Assembly: GCA_018340375.1 (NCBI GenBank)
Contig: JAFFJZ010000013.1
Span: 6,178,501 to 6,242,500 of the forward strand
DNA length: 64,000 bases
Source: Gonatopus flavifemur
Lineage: Eukaryota; Arthropoda; Insecta; Hymenoptera; Dryinidae
Direction of reading: 5' to 3'
The notes beneath the pieces are model-generated. The model ran no database searches and was not told the DNA's origin. It worked only from the letters and a program-made list of their open reading frames with translations. The position numbers and the translations under genes are program-made. Shown piece by piece: positions 1 to 64,000 of this stretch; the stretch's first letter is position 1; each line of letters starts with the position of its first letter.

Positions 1-640
1 TCGATATCTTCCTCAGAGTACGCAGATGTGGGCATGTATACTTGAACTATAACAGTGTCTACCGGTTTTGTTCCAACTCTGACCATCATTACGCGTTCGC
101 TTTGTTGCAAATAATTTTCTATCCTATTCCCTAACCTTTTATGCATTATAATTCCCACACCTGCTTGATCATCCTTGGATCCTGTATGAATGATTCTATA
201 ATCCCCATTCCAGGAATCCCCTTCATGCAGCCATCTCATTTCGCTAATTCCTATTACATCGATACCCAACCTATTCATTTCTAATTTCAAATTTTCTAGT
301 TTTCCTGTTTGTCTTAGTGATCTAACATTCCACGCTCCGATTCGAAGGATGTTCTCTTCCTTCCCCTCTTTCTTTGGTTTCCTATCTTGTTTAATGAAGC
401 TCTCTCGAGCAGCCTCCACCCGGAGATCCGAACGGGAAGCTATTTTACCTCCGGAATATTCTACTCGAGAGCACGCCATCATGTTGTTGTTGTCGCTTTT
501 TTTTCAATAAATTCAAATTTCAAAATTCCAGGTTTGGAAAAAGATTTCATTCCCTCGGGAATATTGAAAGATGTCAAGGAAGGTAGTTTTCCCTTGCTCT
601 CCCTCCGTTCTTGCCGATGTTCCTGGCGTTGGGATGATTT
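1..640 (-). mobile_element. RTE-like non-LTR retrotransposon, 5' part, truncated by window edge
   Basis: The minus strand reads as the start of an RTE-type endonuclease. Residues WNVRSL, then GIDVIGISEMRW, GDYRIIHTGS, AGVGIIMHKR and VYMPTSAYSEEDI follow one another without a stop from about 330 down to base 1. These are APE-type endonuclease motifs of a single-ORF RTE-like element. The same segment, including the upstream leader near 390-640, is closely matched by the plus-strand copy beginning near 61970, which defines the approximate 5' limit. Unlike that copy, the visible part here has no stop codon, so it may be the better preserved of the two. The reverse transcriptase lies outside the window. 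RTE assignment is from motif recognition; the 5' boundary is accurate only to tens of bases. Confidence 0.85.
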
Positions 641-3412
641 AGTTAGTTCTAGAAAAATTTGGGTTGTGCAGAGAAAGTTTTACAGGGAAGTTCAAAGGAA
701 AGAAGTGTGAATATGAAGAAAAGGTAAAACACCTTCGCAAATACATTTGGTATCTTTTTTTTTCATATTGAATCGAGGAATATGAGGGAGTGTTCATGTG
801 AAATGTTCTTTTCAAGCAGAGGTTCCCTTGTTTGGTACGTGAACCCCAAAATAGCATGGAGAAGATTGGAAGATGGTCCCGAAATATTCGTCCTAGTAAA
901 GCAATGGTTTCCCTATTTGGAACTTTAAGGCTAAGCCTACATGGAGGAGATAAGAAGATAGTGCCCAAGTATCCATCTTGGAGGAGCAATGGTAATTGCG
1001 AGCGGTATTCATTATTCTAAAAACTTGTTTAAAATCTGAACATGTGACATTTTTCCCAGGGAAGGTATACTATGATCTTATGATTTTGTTTCATAATTTC
1101 TCGAGTACTCCACCCAAAAAATCATATTCTAAAAATTAGAATCTACTCTATAATATGAGTCTAGCACATCTTCCTCTCCATATAAGTGGAAATTCTTCCA
1201 TCGTTTAGAGGAACTCTCACATCGATCCTCCAAAACTCAGGGGAATTTGTACTAGCCTCATATTTAAGAGGAATATTCTCAATTCCAATATATGATGTTT
1301 TCAGTGTCTGACTACTGCTATGATTTTCGGATATTTCTTCATTTTTCGAATGATCTCCATCCCGATCTACGAACTGAAGATTTTGGAAAATGCATTGAAA
1401 GTAGCCTTCAACATATAAATAACCGTATGTCAAAATTCTACCAATCATATAAAGCATATCGACATAAATTCATTAAGTTCTGAAATATTTTAAAGATGGA
1501 ACTATATGTCATTCAAACTATGATCGTTGAGAATAAAATGTTTCCTATCGCCAAATGAATATTATTTCTATGAGAAAAATCACCAAACTGTCCTATTAAC
1601 GGATTACACAATTTACAAATACAATTAAAAATCCACGATTTACAACTTACACGAATACAATCCACAGTTGTCTCACAAACACTATTTTTTTATCTGATCA
1701 TTTGAGGATGTAAAGCTGGAAAAAAGCTTTAGGTAAATATGAATTATAACACATGACTAATCAGATTGTCAGCAAAGTAAACTGGGAGGAATTTCTATTA
1801 CAACTGTAACTAAAACATCTCAACTAAACATTCTCAAGTGCTAATTGAGTCCTTCATGAACTCTTTCTGATCTTGAGTACTTTCTTTTCTTTCATATGAA
1901 ATTTGTCTTCCTCCAATTTCTTGAAATTCCATTTATTTTTCAACCATATTTGTGAATCGAATTTCAAATTCTTTGTAATTCATAGTAATTCTTCGAATTG
2001 GAAATTCCAATACATATAATTGAGTTCTCGATTTTTACTTTTTCATTACCCTAACAGCATAATGTGTCTGTGGGACGTGTTTTCTGATTATGAATATTAC
2101 AATGATCTTAGGATGATCATGTCCAGATTGTTCGTAGATCAGGACTTGATACAAACGGTTAACGAATGGTCATGATCAGATTTGGAAATGATCATTCACA
2201 CACATTAACATTCCATCAGCACAAGCTAATCCGTTGATCTGACAATGATGAAAAAATGATCATTTCATGAGCACAACCTACTATATTGATCTGACAATGA
2301 TGGAACAAAGATCCTGCAGTCTCACCGTTCACATCACTTGATGATCGCCGAGTGATATTTTTTCATATTCCGGTATTAGATGAATCCACCAAGTTCATGG
2401 TGTGCTTAATCAAAAGTGTATAGCCGAATTATAAGATAAAAGTGTAGTTATTTTTTCATAACATATACTATCTGCTGAATTATTGTGGGTTGGAGATTTT
2501 ATGACCATAGGGAATCTTGGTTTTCGCGTATAGATACACGGTAGTGCACGATTTCTGCTTTTTGATCTGAATTTTTTTTTTTACAAGATTTTCTCATTCA
2601 CTTGGAGTCGAGACGCTACCACGTTTCTTGTTCTACATCAATCCAAAGAATCCATTTCTCATGCGTGGATGGCGATGATTCCGAAAAAAAACCCGGTGAG
2701 AGTCACAGCACACATGTGGGCTTGAAATCCTCCTTACAATCAACAATAAAATTGTACTATACAATCGTTTTTTTACATCGTTGAAATTTTGGACCAGAGG
2801 TAACGACGGTTGTCCACAGCTTTTGGACCAACACTGACCCATTTGTTCAACCCACTCACGGGTCAAAATTCAACTGGAATTTCTACCCAGACAGCACAGA
2901 AAGTTCTTTGAACGTTCCAAAAAAATGGCCTTGGTTCTGCGAGTCTTGGTGCCCGAGAAGTATGTTTTTTAAATGTCCAAAGCACCTTCACTTTTAATGC
3001 ACTTGAATCCAGTGCTGCCATATTCGAGTCGGGTAAGTTATTTTCTCTCGCTTGCCCGACTTGATTCGCATGGTGGGAGAAAGGAGAGTGGCTCGATTGA
3101 GGGGGAAGGAACGGTGTATGTCTCGAATCTAACAGCACTGCTTGAATCTGTTCCAAAGAGGTTCTTTTTATCTACTACAAGTCGTTCTTATTTTTTGCCA
3201 ACATACTCCCATGAAGGTCAATTCCTAAAACCATATGCGTAGCACCGCACAACATTATTGCACCTTTGTTCGGCGCATTCCCAGAACGTCATGCGGCGGA
3301 CGTGAATAGAACTAAATGGGACATTTTTATCTACCTAGAACGTACATGCGACGTTTTTGGAACGTCCTGAGACGTTATTTGCCCCTTTCCTGTGTAACCC
3401 AGCGCGTTTTCC
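641..3412. other. Intergenic, no gene seen
   Basis: AT-rich sequence without a recognisable coding region. The short open frames do not resemble known proteins. About 2080-2340 is unusually rich in the word gatcat and its variants (several near-palindromic copies), suggesting a decayed repeat. No RNA gene or complete transposon terminus was recognised. Confidence 0.5.
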
Positions 3413-3449
3413 CAATATCAGGCATGCTAGTGGTTCAATGGTTCCAAAT

Positions 3450-3535
3450 AAGTGAGGAAAGTGAGTTGCTAGTGGAGAAAAGTGAGTGAAAAATGTGTTT
3501 CCGATTGAAAAAGTGAGTGGAAAGTGATTCACTTT
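3450..3535 (+). repeat. Left subterminal gtgag-word cluster
   Basis: About six irregularly spaced copies of aagtgag or gtgagt just inside the left TIR of the 3419-10020 element. Subterminal word clusters are typical transposase-binding regions in several DNA transposon superfamilies; that role is inferred here. Confidence 0.6.
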
Positions 3536-4224
3536 AAATACAATTGTATGGTTGGATATGCAAATAAAACAGTCAAATAATCACTGATTGTATTAATACT
3601 AATGGAATCAACAATCAGTATCACACATTAACTTGGGACCACTCGCGGAAAATTAATTGTTATAGTGGAGAAAATGTGAAAAATATCATCAGAATAATAT
3701 TGATGAAAATTATCCATAATGTAAAGACTGAACTGTAATTTTCAGAATGATGAATAACCAATTTACTATGAATTTACCTCATTCAATGGTAAACACTGTT
3801 TCATGCCAATATTCAATTACAGCACATTAAATGTTCATAAAATCCATAAGTTAGAGTAATATCAACCCTTCGAGTACACACATCCTTTCACACCTTGGGT
3901 GTACCATAGGTGCAAATTGGCACCACGCAACTGTACCAAATAATAACTCGGTTCCTGTTCGACAAATTTGACCTTACTTTTTTTCAATTTGAAGGATAAC
4001 TGTGCAGATTAACGCGGCGTGGAAGAAAATTCACAAATATTTCATTTGATCAGTGAAAAAACACGAGAATAAATCAATTTTTGACGAAAAACGAAAAGTC
4101 TTAAAATGGTTGGTGCGAATTTGCACCTGTGTGTACTTGAACCGTTAAAATTGAATATCATAGGATGAGAAATAAAGTAAGATGACAAATTTCGATCAGG
4201 AAATTGATAACCAACCTGTTATGT

Positions 4225-4332
4225 CCCACACAGCACAGGAGTTCAAAAAGAAATCTTGAGAACTCATATTAAATTTTCCAAGCTCCAATTGGATTCTTTA
4301 TGAACTCTTTCTGAACTTGTGTGCTATGTGGG
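4225..4332. mobile_element. Short MITE, cccacacagcac family
   Basis: A 108-bp unit whose start (cccacacagcacaggagttc) is an imperfect inverted copy of its end (gaacttgtgtgctatgtggg). It shares these ends with the units at 4766-5155, 15101-15317 and 37373-37640. It is non-coding. No clear target duplication was seen, so the superfamily is unknown. Another likely family end lies at about 4412 (cacacagcacaagcttgtcc), but its partner was not found. Confidence 0.6.
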
Positions 4333-4765
4333 CTTAGAGAATATGTTATCATAATTGAACTTCAATCTTAGAAATTCTACCAGCATCAATTTGCTCATGT
4401 CCTATCAGAAATCTCACACAGCACAAGCTTGTCCCAAATCAATTCCCACCACGATAGTTCCGAAAGAATTGCCACAACCATTATTTTAGAAAAATTTTTT
4501 TTGTGTTCAATCATGAAAAAATGCATGCGACTACATAAAATAGTATTTTTTGTCTTGCGTGACTGCAATCTTCTCTATTACTACGAAAAATTGAATACTG
4601 AAACACATGAACACATGAAGTTATTTAATTCATGCTGCTCAATCAAGGCTCTTCTTTAAATACTTTCTTGTCAAGATCTCGATACGATTAATTCAAATGT
4701 CACTGGAAACATTCCACTTTCTCATTTGAATTAATTTCTGCAGTCCTCCAATAATTCCTTGACTT

Positions 4766-5155
4766 CCCACACAGCACCCTGGTAATGTTGAATTCCTGAA
4801 GCATTCTTAATGAATTCATCGTTGGATTCTTTGAGAGTCCCCGGTATGACAGTTCAGAATGAGTTCTTTATGAAACCCTAGTATTCAAAGAGAACTCTTG
4901 AAGAATTCTCAAGAATTCATTATGAATTCTTTTGGAACTGACTTACTCTCTAAATTAGAAAGAGTCAGATTCCCACTCGAACGAGGAGATAGGTTCCCTT
5001 CTGGCTGCCTGAAGAGTGAATCATCACTCTAACAGAGTGGAATTTCACTCTTCAGGCAGCCAGAAGGGAACCTGTCTTTCCATTCAAGTGGAATTCTGAC
5101 TTTTCCGTATTTAGAGAGTAAAGAGAGTTTATTTGGGACATGCTTGTGCTGTGGG
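4766..5155. mobile_element. MITE, cccacacagcac family, interrupted
   Basis: Starts cccacacagcacc and ends tgtgctgtggg. Internally it aligns with the uninterrupted copy at 15101-15317: attcatcgttggattc, gagttcttta, tcaagaattc and gaactgac occur in the same order. The copy is split after gaactgac by a separate hairpin element (4943-5121). Without that insert it would be about 210 bp, matching the other copy. Non-coding. Confidence 0.65.
4943..5121. mobile_element. Nested hairpin MITE with perfect 30-bp internal arms
   Basis: The ends ttactctctaaat (4943) and atttagagagtaa (to 5121) are perfect inverted repeats, and the whole 179 bp folds on itself. The central arms 4991-5020 and 5044-5073 are perfectly complementary over 30 bp around a 23-nt loop that itself contains a small cactc/gagtg stem. 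It interrupts the MITE at 4766-5155, so it is younger. A transcript would form a long near-perfect hairpin. Confidence 0.75.
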
Positions 5156-5471
5156 GGTTTCTAGAATTGTTTCTCCCACTCCCTGATTCTCCATGATCGA
5201 TTTTCACTCCCTTGAATTTTCCCTGACTTCCCAGAAGTGGGCATTCTGGAAGGAGGTACGAGTGATACAGCGTGCATAACTGGTGAAAAACAATAATACC
5301 CATAGAAATCAAATAAAGATCGATTCGTGTGGTATCGTTCTATCACTATAGAGCCCCATCGGGGGAAGTCTCTCTATTCCCACACAGCATTACAGTCCCA
5401 GAAGAATTCTCGAAGAACTCGAATCAAATTCTATTCTGAGAGTTTTTGATTTGTTATAAATTTCAGAGTTT

Positions 5472-5618
5472 CACATTATAGAGAAAGGGGTGTCAGAATT
5501 AACACCACATGGATTCTATAGGAGTCAACCCCGAAATTCGATGTTATAATAACACCGCAAGGTGTTGAAACAATTGGGGGTGGACTTCCTCTAACTCCGC
5601 CGTTTTTCTTACAGTGTA
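5472..5618. mobile_element. Short MITE, ggtgtcagaattaacac family
   Basis: Contains ggtgtcagaattaacac near the left side, ggtggactt toward the right and ttttcttacagtg at the right end. The same blocks occur, reverse-complemented, at 37022-37212 (gtgttaattctgacacc, aaagtccactccgg, tttcttacagt). Non-coding, about 150 bp. Boundaries are approximate. Confidence 0.5.
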
Positions 5619-6639
5619 GGAGAATCCAGGAGGAATTCTTTTTTCATAATTCATTAGTCCTCTAAGAGAACTTATCACCCACAAATTTCATGTTTTGAAT
5701 AATTCATTACTTTTTATAACAAAATCAGGATGAACATATGGAACAGTACATAATGAAAGAAAATAATAAGACGTTGTTAATTCTTTGTCACTCTTTTTTG
5801 TCGATCAGTTGTTCAAACAATAATTCTTTTTTGAACAATCAATAAGAAATTCTCTTCTGCAACAGAACATCAATTTGAAATCTCCATTATGCATATTAAT
5901 TATTTGCATCCATACTTTATTTTGCTTTCGTTTTTTTTTATAAATTATTTCAATAATTACATTCTAGGAGTACATTTGAATATACCCTAGCATATACATA
6001 TATTTTTCACTCAACAAGTTTCTCCCAATTGTACGCAACTTGCGGGCAAAATTTTCACCGAATTTCCAATGATTTCACTCTTAGGGAATCCTCCTCAATC
6101 CACAGGTTTTTGCAAGCGATGTGAGCGTGGATTCATGAAGAATTCAAACAAGATATGCACTAGATCATGGCGCGCGGTTTACGAGCAACAGTATGGATCG
6201 CAGGTGGGTTGCACGCAAATTCTCGCGTGCATAACAGTCTCAAGTTTTGCACGCAGTCAATGTTATCTTGGAAGTTAGTTTGATTAGTTTGATGATTAGT
6301 GATATTTCGGTTTTGAAGCTCGCTTCTCATTCCTTTCCTTCGCTGTTTCACGCAGTCAGATTTTTGGTAACACTTTCAATATAATACAATAATCCTCTTC
6401 GACTAAATTGAATAACTCTAAATGATTCCTGTGAATCATAACACAAAAACCATAGTACTAACGGAAATAACACTCGTTTATCATTGTTGGATGAAATATA
6501 TGACGGAATAAAAAAAAAAAATAATCGAAATTGGACAATATTCAAATCAATCAAAATCAACAATAACGAAAAGCCATGCGAGTTTGACGTGCATTTGCTG
6601 CTCCGATAATTTTCTCATCCGTTGCTTTTAATAGTGTCT
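5619..6639. other. Interior of the 6.6-kb DNA element, no gene seen
   Basis: AT-rich, without convincing coding potential. Around 6000-6260 there are several short words based on acgcaa, gcgtgc and tttgcacgc, but no complete repeat structure could be delimited. Confidence 0.4.
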
Positions 6640-6935
6640 ATTTAACTGCTATTCAGTTTGCTCGGTATAGTGTTTCTTACTGTGCATTTCGTGTAGTATT
6701 TCACTTTCCGGTTTGTGCCTTATCTACCACGTTTTCACTGATTTGAAATCATCATTTGTCGAAGAGTTTCGTCTCACGGATACAGTAGCCTAACATACAT
6801 ACTGTCACTTACATTGCCGCTTCGTTGTGTGATACGAAAACAGTAAACAGACCATCACTCGTGTATGTGTGTTGTGTGTTACTAGTACCAGTGACTATCA
6901 TCTGCTCTACGTTTCGATCTTTTCATATATTTGAA

Positions 6936-7225
6936 ATGTCACAACAAGATAAGAAAATCTGTGAAGGTTGTACTAAACCTGTCTCTCATCCTGTGAGCTG
7001 TCATACGTGTAATATTCATTCGCATCCAGGATGTGTGCACATATTTAATCATCCGTGGAGTGTGAACAAACTCATCGATTGTTCAGATGCTTCTTCACAT
7101 CAAATTGATTCATCTTTGCCAGAAGACTTGTCTCTGTTGGTAAATATAAAGGAGCTCACTCATGAAGAATTTTCAAAATTTCGTGATGAAATGGCTCGGG
7201 TTTACGAGGACAAAATACGATTACG
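6936..7225 (+). pseudogene. ORF1 remnant of CR1/Jockey-like element, zinc-finger-like N-terminus
   Basis: The start MSQQDK is chosen because the Cys/His cluster follows at once: CEGC, CHTC and HSHPGC within residues 9-34 resemble a PHD or treble-clef finger, as found at the N-terminus of ORF1 proteins in several insect CR1/Jockey-group elements. About 95 residues are recognisable, ending in an acidic, helical stretch (EEFSKFRDEMARVYEDK). The frame then passes abruptly into endonuclease-coding sequence read out of frame, which marks an internal deletion of the rest of ORF1. ORF1 proteins bind element RNA in related elements; here that is inferred. Confidence 0.6.
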
Positions 7226-7235
7226 CCTACTAGCG

Positions 7236-7821
7236 TGGAACATATTCTTGTCAAGTTGCAGTTTATTTCGAAGTCTGTTTTTATTGGAGCAAGTTACTTC
7301 CCCCTGCCTCATCATCATCTCTTCACCTTGAACATTGTGTTTCTCTGGCCGAGGTACTGTGTCAGGATTATGATTCTTCAATTTTCCTCTTCGGTGACTA
7401 CAATCTTCCGCATGTGGTTTGGCGCAATGACGACTCTTCTCTAACGGTATCGTTTCGTCCTGGTGTGACACTGAATGAATGGTCTGCGGTGGAGATTTTG
7501 ACTCAATATTCCAACTACTTTGGTTTATATAGAGAAAACAATATCTACAATGATTCCAATGGTATGCTAGACTTGATTTTTACCACCGATGAGTATGATG
7601 AAACTATTAGTCCGGTTGATTACCTCCTACATTGTGATGCTTATCATCCCCCTATTGAAATTAGATTGTATTCTCTTTCATTGAGATCTTTGTCTTGTAC
7701 CGACACGTACCGGTACAATTATAAATTGGCTGATTTTTTTTCTATACGGCAGCATTTGAAACAAATTGATTGGGATTTGGAGTTGAAATGCATGGATGTG
7801 AATACTGCTATTAGTTTTTTG
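7236..7821 (+). pseudogene. C-terminal half of retrotransposon endonuclease
   Basis: The APE-type endonuclease signature FLFGDYNLPHVVW is encoded near 7390-7430, followed by residues resembling LDLIFTT and by YLLHCDAYHPPI, which correspond to the last catalytic motifs (SDH-like, here CDAYHP). The N-terminal half, with the first catalytic Asn and Glu motifs, is absent. At least one frameshift lies before 7414 and the frame ends in a stop at 7822. It belongs to the same ORF2 as the reverse transcriptase that follows. Confidence 0.7.
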
Positions 7822-7836
7822 TAAGATCAACTTTCT

Positions 7837-9804
7837 GTGGCCATTGAGTTGTACGTTCCGAAAACATTGATCAAAAGATCTATTTATCCTCTTTGGTTGA
7901 CTCCTGAGCTCAAAAAATTAATTAGAAGAAAGAAAGTTGCCCATATGATTTACAAATCGTCTTATAGTCGCGGCGATTATTTAGCGTTCTCTTTTCTGCG
8001 TGCTCAATGTAAATCACAAGCTCGGGCTTGTTATTCGAATTACATTCGCCAAGTTGAGACTAATATTCAAAAAGATGTCAAATCTTTTTGGAATTTCGTT
8101 AACAGTAAGCGGTCATTTAATGACTTACCTAGTACTATCATGTTAAATAATGTAGTTGCTGACTCTGCAGCTGGAATGGCTAACCTTTTTGCTGATCACT
8201 TTTCATCGGTTTTTGCTTCACATAACTCGGTTAATGTTAACCATTCTAGACATGATATGTCATTCAACATGCTTTCTGATTTGGCTATTACCATAGGAGA
8301 GATCTACTCTGTTCTTGATTCGTTAGATACGAGCAAGGGCCCAGGATTTGATGGCCTTCCGCCGTTGCTGTTCAAGTCTTGCAAATTTATTCTTTCTCGA
8401 CCGCTTTGGATTATCTTCAATAAATCTCTTTCTTCCGGATGTTTCCCTGCTGAATTGAAAACGAGCCTGATCTCTCCTATTTTCAAGCATGGTAATAAAC
8501 TGGATGCTAAGAATTATAGACCTATAAGTATTTTAAATGTTATGTCCAAGATTTTTGAGCGCATGGTTGTTGAGAAGATTACTCCTTTGTTGTCTCCTCT
8601 TATTATCCCGGAACAACATGGTTTCATGTCAATGAGGTCTACTACTACGAATTGAGCTGCTTTCTGTAATTACACCGCCATTGCGCTGGAGAATAACTCA
8701 CAAGTTGATGTTATTTACACTGATTTCAGTAAAGCGTTTGATACCGTACCTCACAGCGTTCTTCTCTCTAAGTTGAGTAGCTTTGGAATATCTGGTAATC
8801 TGAAACTTTGGTTCCAGAGTTACTTAACTGATCGGGTGCAGATGGTAAAAGTTCGGAACTGTTTTTCTGAACCGATTATACCTTCTTCGGGAGTGCCCCA
8901 GGGATCCCACCTTGGTTCACTCTTATTTTTGTTATTCATAAATGACATTGGGCAGGTTCTTAATGATTGTGATTTCCTGGTATTTGCTGATGATCTAAAA
9001 ATCTTCAAGAACATAAAATGTCTTGCGGATGTCCATCACTTACAGTCAGTATTATCGAGATTAGATTCTTGGTGCACCCGTAATTCTCTGCATCTGAACT
9101 TAGAAAAATGCTGTGTAATGAGAATCTCGCGGTCAAGGAATCCTCTCATATTCTCCTACAAGATTGCAAATGTTACATTGAATACTGTTAAATCTTATGT
9201 TGATCTTGGTGTCACTATAAATGATGAATTGGATTTTTCTGAGCATTCTGTGAATGCTTGTGGTACTGCGCTGAGAAATCTCGGCTTCGTCAAAAGATTT
9301 TCTAGTGATATCAGGAATGTTAGGTCATTAAAAGTACTATATTCCTCTTGAATTAGACCCCATCTTGAATATGCGTCCCCTATCTGGTCTCCGTACTTGA
9401 AGAAGGATATTAGAATGATTGAGAGTGTGCAACTCAAGTTTTTACGCTTTGCTGCTTTTAGAATAGGCTGCCCTATGAGATATTTTGACCATGATTACTC
9501 CAGAATTCTTCACAGAATGAATTTAACTACCCTCGAAGAGCGGAGACAAATGAATGATCTCCTATTTCTTTTTGAATTGATTAATGGTTTTTTTGATTGC
9601 GAGTCATTGCTGAGTGAAGTTAATTTTAACATCCCCGGTAGACCAGTTAGGAGAGCGCTTTTATTCAGACCTGTACAATTTAAATCTAGATTTGGAAATT
9701 ATGATCCGATTTCTCGCATTTGTGAATTAGCAAATAATTTCGATAGGTCGATGGAATTGTTTGGTGTTTCCTTGAATCGGTTTAAACTGTCGGTTAATGC
9801 ATGA
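7837..9804 (+). pseudogene. Reverse transcriptase domain of CR1/Jockey-like element
   Basis: One frame, broken by stops at 8653-8655 and 9349-9351, encodes the RT fingers, palm and thumb in order. SKGPGFDGLPP is motif 1; KNYRPIS comes next; motif A is VIYTDFSKAFD with its catalytic Asp; then GVPQGSHLG; and motif C is LVFADDLKIF, the FADD box with both Asp kept. A C-terminal region of about 200 residues follows, ending at 9804 in SLNRFKLSVNA. All three catalytic aspartates are present, but the stops and the missing endonuclease half mean no functional protein. It copied element RNA at a nicked target in its active ancestor. The copy at 30383-31665 is its closest relative in the window. Confidence 0.85.
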
Positions 9805-9894
9805 CCATATTGTAATTGTATTTTATGCGTCTTTGGACGCTGTCTTGTATTGACTCTGTATTTACTTTTTATATCAAAGGGTGCCAACCCGTGT

Positions 9895-9919
9895 ATTTCA
9901 ATAAAAAAAAAAAAAAAAT
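9895..9919 (+). terminator. Polyadenylation signal and A-tail of the retrotransposon
   Basis: aataaa at 9900-9905 merges with a run of A to 9918. The same end appears in the copy ending at 30383, supporting this as the true 3' end of the element. Confidence 0.7.
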
Positions 9920-9934
9920 ATTGACACACTGATC

Positions 9935-10008
9935 ATGGAAAAAGTGAGAAAAGTGAGAATTCATAAAATAAGTGAGGGATAGTGAGGGAAATGGAAAAAA
10001 GTGAGTCG
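9935..10008 (+). repeat. Right subterminal gtgag-word cluster
   Basis: Copies of agtgag and gtgaggg just inside the right TIR of the 3419-10020 element. They lie on the same strand as the left cluster at 3450-3535, so the two ends are not mirror images beyond the 12-bp TIR. Confidence 0.6.
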
Positions 10009-10348
10009 CTAGCATGCCCGCAATATTCAAAAAAACCTCCCTCTGCTGTATGGGTACATGGGAATATTACAAATCAACTTACCATCGATTGAAAATCGTG
10101 TGGTGGTTGCTCCTGAGTTTCGAGTAACATCTGTTCGAGTTTCCCAATTGGCGTAGACTTCTTGCAACCGACCCGAGAGTACATCTGCCATATTCACCAC
10201 TCTAGAATGAGGATGAAAGAATTTATAACAATTATTTTTGATTGAATCTGATGAAATTAAAATCTCATTTTCAAATCTCCGAACAATGTTCAGTTCGAGT
10301 TATCCTGAAAATAATGCCAGTAAACCAAAAAAAAAAAAATAAAATTGT

Positions 10349-10530
10349 ATCTGCTCGAATCCGATAAGATCCGCCACTTTATTCGATCAGATCTGGAGAG
10401 ACCTGATAGAACATGGACTCCCATAGATATTCATCTGTTGGAATGGATCAACCCCACTCGATCTGATCGGACTTGACAGAATCAGATTGAATCCGACATG
10501 AGAACCAATGAGATCGACTCAAATTTGATG
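10349..10530. repeat. gatctgat-rich dispersed repeat, copy 1
   Basis: Blocks such as gatccgccactttat, gatcagatctggag and cactcgatctgatcgg recur at 11069-11275 in the same order, giving two diverged copies of a roughly 200-bp repeat. Non-coding; the family is unknown. Confidence 0.5.
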
Positions 10531-11068
10531 GGACAATAAAACTGGAACTAGCAACCGATTGCCATCGCTTTTTTCAGACAACGTTCATCAAGTATTTAAG
10601 CATCTGAAACGTTAGCGGAATGCTAATTAATCTAATTCTAGTGTGAACAAAAAGTACAACAACGTTTAATCACGTTGCTGAAGTTTGAATTGTTCATTGA
10701 AACGAATTGGTAAACTAATAACAACCTCCTTAGCTGTCAAGGTCATCCCACGTGATCATTTGGAAAAATCGCATTTTTTTTGCAGAGACTGATTCTTTAA
10801 CATGTGTAGGATATGCTGGTAAAGTGATTTTTCAATATTCATAGTCGTTGGAAAGTTACAGAAGTTATTATATCAGGTTATCTAAGCACTTTGTGACGCT
10901 TTGGTTTCTTATCTGAAATACCTATCAATATGCATGTACACTCAATATATATATGCACACAGTACGAACTGAATGTATAGGGACGTCCAAGAGGAGAGAG
11001 GAGGAATCCCATATGGACCAGGTATAATAGATTAATGGTGAGTAAAGAGTATGCAATTAGAATCAACT

Positions 11069-11275
11069 GGATCTGCTCGGATTCGAATTAGATCCGCCAC
11101 TTTGTCCGGGAAAATCTGTTGGAAATGGGCTGAGTTCCACAAATCTTCAACTGTTCGTATGAATAGACTCACTAAATGTGATCAAGCCTAGTTGGATCTC
11201 AATAGATCTGACATTTGATCCAATCAGATCCGGTTCAATCTGATAAAATATAGGTCAGTTCCACAAATATATGAG
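11069..11275. repeat. gatctgat-rich dispersed repeat, copy 2
   Basis: Second copy of the 10349-10530 repeat (gatccgccactttgt, ttggatctcaatagatctg, caatcagatccgg), ending just left of the mariner at 11311. Related words also occur near 12875-12970. Confidence 0.5.
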
Positions 11276-11310
11276 AGGTGTCATAGCAAAATCAACTACC
11301 TCCATTCCTA

Positions 11311-12578
11311 ACACATGGGCTGAAAAGTCCCGAGCCTAACGAAGAAAACACGGTTTTTTTTGCTCAAGATTAGCTTTATTCATCAACACAATCTCCACCA
11401 AAAACAACGCAATCATTCCAGCACCGCTATAACATTCCAATACCACTTTTGTAGAACGATTTATTTTTTGCCTCAAAATAGGTCTCAGTTTCAGCGATAA
11501 CCTTTTCATTCGAGCGAAATTTCTTACCGGCGAGCATTTTTTTTAGGTCTGCGAACAGCCAGTAGTCGCTGGGAGCCAAATCTGACGAATATGGTGGATG
11601 TGGGAGCAATTCGAAGTTCAACTCATGTAGTTTTGCTATTATTCTGATTGACTGGTGACATGGTGCGTTGTCTTGATGAAATAAAATTTTCTTATTTACC
11701 ATATGCGGTCGTTTCTTTGCAATTTCGGCCTTCAAATGCTCTAATAATGCGATGTAATATTCACTGTTGATGGTATTTCCCTTCTCAAGATAGTCGATGA
11801 ATGTTACACCACGCACATCCCAAAATACCGAGGCCCTAACCTTTCCAGCCGATTGTTGTACTTTTGGGCGCTTTGGACGAAGTTCACCAGTGGCTGTCCA
11901 CTCAGATGACGATCGTTTTGTTTCATCCATTGTAACACATCGATGCAAAAATTCCGGCTTGTTACGTTGAAACATGGCCAAACACTGCTCAGAAACATCA
12001 ACGCGTTCTTGTTTTTGGTCAACAGTGAGCAAACGCGGCATCCACTTTGAACAGAGCTTTCTCATGGTTGAATGCTCATGCAATATAAAGCCAACACGTT
12101 CGTTTGATATTCTCACGATGTCAGCCAACTCACGCAACTTCACTTTTCGATCATTCAAAACGATTTTGTGGATTTTTTTTTATGTTTTCTGACGTTACCG
12201 CCTCATTTGGACGTCCACTGCGTTCTGCATCATCGGTGTCTCTACGACGACGTTTGAAGTCAGCAAACCAACGTTTTATTGTGTTTTCTGATGAAACGGA
12301 GTCCTCATAACCCTTTCCAAGCCATTGCTTCGCTTAAACGGTATTTTTTCCCATCGAGAAGCAGTGTAAAATTGAAACACGAAATTGTTTTTGATCAATT
12401 GTTTCGAAAATAATAAAAGTAGCGTCACTCTTAGTACAATAACCCACAAACTAATGAATAGAATATCATGAAATTTCGACAGCTGTCTTTTGAAGGTTAG
12501 TACTAACTGAAGAATAGGTGAATGCAGTAAAATTCGCGCCATCTATGTGTCAGACCCGGGACTTCTCAGCCCATGTGT
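11311..12578 (-). mobile_element. mariner element, irritans (Himar1-like) lineage, inactive
   Basis: A 1268-bp element bounded by TA dinucleotides (11309-11310 and 12579-12580). The 30-bp TIRs start acacatgggctgaaaagtcc on the left and, reverse-complemented, acacatgggctgagaagtcc on the right, with about five mismatches in all. Length, TA duplication and the encoded DD34D transposase are all as expected for mariner. It lies between the gatctgat-rich repeats and plain AT-rich DNA. Confidence 0.95.
11376..12400 (-). pseudogene. Himar1-like mariner transposase pseudogene
   Basis: Cut-and-paste transposase relic. The N-terminal helix-turn-helix region is readable (KQFRVSILHCFSMGKNTV, SENTIKRWFADFKR, ERSGRPNEAVT) but contains a stop and a frameshift in an A-run near 12172-12180. 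The catalytic region follows: CVTMDET with the first Asp, SAGKVRASVFWD, HQDNAPCH with the second Asp, and YSSDLAPSDYWLF with the third; PD is changed to SD just before it. Right after MDET about ten residues normally found in irritans mariners (the WxHHYTPES region) are missing in frame. A further stop lies near the C-terminus, before NDCVVFGGDCVDE. These defects make it non-functional. Confidence 0.9.
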
Positions 12579-12580
12579 TA

Positions 12581-13189
12581 GACCCTCTTCAGTATCAACA
12601 AAGAACTGCTCCGTATTATTAACGATGCTCTACTCATTTAGTAACTGCATGATAATTGGGAATATAATCCCATAAGGTATTTCATTGTTATTTGAAATCA
12701 AATAAAACTCATCTTGAAGATCCAATTCCAGCGAATCAAATCTCATATGACTTCAAAATTCAAGGATTTATGCTGATAAAGCTATTCCAAAACCCACACA
12801 GTAGACAACTCTTGAGAGATATCTTCAAGAATTCTTCCAAACTTGCAAATATGATCCATTCATTTGAATATGATTGGGTCCGATCCAACACAATCAGGTT
12901 GGAGCAGATATGAGCAAAAAACGAATCCAGTCAGGTTCACTGATGTAGATTCGGATGGATCTGATTTGATATAATCACTTTTGATTGATCGAAGCTTTGA
13001 AAAACCCTTGAATTGATAATGGGTAGAGGGGGGGGGGGGGTCCTTAATCCAACGCTGAGAAAACATATCATGGTACAGTGGGACAAATACTCAAACTGGC
13101 AAAAATTATGAGGAGCCCTCAAACTCGCTCAAAACTCAATAAATAGGGTTCCCAGGGCCGCTGGATACGAATCCGTTGTTGACCTTTAG
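12581..13189. other. Intergenic, no gene seen
   Basis: AT-rich sequence with a partial cccacacag MITE-like end near 12791 and a run of 13 G at 13028-13040. No coding potential recognised. Confidence 0.4.
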
Positions 13190-13261
13190 AGGACGGGACT
13201 GGTCCCAAAAGGGACCACCCGGGGAAACATTCTGTCTATTGTTTTTTAGGGGTAAGATTTT

Positions 13262-13943
13262 GTGCTGAGATCGGAAAAAATAGTAAAAAAAGTCGTGGAC
13301 GCGTCCTTGACCTTGAAACGGGTTATGTCGGGGTCAAATTTTATTTTTCCCGTATTTTGAGCTCCAACTGTGTAGGCCCACGGTGTGCTGAGTAGGGAAA
13401 AATAGCGGGAAAAATCCTGGATACGTCCTTGACCTTGAAAACGGTCATTTCAAGGTCCAATTTCTTTTTCCCCGTATTTTGAGTTCAAACTGTGTAGGCC
13501 TACGTTTTTTCGTGTGCTTAGTAAGGAAAAAGATGGTAAAAGAGATCCTGGATGCGTCCTTGACCTTGGAAAAGGTCATTTCAAGGTCATCTCAAGGTAA
13601 AATTCCATTTTTTCACGTATTTTGAGCTCACACTGTCCATGTTCACGTTCTTTTATGCGCTCTATACGAAAAAAAATTGTCAAAAAAATCCCGGCCGCGT
13701 TCTTGATCTTGAAACAGATCATTTCAAGGTCGGATTTGATTTTTTTCCAGTATTTTGAGCTCAAGCTGTGTAGGCCTACGTTTTTTGGTGTGCTGAGTAA
13801 GTCAAGAGTAGTTAGAGAATCCTGGATGCTTCCTTGGCTCCGAAAAAGGTCATTCCAAGGTCATTTGAAGGTCCAATTTTCTTTCCCGTATTTTCAGCTC
13901 AAACTGTGGAGCCTCCTTTAGTTGCTGTGCTCAGTACGCAAGT
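13262..13943. repeat. Left-arm array of ~120-143-bp units
   Basis: Five diverged units are recognised by the recurring phrase tccttgaccttgaaa at about 13303, 13424, 13556, 13699 and 13830, each with cgtattttgagctcaaactg and a gtgtgctgagta block. They are mirrored in the right arm at 21430-22130, where ggtcaaggacgc recurs. The array is the outer part of the long inverted repeat. Confidence 0.75.
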
Positions 13944-15100
13944 CAGGGTGTCTAGTAATCACCAACGCTAAAATTTCCGGACAATTCCCGGACATTTCCC
14001 GGATAGAATTCCAACTTCCCGGATTTATATGGGATAAAATTTGGACATTTTATTTGGGGGACATTTCCATGGGATAAAATCAAGAATATCTTTATAATTT
14101 TTTGAAGATTCTCCATTTTTGTATTTTCAAGTGCAAGAGCTTCCATCCAAAAAGTGTCAAGCCTTGATCCATTCCGTGTATCGTGTCCAAATCGAGTATA
14201 ATTTCAAATTTTTGAATATTGTTTTTTTTCTGATAAAATTGTTCATTATTGAAATGATGCACAAAGTAATGAATCAGCAAAATTCAGGGGACGATTTCTT
14301 TCCGAATTTGTACTCCGTTAATTAGTTTCGTTGTCCTAGTCAACGAAAATTTTGGTGACTTATTTTTTCCGTGCAGGGTAGGAGCGAAATTGCGCTCTGG
14401 AAAAATTCTGACGAAACTGTGATAAATATTTGACACTTTTCTGATTATTAAAAAATTTTGTAATTTTATAAAGACATTAATAACTTTTATTCAAATCCCA
14501 CACGTGAAAAATTGTTTGAAAATTGAAAAATTTTTTTTCAATAGTCAGAAAAATATCGAAAAATTATGAAAGTTTTGTTTGAATTCCTTCTGAGCGTGAG
14601 TTCGTTCCTATTTGCCTGAAAAAATGAATGAACTATTGAAGACTCTCATCAACTTTGGAAAAATGTACAAAATATCTCAAACTTATTAGATGTTCCATTA
14701 AAATTCCATGGATTCTCGGAGTTTGTCAGAGTTTTTCAGATTTTTAAAGCGAAAATGGTATTTTTTTCAAAGATCATTCATTCAGAATAATCCAGCGGAA
14801 TATTTTCATACGGAGGAAACCCATCATCTTTTTTGTGAAAATATTGGGGAAGAAACTTCATTTTCGTGTTTGCCATTATATGTGATCCATTCAAATTCAA
14901 ATCGAATGTGATTTTACGATTGCTGTAGAATCAGATATAATGTATTTAAGTGGAAATTCACGATGCACGGGAAGACAGGGAATTCCATCGGAATCGGTCA
15001 ATCGAAATTCCAGGTTGAACGAAATGACCAATTAAACAAACAAAAATTCCCGGACTAGACACACTGTAAAACTATTAATAATTGAAAAAGTGACTATCAA

Positions 15101-15317
15101 CCCATACAGCACGCTCGTCCCGATAAATTCATAAAAAGTTCTTCATGAATCCATCGTAGGATTCGTTAAGAGTCCTCATTATAATAGTTCAGTAAGAGTT
15201 CTTCATGGGTCCGTGGTATTCGAAATGAATTCCTAAAGAACTATCAAGAATTCTTCATCAATTCTTTCGAAACTGACATAATGGAAGTTCATTAGGGACA
15301 AGTTCGTGCCATGCGGG
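15101..15317. mobile_element. MITE, cccacacagcac family, uninterrupted
   Basis: Begins cccatacagcacgctcgtcc and ends gggacaagttcgtgccatgc plus ggg, an imperfect inverted pair. The interior matches 4766-5155 (gaatccatcgtaggattc, agagttcttcatg, tcaagaattc). 217 bp, non-coding. Confidence 0.65.
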
Positions 15318-15892
15318 AATTCACAGAAAAAGAGTATCGCTGGAGGATGTTTTTGATGAACTGAAGGGGATACCAGCGATCCCTGACGATACAACCCGAA
15401 ACAAATCTTTTCTGACAGAATATTCGAAAATGAAGCACTAGAATCCAAATATCGCTCTATAAGGACCATCTTCATTGTTTGAAAAAAGTGTATATAGAGA
15501 TATTTTGATTTCATTGCTCCATTTTTAAATATTTTGTTAGAATAGTTTTGGTCGTGTCCTTTTCGAAGCAATGGTTCTGGTCGTATCTGCAGGGGTCGTT
15601 GGTATCACTTTAAGGTGTGAAATAGGTTTCGAAATTTGAAAAAATTGATTTTTTTTTTATTTTTTGATCTGGTAATTCAAAATTTCAAGGATATTTCCCC
15701 GAAGTTCTGAAAGTCAATCGGAGTAAAAGTCTAAGAGAGGGAAGTTATCGTATTCACTGCGAGGGCACTTTTTTTCGAGAAGTATCCGAAAATCAACCCC
15801 CATAGGCTAAGTTTTCAAAATTTTCAGTTCAAAATTTTGGAAAATATCGTTCAAGTGTTACTGTGCTATATATCAGTCGAAATTGAGAAATA

Positions 15893-16204
15893 ATTGATTA
15901 TCTCGAATCTTATATGTTGCAATGAAACATTCAACGCATGGATTTCCGACTTTGTACATAATGAAACGAAATAATGGATCTTCCATCTTGGTCTTATGAA
16001 CAAAATAAACCAAAATATGCTTCCGATATCGTTTCAATATACCGATTTTGCGAAATCTATATATCAAGATGACATCGGAAGCATATTTTGGTTTATTTTG
16101 TGCATAAGACCAAGATGATCCATTATTCCGTTTCATTATGCACAAAGTCGAAAATCCATGCGTTAAATATTTCATGGGAACATGTAAGAATTGAGATAAT
16201 CGAT
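15893..16204. mobile_element. 312-bp foldback MITE
   Basis: Nearly the whole unit is an inverted repeat centred near 16048. Matching blocks include attgattatctc against gagataatcgat, caacgcatgg against ccatgcgtta, and aaaccaaaatatgcttccga against tcggaagcatattttggttt. Non-coding; a transcript would form a long hairpin. Confidence 0.75.
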
Positions 16205-16205
16205 T

Positions 16206-16322
16206 CCCAAGTAACACACGAATGTCCATAGCATGTTCTGCGAACCTGTCCAGCACATTGAATGTCCTATGCATGTGCTGTGAATATTCTCGGCATGCTT
16301 TCCGAATGTTGTGTTACTAGGG
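16206..16322. mobile_element. Short MITE with cccaagtaacac / gtgttactaggg ends
   Basis: A 117-bp unit with inverted ends (one mismatch in 12) extending into acacgaatgt and gaatgttgtg. It abuts the foldback MITE to its left. Non-coding. Confidence 0.6.
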
Positions 16323-16468
16323 TTATTCCTCACTTTCGACCGATATATCGTGTGCATCCCTAACTCTTCTAGATGCCTAAAACTTTGGATGAAAAATTCT
16401 TTTGCAAAAAAAATTGAAAAAAATATGCTTTTTTGCTTCTGAAACTTATATGTCACTCCCCTCAACAT

Positions 16469-16673
16469 ACACTGAGAGGAAAAAAGAATGAAGAAATCGC
16501 GGACAATAGCAGATAATTTTTCGATATTCAATAAATTTCTATTTGAATGACGAAAATTACTATTCAAATAGTAATTTATTGAACTGATGTTGAGCGATTA
16601 TCTTCTATTGCCTGCGATGTCTTCAATTTGTTAATGAAGATTGTAATTTGTACGCTTTCTTTTCTCTCAGTGT
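16469..16673. mobile_element. Foldback MITE with acactgagaggaaaa ends
   Basis: The left end acactgagaggaaaa pairs with ttttctctcagtgt at the right end. The interior also pairs (cgcggacaatagcagataat with attatcttctattgcctgcg as an imperfect pair, and a ctatttgaatg/tattcaaatag centre). 205 bp, non-coding. The cactgagag ends resemble, but are not the same as, the cacggagag ends of 59466-59832. Confidence 0.7.
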
Positions 16674-17344
16674 TTATAGTTTCACTGCAAGAACAATAAA
16701 ACTATCAAATTCCAGTATTTCCACTACGAACTGTTGATGAACTCACTACGGATATTCTACAGCGATGATCTTTTGTTCCGAATTGACAATCATTTTTGTG
16801 AATATTAATAATCTCGATTTTTTCATGTACGAAATCATCATTCATTTCAGCTGCCGCGCCTTCTTGGTTTTAGAAGCAATTTCCAATGAAGATTTTATAT
16901 TTTCAAACGCGGTTTTGAAAATTTTACTGTTCTAGGAAGTATTTGAAGATATGGAACTGAAGCTAACAGATGACGTAGATTCTAGCTAATTGCAAAATTT
17001 TTGTAGAGTGATGAAACCTGTATCAATGGAATTTGTGAATCCTAATCTCTGAGAATGTGTACTTTGGAAAGATTCAAATGCACATTGGCTCGGTTCAATA
17101 TACGCTGTCCGCTGGTTCACGTCTGCCAGCTTCATTTTGAAGGTTCCTAATGAATATCATAAAAGATATGACCGAAAATATATTTGAACAGACACGTTAC
17201 AAAAATTGAAGATATTTTTTGTTTCATCCTATAAATTCCCGATTCCTCAAAAAATCCCCGTACATTTCCCGGATTTTTCCCGAGTAAAAAAAATTCCCGT
17301 ACAATTCCCGGATTTCCCGAATTTCCCGGATGCTAGACACCCTG

Positions 17345-18200
17345 GCAAGAAACTTGTGGGAAAAATTTTACAAGCCTCATTGATCTTGAATACGAATATT
17401 CCAAGGTCCAATATTGGTTTCCTGATGCCAGCCTGAGGCATTTCCAAGTTCGTTGATGGTCAGAGTACAGAGAAGAAACAACGTATCCCTCTCATCCTGC
17501 TGCAACTTCTCATATATGGTATCAGGTGTTTTCTCTTCCATTTGAGAATATTAGTCTGAATGAGGGAACAATTTCCATTTGTTCAAAATCTTCTCAATTG
17601 TAGAAGCATATCCTCAATGGGAGAAGGAAAAAAAGTGGGATATTTTTCCTGATTTAGTTGGATTTTTTCCCTCATTTCCGGATTATTCTCTTTGGTGTGA
17701 AAATCCTGATGATATGTTTGAGGTTGAGATACAGGTTGTCAGGAAACTGGAGCTACTATATGCTCTCTCGCTCTCAACATGACCCAGGTCCAGCAACGTG
17801 GACGCGGCGAAAATTTGATGCCTCTGCGGTGGTTGATTTTCGTAAGTCCCATCGCCTCTCACGTTGTTTTGAATTCATTGAACTCACGGTAAGATCACTC
17901 CAGTGCGGTACACTTTGAAGCATGGCGTGATGTATAGAGAGATATTGAAAATGGGGCATATGTAATTTGTCAACGCGTCAAGGTCTAACGCAAAGTGCAC
18001 AATTGGCATCTCCATTTCGTAGTAGATTGCGAGAAATGGCGACCAACCAATCGAGTGGCAGAGAGTTCGTTACTAGGAATGCTTTCAGTAGCCCCAGTTC
18101 CAATAATGATCCAGGTATTTGTGAACGAAATGGAGGAAACGATGTATAGGGCAAAGTGGAGCAAGTTTCCTGTAGGGGCACGTTTCCCCTTGCGTCATAA
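17345..18200 (-). pseudogene. Inverted copy of piggyBac-like 3' region and transposase C-terminus
   Basis: On the minus strand, 18200 to about 17850 matches the end of the plus-strand transposase gene at about 20380-20680. Shared blocks include atacatcgtttcct, ccatttcgttcacaaa, caatctactac, gatgccaattgtgc and catcacgccatgcttc. It encodes the same Cys-rich region but is riddled with stops and frame changes. From 17850 down to 17345 it matches the arm at 20961-21430 (for instance gtgtgaaaatcctgat, tgtcaggaaactggagct, atatggtatcaggtgt). This shows the inverted arm reaches into coding sequence. A single unit of the 40-bp repeat (cctctcacgt) is present here against seven on the right. Confidence 0.75.
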
Positions 18201-18385
18201 TTCCTCAATGTGCTGGTACAGCGCGTCAGGAGATGAATAATCGGGACACATCATCCAACGCAGCATTCACGAAAATATCAGCTTAAAAGCTGCTCTTATC
18301 ACAGTGTGAGGACTTGGTTGGAGATTTGGTTATTGCTGACTAAACTTTACATGTCTTCACTCGAATTTCAAAAAAAGATTTTACT

Positions 18386-19058
18386 CCACAGGTGAGATAA
18401 GAACATGTTGGCCGGTTTTTTTCAGGATACTTCAATGAAGTTCTCATTTGGCGATATTCATTCCACGGACAGTCCTTCTTAGGATATTCGGCGGTTCTTA
18501 TCCACAGATGAGGTAAGAATATCCTGGCTGGTCCTTTTCAGGATAATTCAAGGAAGTTCTCATTTGGCGGTATTTATCTCACCGATAGTCCGCAAGTGAG
18601 GTGAGAATATCTTGGTCAATCTTTTTCAGGATGATACAAGAAAGTTCTCATTTGGGGGTATTTATTTCACCGATAGTCTCTCTTAGGATAGTTGGCGGTT
18701 TTTCTCCACAGGTGAGGTGAGAATACCTTGGACGGTCCTTTTCAGGATAGTTCAAGAGCGTTGCGATTTCATGGTGGTCACTTCACCAACAGTTTTTCTC
18801 AGGATAGTTGGCAGTTTTTCTCCACAGGTGAAGTGATAACATCTTGATTGGTCCTTTTCAGGATAGTTCAAGAAGGCTCTCATTTGGCGATGGTGACTCC
18901 ACTGACAGTCTTTTTTAGGATAATTGGAGGTTTTTCTCCACAGGTGAGGTGGTTGAACAGTCCTTTCCAGGATAGTCCAAGGACGTTCCCATTTGACGAT
19001 AGTTACTTCACCGATAGTCTTCTTTAGTATAGTTGACGATTCTTCTTCTCAAGTGCAG
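18386..19058 (+). repeat. 116-bp tandem array upstream of the piggyBac-like transposase
   Basis: Units are marked by ctccacaggtgaggtgagaa and ccttttcaggatagttcaag. Phase points at 18386, 18502, 18590, 18706, 18822 and 18938 give spacings of 116, 88, 116, 116 and 116, so one unit has lost 28 bp. The array runs directly into the presumed start codon at 19059. It may hold promoter or transposase-binding sites; that is inference. Confidence 0.85.
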
Positions 19059-20680
19059 ATGGTATTTTTGGAGCAGACGTTGGTTTATGAAATGGCTGAG
19101 AGAGAAGCTTGGAGTAGCGGTGAATCCGAACCACAAGGAGAGAACACTGGGAATAAAGAATTTGATGCCGTTGATTTGGAGTATGCCGTCTATGATGTAA
19201 CTCAGATCTGTGATGATGCGCATTTTCACCCATCAATCAAAGATTTTGAAGGTAGTTCTAAAACCAATCCCAACGCCTCCATAACCGGAAATTCACCGGT
19301 AGATTTTTTCAATCATTTTTGCGATTCTTCCCTGGTTGAAAAGATCGTAACGGAGACAAATCGTTATCACGCCCAAAGTCCTCAAAGTTCATATCCCCAT
19401 ACGGAAGACTGGTGCCCTCTTACGGGAGATCAATTCGGAATATTTCATGGTCTCTCAATTCTCATAGGAGATGTTCGAAACGTTGATTTGGAAGATTATT
19501 GGTCTACGGATCCTTTGTTATATACTCCAATTCTTCGAGAAACAATGCGTCGTGATAGATATTTTAAAATTCTGCGACATTTACACTTGCAAGAAAATGA
19601 AGATGATTCAGAATTTGTCAACCATTCTTTACGAAAGATCAAACCAGTGATAAATCACCTCCAAACCAAATTTTCGGGAGTTCTCATTCCAGTCAAGAAC
19701 CTGTGCATAGACGGAAGTCTGTTATTATGGAAAGTTAGGCTTCGATTCAAACAATATATTCCTCTCAAAACAAGTCGTTTTGGCATGAAGTTGTCCGAGT
19801 TGGTAGACTGCGATACCGGATCCATTCTAGGCTTCATTGTCTACACTGGAGCAGATACTGAATATCAAAAGTTCGGATTAGGTGTTACCGGTGATATTGT
19901 CGCTGACTTCTTACAACCTTGTTTTTATAAGGGTCATTTTATATACTCGTACATAGACAATTGGTATACATCCCCTACTTTGGCTGAATTCTTACATGAT
20001 CGTGATACGGGAATTTGTGGTACGGTCGAAGCCAATAGAAAGGGAATGCCAAAGCTAGAAAATAAATTACAACGAGGTGAGGTACAAATCGCTCATAATT
20101 ATGTTTGGATGGCAATGAAGTGGGAAGACAAACGTAGTGTTCGCATGCTTACAAGTGTACACGAACCAGGATTTTGTGCGACCGGAAAAAAAATTATAAA
20201 ACTGAAGAAGACATTATGAAGCCAACGTGTATTCATGACTACAATGAAAATATGGGTGGCGTTGACAATGTAGATAGACAACTATCGATAACCGGAACAG
20301 TACGAAAAACAATGAGGTGGTATCGGAAGCTCTTTTTTCGCCTTATCGAATATGTCTATGTAATGCTCATGCTTTGTATGAAAGTATACCTCAACAGTAT
20401 ACATCGTTTCCTTCATTTCGTTCACAAACAGCTAGGGCATCATTGAAACTGGAGTCTACTGAAAGGATTCCTCGTGACAAACTCTCTCTGCCTCGACTAA
20501 TTGGTCGCCACTTACCACAATCTACTACAAAACGAAGGTGCCAATTGTGCGCTCTGCGTAAAACGACGGCGCGAACAAATTACACATGCCCCATTTGCAA
20601 TATCCCTCTATGCATCACGCCATGCTTCGAAGAGTACCAAACTCGAGGGATCTTACCGCGAGTTCAATTGATTCAAAAGA
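19059..20680 (+). pseudogene. piggyBac-like transposase pseudogene
   Basis: DDE transposase of the PF13843 (DDE_Tnp_1_7) type. The start ATG 19059 lies at the end of the 116-bp array; an alternative is 19089 (MAEREAW). An acidic N-terminus is followed by the catalytic core: CIDGSLLLWK with the first Asp (family members usually have DE, here DG), FKQYIPLKTSRFGMK, GFIVYTGAD, then YIDNWYTSPTLAEFL with the second Asp. A frameshift near 20190-20215 leads to NMGGVDNVDRQLS with the third Asp and MRWYRKLFFRLIEY. A second frameshift near 20360-20400 leads to the C-terminal Cys-rich domain (CQLC, CPIC, CITPC), the zinc-binding end domain of piggyBac transposases. With two frameshifts it should be non-functional, though otherwise nearly complete. 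Confidence 0.9.
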
Positions 20681-20960
20681 ACGTGAGAGGAAAGGGGACT
20701 CACGGAAAGCAAGCACGCCGACGTGAGAGGCTAGGGGACTCACGGCAATCAAGCACCCTGATGTGAGAGGCAATGGGCCTCATGAAAAGCAAGCACCCTG
20801 ACGTGAGAGGCGAGAGGACTCACGGAAATCAAGCACCCCGACGTGAGAGGCAAGGGGGCTCACGGAAATCAAGCACCTCGATATGAGAGGCAAGGGGGCT
20901 CACGGAAATCAAGCACCTCGATGTGAGAGGCAAAGGGACTCACAAAAATCGAGCACCCCA
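20681..20960 (+). repeat. Seven units of an exact 40-bp tandem repeat
   Basis: The phrase acgtgagagg, or a one-to-two base variant, begins units at 20681, 20721, 20761, 20801, 20841, 20881 and 20921, so the period is exactly 40 bp. The array follows the transposase coding end. Because 40 is not a multiple of three, it is unlikely to have been selected as protein. Single copies occur in the left arm (about 17850) and near 23935. Confidence 0.95.
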
Positions 20961-22140
20961 AAGGGATCAAATTCTCGCCGCGTTCATGTCGCTGGTCCTG
21001 GGTGATGCTGAGAGCGGAAAACCATGCAGGAGCTCCAGTTTCCTGACAAACTGTATCTCGAGCTCAAATATATTATCAGAATTTTCACACCAAAAAAAGT
21101 AGTACGGAAATGAGACATAAAATCCAAATCAATCGAAAAAAGTATAACATCTTTTTTGTCTTCTTCAATTGAAAATATGCTTCTACAACTGAGAAGATTC
21201 TGGACGAACGAAAATTCTTCCACGACTCAGACCAATCTTCTCAGATGGAAGAGAATACACCTGATACCATATATCAGAGGAGGAGTGGCAGCAGAATGAT
21301 GGGGATACGATGTGTCATTTCTGCGGTTTGGCCGTCAAGGAAGTTGGAAATGTCCCAGGCCGGAATCAGAAAAACAATATTGGGGTTTGAAATGTTTAAA
21401 TCCAAGATCAATGAGTTTTCTGGAATTTTTCCCACAAGTGCCTTTCGTACTCAGCACAACGAAAAAAATAGGCGTACACAGTTTGAGCTAAAAACACGGA
21501 AAGAATAGAATTGGACCTTGGAATGACCTTTTTCAAGGTCAAGGACGCGTCCGGGATTCTTCAAACTATTTTTTTCGTACTGAGCACACCAAAAGACGGA
21601 GGCATGCACAGTGTGAGCTCGAAATACGGAAAAAGAGGAATTGGACCTTGAAATGACCTGTTTGAGGGTCAAGGACGCTTCCAGGATTCTTTCCACCATT
21701 CTTTTCGTACTCTGCTCATCAGAAAACGTAAGCATACACAGTTTCAGCTCAAAATACGGAAAAAAAAAGGAATTGAACCTTAAAATGATCTTGTTCGAGG
21801 TCAAGGACGCATCCAGGATTTTTTCCACTATTCTTTTCGTACTCAGTTCACTGAAAGACGCGGGAAAACACAGTTTGAGCTCAAAATACGGGAAAGAAGA
21901 AATTGGACCTACAAATGACCCTGAAAAGACCTTTTTCAAGATCAAGGACGGATCTAGGATTTTTTTGATCATTTTTTTCGTACTCAGCACACCAAAAAAC
22001 GTAGGCATACACAGTTGGGGCTCAAAATACGAAGGAAAAGAAATTGGACCTTGAAATGTCTTTGAAATGACCTTCTTCAAGGTCAAGGTCACATCCAGGA
22101 TTCTTGAACCATTCCTTTTGTTCTCAGCGCGAAAAATCAC
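20961..22140. repeat. Right arm of the piggyBac-like inverted structure
   Basis: From 20961 to about 21430 it is the inverted match of 17345-17850. From 21430 to 22130 five units recur, marked by ggtcaaggacgc or variants at about 21535, 21668, 21797, 21940 and 22080, mirroring the left array at 13262-13943. Non-coding; open frames here merely follow the repeat. Confidence 0.8.
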
Positions 22141-22257
22141 TATTAAAAACACCCAAAAACCATCGCATCGTTTTCCTTTGCATTCACCTTTCCCTCCCGG
22201 ACGGGAGTCGTCTCAAAAGGGACCACCTGTTCGGTCGGAGGTTGGTCGTGAGTTATA

Positions 22258-23543
22258 CCAGGTGTGTAAGTATGAAACCGGAATTTGCCCATAGGTGACG
22301 CTAGATGTCGATGCAGTTACCGACACATCACGTCAGCGGTCTCTTGTTATTGTATTGATATCCGAGAAAGATTTCCAACTGACAATAATACGAGTTTCAT
22401 TCAGTAGCATTAGTTTATTAGAGATAAACATGTCGAATTTTGTGCCAATAGATTACGATTTGCGGACAGCACTACTTTTCTGTTTTCATCTGAAGAAAAC
22501 CGCAGCCGAATCGCATCGAATGCTTGTGGAGGCGTTTGGTGAGCGTGCTCTCGGTAAAACACAGTGTTTCGAGTGATTTAAACGGTTCAAGGGTAGCGAT
22601 TTTGACGTCAGGAACGAAGAACGTGGGAGACCAACGAAAAAGTTTGAAGACGCTGACCTGCAAGCCTTGTTGGACGAAGACGACGCTCAAACACAACAAC
22701 AACTGGCGGGTCAGTCGAAGGTGACCCGAGAAGCCATCTCCCTTCGGTTGAAAGCCATGGGAAAAATGTAAAAGGTGGGGAAATGGGTTCCACATGAACT
22801 CAACGAAAGACAGCAGGAAAACCGCAAAACATCATGCGAAATGCTGCTCGCCAGGTTCAGAAGAAAGTTATTTCTCCATCGAATTGTGACTGGCGATGGA
22901 AAGTGGATATATTCCAAGAATCCTAAGCGCAAAAAGTCATGAGTTACTCCGGGTGAACCATCAACATCGACGGCAAGACCAAACCGCTTCGGACGAAAGA
23001 CAATGCTGTGTGTTTGGTAGGATCAGAAGGGCGTAATCTACTACGAGCTGCTGAAACTTGGGGAAACTGTCAATACTCAACGCTACCTACAACAGATGAT
23101 CGATTTGGATCGAGTTTTGCGTGAAAAACGACCAGAATACCAACAAAGACAACACAAGGTGATTTTGCTGCATCAGAATGCACCAGCACACAGAGCAAAA
23201 CAGGTCCAGGAAACGATAGAGTCGTTCCGTTGGGAGATTCTTCAGCACGCGCCTTACTCACCGGACCTTGCCCCATCCGATTACTACTTGTTTGCATCGA
23301 TGGGACACGCACTTGCTGAGAAGCGCTTCACTTCTCATGAAGATGTACGGAAATGGCTCAATGGATGGTTTGCCTCAGAAGAGCAACCGTTCTTTTGGCG
23401 CGGAATCCACAAATTGCCAGAAAGATGGAAAAAATGTATAGATAGCGACGGACAATACTTTGAATAAGTTACTTCGTATCATATCATTACAATAAACGTG
23501 TTTCTCCTGTACAAAAATTCCGGTTTCATACTTACACACCTGG
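22258..23543 (+). mobile_element. mariner element, mauritiana (Mos1-like) lineage, full length, inactive
   Basis: TIRs begin ccaggtgtgtaagtatgaaa on the left; the right end is its complement. TA dinucleotides flank both sides (22256-22257 and 23544-23545). Length is 1286 bp, the length known for Mos1, and the TIR start ccaggtgt is that of Mos1. The element sits beside the right end of the piggyBac-like structure and separates it from a further fragment of that family (23546-23965). Confidence 0.95.
22430..23467 (+). pseudogene. Mos1-like mariner transposase pseudogene
   Basis: From ATG 22430 to the stop at 23467 there are 346 codons in one frame with no frameshift, equal to the 345-residue Mos1 protein. 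Four premature stops interrupt it: after KTQCFE, after LKAMGKM, after PKRKKS and after MLCVW. The N-terminal DNA-binding region (LKKTAAESHRMLVEAFGE) and the WVPHELNERQ linker are clear. In the catalytic core the first Asp is kept but its Glu neighbour is lost (VTGDGKW), the second Asp is replaced (LLHQNAPAH instead of HDNAP), and the third remains (YSPDLAPSDY). Decay is by point mutation only. Confidence 0.95.
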
Positions 23544-23545
23544 TA

Positions 23546-23965
23546 TATTCGATTTACACAGGGTTGTCCATTTGAAGTGATATAGTCAAATATCTCGGAA
23601 ACAAGTGGAGATGGAGAAAAATGTTCCGGATAAAATAATCAGGGTTCCAAGGGAGAAGTGTGATGCTGACCTTGGAAAATGCCTCAGAGGTCATTTTAAA
23701 GGTCATTCAGGGGTCCAGATGGTTCTTTTGAATTAGACCCCCATTTTTTCATCATAGCATGGGGAAGCTGATTTCAAACCCTTTACAAAACACTGGTCAT
23801 GGACCCCTTTCCGCCCATTGAGGTGCAAGGTATGGACCATCGAAGTTATTGATGAACTACTATCAGCCCTACCCAGGAACAACGACGTGGACGTGGTAGT
23901 TCTCTGTTCCCTCCGGAGTGCTTGATTATCGTGAGTTCCCTTGCCTCTCACATGAGGGGTGCTTG
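23546..23965 (-). mobile_element. Fragment of the piggyBac-like element arm
   Basis: On the minus strand, a single copy of the 40-bp unit near 23935 (gtgagaggcaagggaactca) and the adjoining block ccaggaacaacgacgtggac (plus strand, 23875) match the region around 17760-17860 and, inverted, 20940-21010. It represents the end region of another copy in the same orientation as the left arm. No transposase coding sequence was recognised. Confidence 0.6.
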
Positions 23966-24651
23966 ATGCTGTTACAATAATTGCTCGGAGTTACTCCCCT
24001 CTGCGTGGATACATAATCGTGGTATGTTGGCACAAACAGTGCGGATGCGATCAATCATGTCCTCCCTCATTTACAAAAAAACTTTCAAATTTTTTTGGTA
24101 AACCTACGAAGGAATTTTTCACAGTGTAACTCTCTTTGGTGAATTCTCTGGGAGCTCGGAGGATTTTTGTATCCGTTCGAATGTGCATCCTAATCGACTT
24201 TATGTGGTATGGTCAATACTTCCAATGTTTCCAGCAACCTTTCAACAATTTTTGAGAGTCTATCCTCATTTATAACCCACATTGAATCGAATGGAATAAT
24301 TTATTCGATTTGAAACACAATAATCGTAATAAATCGTACGCATTGCTGCCAACCATAATAAGCAGGGACTCAGTGTTCCCGTTTGTTCATGTTGAGGTTT
24401 TTTCCCAATGAAATTAACTCTAACCTGCATTGAAATCAGTCTCGATCTTCGGAAAAAAGCGATGAACAAGAATACATAAACAAACAGAAACATCGAATTT
24501 CTGTTCGTTATGGTTGGCTATGTGGATGATTACGGAAATACGTGATCGTTTAAACACTGGTTCTAAACTGAGACTTTCACAATCGTCCTTCTCCTTTGCA
24601 TATTCAATCATCTACATTTATCAATTTATTCCATTAGATTCAATCGGAGAA
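23966..24651. other. Intergenic, no gene seen
   Basis: AT-rich sequence with no recognised repeat ends and no convincing coding region. It may include the 5' flank of the DUF4817-type element that follows. Confidence 0.4.
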
Positions 24652-25791
24652 ATGAATCACTATCCATCCTCTAAAATTATTGATATGATGCGTGTGCTTG
24701 GCTCATGTCACAATAATTACAACGAAGCCGCAAGAGTTTACCGGGATCGGTATCCCGATCACCGTACCGCACACCACACGACCATCCGTCGACTCGAATT
24801 GAGGGCTCGACGAGGAGTATTGTAGCGAGATCCAAGACACCACCGCACAGTGGGCCAAAACCGTGAAAAACTTTGCAGAACCCAATTTTCTGAAGTATAT
24901 CCCCCAGTTCTGTGAAGTGTGAATATGTGTTCTTCATGAACCAGTGGAAGATTCTATGAATATCAACGAGTTGGAACTGATTAGAGGACCGTAAGGGATC
25001 GTTAAAGATGAAAAAACGTTGGAAATGCTCAAAATGTGCCGGATCTTTGCTTCCACAGTTTTTCAGTATTACTCAAGGAAAATGAATGGGCAACAATTTT
25101 CTCGTCGGAATGTGATATAATGAGCTGGAAAATAATTATTCTCGATTTTTCAGACAACACTCGTCGAGAGGGGGGGTATATAATCGTCAAGTTTCAATGT
25201 TTTAAGATTTCGTTAAGCCCCAGAAAATTTGTGCCTCTGTGTGACCCACTCATTTCAACGTTGAATATTTCTTTGAGATGGATAGAAACAGACTCACTCT
25301 CAATCAGCTGCAGAAAGTTGCAGGTTTGGTCGGTATTTTGTTTTGATTGATCTCAAGTGGGAACAAAAGGGTGATTGACCATTTTCAAGTGCCTACTTTG
25401 TCATTTCCTTTACAGAAAAGGAGGAAATATTCAAGTAAAGGAACTTCCAAGCTGTATCAGACAAATATTGGAGGACATGAAAAGATTTGCATATCGATCC
25501 GCTGTAACAGAACTGGTTTTTACCAGAGTCTCTCGGTGGCATGCAATAGAACTGTCATATACTTTATCCTGGACCAAAAAACAAAATAATTTCTCTAAAT
25601 ATGTGACTTCCAGTAGAGAAGTACACGGGGTAAATGAAAAATTGGGAAAAAAAATTGAGAGACGAAACAGAAGAAAGAATTTGATTTTCCGACCATAAAT
25701 TTCGACATAAGGACCGATGTATTGCCAACTATTAAATATTGGTAGGGGCTGAATTTGCCGCACAAACATTCCGCCGAATAGACATGATATG

Positions 25792-25840
25792 ACAATCGCT
25801 AGTTACTTTTCAGTAATCACTAGAAATGACTAGCGATTGT
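25792..25840. repeat. Small inverted repeat
   Basis: acaatcgctagt (25792-25803) and actagcgattgt (25829-25840) are perfectly complementary over 12 bp around a 25-nt loop, inside the Transib-like element. Function unknown. Confidence 0.6.
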
Positions 25841-26485
25841 AAAATTATGTCGATTAAGAGGCCCAAGAGGCCAGGAACAAAGATTTTCGAAAATTAAGGC
25901 TCAACAATAGCCCAAAAGTGCGACCGATCTTTGACCAATCAGGATATTATCAATAATCTCTTGATATCTTCTGATCGTCATATCATCTATGCGACCTCAG
26001 TGGCAATCAACAGTCTCGCTCGAACTGGAAAATGATGCCAAACTTTTACTCAGGCTTGAACATGGAGGAAACGCCGAATTCTTCACGGATCGAACGCATG
26101 ATGGAAATCCTACAGATGCTATGGAAGTTGGTGGAATAACTTGAGTAATTCATTCCACACTTACATAATCTTTCAACCATATCGCTCCGATGTGAATTTA
26201 CTGAGGTATAGTCTGATTTATTGTCATGTTTATTCCAGATCAGTGATTTGAACTGTTGCAACCCCAACAAGCAACAATGGTAAATAGTGTTTCAAGACGA
26301 CAACATTTTCAAGAACATGGATATGTCAATTTTATTTTCATTCATTTCCATGCATTAAAACGGACCTTGAAAAAATTTTCTACATTCCATGCCTAATTCC
26401 TCACTTAGTCATCCGTTTTGTGTCAATGATTCAAAAAAACCTCATGATTTTATCAGCTATAATTCCAAATAGAAATTACGAAACT

Positions 26486-26870
26486 CAGATTCGTAATCAC
26501 CGACCTCAAAAACTCCCTCACCGCAAATTTCAAGTAACTCAAGCTGATTTTGCAATTTGAGTCCGCCATATTAGATCCGCCAGTTTGTATTGATCATTTT
26601 TGACGCCAGATCCGTGATCAGCGACCCCGAAAACCCTCTCATAGCAAATTCCAAGCGAATCTAGCTCGTTTTGCAATTTCAGTCCGCCATATTGGATCCG
26701 CCATTTTTAATTCACCATTTTCCACTCAAGATTCTCAATCAGCGACCCTGAAAACCCCCTGGAAGCAAATTTCAAGCGGATCCAGCTGATTTTGCAACTT
26801 TAGTCCGCCATTTTTAATTGATAATTTTCGACTTCAGATCCGTGATCAGCGACCCCGAGAACCCCCGAGT
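26486..26870. repeat. ~120-bp tandem array, 3.3 units
   Basis: Units begin cagatccgtgatcagcgacc or a close variant at 26486, 26607, 26727 and 26835, giving lengths of 121, 120 and 108 and a partial fourth. Each full unit has gcaaatttcaag, agctgattttgcaa and agtccgcca. It lies near the right end of the Transib-like element. Confidence 0.85.
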
Positions 26871-27227
26871 ACCAAATTCTGAACAAATCGGTCAGCGGCT
26901 TATAGTTTTAACCAATTTTTCGAGGTTTTGGCCCACTGTGCACCGTCACGATGGGAATGATATTCGTGCTCTCACCATATTGGGACTTATCCACTTGGAC
27001 CCTCATGTTAGTAGCAGATCGTTGGGACGAATAAGTGGTATACCCCGGACTACTGTTTTGAGAATCTTGAAGCGTGTCAAATATCGACCATGCCACATTA
27101 TGTTAACTCAAGCTCTCACTCCAAACGACATGAGACTTCGAATTAGATTCTGCAACTGGGCACGAGCAAGGCTGGTTGACGATCCTCAATTCTTCGACTG
27201 TGTATCCGACGAAGCATCTTTCATAAT

Positions 27228-28058
27228 AATGCAATTGAAATTACAGATTCAAGGTGAAAATGTAAGCATGTTGAGATTTGCGGATGACGTAGCTATATTA
27301 GCTACGAGTGGTGCTGAGTTACAAAATACTCTCAACACCATGGAAAAATATTACTAGACAAATATTGTATGAATATAAATAAGGACAAAACAAAATTCAT
27401 GATTTGTACAACAGCGAACACATCAAGAAGAACGAAAATCAAAATAGATGCAGAGACAATTCAGCAAGTCAAAGAATTCAAATATCCAGGGGGCATAATT
27501 ACAGAAAACGGTAAAAGCGAAAGAGATATAAGAGCAAGAGAAGCACAAGGGAAACAGGCTTTCCACCAAAAGAAACAGTTACTATGTTCGAAGAATATTA
27601 GCTTAGCAGTAAGGAAGAAATCTTGAAGAGTTACGTTTGGAGCACAGCATTATATGGTTGCGAAACTTGGAAAATTAGAAAAACGGACCAACGAAGACTT
27701 GAAGCTTTTGAAATGTGGTGTTATAGAAAGATGCTTAGGATAAAGTGGATAGAGAAAGTGAGAAATGAAGAAGTACTTGAGAAGGTAAATAAAAAAAGAA
27801 GTCTCTTGAGACAGGTCGTGAAAAGAAGAAGTAATCTGATAGGACACACATTGAGGCATGATAGCTTATTGAAAACAATATTGGAAGGAAAAATGAATGG
27901 TAAAACTCGAAGAGGTAGACCTAGATTGAGTTATATGAAGCAAATTATACAAGATAAGGGTTGCCGTAGATATGCAGAAATTAAGCGGTTAGCGGATAAT
28001 AGACAGGGTTGGAGGATTTCATCAAACCAGTCATAAGACTGATTACTTCATCATGATG
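27228..28058 (+). mobile_element. RTE-like retrotransposon, 5'-truncated 3' fragment
   Basis: It opens inside the reverse transcriptase just before motif C (MLRFADDVAILA). It continues with NKDKTKFM, the VKEFKYPGGIIT region, SYVWSTALYGCETW, EAFEMWCYRKMLRIKW, LIGHTLRH and GKTRRGRPRLSY, the usual C-terminal region of RTE elements. The final open stretch runs to 28036. Stops or frameshifts occur near 27357 and 27620. The end is a short tcatcatgatgatgatt tract, as RTE elements often end in short simple repeats. It truncates the DUF4817 transposase gene and is probably the same family as the copies at the window edges, although the parts do not overlap. Confidence 0.85.
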
Positions 28059-30264
28059 ATGATTCCGATAATCTTCGAGTCGAATACAGCGTTCAATAGC
28101 ATTCTTCATCGTTGAGATCATCGAGCGGTTTAGTCGATCTAGTTATTACCGTTTCGCTCGATGATCTCATTGAAGGGCTCGTACTAACGCAACTCGTCAC
28201 AGTTAATCAGTTCGTTGCGAATCATCGACGACTCAATCAATTTTGCTTCCAGTCATTCACGACAGATTGCCCTGAGTTCCAAGCAGGATTCGCGAAGTCG
28301 TTTCACTTCGTTTTGTCAAGCGAGTGGATGGCGATATCGTTCGCCTTTGATTTTATACAGCTCGACGCCGCCGCTTGTTCGTTCGTTTCAATGACATTGC
28401 GTACCTAATTTGTGTCATATTCGGTAAATGTTCATTGGAACACATTTGCTATCCGTGTGAGGTGAATCAAAACTGTTTTATCAAAGTTACTGTGAATTTA
28501 CACCCACAGTGTCGTGAACTTTTCATTTTCACCCGTCTGAACCGATCCCGATGATCCGGTGTGGATTCACGGCCAATGTCCGTTTGTGTCGAAGTGGTTA
28601 AAAAGTCACTTATACTGAGTGAAGTTCCGTCGAACGATTTTCTTCCAGTCTGTCTTCTTTCCTTGACATATTCGGCTCGTGGATCGAACAATTTGATATT
28701 TTCTCAACATTTCGCGCAATTTTAATCGTCAGTAACAAAAATTTTGAAATATTCTCAGATTTTTCCGAAATCAAATCTATTCCACATGTGCATTTCTTCC
28801 CGTCTAAAGCATAATCGATTCTTCAATTGTGATATCCATTATTTTCGATCGATCCAGTTTTTTTTGTACGCAAGCATGCATGGTTAAAACAATTGAATCG
28901 ATCCCGCTTCTTCGTCTTCAACCTCTCTTACATCGAAGTGAACATCGTCACCCTTTCCATACACATGGGATTGTGTGTGTGAATTCATTTTTTCTCAAAA
29001 CGATCTTTACTTCGAGAACCACTGCGACCGCCAGTTGTTTATATATGGCGGCCCACAGCTTGGCCGATGTCATCAACAGGACCCTGAAGATGGAAGAGAG
29101 GTTAAAGATGAAGAAGTGGGATCGATACAATTGTTTTACCCATGCATGCTAGCATACAAAAAAAGATTAACCGATCGAAAATGATGGATATTCCAATACA
29201 AAGATCGATTATGCTTTAAAGGGGGAAAAATGCACATGTGGAATACATTTGATTTTGGAAAAATATGAGAATATATTTCAAATTTTGGTTACTAACGATT
29301 AAAATTGCGTGGGATGTTGAGAAAATACCAAAGGTTTCATTATTATTGAGGACCTAACATATATTCTCAGATTTTTCTGGAGAACGCTTCGTTCTATAGC
29401 AAAAAGTTTCACGCGTGGTTGATGAATGCATTGGAGATCGGTAAGGACAGAAGATGAGGTCATTCGGATCGACGAGAACTTGAAACTATGGGAAATTGAA
29501 TGGAACTGAGAAGATCAGAAGGACAGAAAATCACATGCGGCTAGGACAAATAATGCCGTTCGAGGTAAAAACTGGATTTTTGCAAGTTCCGGATATTCAA
29601 ATTCAACGGCTGTTTAGTATATTGTTGAAGAAGGTTTAACTAAGATTTTTGACAAGTTTTGAGTTTCCACTCCCAATACTTTGCCATCGACGGCAGTTTG
29701 GAAAACAGAAAATCACATGCGGCTAGAAATCACGATAAGTATTTGAACCGTCGTAAAACCTGGATTTTTCTCAACGTTCTTGAAATCCTCATTTATCGGC
29801 TATTTAGTATATTGTTGGAGAAGTTCGAACAAATGGAATGCCATTTGGCGGCCTCCAAGCCAGCGCTCAGTTGTAAAACTTCTGAATATGACTGTACTAA
29901 GCATGCGAGAATTGAAAAACCTGATATAAGTCGAAATATGAGGGTGAGGAAAAATATCCGTAGAGGTAATTTGATGGATTTTGAGTCGGAGAATCGATGG
30001 GAATGGGTTTCGAAACGATCAGAGTGTTGGATGAGGGGGTTTCGGAGTCAGGAAGTCAGAATGGACAAATTGAAGTGAGTTCTGTTATGCCTGTTATATT
30101 ACAGAAATTTTTTTTATTTCCCGGACATAATTTTTTTGGAAGCTGGAGGAAACGCGAAGATCTTGATACCGGATATGTGAGGTGTCTTGATAGGAAACAT
30201 TTGTTGCCATGACAAAAGAATCCAGGAAAAAACGATTTTCGTGGTGCATCCAAGTTTCTATTAT
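28059..30264. other. Intergenic, no gene assigned
   Basis: No recognised protein. A perfect 14-bp inverted repeat lies at 28114-28127 and 28155-28168 (gagatcatcgagcg and complement). A diverged direct repeat with period 182 bp occurs at 29524-29830 (cagaaaatcacatgcggcta at 29524 and 29706, with gctgtttagtatattgttg downstream in each). A few frames around 29040-29150 could be exon-like, but nothing identifies them. Confidence 0.4.
28114..28168. repeat. Perfect 14-bp inverted repeat (hairpin)
   Basis: gagatcatcgagcg at 28114-28127 and cgctcgatgatctc at 28155-28168 flank a 27-nt loop, immediately downstream of the RTE fragment. It could be a remnant of element ends or a structured RNA; no family was recognised. 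Confidence 0.6.
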
Positions 30265-30382
30265 TAGACTGTGGAAGTTTATGCAAAAACATAATTTTGC
30301 ATATTCCGTATATTTGGTATAAAAACATAGAAATTACATATATTGCATAAAAACATAATTCTTCATATATTGCATATATATA

Positions 30383-31665
30383 TTTTTTTTTTTTATTGCA
30401 ATACACGGGTTAGCACCCTTTGATATAAAAAGTAAATACAGAGTCAATACAAGACAGCGTCCAAAGACGCATAAAATACAATTACAATAGGGTCATGCAT
30501 TAACCGACAGTTAAAACCGATTCAAGGAAACATCAAACAATTCCATCAACCGATCGAAATTATTTGCTGATTCACAAATGCGAGAAATCGGATCATAATT
30601 TCCGAATCTAGATTTAAATTGTACAGGTCTGAATAAAAGCGCTCTCCTAACTGGTCTACCGGGGATGTTAGAATTAACTTTACTCAGCAATGACTCGCAA
30701 TCAAGACAACCATTAATAAATTTAAAAAGAAATAGGAGATCATTCATTTGTCTCCGCTCTACGAGGGTAGTTAAATTCTGTGAAGAATTCTGGAGTAATC
30801 ATGGTCAGAATATCTCATAGGGCAGCCTATTCTAAAAGCAGCAGAGCGTAAAAACTTGTGTTGCACACTCTCAATCATTCTAATATCCTTCTTCAAGTAC
30901 GGAGACCAGATAGGGGACGCATATTCAAGATGGGGTCTAATTAAAGAGGAATATAGTACTTTTAATGACCTAACATCTTTGAAATCACTAGAAAATCTTT
31001 TGACGAAGCCGAGATTTCTCAGCGCAGTACCACAAGCTTTCACAGGATGCTCAGAAAAATCCAATTCATCATTCATAGTGACACCAAAATCAACATAAGA
31101 TTTAACAGTATTCAATGTAACATTTGCAATCTTGTAGGAGAATATGAGAGGATTCCTTGACCGCGAGATTCTCATTACACAGCATTTTTCCAAGTTCACA
31201 TGCAGAGAATTACGGGTGCACCAAGAATCTAATCTCGATAATACTGACTGTAAGTGATGGACATCCGCAAGACATTTTATGTTCTTGAAGATTTTTAGAC
31301 CATCAGCAAATACCAGGAAATCACAATCATTAAGAACCTGCCCAATGTCATTTATGAATAGCAAAAATAAAAGTGGACCAAGGTGGGATCCCTGGGGCAC
31401 TCCCGAAGAAGGTATAATCGGTTCAGAAAAACAGTTCCGAACTTTTACCATCTGCACCCGATCAGTTAAGTAACTCTGGAACCAAAGTTTCAGATTACCA
31501 GATATTCCAAAGCTACTCAACTTAGATAGAAGAACGCTGTGAGATACAGTATCAAACGCTTTACTGAAATAAGTGTAAATAACATCATCTTGTGAGTTAT
31601 TCTTCAGCGCAATGGCGGTGTAATTACAGAAAGCAGCCAAATTTGTAGTAGTAGACCTCATTGAG
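30383..31665 (-). mobile_element. CR1/Jockey-like retrotransposon, 5'-truncated copy
   Basis: On the minus strand it starts within the reverse transcriptase (MRSTTTNLAAF) and runs to the 3' UTR and A-tract (T-run at 30383-30394 on the plus strand). Homology to the 6640-9919 copy stops at about 31665, which marks the 5' truncation typical of target-primed reverse transcription. It is inserted in the 5' part of the hAT element. Confidence 0.9.
30511..31665 (-). pseudogene. Truncated reverse transcriptase of CR1/Jockey-like element
   Basis: Encodes most of the RT palm and the C-terminal region. Two of the three catalytic aspartates are changed: motif A reads IYTYFSKAFD instead of IYTDFSKAFD, and motif C reads FADG instead of FADD. 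A stop near 30771 separates the last part (MNDLLFLFKFINGCLDCESL). Outside these changes it is very close to the plus-strand copy at 8640-9804, including the GVPQGSHLG box, so the two copies are of similar origin. Confidence 0.9.
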
Positions 31666-32259
31666 GAACCCTGGTGCAAAAGTGGCTGAATGAAATGAAC
31701 AATAAACATTTAACGTGTATTATTGGAGACATAGTTTGTAGTGTATGTAACGATAGAGGTGAGCAGTATTCACAGTTTGAATATGTAGAAATCAATTTTC
31801 AATTGCCGGAATTTTTACATGAATATACTGAGAAAAAGATTTTATCCTGACAAATCAATGTATTTAATTGAACATTTTCATGAGGCGTTGTTTCTCACAA
31901 ATGAAACTTGTTCATTATTACCAAAAATTGTATTGAATCAAAGAGTTCATATTTAATAACTATAATCACATCATTCATTTCATTCAAACTTATCGAGATT
32001 AATTTCAATGAATATAATTTCTCAAGTTGGATTTCTCAAATCATAATCGGTATGGAGTGAATTCAGAGAAATATGTGTTGCATTCATCAAGTATGTGATG
32101 AAATCAATATTATTAGTATTTCTTCGGCCGTATCCGAGTATACGATTTATTCAGTATAAATGAATCTGATTTGATGCAATGAATCTTTTTACTCCAGCGT
32201 ACGAAAACGATTGTGAAGATTTTTTGAATATTATTTCTGAAATAATTGATAATATTTTA
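31666..32259. other. hAT 5' interior, no clear coding
   Basis: AT-rich sequence between the retrotransposon and the recognisable transposase. A frame near 31708-31830 shows CSVC but no firm domain. It could contain a decayed first exon. Confidence 0.35.
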
Positions 32260-33710
32260 GATTGTGTGTAATAGAAAATCGCAAATAGAGCAACATTGAT
32301 GCACCAAAAGACGAACAGAACGTAGAACTCTTGAATAGTTGCTTCTCGCCAATCGATTCAAATTCTGCTGATGGAAATCAGCAACAAACGAAGTCAACGA
32401 GGCAAAATCAATTTTTTATTGACATGTGCGAAGCAATGGTAGCAATCAAAATGCCTTGGCGAAGTTTGAGTAATGAACTTTGGCGAAAATTCCTAACAAA
32501 ATATACAGGTCAAAAAATTCCTGATGAATCAACTCTTCGCAAAGTTATTTGGACGACTGTTATCGCACACTTATAAACATAAAAGAAGACCTAGGAGACA
32601 ATTATATTTGGATTTCTGTGGATAAAACTACAGATTCAACTGGCAGACAAGTAGCGAATTTGATAGTTGAAAACTATGTGAAGGAGAAAAAACAGAGCCA
32701 CACTTGGTTGCTTGTAAATTTCTTGATAAGACAAATTATGAGACGATATCGCGTCTTATTAATTCGTCGTTGCAAGCATTTCATAACAACGCCGAATTTC
32801 ATGAGAAAGTACTGCTTCTTGTCACAGATGCAGCAGCTTATATGTTAAAAGCAGTCAGCCATTTGAAAGATTTTTACCCAAACATGAAACATTTGACATG
32901 TTTGGCACATGGATTTTATAGAATTGCGGAAGATATCCGAAATAATTTCCCAGAAGTTAACAAACTAATATCTTCTGGAAAAAAAGTGTTTTTAAAAGCT
33001 CCGCTGCGCATCCAAGCATTCAAAGAAAAATTACCCGATACTTCGTTACCACCTGAACCAGTTTCAACCCGGTGGGGAACTTGGATTGCAGCGGCTTTGT
33101 ACTATGCGGAAAATTTGCAGGATATTAAGATTGTAAGTTTTGGATGATTATGAATTTTACATTTTGAATAATCTCATGAATGATTACATATTTCATATCC
33201 TCAACAGGTGATTGAATTATTCGATGCAAATGAGGCTTCATCGATAAAATCAGCCATTCAAGTCTTTCAGAATAAGGAATTAGCTCAAGACTTGGCTTAT
33301 ATGAAATCTCATTTTTCAAATTTACCACAAACCATCACACGATTGGAATCTTTAGGATTACCATTGAGTCAATCATTGGAAATAGCGGACAATTCAACCT
33401 GTGAACTGAATCTAATATCAGGAGCATGTGGTGAGGAAATAAAGTTAAAAACCGAGAATGTATTCAAAAGAAACCCAGATTTCGTAGAAATATTTCAAAT
33501 AGGGAGAATATTAGGGCATGAACAAGTTGAATCCATTGTAAATATCCCATCTAAGCTATGGAGTAAACATAAATACGCCCCTGTAACATCTTGCGATGTT
33601 GAGAGATCGTTCTCAGCATACAAGCTGTTATTAAGAGATAAACGATACAATTCGACAATAGAAAATATGAAGAAAAGTCTGATCCTTTATTGTTATTTGA
33701 ATTCTAATTT
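32260..33710 (+). pseudogene. hAT transposase pseudogene with a 75-bp intron (CGGBP1-like hAT)
   Basis: The reading starts in a remnant like the end of a BED-type finger (KSQIEQH, then APKDEQNVELLN). It continues FFIDMCEAMVAIKMPW and GQKIPDESTLRKV, then, after a one-base shift near 32546, DNYIWISVDKTTDSTGRQVA with a catalytic Asp; after another shift near 32700, KFLDKTNYET, VTDAAAYM with the next Asp, LTCLAHGF and TRWGTW. A phase-0 intron 33133-33207 (gtaagt ... caacag) follows AENLQDIKI. The last exon ends with the hAT C-terminal dimerisation region (TSCDVERSFSAYKLLLRDKR). The two frame shifts make it a pseudogene. The set of motifs resembles CGGBP1-related hAT transposases; that placement is from memory of the family. 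Confidence 0.8.
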
Positions 33711-33882
33711 GAATGTATGTTATTGCATATTTTTTGCATATTTTGCATATGTTTTCTTGCATTATTCTGCATATTTTCGATATGCACTTGATAAATTGAT
33801 CACATATCAAAAACAAATTGACTCATTCAATTTTTACCTTCATTCATTGGTGAATTGTTGATGCATAAACTTCCGCAGTCTA

Positions 33883-35097
33883 TTTATTAGTGTGTCAATC
33901 CGAGACGAGATCCATACGAACATTTCGATACCAGATATTTCAGGGATCGCAACTGAGAAAATTTATTGTCTTGACGAAAAAAGCCTGGAAACATGGATTT
34001 TCATAGTTTTTCTGAGTTTTCTTCCCCATAAGAGTCCAACATCAATCATCAATGGATTTCTAATCAGAGGCGGATTCAAGACAAACAACTCAACATGGAA
34101 TTCGTAAGGGGTCAAGACAGGAAAGATCTGCTATCAGCATGAACAATGCGTCGAAAAATTGAATTCCTTAGGTGTTTGGAGATTTCCCCCTTGTGGAAGT
34201 TGAATATCAGTTTGGAATGGGATTGTCATGGATGACGAAACCTAGACCCTGTTATGTCAAAACTTTGTCACGAGTTTTTTTTTTCATAACAAGTGAAGTG
34301 TTGAAGGACCTGCCAAATCAAAGTCTGACAGACCCTTTAATACCCCGCTTTAGTTGAGGAAACCTTAAACAAAGAACGGAAAAGGATGTTTCAATGATTG
34401 GTTTCAAATTATTTTGGATTCAACAAATTGATTTATTTTAAGAGACAGATAAATTTACGAAAGGTTTTACAAGTTGGTAAATAATCTACTGACTTATTGT
34501 AGTGGGGGAGAACAATAATTTGTATTAAACTCACAAGGTTTGTTGAGTTTAAAATTGAAAACCTTTGTTTCAATTGATTGGATGATGAATTCAGGAGGAA
34601 TTTAGTAGAGGTTCATAAGGAATTTTTGAAGAGTTCTGAAGGAATTTATAGGAAATTAATATGAATTTCAGAAGACAAACTATAAGAAATTCAGAAGAAA
34701 TTTAGAAGAAATCTATAGGAAATTCAGAAGAATTTCTGAAGATTTGAGAAAAAAAATGTATGAGAATTTCAAAAGAATTTTATATGAGTTCTGAAAAAAT
34801 TCAGATGAATTTTATATGCAATTCATAGAATCTCTGGATCACTTATAGAAGGGAAACGGAGAGGAAAGATGAGAATCCTCATATGATGAGCACGAATGCT
34901 AACAGTCTATATGAGAAAGGATTTGAGAAAGTTTTGGGTTGTGGTGACTTTTGGGTCACCGACAATTCTTGCAATTCTTAATTTTGCAAGGGATTGCCGT
35001 TGAAAGAGAATTTTTTGATTTATCCCAACTTTCCTTCGGTGGGAACAGCTCAGAACGGATTATCAGAGAATTGAGAAAGATCTTTCACAGGGTTCCC
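33883..35097. other. Intergenic, no gene seen
   Basis: AT-rich sequence. Around 34600-34830 the words gaattt, aagaaattcagaag and variants recur irregularly, a degenerate low-complexity stretch. No coding potential recognised. Confidence 0.4.
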
Positions 35098-35165
35098 CCA
35101 AAATTTGAAGAGTCATTTTCCCTGACTTTCCCTGACTTTCACTGACCATGTTCAAAATTTTCCCT
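35098..35165. repeat. Possible left end of a cagggttccccc element
   Basis: Starts cagggttccccc and soon shows ttccctgactttccctgact words. The right-end counterpart at 50403-50540 has the same words on the same strand and ends ggggggaccctg. The 6 bp outside the two ends (ctttca and ttccaa) do not match, so they may be separate copies rather than ends of one element. Confidence 0.4.
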
Positions 35166-35422
35166 GACTCTCAAATAAGTATACCCAGATAGCACACAAG
35201 TTGCTTCAAATTGTACCAAACCAATCAATTTGTTTCTATAACTGGAAATAGCAAATCCGAAATACTTGGAGCAAGTTGGGATAACTTAGGACGCCACTAA
35301 GCAAACTCAGCTTATAAATGAAATTGTGGAATTGTCATGATTTATGATGGAATATTGTTACAATTTACCGGTATATCGCATCGTCACCAAATTCCTTTGA
35401 ATATGAGTGTGATAAGTACATA

Positions 35423-36740
35423 CATTCTGTCAAACAAGTACCGGGAATTCTTGAATAAAACACAAAATATTTTTTATTCTTCCAAATCTATTGTATCGCC
35501 TTCAAAGTAGTCCCCTCCCAAAATGATACATTTATGCCAACGAACAATCCAATCATCAAAACATTTTTTATACGCTTTTTCCGGAATCGATTTCGGTTCT
35601 CGCCGCGAATTCTCTTTAATATCTTCTATCGATTCAAAACGGGTGCCTCGAAGTGGTAATTCAAGATTTGGAAACAGAAAAAAGTCGGCTGGAGCCAGAT
35701 CAGGTGAATACGGTGGCTGTTCGATAATATTTGTTGAGTTTTTGGCCGAAAATTGGTTCACAATGAAAGCCTTGTGAGATGGTGCATTATCGCGATGCAA
35801 AATCCATGAATTTTCTTTCCACAAATCTAACCTTTTTCGACGAATTTGCTCTCTTAAACGCCGCATATCGCTGAGATGATATTCTTTATTCACCGTCTGA
35901 CCTTCTGGCAAGAATTCCGAATGTACAACACTGCGATAATCAAAAAACACAGTCAACATTACCTTTACTTTTGATCGGCTTTGGCGTGGCTTTTTCGGTT
36001 TCGGCTCAGCTGGAAGCCGCCACTCCGAAGCTTGTTGACTGGTTTGCATGTCATATTCGTAAACCCATGTCTCATCACCTGTTATAATGCGTGTTATGAA
36101 TGTGGAGTCGAAATTGACTCGTTCTAGCACGTCTTCAGCGACCTGTACGCGATTCAGTTTTGGGAGAAAATTCAAGTCTTTCAGAACTAATCGAGCGGCA
36201 ACGCGTTTCATGTCCAAACAATCATGTAAAATAGTACGAACTGATTCGTAAGATACAGAAAGTTCACCTGCTCTCTCTCTCAAACTGAATTGACGATTTT
36301 CAGTCACCATTTCCTTCACTTTATCGATATTAACTTCAGTTAAAGACGTCAATGGACGACCAGAGCGAGGCAAATCTTCCACCACATCTCGACCACTTTT
36401 GAATGCACTGTACCGCTCATATGCACGTGTTTTTGATAGAGTCAATTCACCGTAAGCCTTCTCCAACATTTTCAGCGATTCGGCACACGAAATTCCATTT
36501 GCAACGCAAAATTTAAAACAAATTCTTTGTTCAATCTTTGTATCCATTGTGACAATCGCGGGACACAGTTGAGAGAACTGAAAAGATCGAGCACTATAAA
36601 CAAACTGAATGACAGATGACAATCGAACTCCGCGTCAACATACAGGACGAATGTACCAACTTAACAACAAAAAGAATGTTGACAAACCCGTTAGCCGCAC
36701 TTTTTAAATGATCAATTCCCGGTACTTTTTTGACAGAATG
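35423..36740 (-). mobile_element. mariner element with open transposase, potentially intact
   Basis: A 1318-bp element flanked by TA (35421-35422 and 36741-36742). The 27-bp TIRs read cattctgtcaaacaagtacc on the left and, complemented, cattctgtcaaaaaagtacc on the right, both followed by gggaatt: one mismatch in 27. It carries one uninterrupted transposase gene. Matching ends and an open frame suggest recent arrival compared with the other two mariners. TIRs and protein differ from both, so this is a third lineage. Confidence 0.95.
35474..36547 (-). CDS. mariner transposase, full-length open reading frame
   Basis: DD34D transposase of 357 residues. The frame is open 25 codons further upstream, but MDTKIEQRICFKF is the start expected for the family. 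The N-terminal HTH_48-like domain contains GISCAESLKMLEKAYGE and YSAFKSGRDVVEDLPRSGRP; the second helix-turn-helix covers FSLRERAGELSVSYESVRTI. The catalytic triad is complete: IITGDETWVYEYD, ILHRDNAPSHK and YSPDLAPADFFLF, with 34 residues between the second and third Asp. The C-terminus KCFDDWIVRWHKCI and GGDYFEGD is as usual. I see no frameshift or stop. It resembles the mariner group often annotated in insect genomes as SETMAR-like. Activity is not proven: single changes in the core cannot be judged by eye. Confidence 0.95.
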   Translation of the reverse strand: MDTKIEQRICFKFCVANGISCAESLKMLEKAYGELTLSKTRAYERYSAFKSGRDVVEDLPRSGRPLTSLTEVNIDKVKEMVTENRQFSLRERAGELSVSYESVRTILHDCLDMKRVAARLVLKDLNFLPKLNRVQVAEDVLERVNFDSTFITRIITGDETWVYEYDMQTSQQASEWRLPAEPKPKKPRQSRSKVKVMLTVFFDYRSVVHSEFLPEGQTVNKEYHLSDMRRLREQIRRKRLDLWKENSWILHRDNAPSHKAFIVNQFSAKNSTNIIEQPPYSPDLAPADFFLFPNLELPLRGTRFESIEDIKENSRREPKSIPEKAYKKCFDDWIVRWHKCIILGGDYFEGDTIDLEE

Positions 36741-36742
36741 TA

Positions 36743-37021
36743 TATGTATACTTCCCTATCCATATAATGGTATCAAGGGCGTATTCAGAAACTCACTATC
36801 CTCCTTTGAGGGGACTCGAGCATAAGGAAGTGGGGGACGGAAAAATTCAAATTTGTTAATGTTTGGAGGTTAAAATTTTACAATTTTATTTTTGAGCCTT
36901 CAGAAATCACTTAGCCATTCAAGGTTCGCGGCGATGTGGAACTCTAGGCATGTAATTTATTATTATTCACTTCAAGTAAGGTAGTAAATTTTTGGATATT
37001 CCCTTGAATGGTATTACACTT
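36743..37021. other. Intergenic, nothing recognised
   Basis: AT-rich flank between the mariner and the MITE that follows; no coding region or terminus recognised. Confidence 0.4.
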
Positions 37022-37212
37022 CACTCTAAAAAATTTGGCAGTGTTAGGTAAAGTCCACTCCGGATGGTGTTGTTTCAACACCTGACGGTGTTATTTCGAC
37101 ACCGTATGGTGTCATTCTACTACCATTTGGAATTATTTCAACACTGAATTCCGGAGTGGACTTTTATAGAATCCGCGCAGTGTTAATTCTGACACCGCTT
37201 TTCTTACAGTAT
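37022..37212. mobile_element. Foldback MITE, ggtgtcagaattaacac family
   Basis: aaagtccactccgg (37050-37063) and ccggagtggacttt (37151-37164) are a perfect 14-bp inverted pair. Between them ggtgttgtttcaacacc and ggtgttatttcgacacc form nested small palindromes. Outer blocks (ggcagtgtta on the left, gtgttaattctgacacc on the right) continue the fold. Same family as 5472-5618. Confidence 0.65.
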
Positions 37213-37372
37213 TTTGAGACGTTTGGAGGTAATCTACGGATTGAAATAAAATAAGCACAGTCAATAGATCAATTGTGAATACTCATTCTCCTGACATCGC
37301 GTTTTGAACCGAACCAAAGGAATGGTATTTGCAAACAAAATCGCAAGGCAATTCAATGAAATTTATATTTCA

Positions 37373-37640
37373 CCCATACAGCACAAGAGTTCCCGTTATG
37401 CTCATGAATATGTCCTTATTATGAATATTTCGAATTCAAAACGAACTCTTAATAAATAACTCAATGTTCAGAAAGAATTCGTATCAAGACTCCATAATGA
37501 ATTCTGCGTGCATTCAATGCATTTTGATTTTGACTTCATTGAATTCTCATTGAATTCATTATTGGTTGCATAACGGCGACTATTCAGAGAGTCTTTGGGA
37601 AGTCTTTATGAATTCAAATTGATCATTTGTGCTGGCTGGG
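37373..37640. mobile_element. MITE, cccacacagcac family
   Basis: Starts cccatacagcacaag and ends atttgtgctggctggg, an imperfect inverted pair like those of 15101-15317. The interior is rich in gaattc-type words as in the other copies. 268 bp. It lies 50 bp left of the foldback element's target site. Confidence 0.6.
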
Positions 37641-37699
37641 TAAAAAATACACAAATGTCCCTTGAAAATTTTCTGCTGGAATCAAATGTTCCAATATTC

Positions 37700-37856
37700 G
37701 TGTCTGTGAAGTTGGCATATCAAATGTCAGCATCGCACAAAAAAGCACCAGTTCTAGTCGCATCCACTATAGTTCTACAGTTCTTGATAAGTTACAACAA
37801 TAGTTCCGGGTAAATTTGTGAAAAAAATCGATTTTGAAAAAATGATATGCTAAGTT
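37700..37856 (+). repeat. Left unique terminal segment of the foldback element
   Basis: Non-repeated terminal segment (gtgtctgtgaag ... gttccgggtaaatttg ... atcgattttgaaaaaatgat). It is almost perfectly mirrored at about 50240-50393, where long blocks such as ttgatatgccaacttcacag and catttgatatgcc complements are unchanged. The ends would be the transposase-recognition part. Confidence 0.9.
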
Positions 37857-38135
37857 CTTCTACAATATGACAGCATCGCAGGGGTAATGGAAGGAAATTG
37901 ACTATATCTAGGAGTTCTAGGGATGATTGGGATGCGAGGATGTCAAAACAAGGGAGTTCTGATGCTAGGAGTGCTTAAGAAATTTTTTTCGGGAATTAAA
38001 TGAAGAGACATGAGGAGTTTTTCTACGATGTAGTAGCAGCGCAGGTGGAACCGCTGGAAGTGGACTATATCTCGGAGTTCTACGGCTGATTGGCATGTGA
38101 GGATGTCAAGGAACGAGAGTTCTGATGTTGGGAGT
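37857..38135 (+). repeat. 163-bp repeats, two units, left arm
   Basis: The marker gaggatgtc occurs at 37936 and 38099, exactly 163 bp apart. Units share the order gcagcgcagg or gcatcgcagg, ggactatatctcggagttct, gggatg(c/t)gaggatgtc, gagttctgatg and gggaatta. The right arm has three such units. Confidence 0.9.
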
Positions 38136-41100
38136 AATCAGGGAGTCAATTGGGAGTCCCAGAGAATCGGGAGTTCCGACCAGCATATCATTGAGAATCG
38201 AGAGTTCTGATCAGCATATCCTAGAGAATCGATAGTACTGACCAGCATATCATTAAAAATCGATAGTTCTGACCAGCATATCGTTGAATATCAACAGTTC
38301 TGAGCAGCAATTCATTGGGAATCAATTGTTCTGACCAGCATATCATGGAAAATCGATAGTTCTGACCAGCATATCATGGAAAATCAATAGTTCTGACCAG
38401 CATATCATAGAAAATCGATAGTTCTGACCAGCATATCATGGAAAATGGAGAGTTCTGACCAGCATATCATAGAAAATCGATAGTTCTGACCAGCATATCA
38501 TAGGAAATCGATAGTTCTGACCAGCATATCATAGAGAATCCATAGTTCTGATCGGCATATCATAGAAAATCGATAGTTCTCACCAGCATATCATAGGCAA
38601 TCGACAGTTCCGACCAGCGGATCATAGAAAGTGGAGAGTTCTGATGAGCATATCATAGAAAATCGAGCGTTCTGATCGGCATATCATAGAAAATCGATAG
38701 TTCCGACCAGCATATCATTGGAAATCGATAGTTCTGACCAGCATATCATAGAAAATCGATAGTTCTGACCAGCATATCATGGAAAATCAATAGTTCTGAC
38801 CAGCATATCATAGAAAATCGATAGTTCTGACCAGCATATCATAGAGAATGAAGAGTTCTGATGAGCATATCATAGAAAATCGACAGTTCTGACCAGCATA
38901 TCATGGAAAATGGAGAGTTCTGATCGGCATATCATAGAGAATCGATAGTTCTGGTCGGCATAGCATAGAAAATCGATAGTTCTGACCAGCATATCATGGA
39001 AAATCGATAGTTCTGATCGGCATATCATAGAAAATCGATAGTTCTGACCGGCATATCATGGAAAATGGAGAGTTCTGATGAGCATATCATATAAAATCGA
39101 TAGTTCTGACCAGCATATCATGGAAAATGGAGAGTTCTGACCAGCATATCATGGGAAATCGATAGTTCTGACCAGCATTTCATGGAAAATCAATAGTTCT
39201 GACCAGCATATCATGGAAAATCAATAGTTCTGACCAGCATATCATGGAAAATGGGGAGTTCTGATGAGCATATCATAGAAGATCGATAGTTCTGACCAGC
39301 ATATCATGGAGAATCGATAGTTCTGACCAGCATATCATAGAAAATCGATAGTTCTGAGCAGCATATCATGGAGAATGGAGAGTTCTGACCAGCATATCAT
39401 AAAAAATCGATAGTTCTGACCAGCATATCATAGAAAATCGATAGTTCTGACCAGCATATCATGGAAAATCAATAGTTCTGACCAGCGTATCATAGAAAAT
39501 CGATAGTTCTGACCAGCATATCATAGAGAATGAAGAGTTCTGATGAGCATATCATAGAAAATCGACAGTTCTGACCAGCATATCATGGAAAATGGAGAGT
39601 TCTGATCGGCATATCATAGAGAATCGATAGTTCTGGTCGGCATACCATAGAAAATCGATAGTTCTGAACAGCATATCATGGAAAATCGATAGTTCTGATC
39701 GGCATATCATAGAAAATCGATAGTTCTGACCAGCATATCATGGAAAATGGAGATTTCTGATGAGCATATAATATAAAATCGATAGTTCTGATCGGCATAC
39801 CATAGAAAATCGATAGTTCTGACCGGCATATCATAGAAAATCGATAGTCCTGACCAGCATATCATAGAAAATCGATAGTTCTGACCAGCATATCATAGAA
39901 AATCGATAGTTCTGACCAGCATATCATAGAAAATCGATAGTTCTGACCAGCATATCATAGAAAATCGATAGTTCTGACCAGCATATCATAGAGAATCGAT
40001 AGTTCTGACCAGCATATCATAGAAAATCGATAGTTCTGACCAGCATATCATAGAAAATCGACAGTTCTGACCAGCATATCATAGAAAATCGATAGTTCTG
40101 ACCAGCATATCATTGAAAATCGATAGTCCTGACCAGCATATCATAGAGAATCGATAGTTCTGACCAGCATATCATAGAAAATCGATAGTTCTGACCAGCA
40201 TATCATAGAAAATCGACAGTTCTGACCAGCATATCATAGAAAATCGATAGTTCTGACCAGCATATCATTGAAAATCGATAGTTCTGACCAGCATATCATA
40301 GAGAATCGATAGTTCTGATCGGCATATCATAGAAAATCGATAGTTCTCACCAGCATATCATAGGCAATCGACAGTTCCGACCAGCGGATCATAGAAAGTG
40401 GAGAGTTCTGATGAGCATATCATAGAAAATCGAGCGTTCTGATCGGCATATCATAGAAAATCGATAGTTCCGACCAGCATATCATTGGAAATCGATAGTT
40501 CTGACCAGCATATCATAGAAAATCGATAGTTCTGACCAGCATATCATGGAAAATCAATAGTTCTGACCAGCATATCATAGAAAATCGATAGTTCTGACCA
40601 GCATATCATAGAGAATGAAGAGTTCTGATGAGCATATCATAGAAAATCGACAGTTCTGACCAGCATATCATGGAAAATGGAGTGTTCTGATCGGCATATC
40701 ATAGAGAATCGATAGTTCTGGTCGGCATAGCATAGAAAATCGATAGTTCTGACCAGCATATCATGGAAAATCGATAGTTCTGATCGGCATATCATAGAAA
40801 ATCGATAGTTCTGACCAGCATATCATAGAGAATCGATGGTTTTGACCAGCAAATCATCAGAAATGAAGAGTTCTGACCAGCATATCCTTGAAAATCGACA
40901 GTTCTGTTCAGCAAATCATTGATTATCCATAGTTCTGATCAGCATCCCCTAGAAATCGATAGTTCCGACCAGCATATCATTGGAAATCGATAGTTCTGAT
41001 CAGCAAATCATCGAAAATCGACAGTTCTGACCAGTATATCCAACAAAATCGATAGTTCTGACCAGCATATCATGGAAAATCAATAGTTCTGACTAGCATA

Positions 41101-41396
41101 TCATAGAAAATCGATAGTTCTGATCGGCATATCATAGAAAATCGACAGTTCCGACCAGCAAATCATCGAAAGTGGAGAGTTCTGATGAGCATATCATAGG
41201 AAATCGATAGTTCTGATCGGCATATCATAGAAAATCGATAGTTCTGACCTGCATATCAAATAAAATCGATAATTCTCACTAGCATAACATAGGAAATCAA
41301 TAGTTCTGACCAGCATATCATAGAGAATCGATGTTTCTGACCAGCAAATCATCAGAAATGAAGAGTTCTGATCAGCATATCCTGAAAATCGACAGT
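38136..41396 (+). repeat. 31-bp tandem array, left arm, ~105 units
   Basis: The unit is of the form gaccagcatatcatagaaaa plus tcgatagttct (31 bp). Common variants are ggaaaatgga, gatcggcat and gatgagcat. Identical variant blocks recur at exact multiples of 31, for instance caccagcatatcataggcaa at 38581 and 40348, 1767 bp or 57 units apart. No unit encodes a recognisable protein, and the array is almost free of long open frames. Confidence 0.95.
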
Positions 41397-44300
41397 TCTA
41401 TGATATGCTCATCAGACCTCTCCATTTTCCATGATATGCTGGTCAGAACTCTCCATTTCCCATGAGATCCTGGTCAGAACTGTCGATCCTCTATGATATG
41501 CCGGTCAGAACTATCGATTTTCTATGATATGTTGGTCAGAACCATTGATTTTCTATGACATGCTGGTCAGAACTATCGATTTTCTATGATATGCTGGTCA
41601 GAACAATTGATTCCCAATGATTTGCTGGTCAGAACTGTTGATATTCAACGATATGCTGGTCAGAACTATCGATTTTTAATGATATGCTGGTCAGAACTAT
41701 CGATTTTCTATGATATCCTGGTCAGAACTATCGATTTTCTATGATATGCTGGTCGGAACTATCGATTTTCTATGATATGCCAATCAGAACTATCGATTTT
41801 CTATGATATGCTGGTCAGAACTATCGAATCTCCATGATATGCTGGTCAGAACTATCGATTTTCTATGATATGCTGGTCAGAACTATTCATTTTCTATGAT
41901 ATGCTGGTCAGAACTATCGATTTCCAATGATATGCTGGTCGGAACTATCGATTTTCTATGATATGCCGATCAGAACTATCGATTTTCTATGATATGCTCA
42001 TCAGAACTCTCCACTTTCTATGATTTGCTGGTGAGAACTATCGATTCACTATGATATGCTGGTCAGAACTATCGATTTTCTATGGTAGGCCGACCAGAAC
42101 TATCGATTCTCTATGATATGCCGATCAGAATTCTTCATTTTCCATGATATGCTGGTCAGAACTATCGATTTTTAATGATATGCTGGTCAGAACTATCGAT
42201 TTTCCATGATATGCTGGTCAGAACTACCGATTTTCCATGATATGCTGGTCAGAACTCTCCATTTTCCATGATATGCTCATCAGAACTCTCCATTTTCCAT
42301 GATATGCCGATCAGAACTATCGATTTTCTATGATATGCTGGTCAGAACTCTCCATTTTCCATGATATGCTCATCAGAACTCTCCATTTCCCATGATATGC
42401 CGATCAGAACTATTGATTTTCTATGATATGCTGGTCAGAACTATTGATTTTCCATGATATGCTGCTCAGAACTATCGATTTTCTATGATATGCTGGTCAG
42501 AACTATCGATTTTCCATGATATGCTGGTCAGGACTATCGATTTTCTATGATATGCTGGTCAGAACTATCGATTTTCTATGGTATGTCGATCAGAACTATC
42601 GATTTTATATTATATGCTCATCAGAACTCTCCATTTTCCATGATATGCTTGTCAGAACTATCGATTCTCCATGATATGCTGGTCAGAACTATCGATTTTC
42701 TATGATATGCTCATCAGAACTCCCCATTTTCCATGATATGCTGGTCAGAACTATTGATTTTCCATGATATGCTGGTCAGAACTATTGATTTTCCATGATA
42801 TGCTGGTCAGAACTATCGATTCTCCATGATATGCTGGTCAGAACTATCGATTCTCCATGATATGCTGGTCAGAACTATCGATTCTCTATGATATGCTGGT
42901 CAGAACTATCGATTCTCCATGCTATGCTGGTCAGAACTATCGATTTTCTATAGTATGCCGACCAGAACTATCGATTCTCTATGATATGCTCATCAGAACT
43001 CTTCATTCTCTATGATATGCTGGTCAGAACTATCGATTCTCCATGATATGCTGGTCAGAACTATCGATTTTCTATGATATGCTCAACAGAACTCTTCATT
43101 CTCTATGATATGCTGGTCAGAACTATCGATTTTCTATGGTATGCCGATCAGAACTATCGATTTTATATGATATGCTCATCAGAACTCTCCATTTTCCATG
43201 ATATGCCGATCAGAACTATCGATTTTCTATGATATGCTGGTCAGAACAATACATTTTCAATGATATGATGATCAGAACTATCGATTTTCTATGATATGCT
43301 GGTCAGAACTACCGATTTTCCATGATATGCTGGTCAGAACTCTCCATTTTCCATGATATGCTCATCAGAACTCTCCATTTCCCATGATATGCCGATCAGA
43401 ACTATTGATTTTCTATGATATGCTGGTCAGAACTATTGATTTTCCATGATATGCTGCTCAGAACTATCGATTTTCTATGATATGCTGGTCAGAACTATCG
43501 ATTTTCCATGATATGCTGGTCAGGACTATCGATTTTCTATGATATGCTGGTCAGAACTATCGATTTTCTATGGTATGTCGATCAGAACTATCGATTTTAT
43601 ATTATATGCTCATCAGAACTCTCCATTTTCCATGATATGCTTGTCAGAACTATCGATTCTCCATGATATGCTGGTCAGAACTATCGATTTTCTATGATAT
43701 GCTCATCAGAACTCCCCATTTTCCATGATATGCTGGTCAGAACTATTGATTTTCCATGATATGCTGGTCAGAACTATTGATTTTCCATGATATGCTGGTC
43801 AGAACTATCGATTCTCCATGATATGCTGGTCAGAACTATCGATTCTCCATGATATGCTGGTCAGAACTATCGATTCTCTATGATATGCTGGTCAGAACTA
43901 TCGATTCTCCATGCTATGCTGGTCAGAACTATCGATTTTCTATAGTATGCCGACCAGAACTATCGATTCTCTATGATATGCTCATCAGAACTCTTCATTC
44001 TCTATGATATGCTGGTCAGAACTATCGATTCTCCATGATATGCTGGTCAGAACTATCGATTTTCTATGATATGCTCAACAGAACTCTTCATTCTCTATGA
44101 TATGCTGGTCAGAACTATCGATTTTCTATGGTATGCCGATCAGAACTATCGATTTTATATGATATGCTCATCAGAACTCTCCATTTTCCATGATATGCCG
44201 ATCAGAACTATCGATTTTCTATGATATGCTCATCAGAACCCTTCATTCTCTATGATATGCTGATCAGAACTATCGATTTTCCATGATATGCTGGTCAGAA

Positions 44301-47300
44301 CTACCGATTTTCCATGATATGCTGGTCAGATCTATCGATTTTCCATGATATGCTGGTCAGGACTATCGATTTTCTATGATATGCTGGTCAGAACTATCGA
44401 TTTTCTATGGTATGTCGATCAGAACTATCGATTTTATATTATATGCTCATCAGAACTCTCCATTTTCCATGATATGCTGGTCAGAACTATCGATTCTCCA
44501 TGATATGCTGGTCAGAACTATCGATTTTCTATGATATGCTCATCAGAACTCCCCATTTTCCATGATATGCTGGTCAGAACTATTGATTTTCCATGATATG
44601 CTGGTCAGAACTATTGATTTTCCATGATATGCTGGTCAGAACTATCGATTCTCCATGATATGCTGGTCAGAACTATCGATTCTCCATGATATGCTGGTCA
44701 GAACTATCGATTCTCTATGATATGCTGGTCAGAACTATCGATTCTCCATGCTATGCTGGTCAGAACTATCGATTTTCTATGATATGCTCATCAGAACTCC
44801 CCATTTTCCATGATATGCTGGTCAGAACTATTGATTTTCCATGATATGCTGGTCAGAACTATCGATTTTCTATGATATGCTCATCAGAACTCTCCACTTT
44901 CTATGATTTGCTGGTCGGAACTGTCGATTGCCTATGATATGCTGGTGAGAACTATCGATTCACTATGATATGCTGGTCAGAACTATCGATTTTCTATGGT
45001 AGGCCGACCAGAACTATCGATCCTCTATGATATGCCGATCAGAATTCTGCATTTTCCATGATATGCTGGTCAGAACTATCGATTTTTAATGATATGCTGG
45101 TCAGAACTATCGATTTTCTATGATATCCTGGTCAGAACTATCGATTCTCTATGATATGCTCATCAGAACTCTTCATTCTCTATGATATGCTGGTCAGAAC
45201 TATCGATTCTCCGTGATATGCTGGTCAGAACTATCGATTTTCTATGATATGCTGGTCAGAACTCTTCATTCTCTATGATATGCTGGTCAGAACTATCGAT
45301 TCTCCATGATATGCTGGTCAGAACTATCGATTTTCTATGATATGCTCATCAGAACTCTTCATTCTCTATGATATGCTGGTCAGAACTATCGATTTTCTAT
45401 GGTATGCCGATCAGAACTATCGATTTTATATGATATGCTCATCAGAACTCTCCATTTTCCATGATATGCCGATCAGAACTATCGATTTTCTATGATATGC
45501 TCATCAGAACCCTTCATTCTCTATGATATGCTGATCAGAACTATCGATTTTCCATGATATGCTGGTCAGAACTACCGATTTTCCATGATATGCTGGTCAG
45601 AACTCTCCATTTTCCATGATATGCTCATCAGAACTCTCCATTTTCCATGATATGCCGATCAGAACTATCGATTTTCTATGATATGCTGGTCAGAACTCTC
45701 CATTTTCCATGATATGCTCATCAGAACTCTCCATTTCCCATGATATGCCGATCAGAACTATTGATTTTCTATGATATGCTGGTCAGAACTATTGATTTTC
45801 CATGATATGCTGCTCAGAACTATCGATTTTCTATGATATGCTGGTCAGATCTATCGATTTTCCATGATATGCTGGTCAGGACTATCGATTTTCTATGATA
45901 TGCTGGTCAGAACTATCGATTTTCTATGGTATGTCGATCAGAACTATCGATTTTATATTATATGCTCATCAGAACTCTCCATTTTCCATGATATGCTGGT
46001 CAGAACTATCGATTCTCCATGATATGCTGGTCAGAACTATCGATTTTCTATGATATGCTCATCAGAACTCCCCATTTTCCATGATATGCTGGTCAGAACT
46101 ATTGATTTTCCATGATATGCTGGTCAGAACTATTGATTTTCCATGATATGCTGGTCAGAACTATCGATTCTCCATGATATGCTGGTCAGAACTATCGATT
46201 CTCCATGATATGCTGGTCAGAACTATCGATTCTCTATGATATGCTGGTCAGAACTATCGATTCTCCATGCTATGCTGGTCAGAACTATCGATTTTCTATG
46301 ATATGCTCATCAGAACTCCCCATTTTCCATGATATGCTGGTCAGAACTATTGATTTTCCATGATATGCTGGTCAGAACTATCGATTTTCTATGATATGCT
46401 CATCAGAACTCTCCACTTTCTATGATTTGCTGGTCGGAACTGTCGATTGCCTATGATATGCTGGTGAGAACTATCGATTCACTATGATATGCTGGTCAGA
46501 ACTATCGATTTTCTATGGTAGGCCGACCAGAACTATCGATTCTCTATGATATGCCGATCAGAATTCTTCATTTTCCATGATATGCTGGTCAGAACAATCG
46601 ATTTTTAATGATATGCTGGTCAGAACTATCGATTTTCTATGATATGCTGGTCAGAACTATCGATTTTCTATGGTATGTCGATCAGAACTATCGATTTTAT
46701 ATTATATGCTCATCAGAACTCTCCATTTTCCATGATATGCTGGTCAGAACTATCGATTCTCCATGATATGCTGGTCAGAACTATCGATTTTCTATGATAT
46801 GCTCATCAGAACTCCCCATTTTCCATGATATGCTGGTCAGAACTATTGATTTTCCATGATATGCTGGTCAGAACTATTGATTTTTCATGATATGCTGGTC
46901 AGAACTATCGATTCTCCGTGATATGCTGGTCAGAACTATCGATTTTCTATGATATGCTGGTCAGAACTCTTCATTCTCTATGATATGCTGGTCAGAACTA
47001 TCGATTCTCCATGATATGCTGGTCAGAACTATCGATTTTCTATGATATGCTCATCAGAACTCTTCATTCTCTATGATATGCTGGTCAGAACTATCGATTT
47101 TCTATGGTATGCCGATCAGAACTATCGATTTTATATGATATGCTCATCAGAACTCTCCATTTTCCATGATATGCCGATCAGAACTATCGATTTTCTATGA
47201 TATGCTCATCAGAACCCTTCATTCTCTATGATATGCTGATCAGAACTATCGATTTTCCATGATATGCTGGTCAGAACTACCGATTTTCCATGATATGCTG

Positions 47301-49780
47301 GTCAGAACTCTCCATTTTCCATGATATGCTCATCAGAACTCTCCATTTTCCATGATATGCCGATCAGAACTATCGATTTTCTATGATATGCTGGTCAGAA
47401 CTCTCCATTTTCCATGATATGCTCATCAGAACTCTCCATTTCCCATGATATGCCGATCAGAACTATTGATTTTCTATGATATGCTGGTCAGAACTATTGA
47501 TTTTCCATGATATGCTGCTCAGAACTATCGATTTTCTATGATATGCTGGTCAGAACTATCGATTTTCCATGATATGCTGGTCAGGACTATCGATTTTCTA
47601 TGATATGCTGGTCAGAACTATCGATTTTCTATGATATGCTCATCAGAACTCCCCATTTTCCATGATATGCTGGTCAGAACTATTGATTTTCCATGATATG
47701 CTGGTCAGAACTATTGATTTTCCATGATATGCTGGTCAGAACTATCGATTCTCCATGATATGCTGGTCAGAACTATCGATTCTCCATGATATGCTGGTCA
47801 GAACTATCGATTCTCTATGATATGCTGGTCAGAACTATCGATTCTCCATGCTATGCTGGTCAGAACTATCGATTTTCTATGATATGCTCATCAGAACTCC
47901 CCATTTTCCATGATATGCTGGTCAGAACTATTGATTTTCCATGATATGCTGGTCAGAACTATCGATTTTCTATGATATGCTCATCAGAACTCTCCACTTT
48001 CTATGATTTGCTGGTCGGAACTGTCGATTGCCTATGATATGCTGGTGAGAACTATCGATTCACTATGATATGCTGGTCAGAACTATCGATTTTCTATGGT
48101 AGGCCGACCAGAACTATCGATTCTCTATGATATGCCGATCAGAATTCTTCATTTTCCATGATATGCTGGTCAGAACTATCGATTTTTAATGATATGCTGG
48201 TCAGAACTATCGATTTTCTATGATATCCTGGTCAGAACTATCGATTTTCTATGATATGCTGGTCAGAACTATCGATTTCCAATGATATGCCGGTCGGAAC
48301 TATCAATTTTCTATGATATGCCGATCAGAACGCTCGATTTTCTATGATATGCTCATCAGAACTCTCCACTTTCTATGATCTGCTGGTCGGAACTGTCGAT
48401 TGCCTATGATATGCTGGTGAGAACTATCGATTTTCTATGATATGCCGATCAGAACTATCAATTTTCTATGATATGCTGGTCAGAACTGTCGATTTTCTAT
48501 GATATGCTGGTCAGAACTATCGATTCTCTATGATATGCTCATCAGAACTCTTCATTCTCTATGATATGCTGGTCAGAACTATCGATTCTCCGTGATATGC
48601 TGGTCAGAACTATCGATTTTCTATGATATGCTGGTCAGAACTCTTCATTCTCTATGATATGCTGGTCAGAACTATCGATTCTCCATGATATGCTGGTCAG
48701 AACTATCGATTTTCTATGATATGCTCATCAGAACTCTTCATTCTCTATGATATGCTGGTCAGAACTATCGATTTTCTATGGTATGCCGATCAGAACTATC
48801 GATTTTATATGATATGCTCATCAGAACTCTCCATTTTCCATGATATGCCGATCAGAACTATCGATTTTCTATGATATGCTCATCAGAACCCTTCATTCTC
48901 TATGATATGCTGATCAGAACTATCGATTTTCCATGATATGCTGGTCAGAACTACCGATTTTCCATGATATGCTGGTCAGAACTCTCCATTTTCCATGATA
49001 TGCTCATCAGAACTCTCCATTTTCCATGATATGCCGATCAGAACTATCGATTTTCTATGATATGCTGGTCAGAACTCTCCATTTTCCATGATATGCTCAT
49101 CAGAACTCTCCATTTCCCATGATATGCCGATCAGAACTATTGATTTTCTATGATATGCTGGTCAGAACTATTGATTTTCCATGATATGCTGCTCAGAACT
49201 ATCGATTTTCTATGATATGCTGGTCAGAACTATCGATTTTCCATGATATGCTGGTCAGGACTATCGATTTTCTATGATATGCTGGTCAGAACTATCGATT
49301 TCCTATGGTATGTCGATCAGAACTATCGATTTTATATTATATGCTCATCAGAACTCTCCATTTTCCATGATATGCTGGTCAGAACTATCGATTCTCCATG
49401 ATATGCTGGTCAGAACTATCGATTTTCTATGATATGCTCATCAGAACTCCCCATTTTCCATGATATGCTGGTCAGAACTATTGATTTTCCATGATATGCT
49501 GGTCAGAACTATCGATTTTCTATGATATGCTGGTCAGATCTATTGATTTTCCATGATATGCTGGTCAGAACTATCGATTTTCCATGATATGCTGGTCAGA
49601 ACAATTGATTCCCAATGATTTGCTGCTCAGAACTGTTGATATTCAACGATATGCTGGTCAGAACTATCGATTTTTAATGATATGCTGGTCAGTACTATCG
49701 ATTCTCTAGGATATGCTGATCAGAACTCTCGATTCTCAATGATATGCTGGTCGGAACTCCCGATCCTCTGGGACTCCCAA
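41397..49780 (-). repeat. 31-bp tandem array, right arm, ~270 units, higher-order structure
   Basis: Same 31-bp unit in reverse orientation (tatgatatgctggtcagaac plus tatcgattttc). The rare variant gctgctcagaac occurs at 42461, 43453, 45809, 47514 and 49188; the steps are 992, 2356, 1705 and 1674 bp, all exact multiples of 31 (32, 76, 55 and 54 units). Whole blocks of variants, such as ctccccattttcc followed by two attgattttcc units, are repeated around these points. This shows segmental amplification in strict register. Confidence 0.95.
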
Positions 49781-50240
49781 TTGACTCCCTGATTACTCCC
49801 AACATCAGAACTCTCGTTCCTTGACATCCTCACATGCCAATCAGCCGTAGAACTCCGAGATATAGTCCACTTCCAGCGGTTTCACCTGCGCTGCTACTAC
49901 ATCGTAGAAGAACTCCTCATGTCTCTTCATTTAATTCCCGAAAAAAATTTCTTAAGCACTCCTAGCATCAGAACTCCCTTGTTTCGACATCCTCGCATCC
50001 CAATCATCCCTAGAACTCCTAGATATAGTCAATTTCCTTTCATTACCCCTGCGATGCTGTCATATTGTAGAAGAACTCAGCATATCATTCCATTTAATTC
50101 CTGAAAAAAATTTCCCAAGCACTTCTAGCATTAGAACTCCCTTGTTTTGACATCCTCGCATCCCAATCATCCCTAGAACTCCGAGATACAGTCCATTTCC
50201 ATCCATTTTCCCTGCGATGCTGTCATATTGTAGAAGAACT
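49781..50240 (-). repeat. 163-bp repeats, three units, right arm
   Basis: The complement marker gacatcctc occurs at 49823, 49986 and 50149, twice exactly 163 bp apart. The sequence mirrors the two left-arm units; the third unit is extra. The junction gctgtcatattgtagaagaa occurs at about 50056 and 50219. Confidence 0.9.
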
Positions 50241-50402
50241 TAGCATATCATTTTTTCAAAATCGATTTTCTTCACAAATTTACCCGGAACTATTGTTGTA
50301 ACTTATCAAGAACTGTAGAACTATAGTGGATGCGACTAGAACTGGTGCTTTTTTGTGCGATGCTGACATTTGATATGCCAACTTCACAGACACCCAATAT
50401 TC

Positions 50403-50540
50403 CCTGACTTTTTATAAATTTCAATGGATTTCCCTGACTAATGGAGCATTTTGCAAACGTTCCCTGACTTTCCCTGATTGAATAAGAATTCCCTGACTTT
50501 CCCTGACTTTCTCTGACTTTCAATGCCTGGGGGGACCCTG
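50403..50540. repeat. Right end of a ccctgact / ggggggaccctg element
   Basis: Contains ten or so words of the type ttccctgacttt and ends ggggggaccctg, the complement of the cagggt(t/c)cccccc start seen at 35098. The foldback element is inserted at its left part, since the 9-bp target copy runs into the first word. The element's own left end is not certain. Confidence 0.5.
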
Positions 50541-53500
50541 TTCCAAAGATTCTAACTCTCTAGAAAGTCTTTCTAGAGTGTTTTTGTTAATAATCAGATT
50601 TTCCAAGAAATTCCTGTTTTTCTTTGGATTTTCGCATATTTCCCATGTCGGATATCGTTCTGAGTAGAGGATATCCTACGTTTGAGAATTTTGATCCTAG
50701 CTCCGAGGTGGGATATTTTTCTTCTGGTTTCGTTCTCCACTGAAATAAAACAAATGGAAAGTGGAATTGATAAAAGTAGAAATGAATTGAATTGGAAATT
50801 TCAGAAGTATGAAGGAAAAATACACACGATTCTCCCTAATTCAGAAGAATTATGGGGAGAATATATCGAAGTTAAAAGCAGAAAAGAAAAAATTTGTTCA
50901 AAATCGAATTTTGAAAAATGTCGTAGTAAGGAAACGAAGTTCCTCAACCCACCGAATTTGTGCTGAAAGCGCTTACTGTTGTGTTTTTTTATTCCCCTCG
51001 AGTGTTGCAACAACTCGCTCGTTCTTGGGGCGTGTTGATTTTGCTAACTGTTTAACGATCCTGGTTGCTTAAACACAGGATCACAGTACCGTCTTGCTGT
51101 GATCCATCACAGGATCACAGGATTGATGATTAGAACTGAATTCCAATGACTGGATGCACGATGAAAGTTCCAAATACATCAAAGTTGAATTACAGCTGGA
51201 TGCACGATGAGAGTTTGTTGATGCAACAAAGCCCTGAAAAGGACTATTAGTTTGTTGGTTTGTTGATGTTTAAAGAATTTTGTCAATGTTGTTGTTTGGT
51301 GTTTAGAACACGAGTGGGGATAAAAAACATAGGGATTCGCGATATTCATAGGCGAGAATTCTTCTAGACTGGAGGTGATTGGCTAGAGGAATTTGGGTAG
51401 GGAAAAATTAGAAGTGTACCAATGGGAGTTACGGATTTCAATTTTGAACGGTCCTCACCGCCGTGGATTCTATGATTTTTTCGCGCTCCGTCTGTCGGAG
51501 AAATCACGAAATTACCTACTTGGTGTTCGGGTCTCGCTTCGAGATGACCGATTTTTCCTTAATCTTACAATGAGTCCGATTTTATGTGTTTTTTCAGGTT
51601 TTAGGGGATTTGAATTGTTGAACAATATTACAAATGGGTATTCAAGTGTGTATTATGTGTATAATAAGTGTGAATAGTGAAATTTGAAGTTTTAGGGAAT
51701 TTTATTTGATTTGAATTGATTTTCAACTATCGATCGTGATATTGATCGACGTAGCTGTGAAAATGCCCATTTGTTTCATTGAAAAAAAAAGGTGTACCGG
51801 TGATTTTTCTAATTATTATCTCATTAACTATCTTTCTTAACTTTTTAATAATCATTTACAAGTGGAAAAGGAAGTTATTTTTCAGAAAGTTCTTCAATTT
51901 TAACCTTTAACATTTCATTTCTTGTTAGGGGAAGGTGTCTACTCGAATATCAGTACAATTTCCTTATAAAATTTTATGGTTATTCTAGTGTTATCCTTAT
52001 TTTCTAATGTCATTTTGAATTATTCATGTTGGAATTAGTGTTTTGAGTGTTTCATGGATAGTTAGTGTGAGTTTATTCAGTTATTTCCATGTTAATCACT
52101 CCATTGAAGAGTTTGATCTGTTGTTTAAGTTGCCATTCATTTATTCCTTCGATTTCTTGAAGTTGCGAGGATTTAGAGTCATCAATTACAATTTGTTAAT
52201 TAGGAAGAATGATCTTTGAGTATTTGTGACGATTTTCTTTTTCGATGCGACTCGGGTTTAGAGAAAATGTGAAGAAGTTACTTGGAGTTTCCCTCGTAAT
52301 TCAAAAGGATTTATTTCTCATTCATTGATGCTTGATAAGAGGTGAGTTATTTTGAAAAATTATATAGAATTCATATAGAATTTTTGATGGAATTCCCTCA
52401 CGTGAAGTTTTATAGAATTTAGCAATTTCATGAATTAGTGTCAAGATTTAACAGGGTGTTTCGTATATTTTGTATGAAGTTCAGGATTTATAGAATGAGT
52501 TGAAATAATTTGAATTTATATTTTGTTCAATTCGACTTGAAATGATACAGAATTTTTGCAATATTTATACAAAATTCACACTGAAATCATATAAGATTTT
52601 GATGTGTGTCTCTGTCAGAGTTTATGAAATTTATATACAGAATTTATTTGGAAAATTATATAGCATTTTGTGCAAAGTTTAAGTGAAATTTATAGAATGA
52701 TTGTGAGGGGTTTCTAGAACTTTTATATAGATTGAATTTTATAGAATTTACTGGTGATAATTATATAAAAATGTATAGGGTCGTATAGAATTTATATATG
52801 ATTCATGCGAAAATTTATCACTGATTCGTGAAATTGTATTTCTTTGAATTATTTGGAAGTTTACTCCTTTTTGTTATATTTGGGGGTTTTTTCATTGTTT
52901 ATAGATTGAATAATGTTTCATTTCATGTTTCATGAGTAACTATTAAAGGGTAAACTGGTACGAGAAATTATATTGAATTTATGAAAAAAAAATTCTATAG
53001 AATGCTCTCCATTTTATATGAAATTTTAGGGTTTTCATCAAGCCTAATATGGGATTCTGTCTGTAAAATTTGTAGAATTGAATGGTTTGAAGTGATTTGG
53101 GGATTATTCGTTTTAATTCATTCTTGGAGAATTTCTCAACTATTCATAAGTCGTATAATGTTTCAATTCATGAATTCAGAAGGGATTTTTCTCATCAGTT
53201 ATTTATTCCATACAAGTGTCAGAAAAATGAGTATTTATTTGAGTGTATCTTGGAGAAAAGTTTGATTTATCGAATTTTCAATTTAGCTTGAGGAGGATCG
53301 ATGTTAATTGTTCAATACTCCTTTCAACAATTCATTTTTAATATTGTTAACTGTTGAAATCAATGAGAAAAAAAAGTGATATTCTAATAAAAAGAGAACT
53401 GATTGGGATATCACGATCATTCGAATTTTGCTGAAAACAGAACTGTCATCATAACTTATGAAAAATTATTGTTCATAATTGTTACTGATTGTTTATAAGT

Positions 53501-53953
53501 TTTCAAGCATTTTGAATCATCATTAATGAAACTATTGTACTTTCAAATTGGCGACATAGTTCTTCGCTCTGATCCTTCCTTGTCTATGCCTCAATGAGTT
53601 TTATGACAGGGGCAATTTGCAAGAGTGCAGCTGCTCTAATGAAGCAATAAACATGGCTTGACACAATGATTCGGGTTCTCCAGAATCTACGGTTATTTGG
53701 CATATCCAGGAAATGTAACGGAGTTTCCATTCGTTCACGGTCAGAGTTTGAAGATTTCCCGTTCTTTCCTTTGCTACGATACGTGCGTCGGTGAAGCGAC
53801 CGGAAATCCTCCTTTCCTTCCATGAGTTGTTTACTAAGTTGAAAATAAATCATGGTTTATCATGCAGTGTAGGTAACGAACTCTGTTTTACCCATGTTGC
53901 ATTCATGCAGTAGAAATGATGGTTGGGCTTAACGGCATTCACTACCTTCCCAA
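50541..53953. other. Intergenic, no gene seen
   Basis: Very AT-rich, with many degenerate tatagaattt words at 52360-52830 and a short aggatcaca repeat near 51075-51120. Open frames are short and match nothing known. No complete element ends recognised. Confidence 0.45.
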
Positions 53954-54135
53954 AAAGTTACTAGATTCCAAAATCGCCCCCCCCCCCCCCCAGTTTTCTC
54001 AGAAACGAACAAATAAAATGAAAAATAAAGAGTAGCTGCACTTTCTTTGATATTCTAAGAAGATGCACCTGCTCATTAAAATCGATTATATTCATTAATC
54101 GTTGAGAAAACTGGGGGGTGAAATCTAGTAACTTT
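53954..54135. mobile_element. Foldback MITE with aaagttactaga ends, copy 1
   Basis: aaagttactagattccaaaa on the left pairs imperfectly with gaaatctagtaacttt on the right; the C-run/agttttctcagaa block pairs with gagaaaactgggggg. 182 bp. The 14-C tract at 53977-53990 faces a 6-G tract in the other arm, so one arm has expanded. Confidence 0.7.
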
Positions 54136-54154
54136 GCCGCTGATGAATGCTTTT

Positions 54155-54361
54155 AAGGGTATCCCGTAGAAGCCAAAGTTACTAGATTGTTTTTCCCAAA
54201 ATACTCAAAGATGAGTCAATAGAATGGAATATAACAACCAGCCAGACCTTCTTCCATATCAACAGAAGGTCTGGCTGGTTGTTTTAATCAATTTTATTCA
54301 GTCATCTTCGAATATTTTGGGTAGAAAGATCTAGTAACTTCGGCTTCTACGGTATACCCTT
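54155..54361. mobile_element. Foldback MITE with perfect 20-bp hairpin, copy 2
   Basis: The ends aagggtatcccgtagaagcc and ggcttctacggtataccctt form an inverted pair with one mismatch; inside, aaagttactaga pairs with tctagtaactt. At the centre 54233-54252 and 54264-54283 are perfectly complementary over 20 bp (aacaaccagccagaccttct) around an 11-nt loop. The whole 207 bp is a hairpin. It shares the aaagttactaga block with 53954-54135. Confidence 0.75.
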
Positions 54362-55294
54362 CATGCCACAATACATTGGCACGCAGATAGTTGTTTTTTT
54401 TCATTGAGAATGATGATAACAACAACATCAGCTAAATAGATGCATTTCAGAATGCACACAGTAAAAAAAAAGGATGTTGCAAGGAAAAAACGTGGACGTT
54501 ACACCTCTTATCTTCTTTTTCTTTTGAGTTGTAAAGTTGAGTGGTTGGGAATTTTTTATATCGTTCCTCATTGGCGCTAGATTGGGCCAGCATCGGTAGC
54601 CAATGCTCCATTCGAAACCAACATTACGATTGATATTCAAGTACAGCATGGCGCGTACACAAACATTTCATTCACAATTGTCGAAGGTCAGCAGCCAAAG
54701 CTCTGCCAACACTGGGCCAGACTTGAAAAATTAATCCCGAATTCGAAACATTAAAAAAAATCACGTCCATGTTACAACGCACAATCTGATACCACATTTA
54801 CAGTATCAGAATGTTCGTCTGGATCGCACCATCAATTGGAACACCATTTTGAACTGATATTCGACTTCCGCAGGAGTAAGAACTTCGAAAGACTCAGGAA
54901 TTCGATTTTCCGACGCATTCTTCGTGATGACAGCAGATGTTATCGGTTTCGACACATTACGAATTTCACGTGGAGTTGTTCATCTTGGATGCGGCTTTTA
55001 TAGAAACCTCTTCGAGCATTAACATCCAACTTCCGTGTGAACAAAAACTCAAAAAAACTACCAAAGCTGATGCTTCGAGGTTTCTTTCGTTGAAACAACG
55101 AATTTCCTCGGCTACGATCCCTTACATATCTGGTATTAATTTGTTCGTATGAATCTCGCCTCCCATGAAAAACCAATCTCAAACTGAGATTCGACTTTCA
55201 CAGGTGTGAAAATTCTGAAAAACTCTGAAATTCGATGCCTGGGCTCTTGTTTGTAATGAAAGCAAATGTTTCCAGTCTTGACCCCTTACGAATC
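54362..55294. other. Intergenic, no gene seen
   Basis: No recognised repeat ends or protein domains. Two similar stretches, near 54848-54905 and 55175-55235 (gatattcgacttccgcagga and gagattcgactttcacaggt), suggest an internal duplication of unknown origin. Confidence 0.35.
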
Positions 55295-55385
55295 CAGGGT
55301 GTCTACTGATACTGGAAATACTGGAAAAACACTGGGATTTAGAATTTTGTTCTGAGATTTTCCCAGTGCTATCCGTAATGAGGAA
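55295..55385. repeat. Possible cagggtgtcta element end
   Basis: Starts cagggtgtctactgatactg, sharing its first 11 bases with the left end of the 13944-17344 element, followed by actggaa words. No right end was found nearby, so it is a truncated or diverged copy. Confidence 0.35.
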
Positions 55386-55954
55386 AATAGTTCGCAAAAA
55401 GTTCCAAATTTTTATATTGTCATAGTTTTTGTTTTAGAGGAATACCAAATAGGATGCTTGAGTGTGACAGAGTCGATTGGGAGGTTTAATTTTATGACTT
55501 TGAGTAGAAAACATCGAATATGCTGAATTCCATGAGAAATTATCTAGCTTATGATCTTTGACCGAATACTATGATGAATTGATAAAACATTCTTCATGAG
55601 GATATCAGAACTATTTTGTTCTCTGGTTACGTTTCGAACTTTTTGATTTTCAAAAGTACCTAGAATACAAAAAACTCAAACGAGCTTGTTTTGTAGGGCT
55701 CAATAAAATCGTCAAGGAGAATGAGAGGGTTTGAGAAGGAAGGCACGTGTTTCAAGTTAACTGAGAAATTTCACCTTCGTATTGAAGATCAACTATGAGG
55801 AGTAAATATTATCACAGTAATAGTAGAGCAAGATCACCTCGAGTGGACCCCCCATTTTCCATTTGATCATGAAATCTAAGTTTATATAATTCAGTGTGAA
55901 GTAGTCACTATCAGTAATCAAACTGTTTTTCATAATTTTCATTTTGACAACAAT

Positions 55955-58744
55955 GTTTGTTATAATGAACATTTTGGGGACTTATGATTGGAGAATCGAT
56001 TGCAAAAAAACCGTTTGAGACATTTCAATGGAATTTTCAGGATTTATTGTTAACTATTCACTTTTGATAAAAAATTCAGAACATTAAATTATTTTTATAT
56101 TATCATATTATTAATCAACTTTTTAGTAAACAAATACGAATTTCAATGGCTTCTCCCTCGAATAAAAGAAATTTTTTTTCAGTGACACGTGTTATACACT
56201 TGAGTTGAAGATTCAATAAAAAAAATGCACTGCTCGCAATTAGTTTTGGGCGATGAGCCCTGATTTGACTTGGCTTCGAATTCAGTCTACTATAATTAGT
56301 GGGGAAAAGTGGGCGTATACGAGTAGTGATTTTTTCGAGTCGAGTCAAGTAAATGAAGTTTCGAGTCCAGTCGAGCCGAGTACTCGAAATTTATCGAGTA
56401 GCAGAAAATACTCGGCTCGACGAGTACTCGACTTGACTCGTCTCAAGTATACTCGTGTCACGTCGCGCAATTTTTCGACCCTTCAATGATGTTTTAATAC
56501 ATTATTTCAGGGCGAATTGCGGGACTTTTGTCCTGTCTTTTGCCCGACCACACGCTTTACGACCCCGGAAGCGAGAGGACCTTGAAATTCTTCGCCTCTC
56601 AACTCTTCCTCTCCCATTCACCCTCCTTGTCTACATTGTATTGTGCATCGCATGATACACATGCTGTGTGGACAAGTCTGGCCTACCTCTTCTCTCTCTG
56701 CATCGTGCCTGCCTAGTCAGTCGCACGATGTAGAGAACTTTCTTCTTCTCTTCTTCTGGTCTATTGGCCTCGCACTCGCACGCGTTGCTGTTTGCTGCAC
56801 GTGTAACGAGTTTTCTCTACCCTATGCGCTTTCTTCTTCACCTTCTTTTTCCTTTTCTCAAATTTCACGATGAGGTTGTCGAGTGGCGATCTCGGCCAAG
56901 GGCTTTTTCCTCAGATTTCCAATGGCTTCTTGCTCAGAATTCCTCCCAAAATAATAAAATAATTGAGTTCGAATTTTTTTTCCTTTTCACATTGTGAATG
57001 GTTGTATTGTTCTCAGCAAGCCACGTGCGGGCAGTGTCGATGTTGAGGCCAGCAAGAATCTGGCTTCGGCAGCGATAAAGCACGTACGGGTTTCATCAGC
57101 ATCGAAACCTAACACCGGATTTCTTCGAATTTCGATGGTATGTTGAAATGCTGATTGCGCTGGGAAAAATACAACTCCCTCTTGTTCTTTTTCTTGGCCC
57201 CCACTAATTTCCCACCAACCCCTCCGGGCCCGGGGCCGCCGCTTGGCAACGCCACGTCCTTAGTCTTCTTTCGACTTTTCAACCTCGCGTTCTTCCTTGG
57301 TAAGTTTACCCGGGTATTTCCTTCTTTGCCCCCCCCCCCTTTTTGACACTCCGGTGAATTCGCGGGCGCAATGGCAAGGAAAATTCCACTAGGGGTCTAT
57401 ACTTCCCCCTAGTAAAATAAATTAAGAAGTTTACGTTTAAATATCCATCACCTGAGCTATGAAGGGATAAAATTCTATGGAGAGAATTCGGGGCCCTTCC
57501 GCTCACAAGATGGATATTCCAAGGTCCATTTTCTGTGCCATTGGAGTCCGTGTTTTTCTCGGATTCGTCGGTTTGGGGGAGCAAGGAAGGAAACATTCCT
57601 AAATTCGCGGAGTTATATGGTTCTACGGTGCCGTCATATTTTCAGTTTTATTGATTTCCTTCAAATTTCTTTAGAAACATTCGAAATTTCGGGTCGATCG
57701 CGTAGTTTCAAACGTGCTCGAAACAAGTGGCAAGTGTTCGACGGCTCAGTTCAACTGATCTTAGCACACGCTTTTTACTCACGATCTGCTCGCAGCTTTG
57801 GGTAAGTCCGCATTTCCATTACTCTGATTTTACCTGGTTGTAGCGCCTACTTCCCAACTTTATCTCGATCTTTCCTTTCATCTCGTCCGTCGCACCAAAT
57901 GAAAGTGATATCCATATGGAAATATCAATATAAAGTAAATCCCATTCGTGTTTGAAAAATCGTGTTTCCATTGTAATTTCGATCTACAAAATTATTTCCA
58001 GAATATATTGAATATTCCATAATAAATTTGTCTTTAATGATACTCATTCACGACCATGTCCTCATCCACCCCCGGAGCGAGAAGCGAGGTATTCCGATGC
58101 CTCGGACGGTGAGAGCCAACAAACATATCAGCCTTGCCGCTCGGGTTGATATTAAAATTCTTGCTTTCGATAAATTCCATTATCGGAAACGAAGTGACGG
58201 AGAGTCCGATTAACGTTTCGAACTCATCCGTAACACTCGAAAATTTCGAGTACTCGCACACCCCTAGAGAAAAGTATTTTGCAATTAAAAATATTGTTTT
58301 CAATCAGATTTTATTTCCTTTCGCATAATTCACAAATTCAACTGATGATACACATAGATATGTATAATATGAGTACTCGACTCGACTCAAAACTTCATTT
58401 ACTCTACTCGACTCGAAAGAATCACTACCCGCACACGCCTACTTTTCCCCACTAATTATGGTAGACTGAATTCGAAGCCAAGTCAAATCAGGGCTCATCG
58501 CCCGTGGATAAATAAATTGATATTGTTGAAACTAATTGCGAGCAGTGCAATTTTTTTATTGAATATTCAACTCAAGTGTATAACACGTGTAACTGAAAAA
58601 AATTTTTTTTTTATTTGAGGGAGAAGCCATTGAAATTCGTATTTGTTTACTAGAAAGTTGATTAACAATATGCTAATATAAAAATAATTCCATGTTTGGA
58701 ATTTTTCATTGAATTATGAATAGTAAACAATTATTATAACAAAC
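55955..58744. mobile_element. Inverted-repeat element with distinct interior, ~2.8 kb
   Basis: The left arm (55955-56395) and right arm (58366-58744) are long inverted repeats. Blocks include gtttgttataat, aaacaaatacgaatttcaat, ggcttctccctcgaataaaa, cactgctcgcaattagtttt and gccaagtcaaatcagggctc complements. Inner arm ends carry gtactcgactcgactcg-type words. The right arm holds about 27 extra bases (gtggataaataaattgatat plus gttgaaa). The interior 56460-58240 is less AT-rich, pyrimidine-rich in part and contains consensus-like splice donors ggtaagt at 57299 and 57800. That might be a captured gene piece. No transposase was recognised. Confidence 0.65.
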
Positions 58745-59465
58745 ATCCTACTTTAAAATTGGGAGGGCGCCCATGTTTGAAGCCTCTATTTTCTGAATGC
58801 TGATTGACTGTAGGGATTCCCACGTGGCCCTTTCTTTTTTGAAGGTTCTTATGCAGAATTATCCATCGGTATCCTCCCGCTTTGCTTGTGTCGTGGAGAA
58901 AAATACCAGCCAGGAAGGCAACTCAGTTCATCAAGAACGGGCATCGTGAACGATAATTCCACCCCACATTCGTCCCGACTTTGTAATTGCATTATTGTGT
59001 TATATGATATCATAGTGTATAGTGTATTATACATAATATATAGTGTATAGTGTTTCGTGATTCGAATGTGCCCTCACCCCGGTGCGAAGTGCATTAGGAT
59101 CGAAGTGTTGGGCATTGTTTGGTAAGTGAATATTTTTAATGTGCAATTCAATTTTCAAAAACGATAACCGAATAAATACACTTCAATCTCCAAGACTTTT
59201 TGCAACGAAAAAAACAAACACGTAAAATGATATGTTCATCAAAAGCCATTCGCCGTGAGAATTTTTGATCATTCGCGGTTAAATGTAAAAATTATGATCG
59301 AATGCGATTTCGTTTGTTGCAACAAAAAGACAATAAAATATCGCAAATATGCGAGTAAGAAGTTACGCGTTATGGGATCATCGAAGTGTAAGAGTTTTTC
59401 ACGAGAAACCCTGACAAATCGACAAACAAAAAGAAGTGGGATGAGAGATTGTGAAAAAATTGACT
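58745..59465. other. Intergenic, no gene assigned
   Basis: A stretch at 58856-58960 has balanced composition (ccatcggtatcctcccgctt ... caggaaggcaactcag) and is followed by another ggtaagt at 59120. It might be part of an exon or an RNA gene, but I could not identify it. Confidence 0.3.
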
Positions 59466-59832
59466 CACGGAGAGAAAAAATTTGCTGACGCAGCAAATCG
59501 AGGTATTATATATAAAATAGCAAAATTTTTTGCTGACCTAGCTAAAAATTTGCTATAACAGCAATCGTGCTAGCTACGACAGCGATTTTTTAGCTGTGGC
59601 AGCAAAAAATGTTTGATCCGCCAGCAAATTTTCAGTATTATACACAGAATAGCAGACCAATTTTGCTGGGATAGCAAACAGTTTTTGCTGCCATAGCTAA
59701 AAATTCGCTGTCGCAGCTAACAAGATTGCTGGAACAGCAAATAGTTTGCTGTCACGGCAAAAAATTTGCTGCTCTGGCAAAAGGAACCCAAAAGTAGATT
59801 TCGCTGCCACAGCGAATTCCTTTCTCTCCGTG
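59466..59832. mobile_element. MITE built of cag/ctg palindromes, cacggagagaaa ends
   Basis: The ends cacggagagaaa and tttctctccgtg are perfect 12-bp inverted repeats. The 367-bp interior is a chain of short palindromes of the type ttgctg...cagcaa or agctg...cagc (at least ten), each able to form a small hairpin. Non-coding. Confidence 0.75.
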
Positions 59833-60744
59833 CTTGTTTTCCCAATTCAAATGAAACATGGTAGGATTACGATGAGGAGATAAACCAAGTGAACCCAAAT
59901 TACGGAATCAATCGATTGAACAGATCCAAGAGGACTTGAACAAACACGACGAACAACAATCAAAATTCTTCGATCTAAGAATCGATCGAAAGAATCAAAA
60001 TTGCGGAAAAGTTTGTTCGAGGGAGTTTAATCAATTGAATTGGATTACGATATTCTTTCATACAAAGCGCATTGTTTGTTGTTCATAAAGAAAACCGGTG
60101 TTCGACAACACACACCAAGAGTTTTATTTTGATTTGAATTTCGATCATTGCATGTAGGATTTGCTTATTTGGTCTGGAGAAAGATCGTTGTGTTTTGTTC
60201 ATGAAGAAAACCTCTGATGGAGAAAACGCACCATGAGTTTTGTTTTGATTTCAGTTGTGTTCATTTTATGTAGAATGGTTTTCTTTGGCTCCTTCTTATA
60301 CAAGCATTGAATTACGATATTCTTGTAGACGAGATGCATTGTTTATTGTCGATAACGAAAACCATCGGGCGACAATACGTGCGAGGAGTTCTGTTTTGAT
60401 TTTAGTTTCGTTCATTGCCCATATACGGAGAAACTGTCACACAGGTAGTCAAAGTCGTGTACATTGATGGTTAATGTGCACTGAAAGAATTTGTTCCCGC
60501 ATTGATTTGCAATGCGCTGCAGAGCCGCATTTAGAAATTTCTTTTTCTTCTTTCAATTGACGTATTGAAAAGGATAAGTGTTGGGCGGTCGCCTACTGTC
60601 TATCTTCTGTTACATGTCTTTTGAAGTGGGAAAGTAATTTCCTAAATCCGGTGCTGATGTGTTGACAACGTTCTCACATGAGCCATCGGTGCGAATATAC
60701 TGAGAATCGATGTGAAAAAGTTTTTTTCCAAACGGCGCGTGCAA
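59833..60744. repeat. Diverged repeats sharing gttttgatttnagt blocks
   Basis: Segments at about 60040-60150, 60190-60270 and 60320-60430, and again at 61615-61745, share the order attgtttgttgttnat, aaaaccnnnnggcgacaa, gngaggagtttngttttgat and cgttcattg. They are diverged copies of a roughly 120-150-bp unit. No gene was recognised in this stretch. Confidence 0.5.
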
Positions 60745-61510
60745 TATTCAGTTTTCCAAGCTTGTGTTGCGTGCGCAGAGTGAGTGATTCCCACACGGCA
60801 GTCAGACCAGTGCGGGGAAGCAATAAGCGTGCGGTAATAGTACATTACGATACGAGTGCGGGATGACCTACGTGTGCACGAGTATCGTATACTATTTTTC
60901 CTGACGAGGTGCGTGAACTCCGGTTTTCCAAGCCTGTGTTGCGTGCGCAGAGTGAGTGATTCCTACACGGCAGTCGGACCAGTGCGGTAAAGTAACTTTC
61001 CCTAACAGCGTGTGCAAAATTCGGTTTTCCAAGCCTGTATTGCGTGCGCAGAGTGAGTGATTCCTACACGGCAGTCGGACCAGTGCGGTAAAGTGATAAG
61101 CGTGCGGTAAAGTAACTGCGCACGCAATACAGGCTTGGAAAACCGAAGTTCGCGCACCTTGTCAGGAAAAATAGTACACGATACTCGTGCACACGTAGGT
61201 CATCCCGCACTCGCTTTGCTCGTGCGGGAACCACCTACTTTGCGCACTCGTATCGTAATGTACTATTACCGTACGCTTATTACCGCACTGGTCCGACTAC
61301 CGTGTAGGAATCACTCACTCTGTGCACGCAACACAGGTTCGTAAAAACGAAGTTCGCGCACCTCCTTAGGAAGAATAGTATGAGCAACTCGTGCGCTTTG
61401 GTCATCCCCCCACTCGCGTGATTTGTCGCCCTCGCTACGCTCGAGCGACAAGCTTCACGCTCGTGCGGGAATCGCCAACTTTGCACACTTGTTACACAAT
61501 GTACTATTTT
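60745..61510. repeat. Inverted cluster of gcgtgcgcagagtgagtgatt repeats
   Basis: Forward copies of ttgcgtgcgcagagtgagtg (about 60765, 60938 and 61040) with cacggcagtcggaccagtgc face reverse-complement copies at 61118-61345, followed by another diverged unit to 61510. The block tgcacgagtatcgta and its complement also occur on both sides. The centre is near 61117. Composition is richer in G+C than the flanks. Non-coding as far as can be seen. Confidence 0.7.
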
Positions 61511-61969
61511 TTTTGTTTCACATTGACCGTCAATGCGCAAGATATTCAAAACGTTGGTTATCAATGTGACAGTTTTTCCGTGTACAATATTTTCCTTCGT
61601 GTTTTTTTTTTCCATCAACTATTGCATCGAATTGCAATGTCTTCCCAGAACAAATGTACTGTTTGTTGTTGAGAGAATCGTTGGGCGACAATACATGCGA
61701 GGAGTTTTGTTTTGTTTTGATTTTAGTTCTCTTTATTTCTCATGGAATTTTTTTCCCCGTCTCTTTTTTATCAAACAATGCATCGGACCCTCCACGTGGA
61801 TGATTGCGGGTCTTCCAGGGGGATATTCATGATACCTGTCCTTGATGTCCTTTTTATCCATCCCTGGTAGTATCTGCTTCCTTTACGTGGTGGGGAGGAT
61901 AAGTATCTCAGAGTTGGATCTTTTTTTTGAGTGGAATAAACTACTCAAGAGAAAGAATACAAACTGAGA
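61511..61969. other. Intergenic, no gene seen
   Basis: Contains one copy of the 60040-type repeat (61615-61745) and then non-repeated sequence up to the RTE-like element. No coding region recognised. Confidence 0.4.
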
Positions 61970-62066
61970 GAAACGAGATCATCCTAATGCCAGAAACATC
62001 GGCAAAAACGGAAGGAAAGCGAGGGGAAACTACCTTCCTTGACATGTTTCAATACTTCCCGAGGAA

Positions 62067-63268
62067 ATGAAACCTTGTCCTAACCTGGAATATTATGTAA
62101 CGAAAACAAACGAACAAATTAATGAATACATGATGACGCTCTCTCGGGTAAAATATTCCGGAGGTGAACAAGTCTCCCGTTCGGATCTACGGGTGGAGGC
62201 TGCTCGAGGAAGCTTCATCAGCAAAGAACTGAAACCGAAGAATAGGATAGGGAAAAGAAACAACATTCTTCGAGGCGGAGCGTGGAATGTTAGATCACTG
62301 AAGCAAGTGGGAAAATTCGAAAATTTGAAATGAGAAATGAATAGGTTGAATATAGACGTAATGGGGATTAGCGAAATGAGATGGCCACGAGAGGGCGATT
62401 TCTGGAGTGGGGATTATAGAATAATTCATACAGGATCAAAGAACGGTCAAGCAGGGGTAGGAATTGTAATGCATAAAAGAGTAAGGAATGGAATAGAAAA
62501 TTATTTGTAACATAATGAACGTGTGATGATGGTTAGAATCAGAACAAAACCGGTAGACACAGTCATAGTCCAAGTATACATGCCCACATCTGCATATTCG
62601 GAGGAAGATATTGAAAAAACGTACGAAGAAATAGAAGAAGTGATAGAATATGTGAAGGGAGAAGAGAATTTGATAGTGATGGGGGATTGGAATGCGGTAG
62701 GAGGACAAGGAAAAGAGGACAACATAATAGGAGATTTTGCGTTAGGGAGGAGGAACGATAGAGGACAACGTTTATGATTATCACAAACACTTTATTTGAA
62801 AATCATCCAAGAAGAATCTACACTTGGAAAATGCCAGGAGATACAGCAAGATACCAAATCGATTACATATTAGTGAAACAAAGATTTAGAAACCAAGTGA
62901 AAAACTGTCAAACTTATCCCAGTGCAGATATAGATAGTGATCATAATATGTTGATGATGAAATGTTCTCTGAAATTCAAATCTCTGAAGAAGAAAAGGAA
63001 AATGCAGAAGAGATGGAATTTGAAGAACCTCAAGCAAAAACAAACACATGAGGCATTCGAGAAAATGTTGGATGAAAAATTGGGAGATCAAAAAGAGAAA
63101 GACTTGGGAATAGAGAGGAGATGGACAAAGATGAAGGGGAATATAAGAGAATGTGCGGATAAGATTTTGAAGAATAATGGAGTAGAACCTAAGAACCCAT
63201 GGATAACGGGAGAAATTTTAGAATTGATAAATGAAAGAAGAAAATACAAGAATAATGAGAGCCAATAA
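62067..63268 (+). pseudogene. RTE-like endonuclease domain
   Basis: The start at 62067 (MKPCPNLEYYVTK) is the first ATG in frame. GAWNVRSLKQVGKFENLK carries the first catalytic Asn and ends in a stop at 62331. The frame continues GISEMRW with the catalytic Glu, GDYRIIHTG and HKRVRNGIENYL, then another stop at 62507; VYMPTSAYSEEDI and VMGDWNAVGGQGKEDNIIGD with Asp and Asn follow. A frameshift near 62774 leads to RRIYTWKMPGD, RYQIDYILV and DIDSDHNMLMM with the final Asp-His pair. All endonuclease motifs are thus present though the frame is broken. A Lys-rich linker follows to 63268. It nicked target DNA in the active ancestor. Confidence 0.85.
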
Positions 63269-63427
63269 GGCCAGCAACGATACAAATCATTGAGAAATAA
63301 AATAATAAGAGAATCAAGGAAAGCAAAAGAACAGTGGTTAGAAGAGAAATGTCAGGAAATAGAAATAAGATTGCATTAAGGAAAAATAAATGAAGCATAT
63401 AGGATTATTAAAAGATTTTTCGGACAA

Positions 63428-64000
63428 TTGAAATCTAGAAGCAATAAGATTAGAAACTCTCTAGGACGACAATTGATTAAAACGGGAGAGAAAATAGAAC
63501 AGTGGATTAATCATTTGGAAGACTTGTTTAGTGGAAACGACGATATAGCACTTTTAGAGAAGGAGGAGGATGTAGATGAGGAAGAATTGGGAGATTCGAT
63601 ATTGAGATCAGAATTTGACAAGGCTTTGAAAGAATTGAAGAATAATAAAGCGCCAGGCATAGATGGCATAAGTGCGGACCTTATAAAAGCCTCCAGTGAA
63701 GGAACTCGTGACGCACTGCTTGAATTGATTAGAGATATGTACGAAAAAGGAGAAGTACCGGAAGATTTCCAAAAGAATAAAATTGTCGCTATCCCGAAGA
63801 AACAAGGGGCAGACAAATGCGAGAACTACAGAACGATCAGTTGAACTTCACATGCTTCGAAAATACTGACCAAAATTATATACAGGAGGATGGAAAATAA
63901 AATAGAGAGTAGACTGGCAGAAGATTAGTTTGGTTTTAGAAAAAATAGGGGAACGCAAGAAGCAATTTTAGCACTTAGGGCAGTAATAGAGAAAAGGATA
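63428..64000 (+). pseudogene. RTE-like reverse transcriptase, N-terminal part
   Basis: Encodes NHLEDLF, then FDKALKELKNNKAPGIDGIS (RT motif 1), DMYEKGEVPEDFQKNKIVAI, CENYRTIS, a stop at 63842, ASKILTKIIYRRME, then another stop after RLAED, and FGFRKNRGTQEAI with ALRAVIEKR at the window edge. These are typical RTE RT motifs. The catalytic A and C boxes lie outside the window. The fragment at 27228-28058 supplies the complementary C-terminal half of a similar element. Confidence 0.9.

Follow-up and report, generated by a model that had tools for sequence, protein, structure and literature searches.

Foldback (FB, FB/NOF) elements of Drosophila possess inverted arms made up of a unique end and tandem repeats, with a repeat unit of 31 bp and a target duplication of 9 bp. 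The element described here, from the wasp Gonatopus flavifemur, resembles them in all these respects and differs in its length of 3.4–17 kb, in having up to 289 units per arm read, in its bare centre and in that no NOF segment was seen. Closest in biology is Tetris from Drosophila virilis, described as a non-autonomous foldback element with duplications of 8–10 bp and expanding arm units, for which an autonomous partner was not found and assignment to the Mutator group was made by duplication size (PMC4079207). According to the same description, the Tetris unit measures about 220 bp and also forms longer satDNA-like arrays, and three structurally complete copies are present in the assembly, whereas here the unit is 31 bp long, and shows no surplus outside elements, and 18 copies with intact duplications were read. 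Tm1 of root-knot nematodes is likewise reported to have foldback-like composite arms, many non-autonomous copies and mostly 9-bp duplications (45 of 53 at 8–10 bp), but its arm motifs are of about 14 bp and it has a 2.5-kb relative encoding a Phantom-type MULE transposase (PMC3169594). Such a transposase-bearing relative was not found between the ends of the present family among the copies and MULE matches compared. Rehavkus shares the 9-bp duplication, a minisatellite beside the terminus and arthropod hosts, yet encodes a PHD-finger transposase and is described with the minisatellite before the 3' end only (PMC6446971). Finally, Galileo has long arms with tandem repeats, which there are bound by the transposase, but this enzyme is of the P type (PMC3688188). 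The kind of element is already known; it differs in its scale, a bare centre of two types and a body consisting of arrays only. A description of the element itself was not encountered in the titles and abstract openings searched, which leave most subscription papers and Repbase uncovered, and it may already be catalogued.

The window, i.e., the whole stretch of 64,000 nucleotides analysed, lies in contig C35 of the 636-Mb assembly (402 contigs) that was used for all genome searches. Positions 37700–50393 form an element of 12,694 bp whose inverted ends enclose 163-bp repeats and two 31-bp arrays of opposite orientation. It is directly flanked by perfect copies of CCAATATTC (Table 1). An earlier, sequence-only reading of the locus had given exactly these coordinates and inverted termini, and its perfect 9-bp target duplication as well as its arm composition of unique ends, 163-bp and then 31-bp repeats are confirmed, the latter by repeat and arm analysis. 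Absent from that reading were the inequality of the arms, with about 104 units on the left and 270 on the right (104.5 versus 269.8 copies in opposite orientation according to Tandem Repeats Finder), and the bare centre, where array orientation flips without any unique middle. Between the two arms of this copy, the outer 157 bp differ by a single base, and further inside, from the 163-bp repeats as far as the first 31-bp units, 453 of 459 positions agree after a shift of 163 bp, necessary because the right arm has one extra 163-bp unit.

Table 1. Parts of the foldback element and its target duplications, in window coordinates.
Feature	Position	Strand	Basis
Left 9-bp target site duplication, CCAATATTC	37691–37699		Sequence
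Outer left terminus, 157 bp, starting GTGTCTGTGAAGTTGGCATATC	37700–37856	+	100% identical at 40/40 scored genome places
163-bp repeats of left arm, the right arm having one unit more	37857–38160	+	Repeat period
Left array, 31-bp units, about 104 copies, forward	38161–41399	+	Tandem Repeats Finder
Centre, junction type A, GACAGTTCT/ATGATATGC, orientation flip, without unique middle	41391–41408	+	28 genome places
Right array, 31-bp units, about 270 copies, reverse	41396–49758	-	Tandem Repeats Finder
163-bp repeats of right arm (49795–50252, 2.8 copies)	49759–50236	-	Tandem Repeats Finder
Outer right terminus, inverted copy of 37700–37856, one difference	50237–50393	-	Arm comparison
Right 9-bp target site duplication, CCAATATTC	50394–50402		Sequence

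Other repeats are present in the same window. An open frame of 386 aa with a mariner-type transposase domain (Transposase_1) is located at 35474–36634 on the minus strand, and a piggyBac-type transposase frame (DDE_Tnp_1_7) at 18957–20219 on the plus strand; the best named relatives of the latter are from ants and parasitoid wasps, the closest being 73% identical and from Monomorium pharaonis, while most matches are nameless. By eye, one non-LTR reverse transcriptase is recognizable in two copies (7234–9804, plus strand, and 30771–31709, minus strand), with a reverse transcriptase domain at 7825–8655 scoring slightly below the Pfam cut-off, together with a broken hAT-like frame (32671–33861, plus strand), the first part of which has DUF659 and MULE matches below the Pfam cut-off. 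Decamer repeats of TTCCCTGAC occur at 35117–35146 and at 50489–50521, the second about 100 bp to the right of the element in a flank with more of this motif.

Throughout the genome, the terminal 32-mer is found at 215 ends when allowing up to three mismatches (109 + 106; reversed control 0), corresponding to about 107 element equivalents. The outer 157 bp were 100% identical at all 40 scored places (457 candidates, window copy included). Among the 100 listed exact matches to the terminal 22-mer, 46 convergent neighbouring pairs less than 30 kb apart span 3,359–17,058 bp (median 8.0 kb), besides one divergent and one same-strand pair. Fourteen copies were read whole (the window copy, 11 others, L058 and L061), and from end loci both flanks were read for four more pairs (L032/33, L044/45, L050/51 and L052/53). 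Long inverted arms with tandem repeats are present in 12/12 copies as well as in L058 and L061, and wherever both flanks were read (18 copies) the 9-bp duplication is perfect, with a different sequence in each copy; further copies with such duplications, which the sequence-only reading had proposed to look for, thus exist in number. Compared with the consensus over 157 bp, 47 of 49 distinct ends show 0–2 differences, in a sample that leans to young copies by being chosen through exact end matches. Of the 215 ends, 100 were placed, the remaining 115 and most tip-only ends lying outside the placed set. The window element belongs to a genuine family of transposons that was active recently.

Some ends deviate from this picture, the two exceptions among the 49 being L056 and L038. 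End L056 is older, matching the young family at 94% along 160 bp; a query with its arm found the young family and the other end of its own 14.4-kb copy (C24:5162260-5176680), the middle of which is outside the sequence read. At L038 (C1:33589452), a single truncated arm extends 446 bp from the terminus and is followed by ATATTTCAT, which also borders the terminus, so that a 9-bp duplication encloses an element having only one canonical end. A pair of ends 48 kb apart on C1 was rejected as one element and represents two separate ones. Likewise, an asymmetric class in which a full arm is paired with a bare tip, suspected from the exact 22-mer matches, was abandoned because L058 turned out to be an ordinary symmetric copy with its 32-mer off by one base. 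The tip 22-mer occurs at 421 places (control 2) and the inner arm 22-mer at 239 (control 11); the roughly 190 ends with a tip but no recognizable arm may be decayed copies with better-kept tips or belong to other families, and an autonomous partner is possibly among them. Pairs of the inner arm 22-mer 1.7–3.7 kb apart that are absent from the exact-tip matches (C57:1711234-1714925, C57:5106416-5108086 and, pointing outwards, C68:6436647-6438942) are possibly short or rearranged variants.

Related empty sites could be obtained for the copy on C78. This copy is inserted into a mariner/Tc1-like repeat; its flanks, once joined and translated, resemble a DDE transposase by eye. When the 240 nt of joined flanks with one copy of the duplication were used as query, all 40 scored places (678 candidates) matched without interruption from base 1 to 240 at 96–97%, with a target span of 238 nt, i.e., a 2-base length difference somewhere in the join. 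These empty sites are other copies of the target repeat rather than the orthologous locus, and concern one copy of 18. Joins of 16 copies compared with the fetched sequence only did not reveal an empty site, the sole spanning match in this local search being that of the L050 join to its own right flank.

Only two centre sequences occur in the copies read whole, at seven copies each. In centre A (GACAGTTCT/ATGATATGC) a forward unit meets a reverse unit at a common TTCT, as judged by eye, whereas centre B reads ATAGTTTTTTTCGATAGTCG. With up to three mismatches, A is found at 28 and B at 66 places in the genome (controls 0). Within 54 convergent pairs (46 plus seven from end-match lists and one from the L056 older-arm query), 52 contain A or B and none contains both; in one of the other two the centre is B minus one T, and in the other, the L056 copy, it lies outside the sequence read. 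Two or three centres of the same type and in one orientation are present in five pairs (C1:48944512-48954095, C78:2099286-2109187, C110:56367798-56377875, C110:59566551-59575581 and C323:12652014-12660945), as if blocks had been duplicated across the centre. Five type-A copies, out of seven read and each at its own locus, share a variant set in the left arm and a different set in the right arm, while the type-B copies C1c_1 and L058 share a variant set in the right arm only; the window copy and C68, both of type A, do not display the left-arm set, one arm of each being excluded from the variant comparison. Altogether, three of 42 arms (window left, C68 right and C1c_0 right) were left out of this comparison because of differing numbers of 163-bp units. 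Where the side-specific variants recur across loci, arms and centre have been inherited together, and whole palindromes have therefore moved. We infer that the family descends from two founders. In C13 the two arms show no difference over 640 bp, those of C110a differ by gaps only and those of the L032/33, L044/45 and L052/53 copies have the same informative variants, which suggests that arms occasionally homogenise each other. Mean differences between arms show essentially no contrast within (0.058) and between elements (0.062–0.068), a comparison that is confounded by unequal numbers of 163-bp units and in place of which the variant comparison was used.

While the ends are nearly identical among the copies read, array lengths vary greatly, up to 289 units per arm. 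In comparisons between copies with the same centre, unit order is often common near the ends and the centre and differs in blocks in the interior; some other array comparisons have nothing in common. The closest three comparisons, among the right arms of C1a, C1b and C110b, show 9, 17 and 10 substitutions, respectively, but also 5, 7 and 3 gaps of whole blocks, which add up to 118, 61 and 73 units. A common higher-order period, as in satellites, does not stand out over 12 copies, and individual arrays have long block periods of their own, e.g., 57 units in the left arm of the window copy. Exact unit numbers may be wrong, as large palindromic arrays are hard to assemble. A unit 20-mer occurs, with up to one mismatch, at 21.2 per kb in 12 copies and at 16,205 places in the genome (8,154 + 8,051; control 0). 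If all resided in elements, about 16,000 (87 centre clusters) to 19,800 (215 ends) would be expected, a rough balance calculated with a mean element of 8.67 kb and from the assembly, which unassembled satellite would escape. The number of units fits what the elements alone would give, with no sign of an independent satellite in the assembly.

Apart from 16–36 bp at the centre (range from 12 copies), each of the 14 copies read whole consists of arms and arrays, and a gene would find no space there. In L058, the one open frame of at least 80 aa comprises 94 aa and lies inside array and arm. Neither a NOF-like segment nor a PHD-finger transposase is present in these 14 copies, and an A or B centre sequence is found in 53 of 54 pairs. 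A profile search of the genome for the MULE domain (PF10551) gave 150 scored matches out of 323 candidates. From these, 87 matches were hand-picked on contigs with at least one of 159 listed places of ends, centres or arm words, and the nearest is 18 kb from such a place; a longer copy with a MULE transposase between the family ends, also suggested by the sequence-only reading, was not found among them. One further match, C370:5690178, is 12.9 Mb from the sole listed place on its contig. The longest MULE frame, of about 1200 aa, spans positions 2400–6001 (approximately) of locus L059 (C229:1074200-1080200) and continues into L060. It has MULE and ZSWIM RNaseH-like domains, a SWIM-like CxC..CxH stretch seen by eye, an in-frame 186-bp minisatellite of 6.4 copies and, at the C-terminus, a PHD finger below the Pfam cut-off (22.5 versus 24 bits), an architecture that appears Rehavkus-like, with relatives in Patiria, Cotesia and Microplitis. 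As autonomous partner this frame was rejected because family termini and 31-bp arrays are lacking in the 6 kb scanned and a long terminal inverted repeat in 9 kb.

Taken together, we are confident that the locus belongs to a young, non-autonomous family of foldback DNA transposons, 3.4–17 kb in the pairs listed, which would be mobilised in trans by a transposase of the Mutator group. The foldback-type transposon of the sequence-only reading is supported by inverted tandem-repeat arms, duplications and many copies with the same ends, and so is its idea of a satellite-like array travelling inside a transposon, the whole palindrome having inserted with a 9-bp target duplication at many loci. The element works like a non-autonomous Foldback, with membership in Drosophila FB, MULE or Rehavkus unproven. 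Supply of the transposase in trans is deduced from arms and arrays filling the copies read whole, and the Mutator group, either a classical MULE or the minisatellite-bearing Rehavkus branch, is favoured as source because of the 9-bp duplication, the long arms and the many MULE-domain matches in the genome. MULEs are reported to produce target duplications of 8–11 bp (PMC6446971). By itself, a duplication of 9 bp is not sufficient to assign a superfamily. Such an enzyme would bind the common termini, and perhaps the 31-bp units, cut the element out and reinsert it. Array length would change as multi-unit blocks are duplicated or lost, be it by slippage, by unequal exchange or when gaps in the palindrome are repaired, with occasional homogenisation between the two arms.

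The palindrome might instead be an assembly artefact or the product of local satellite growth, given that large palindromic arrays are difficult to assemble, but this is hardly conceivable in view of 18 different 9-bp duplications in 18 copies, related empty sites, common centres and side-specific arm variants. True membership in the Drosophila FB/NOF family, in line with inverted arms, 31-bp tandem units and the 9-bp duplication, is very improbable, since a NOF-like segment would not fit into any of the 14 copies read whole, ten FB4 copies reported from D. melanogaster measure only 627–2266 bp (PMC2955051) and, as a weak point, the host is hymenopteran rather than dipteran.

A transposase from outside the Mutator group could also act in trans, with the foldback shape being convergent as in Galileo of the P superfamily, and no Mutator transposase with the present ends was found among the 87 MULE matches compared. 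The 9-bp duplication in 18 of 18 copies makes such a source unlikely, as duplications are 7 bp long in Galileo, differing from those seen here, and 8 bp in hAT and P elements. Nevertheless, foldback arms are known from different superfamilies (PMC3688188; PMC3169594). Descent specifically from a Rehavkus-type element whose minisatellite took over appears doubtful, although this architecture is reported in arthropods and annelids (PMC6446971) and the genome contains the 1200-aa MULE frame with in-frame minisatellite and sub-cut-off PHD finger. This frame, though, is without a matching terminus or 31-bp array (6 kb) and without a long terminal inverted repeat (9 kb), and the Rehavkus minisatellite is described as preceding the 3' end (PMC6446971), whereas here minisatellites occupy both arms.

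A tentative role can be suggested for the 31-bp units as putative docking or synapsis sites, the element possibly having been selected toward an almost pure array of binding sites. It would then proliferate as a large inverted site array for the transposase of another element, the array being re-sized by large block changes while the ends hardly change. When the arm is scored for words resembling the unit, the outer 157 bp and the first 163-bp repeat reach values attained by only 12 and 2 of 300 shuffles, respectively, and the next two arm stretches show no excess (185 and 37 of 300), the shuffles preserving base composition but not dinucleotides. This modest similarity between outer arm and 31-bp unit is a first hint at such a role. 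A second hint is the presence of intact ends and centres alongside differing lengths. In the case of Galileo, the transposase is reported to bind the tandem repeats in the arms, and the same for Foldback and Phantom is called untested there (PMC3688188).

The family is a clear example from nature of satellite-like tandem repeats that move as a transposon. With near-identical copies, clean duplications, related empty sites, two centres and a range of lengths, it makes two open questions testable, namely whether the tandem repeats of foldback arms have a function in transposition, and at what rate and by which route arrays grow inside a mobile palindrome. In the genome of G. flavifemur, the dispersed palindromes, similar as they are, amount to an estimated 0.9 Mb and might drive inversions.
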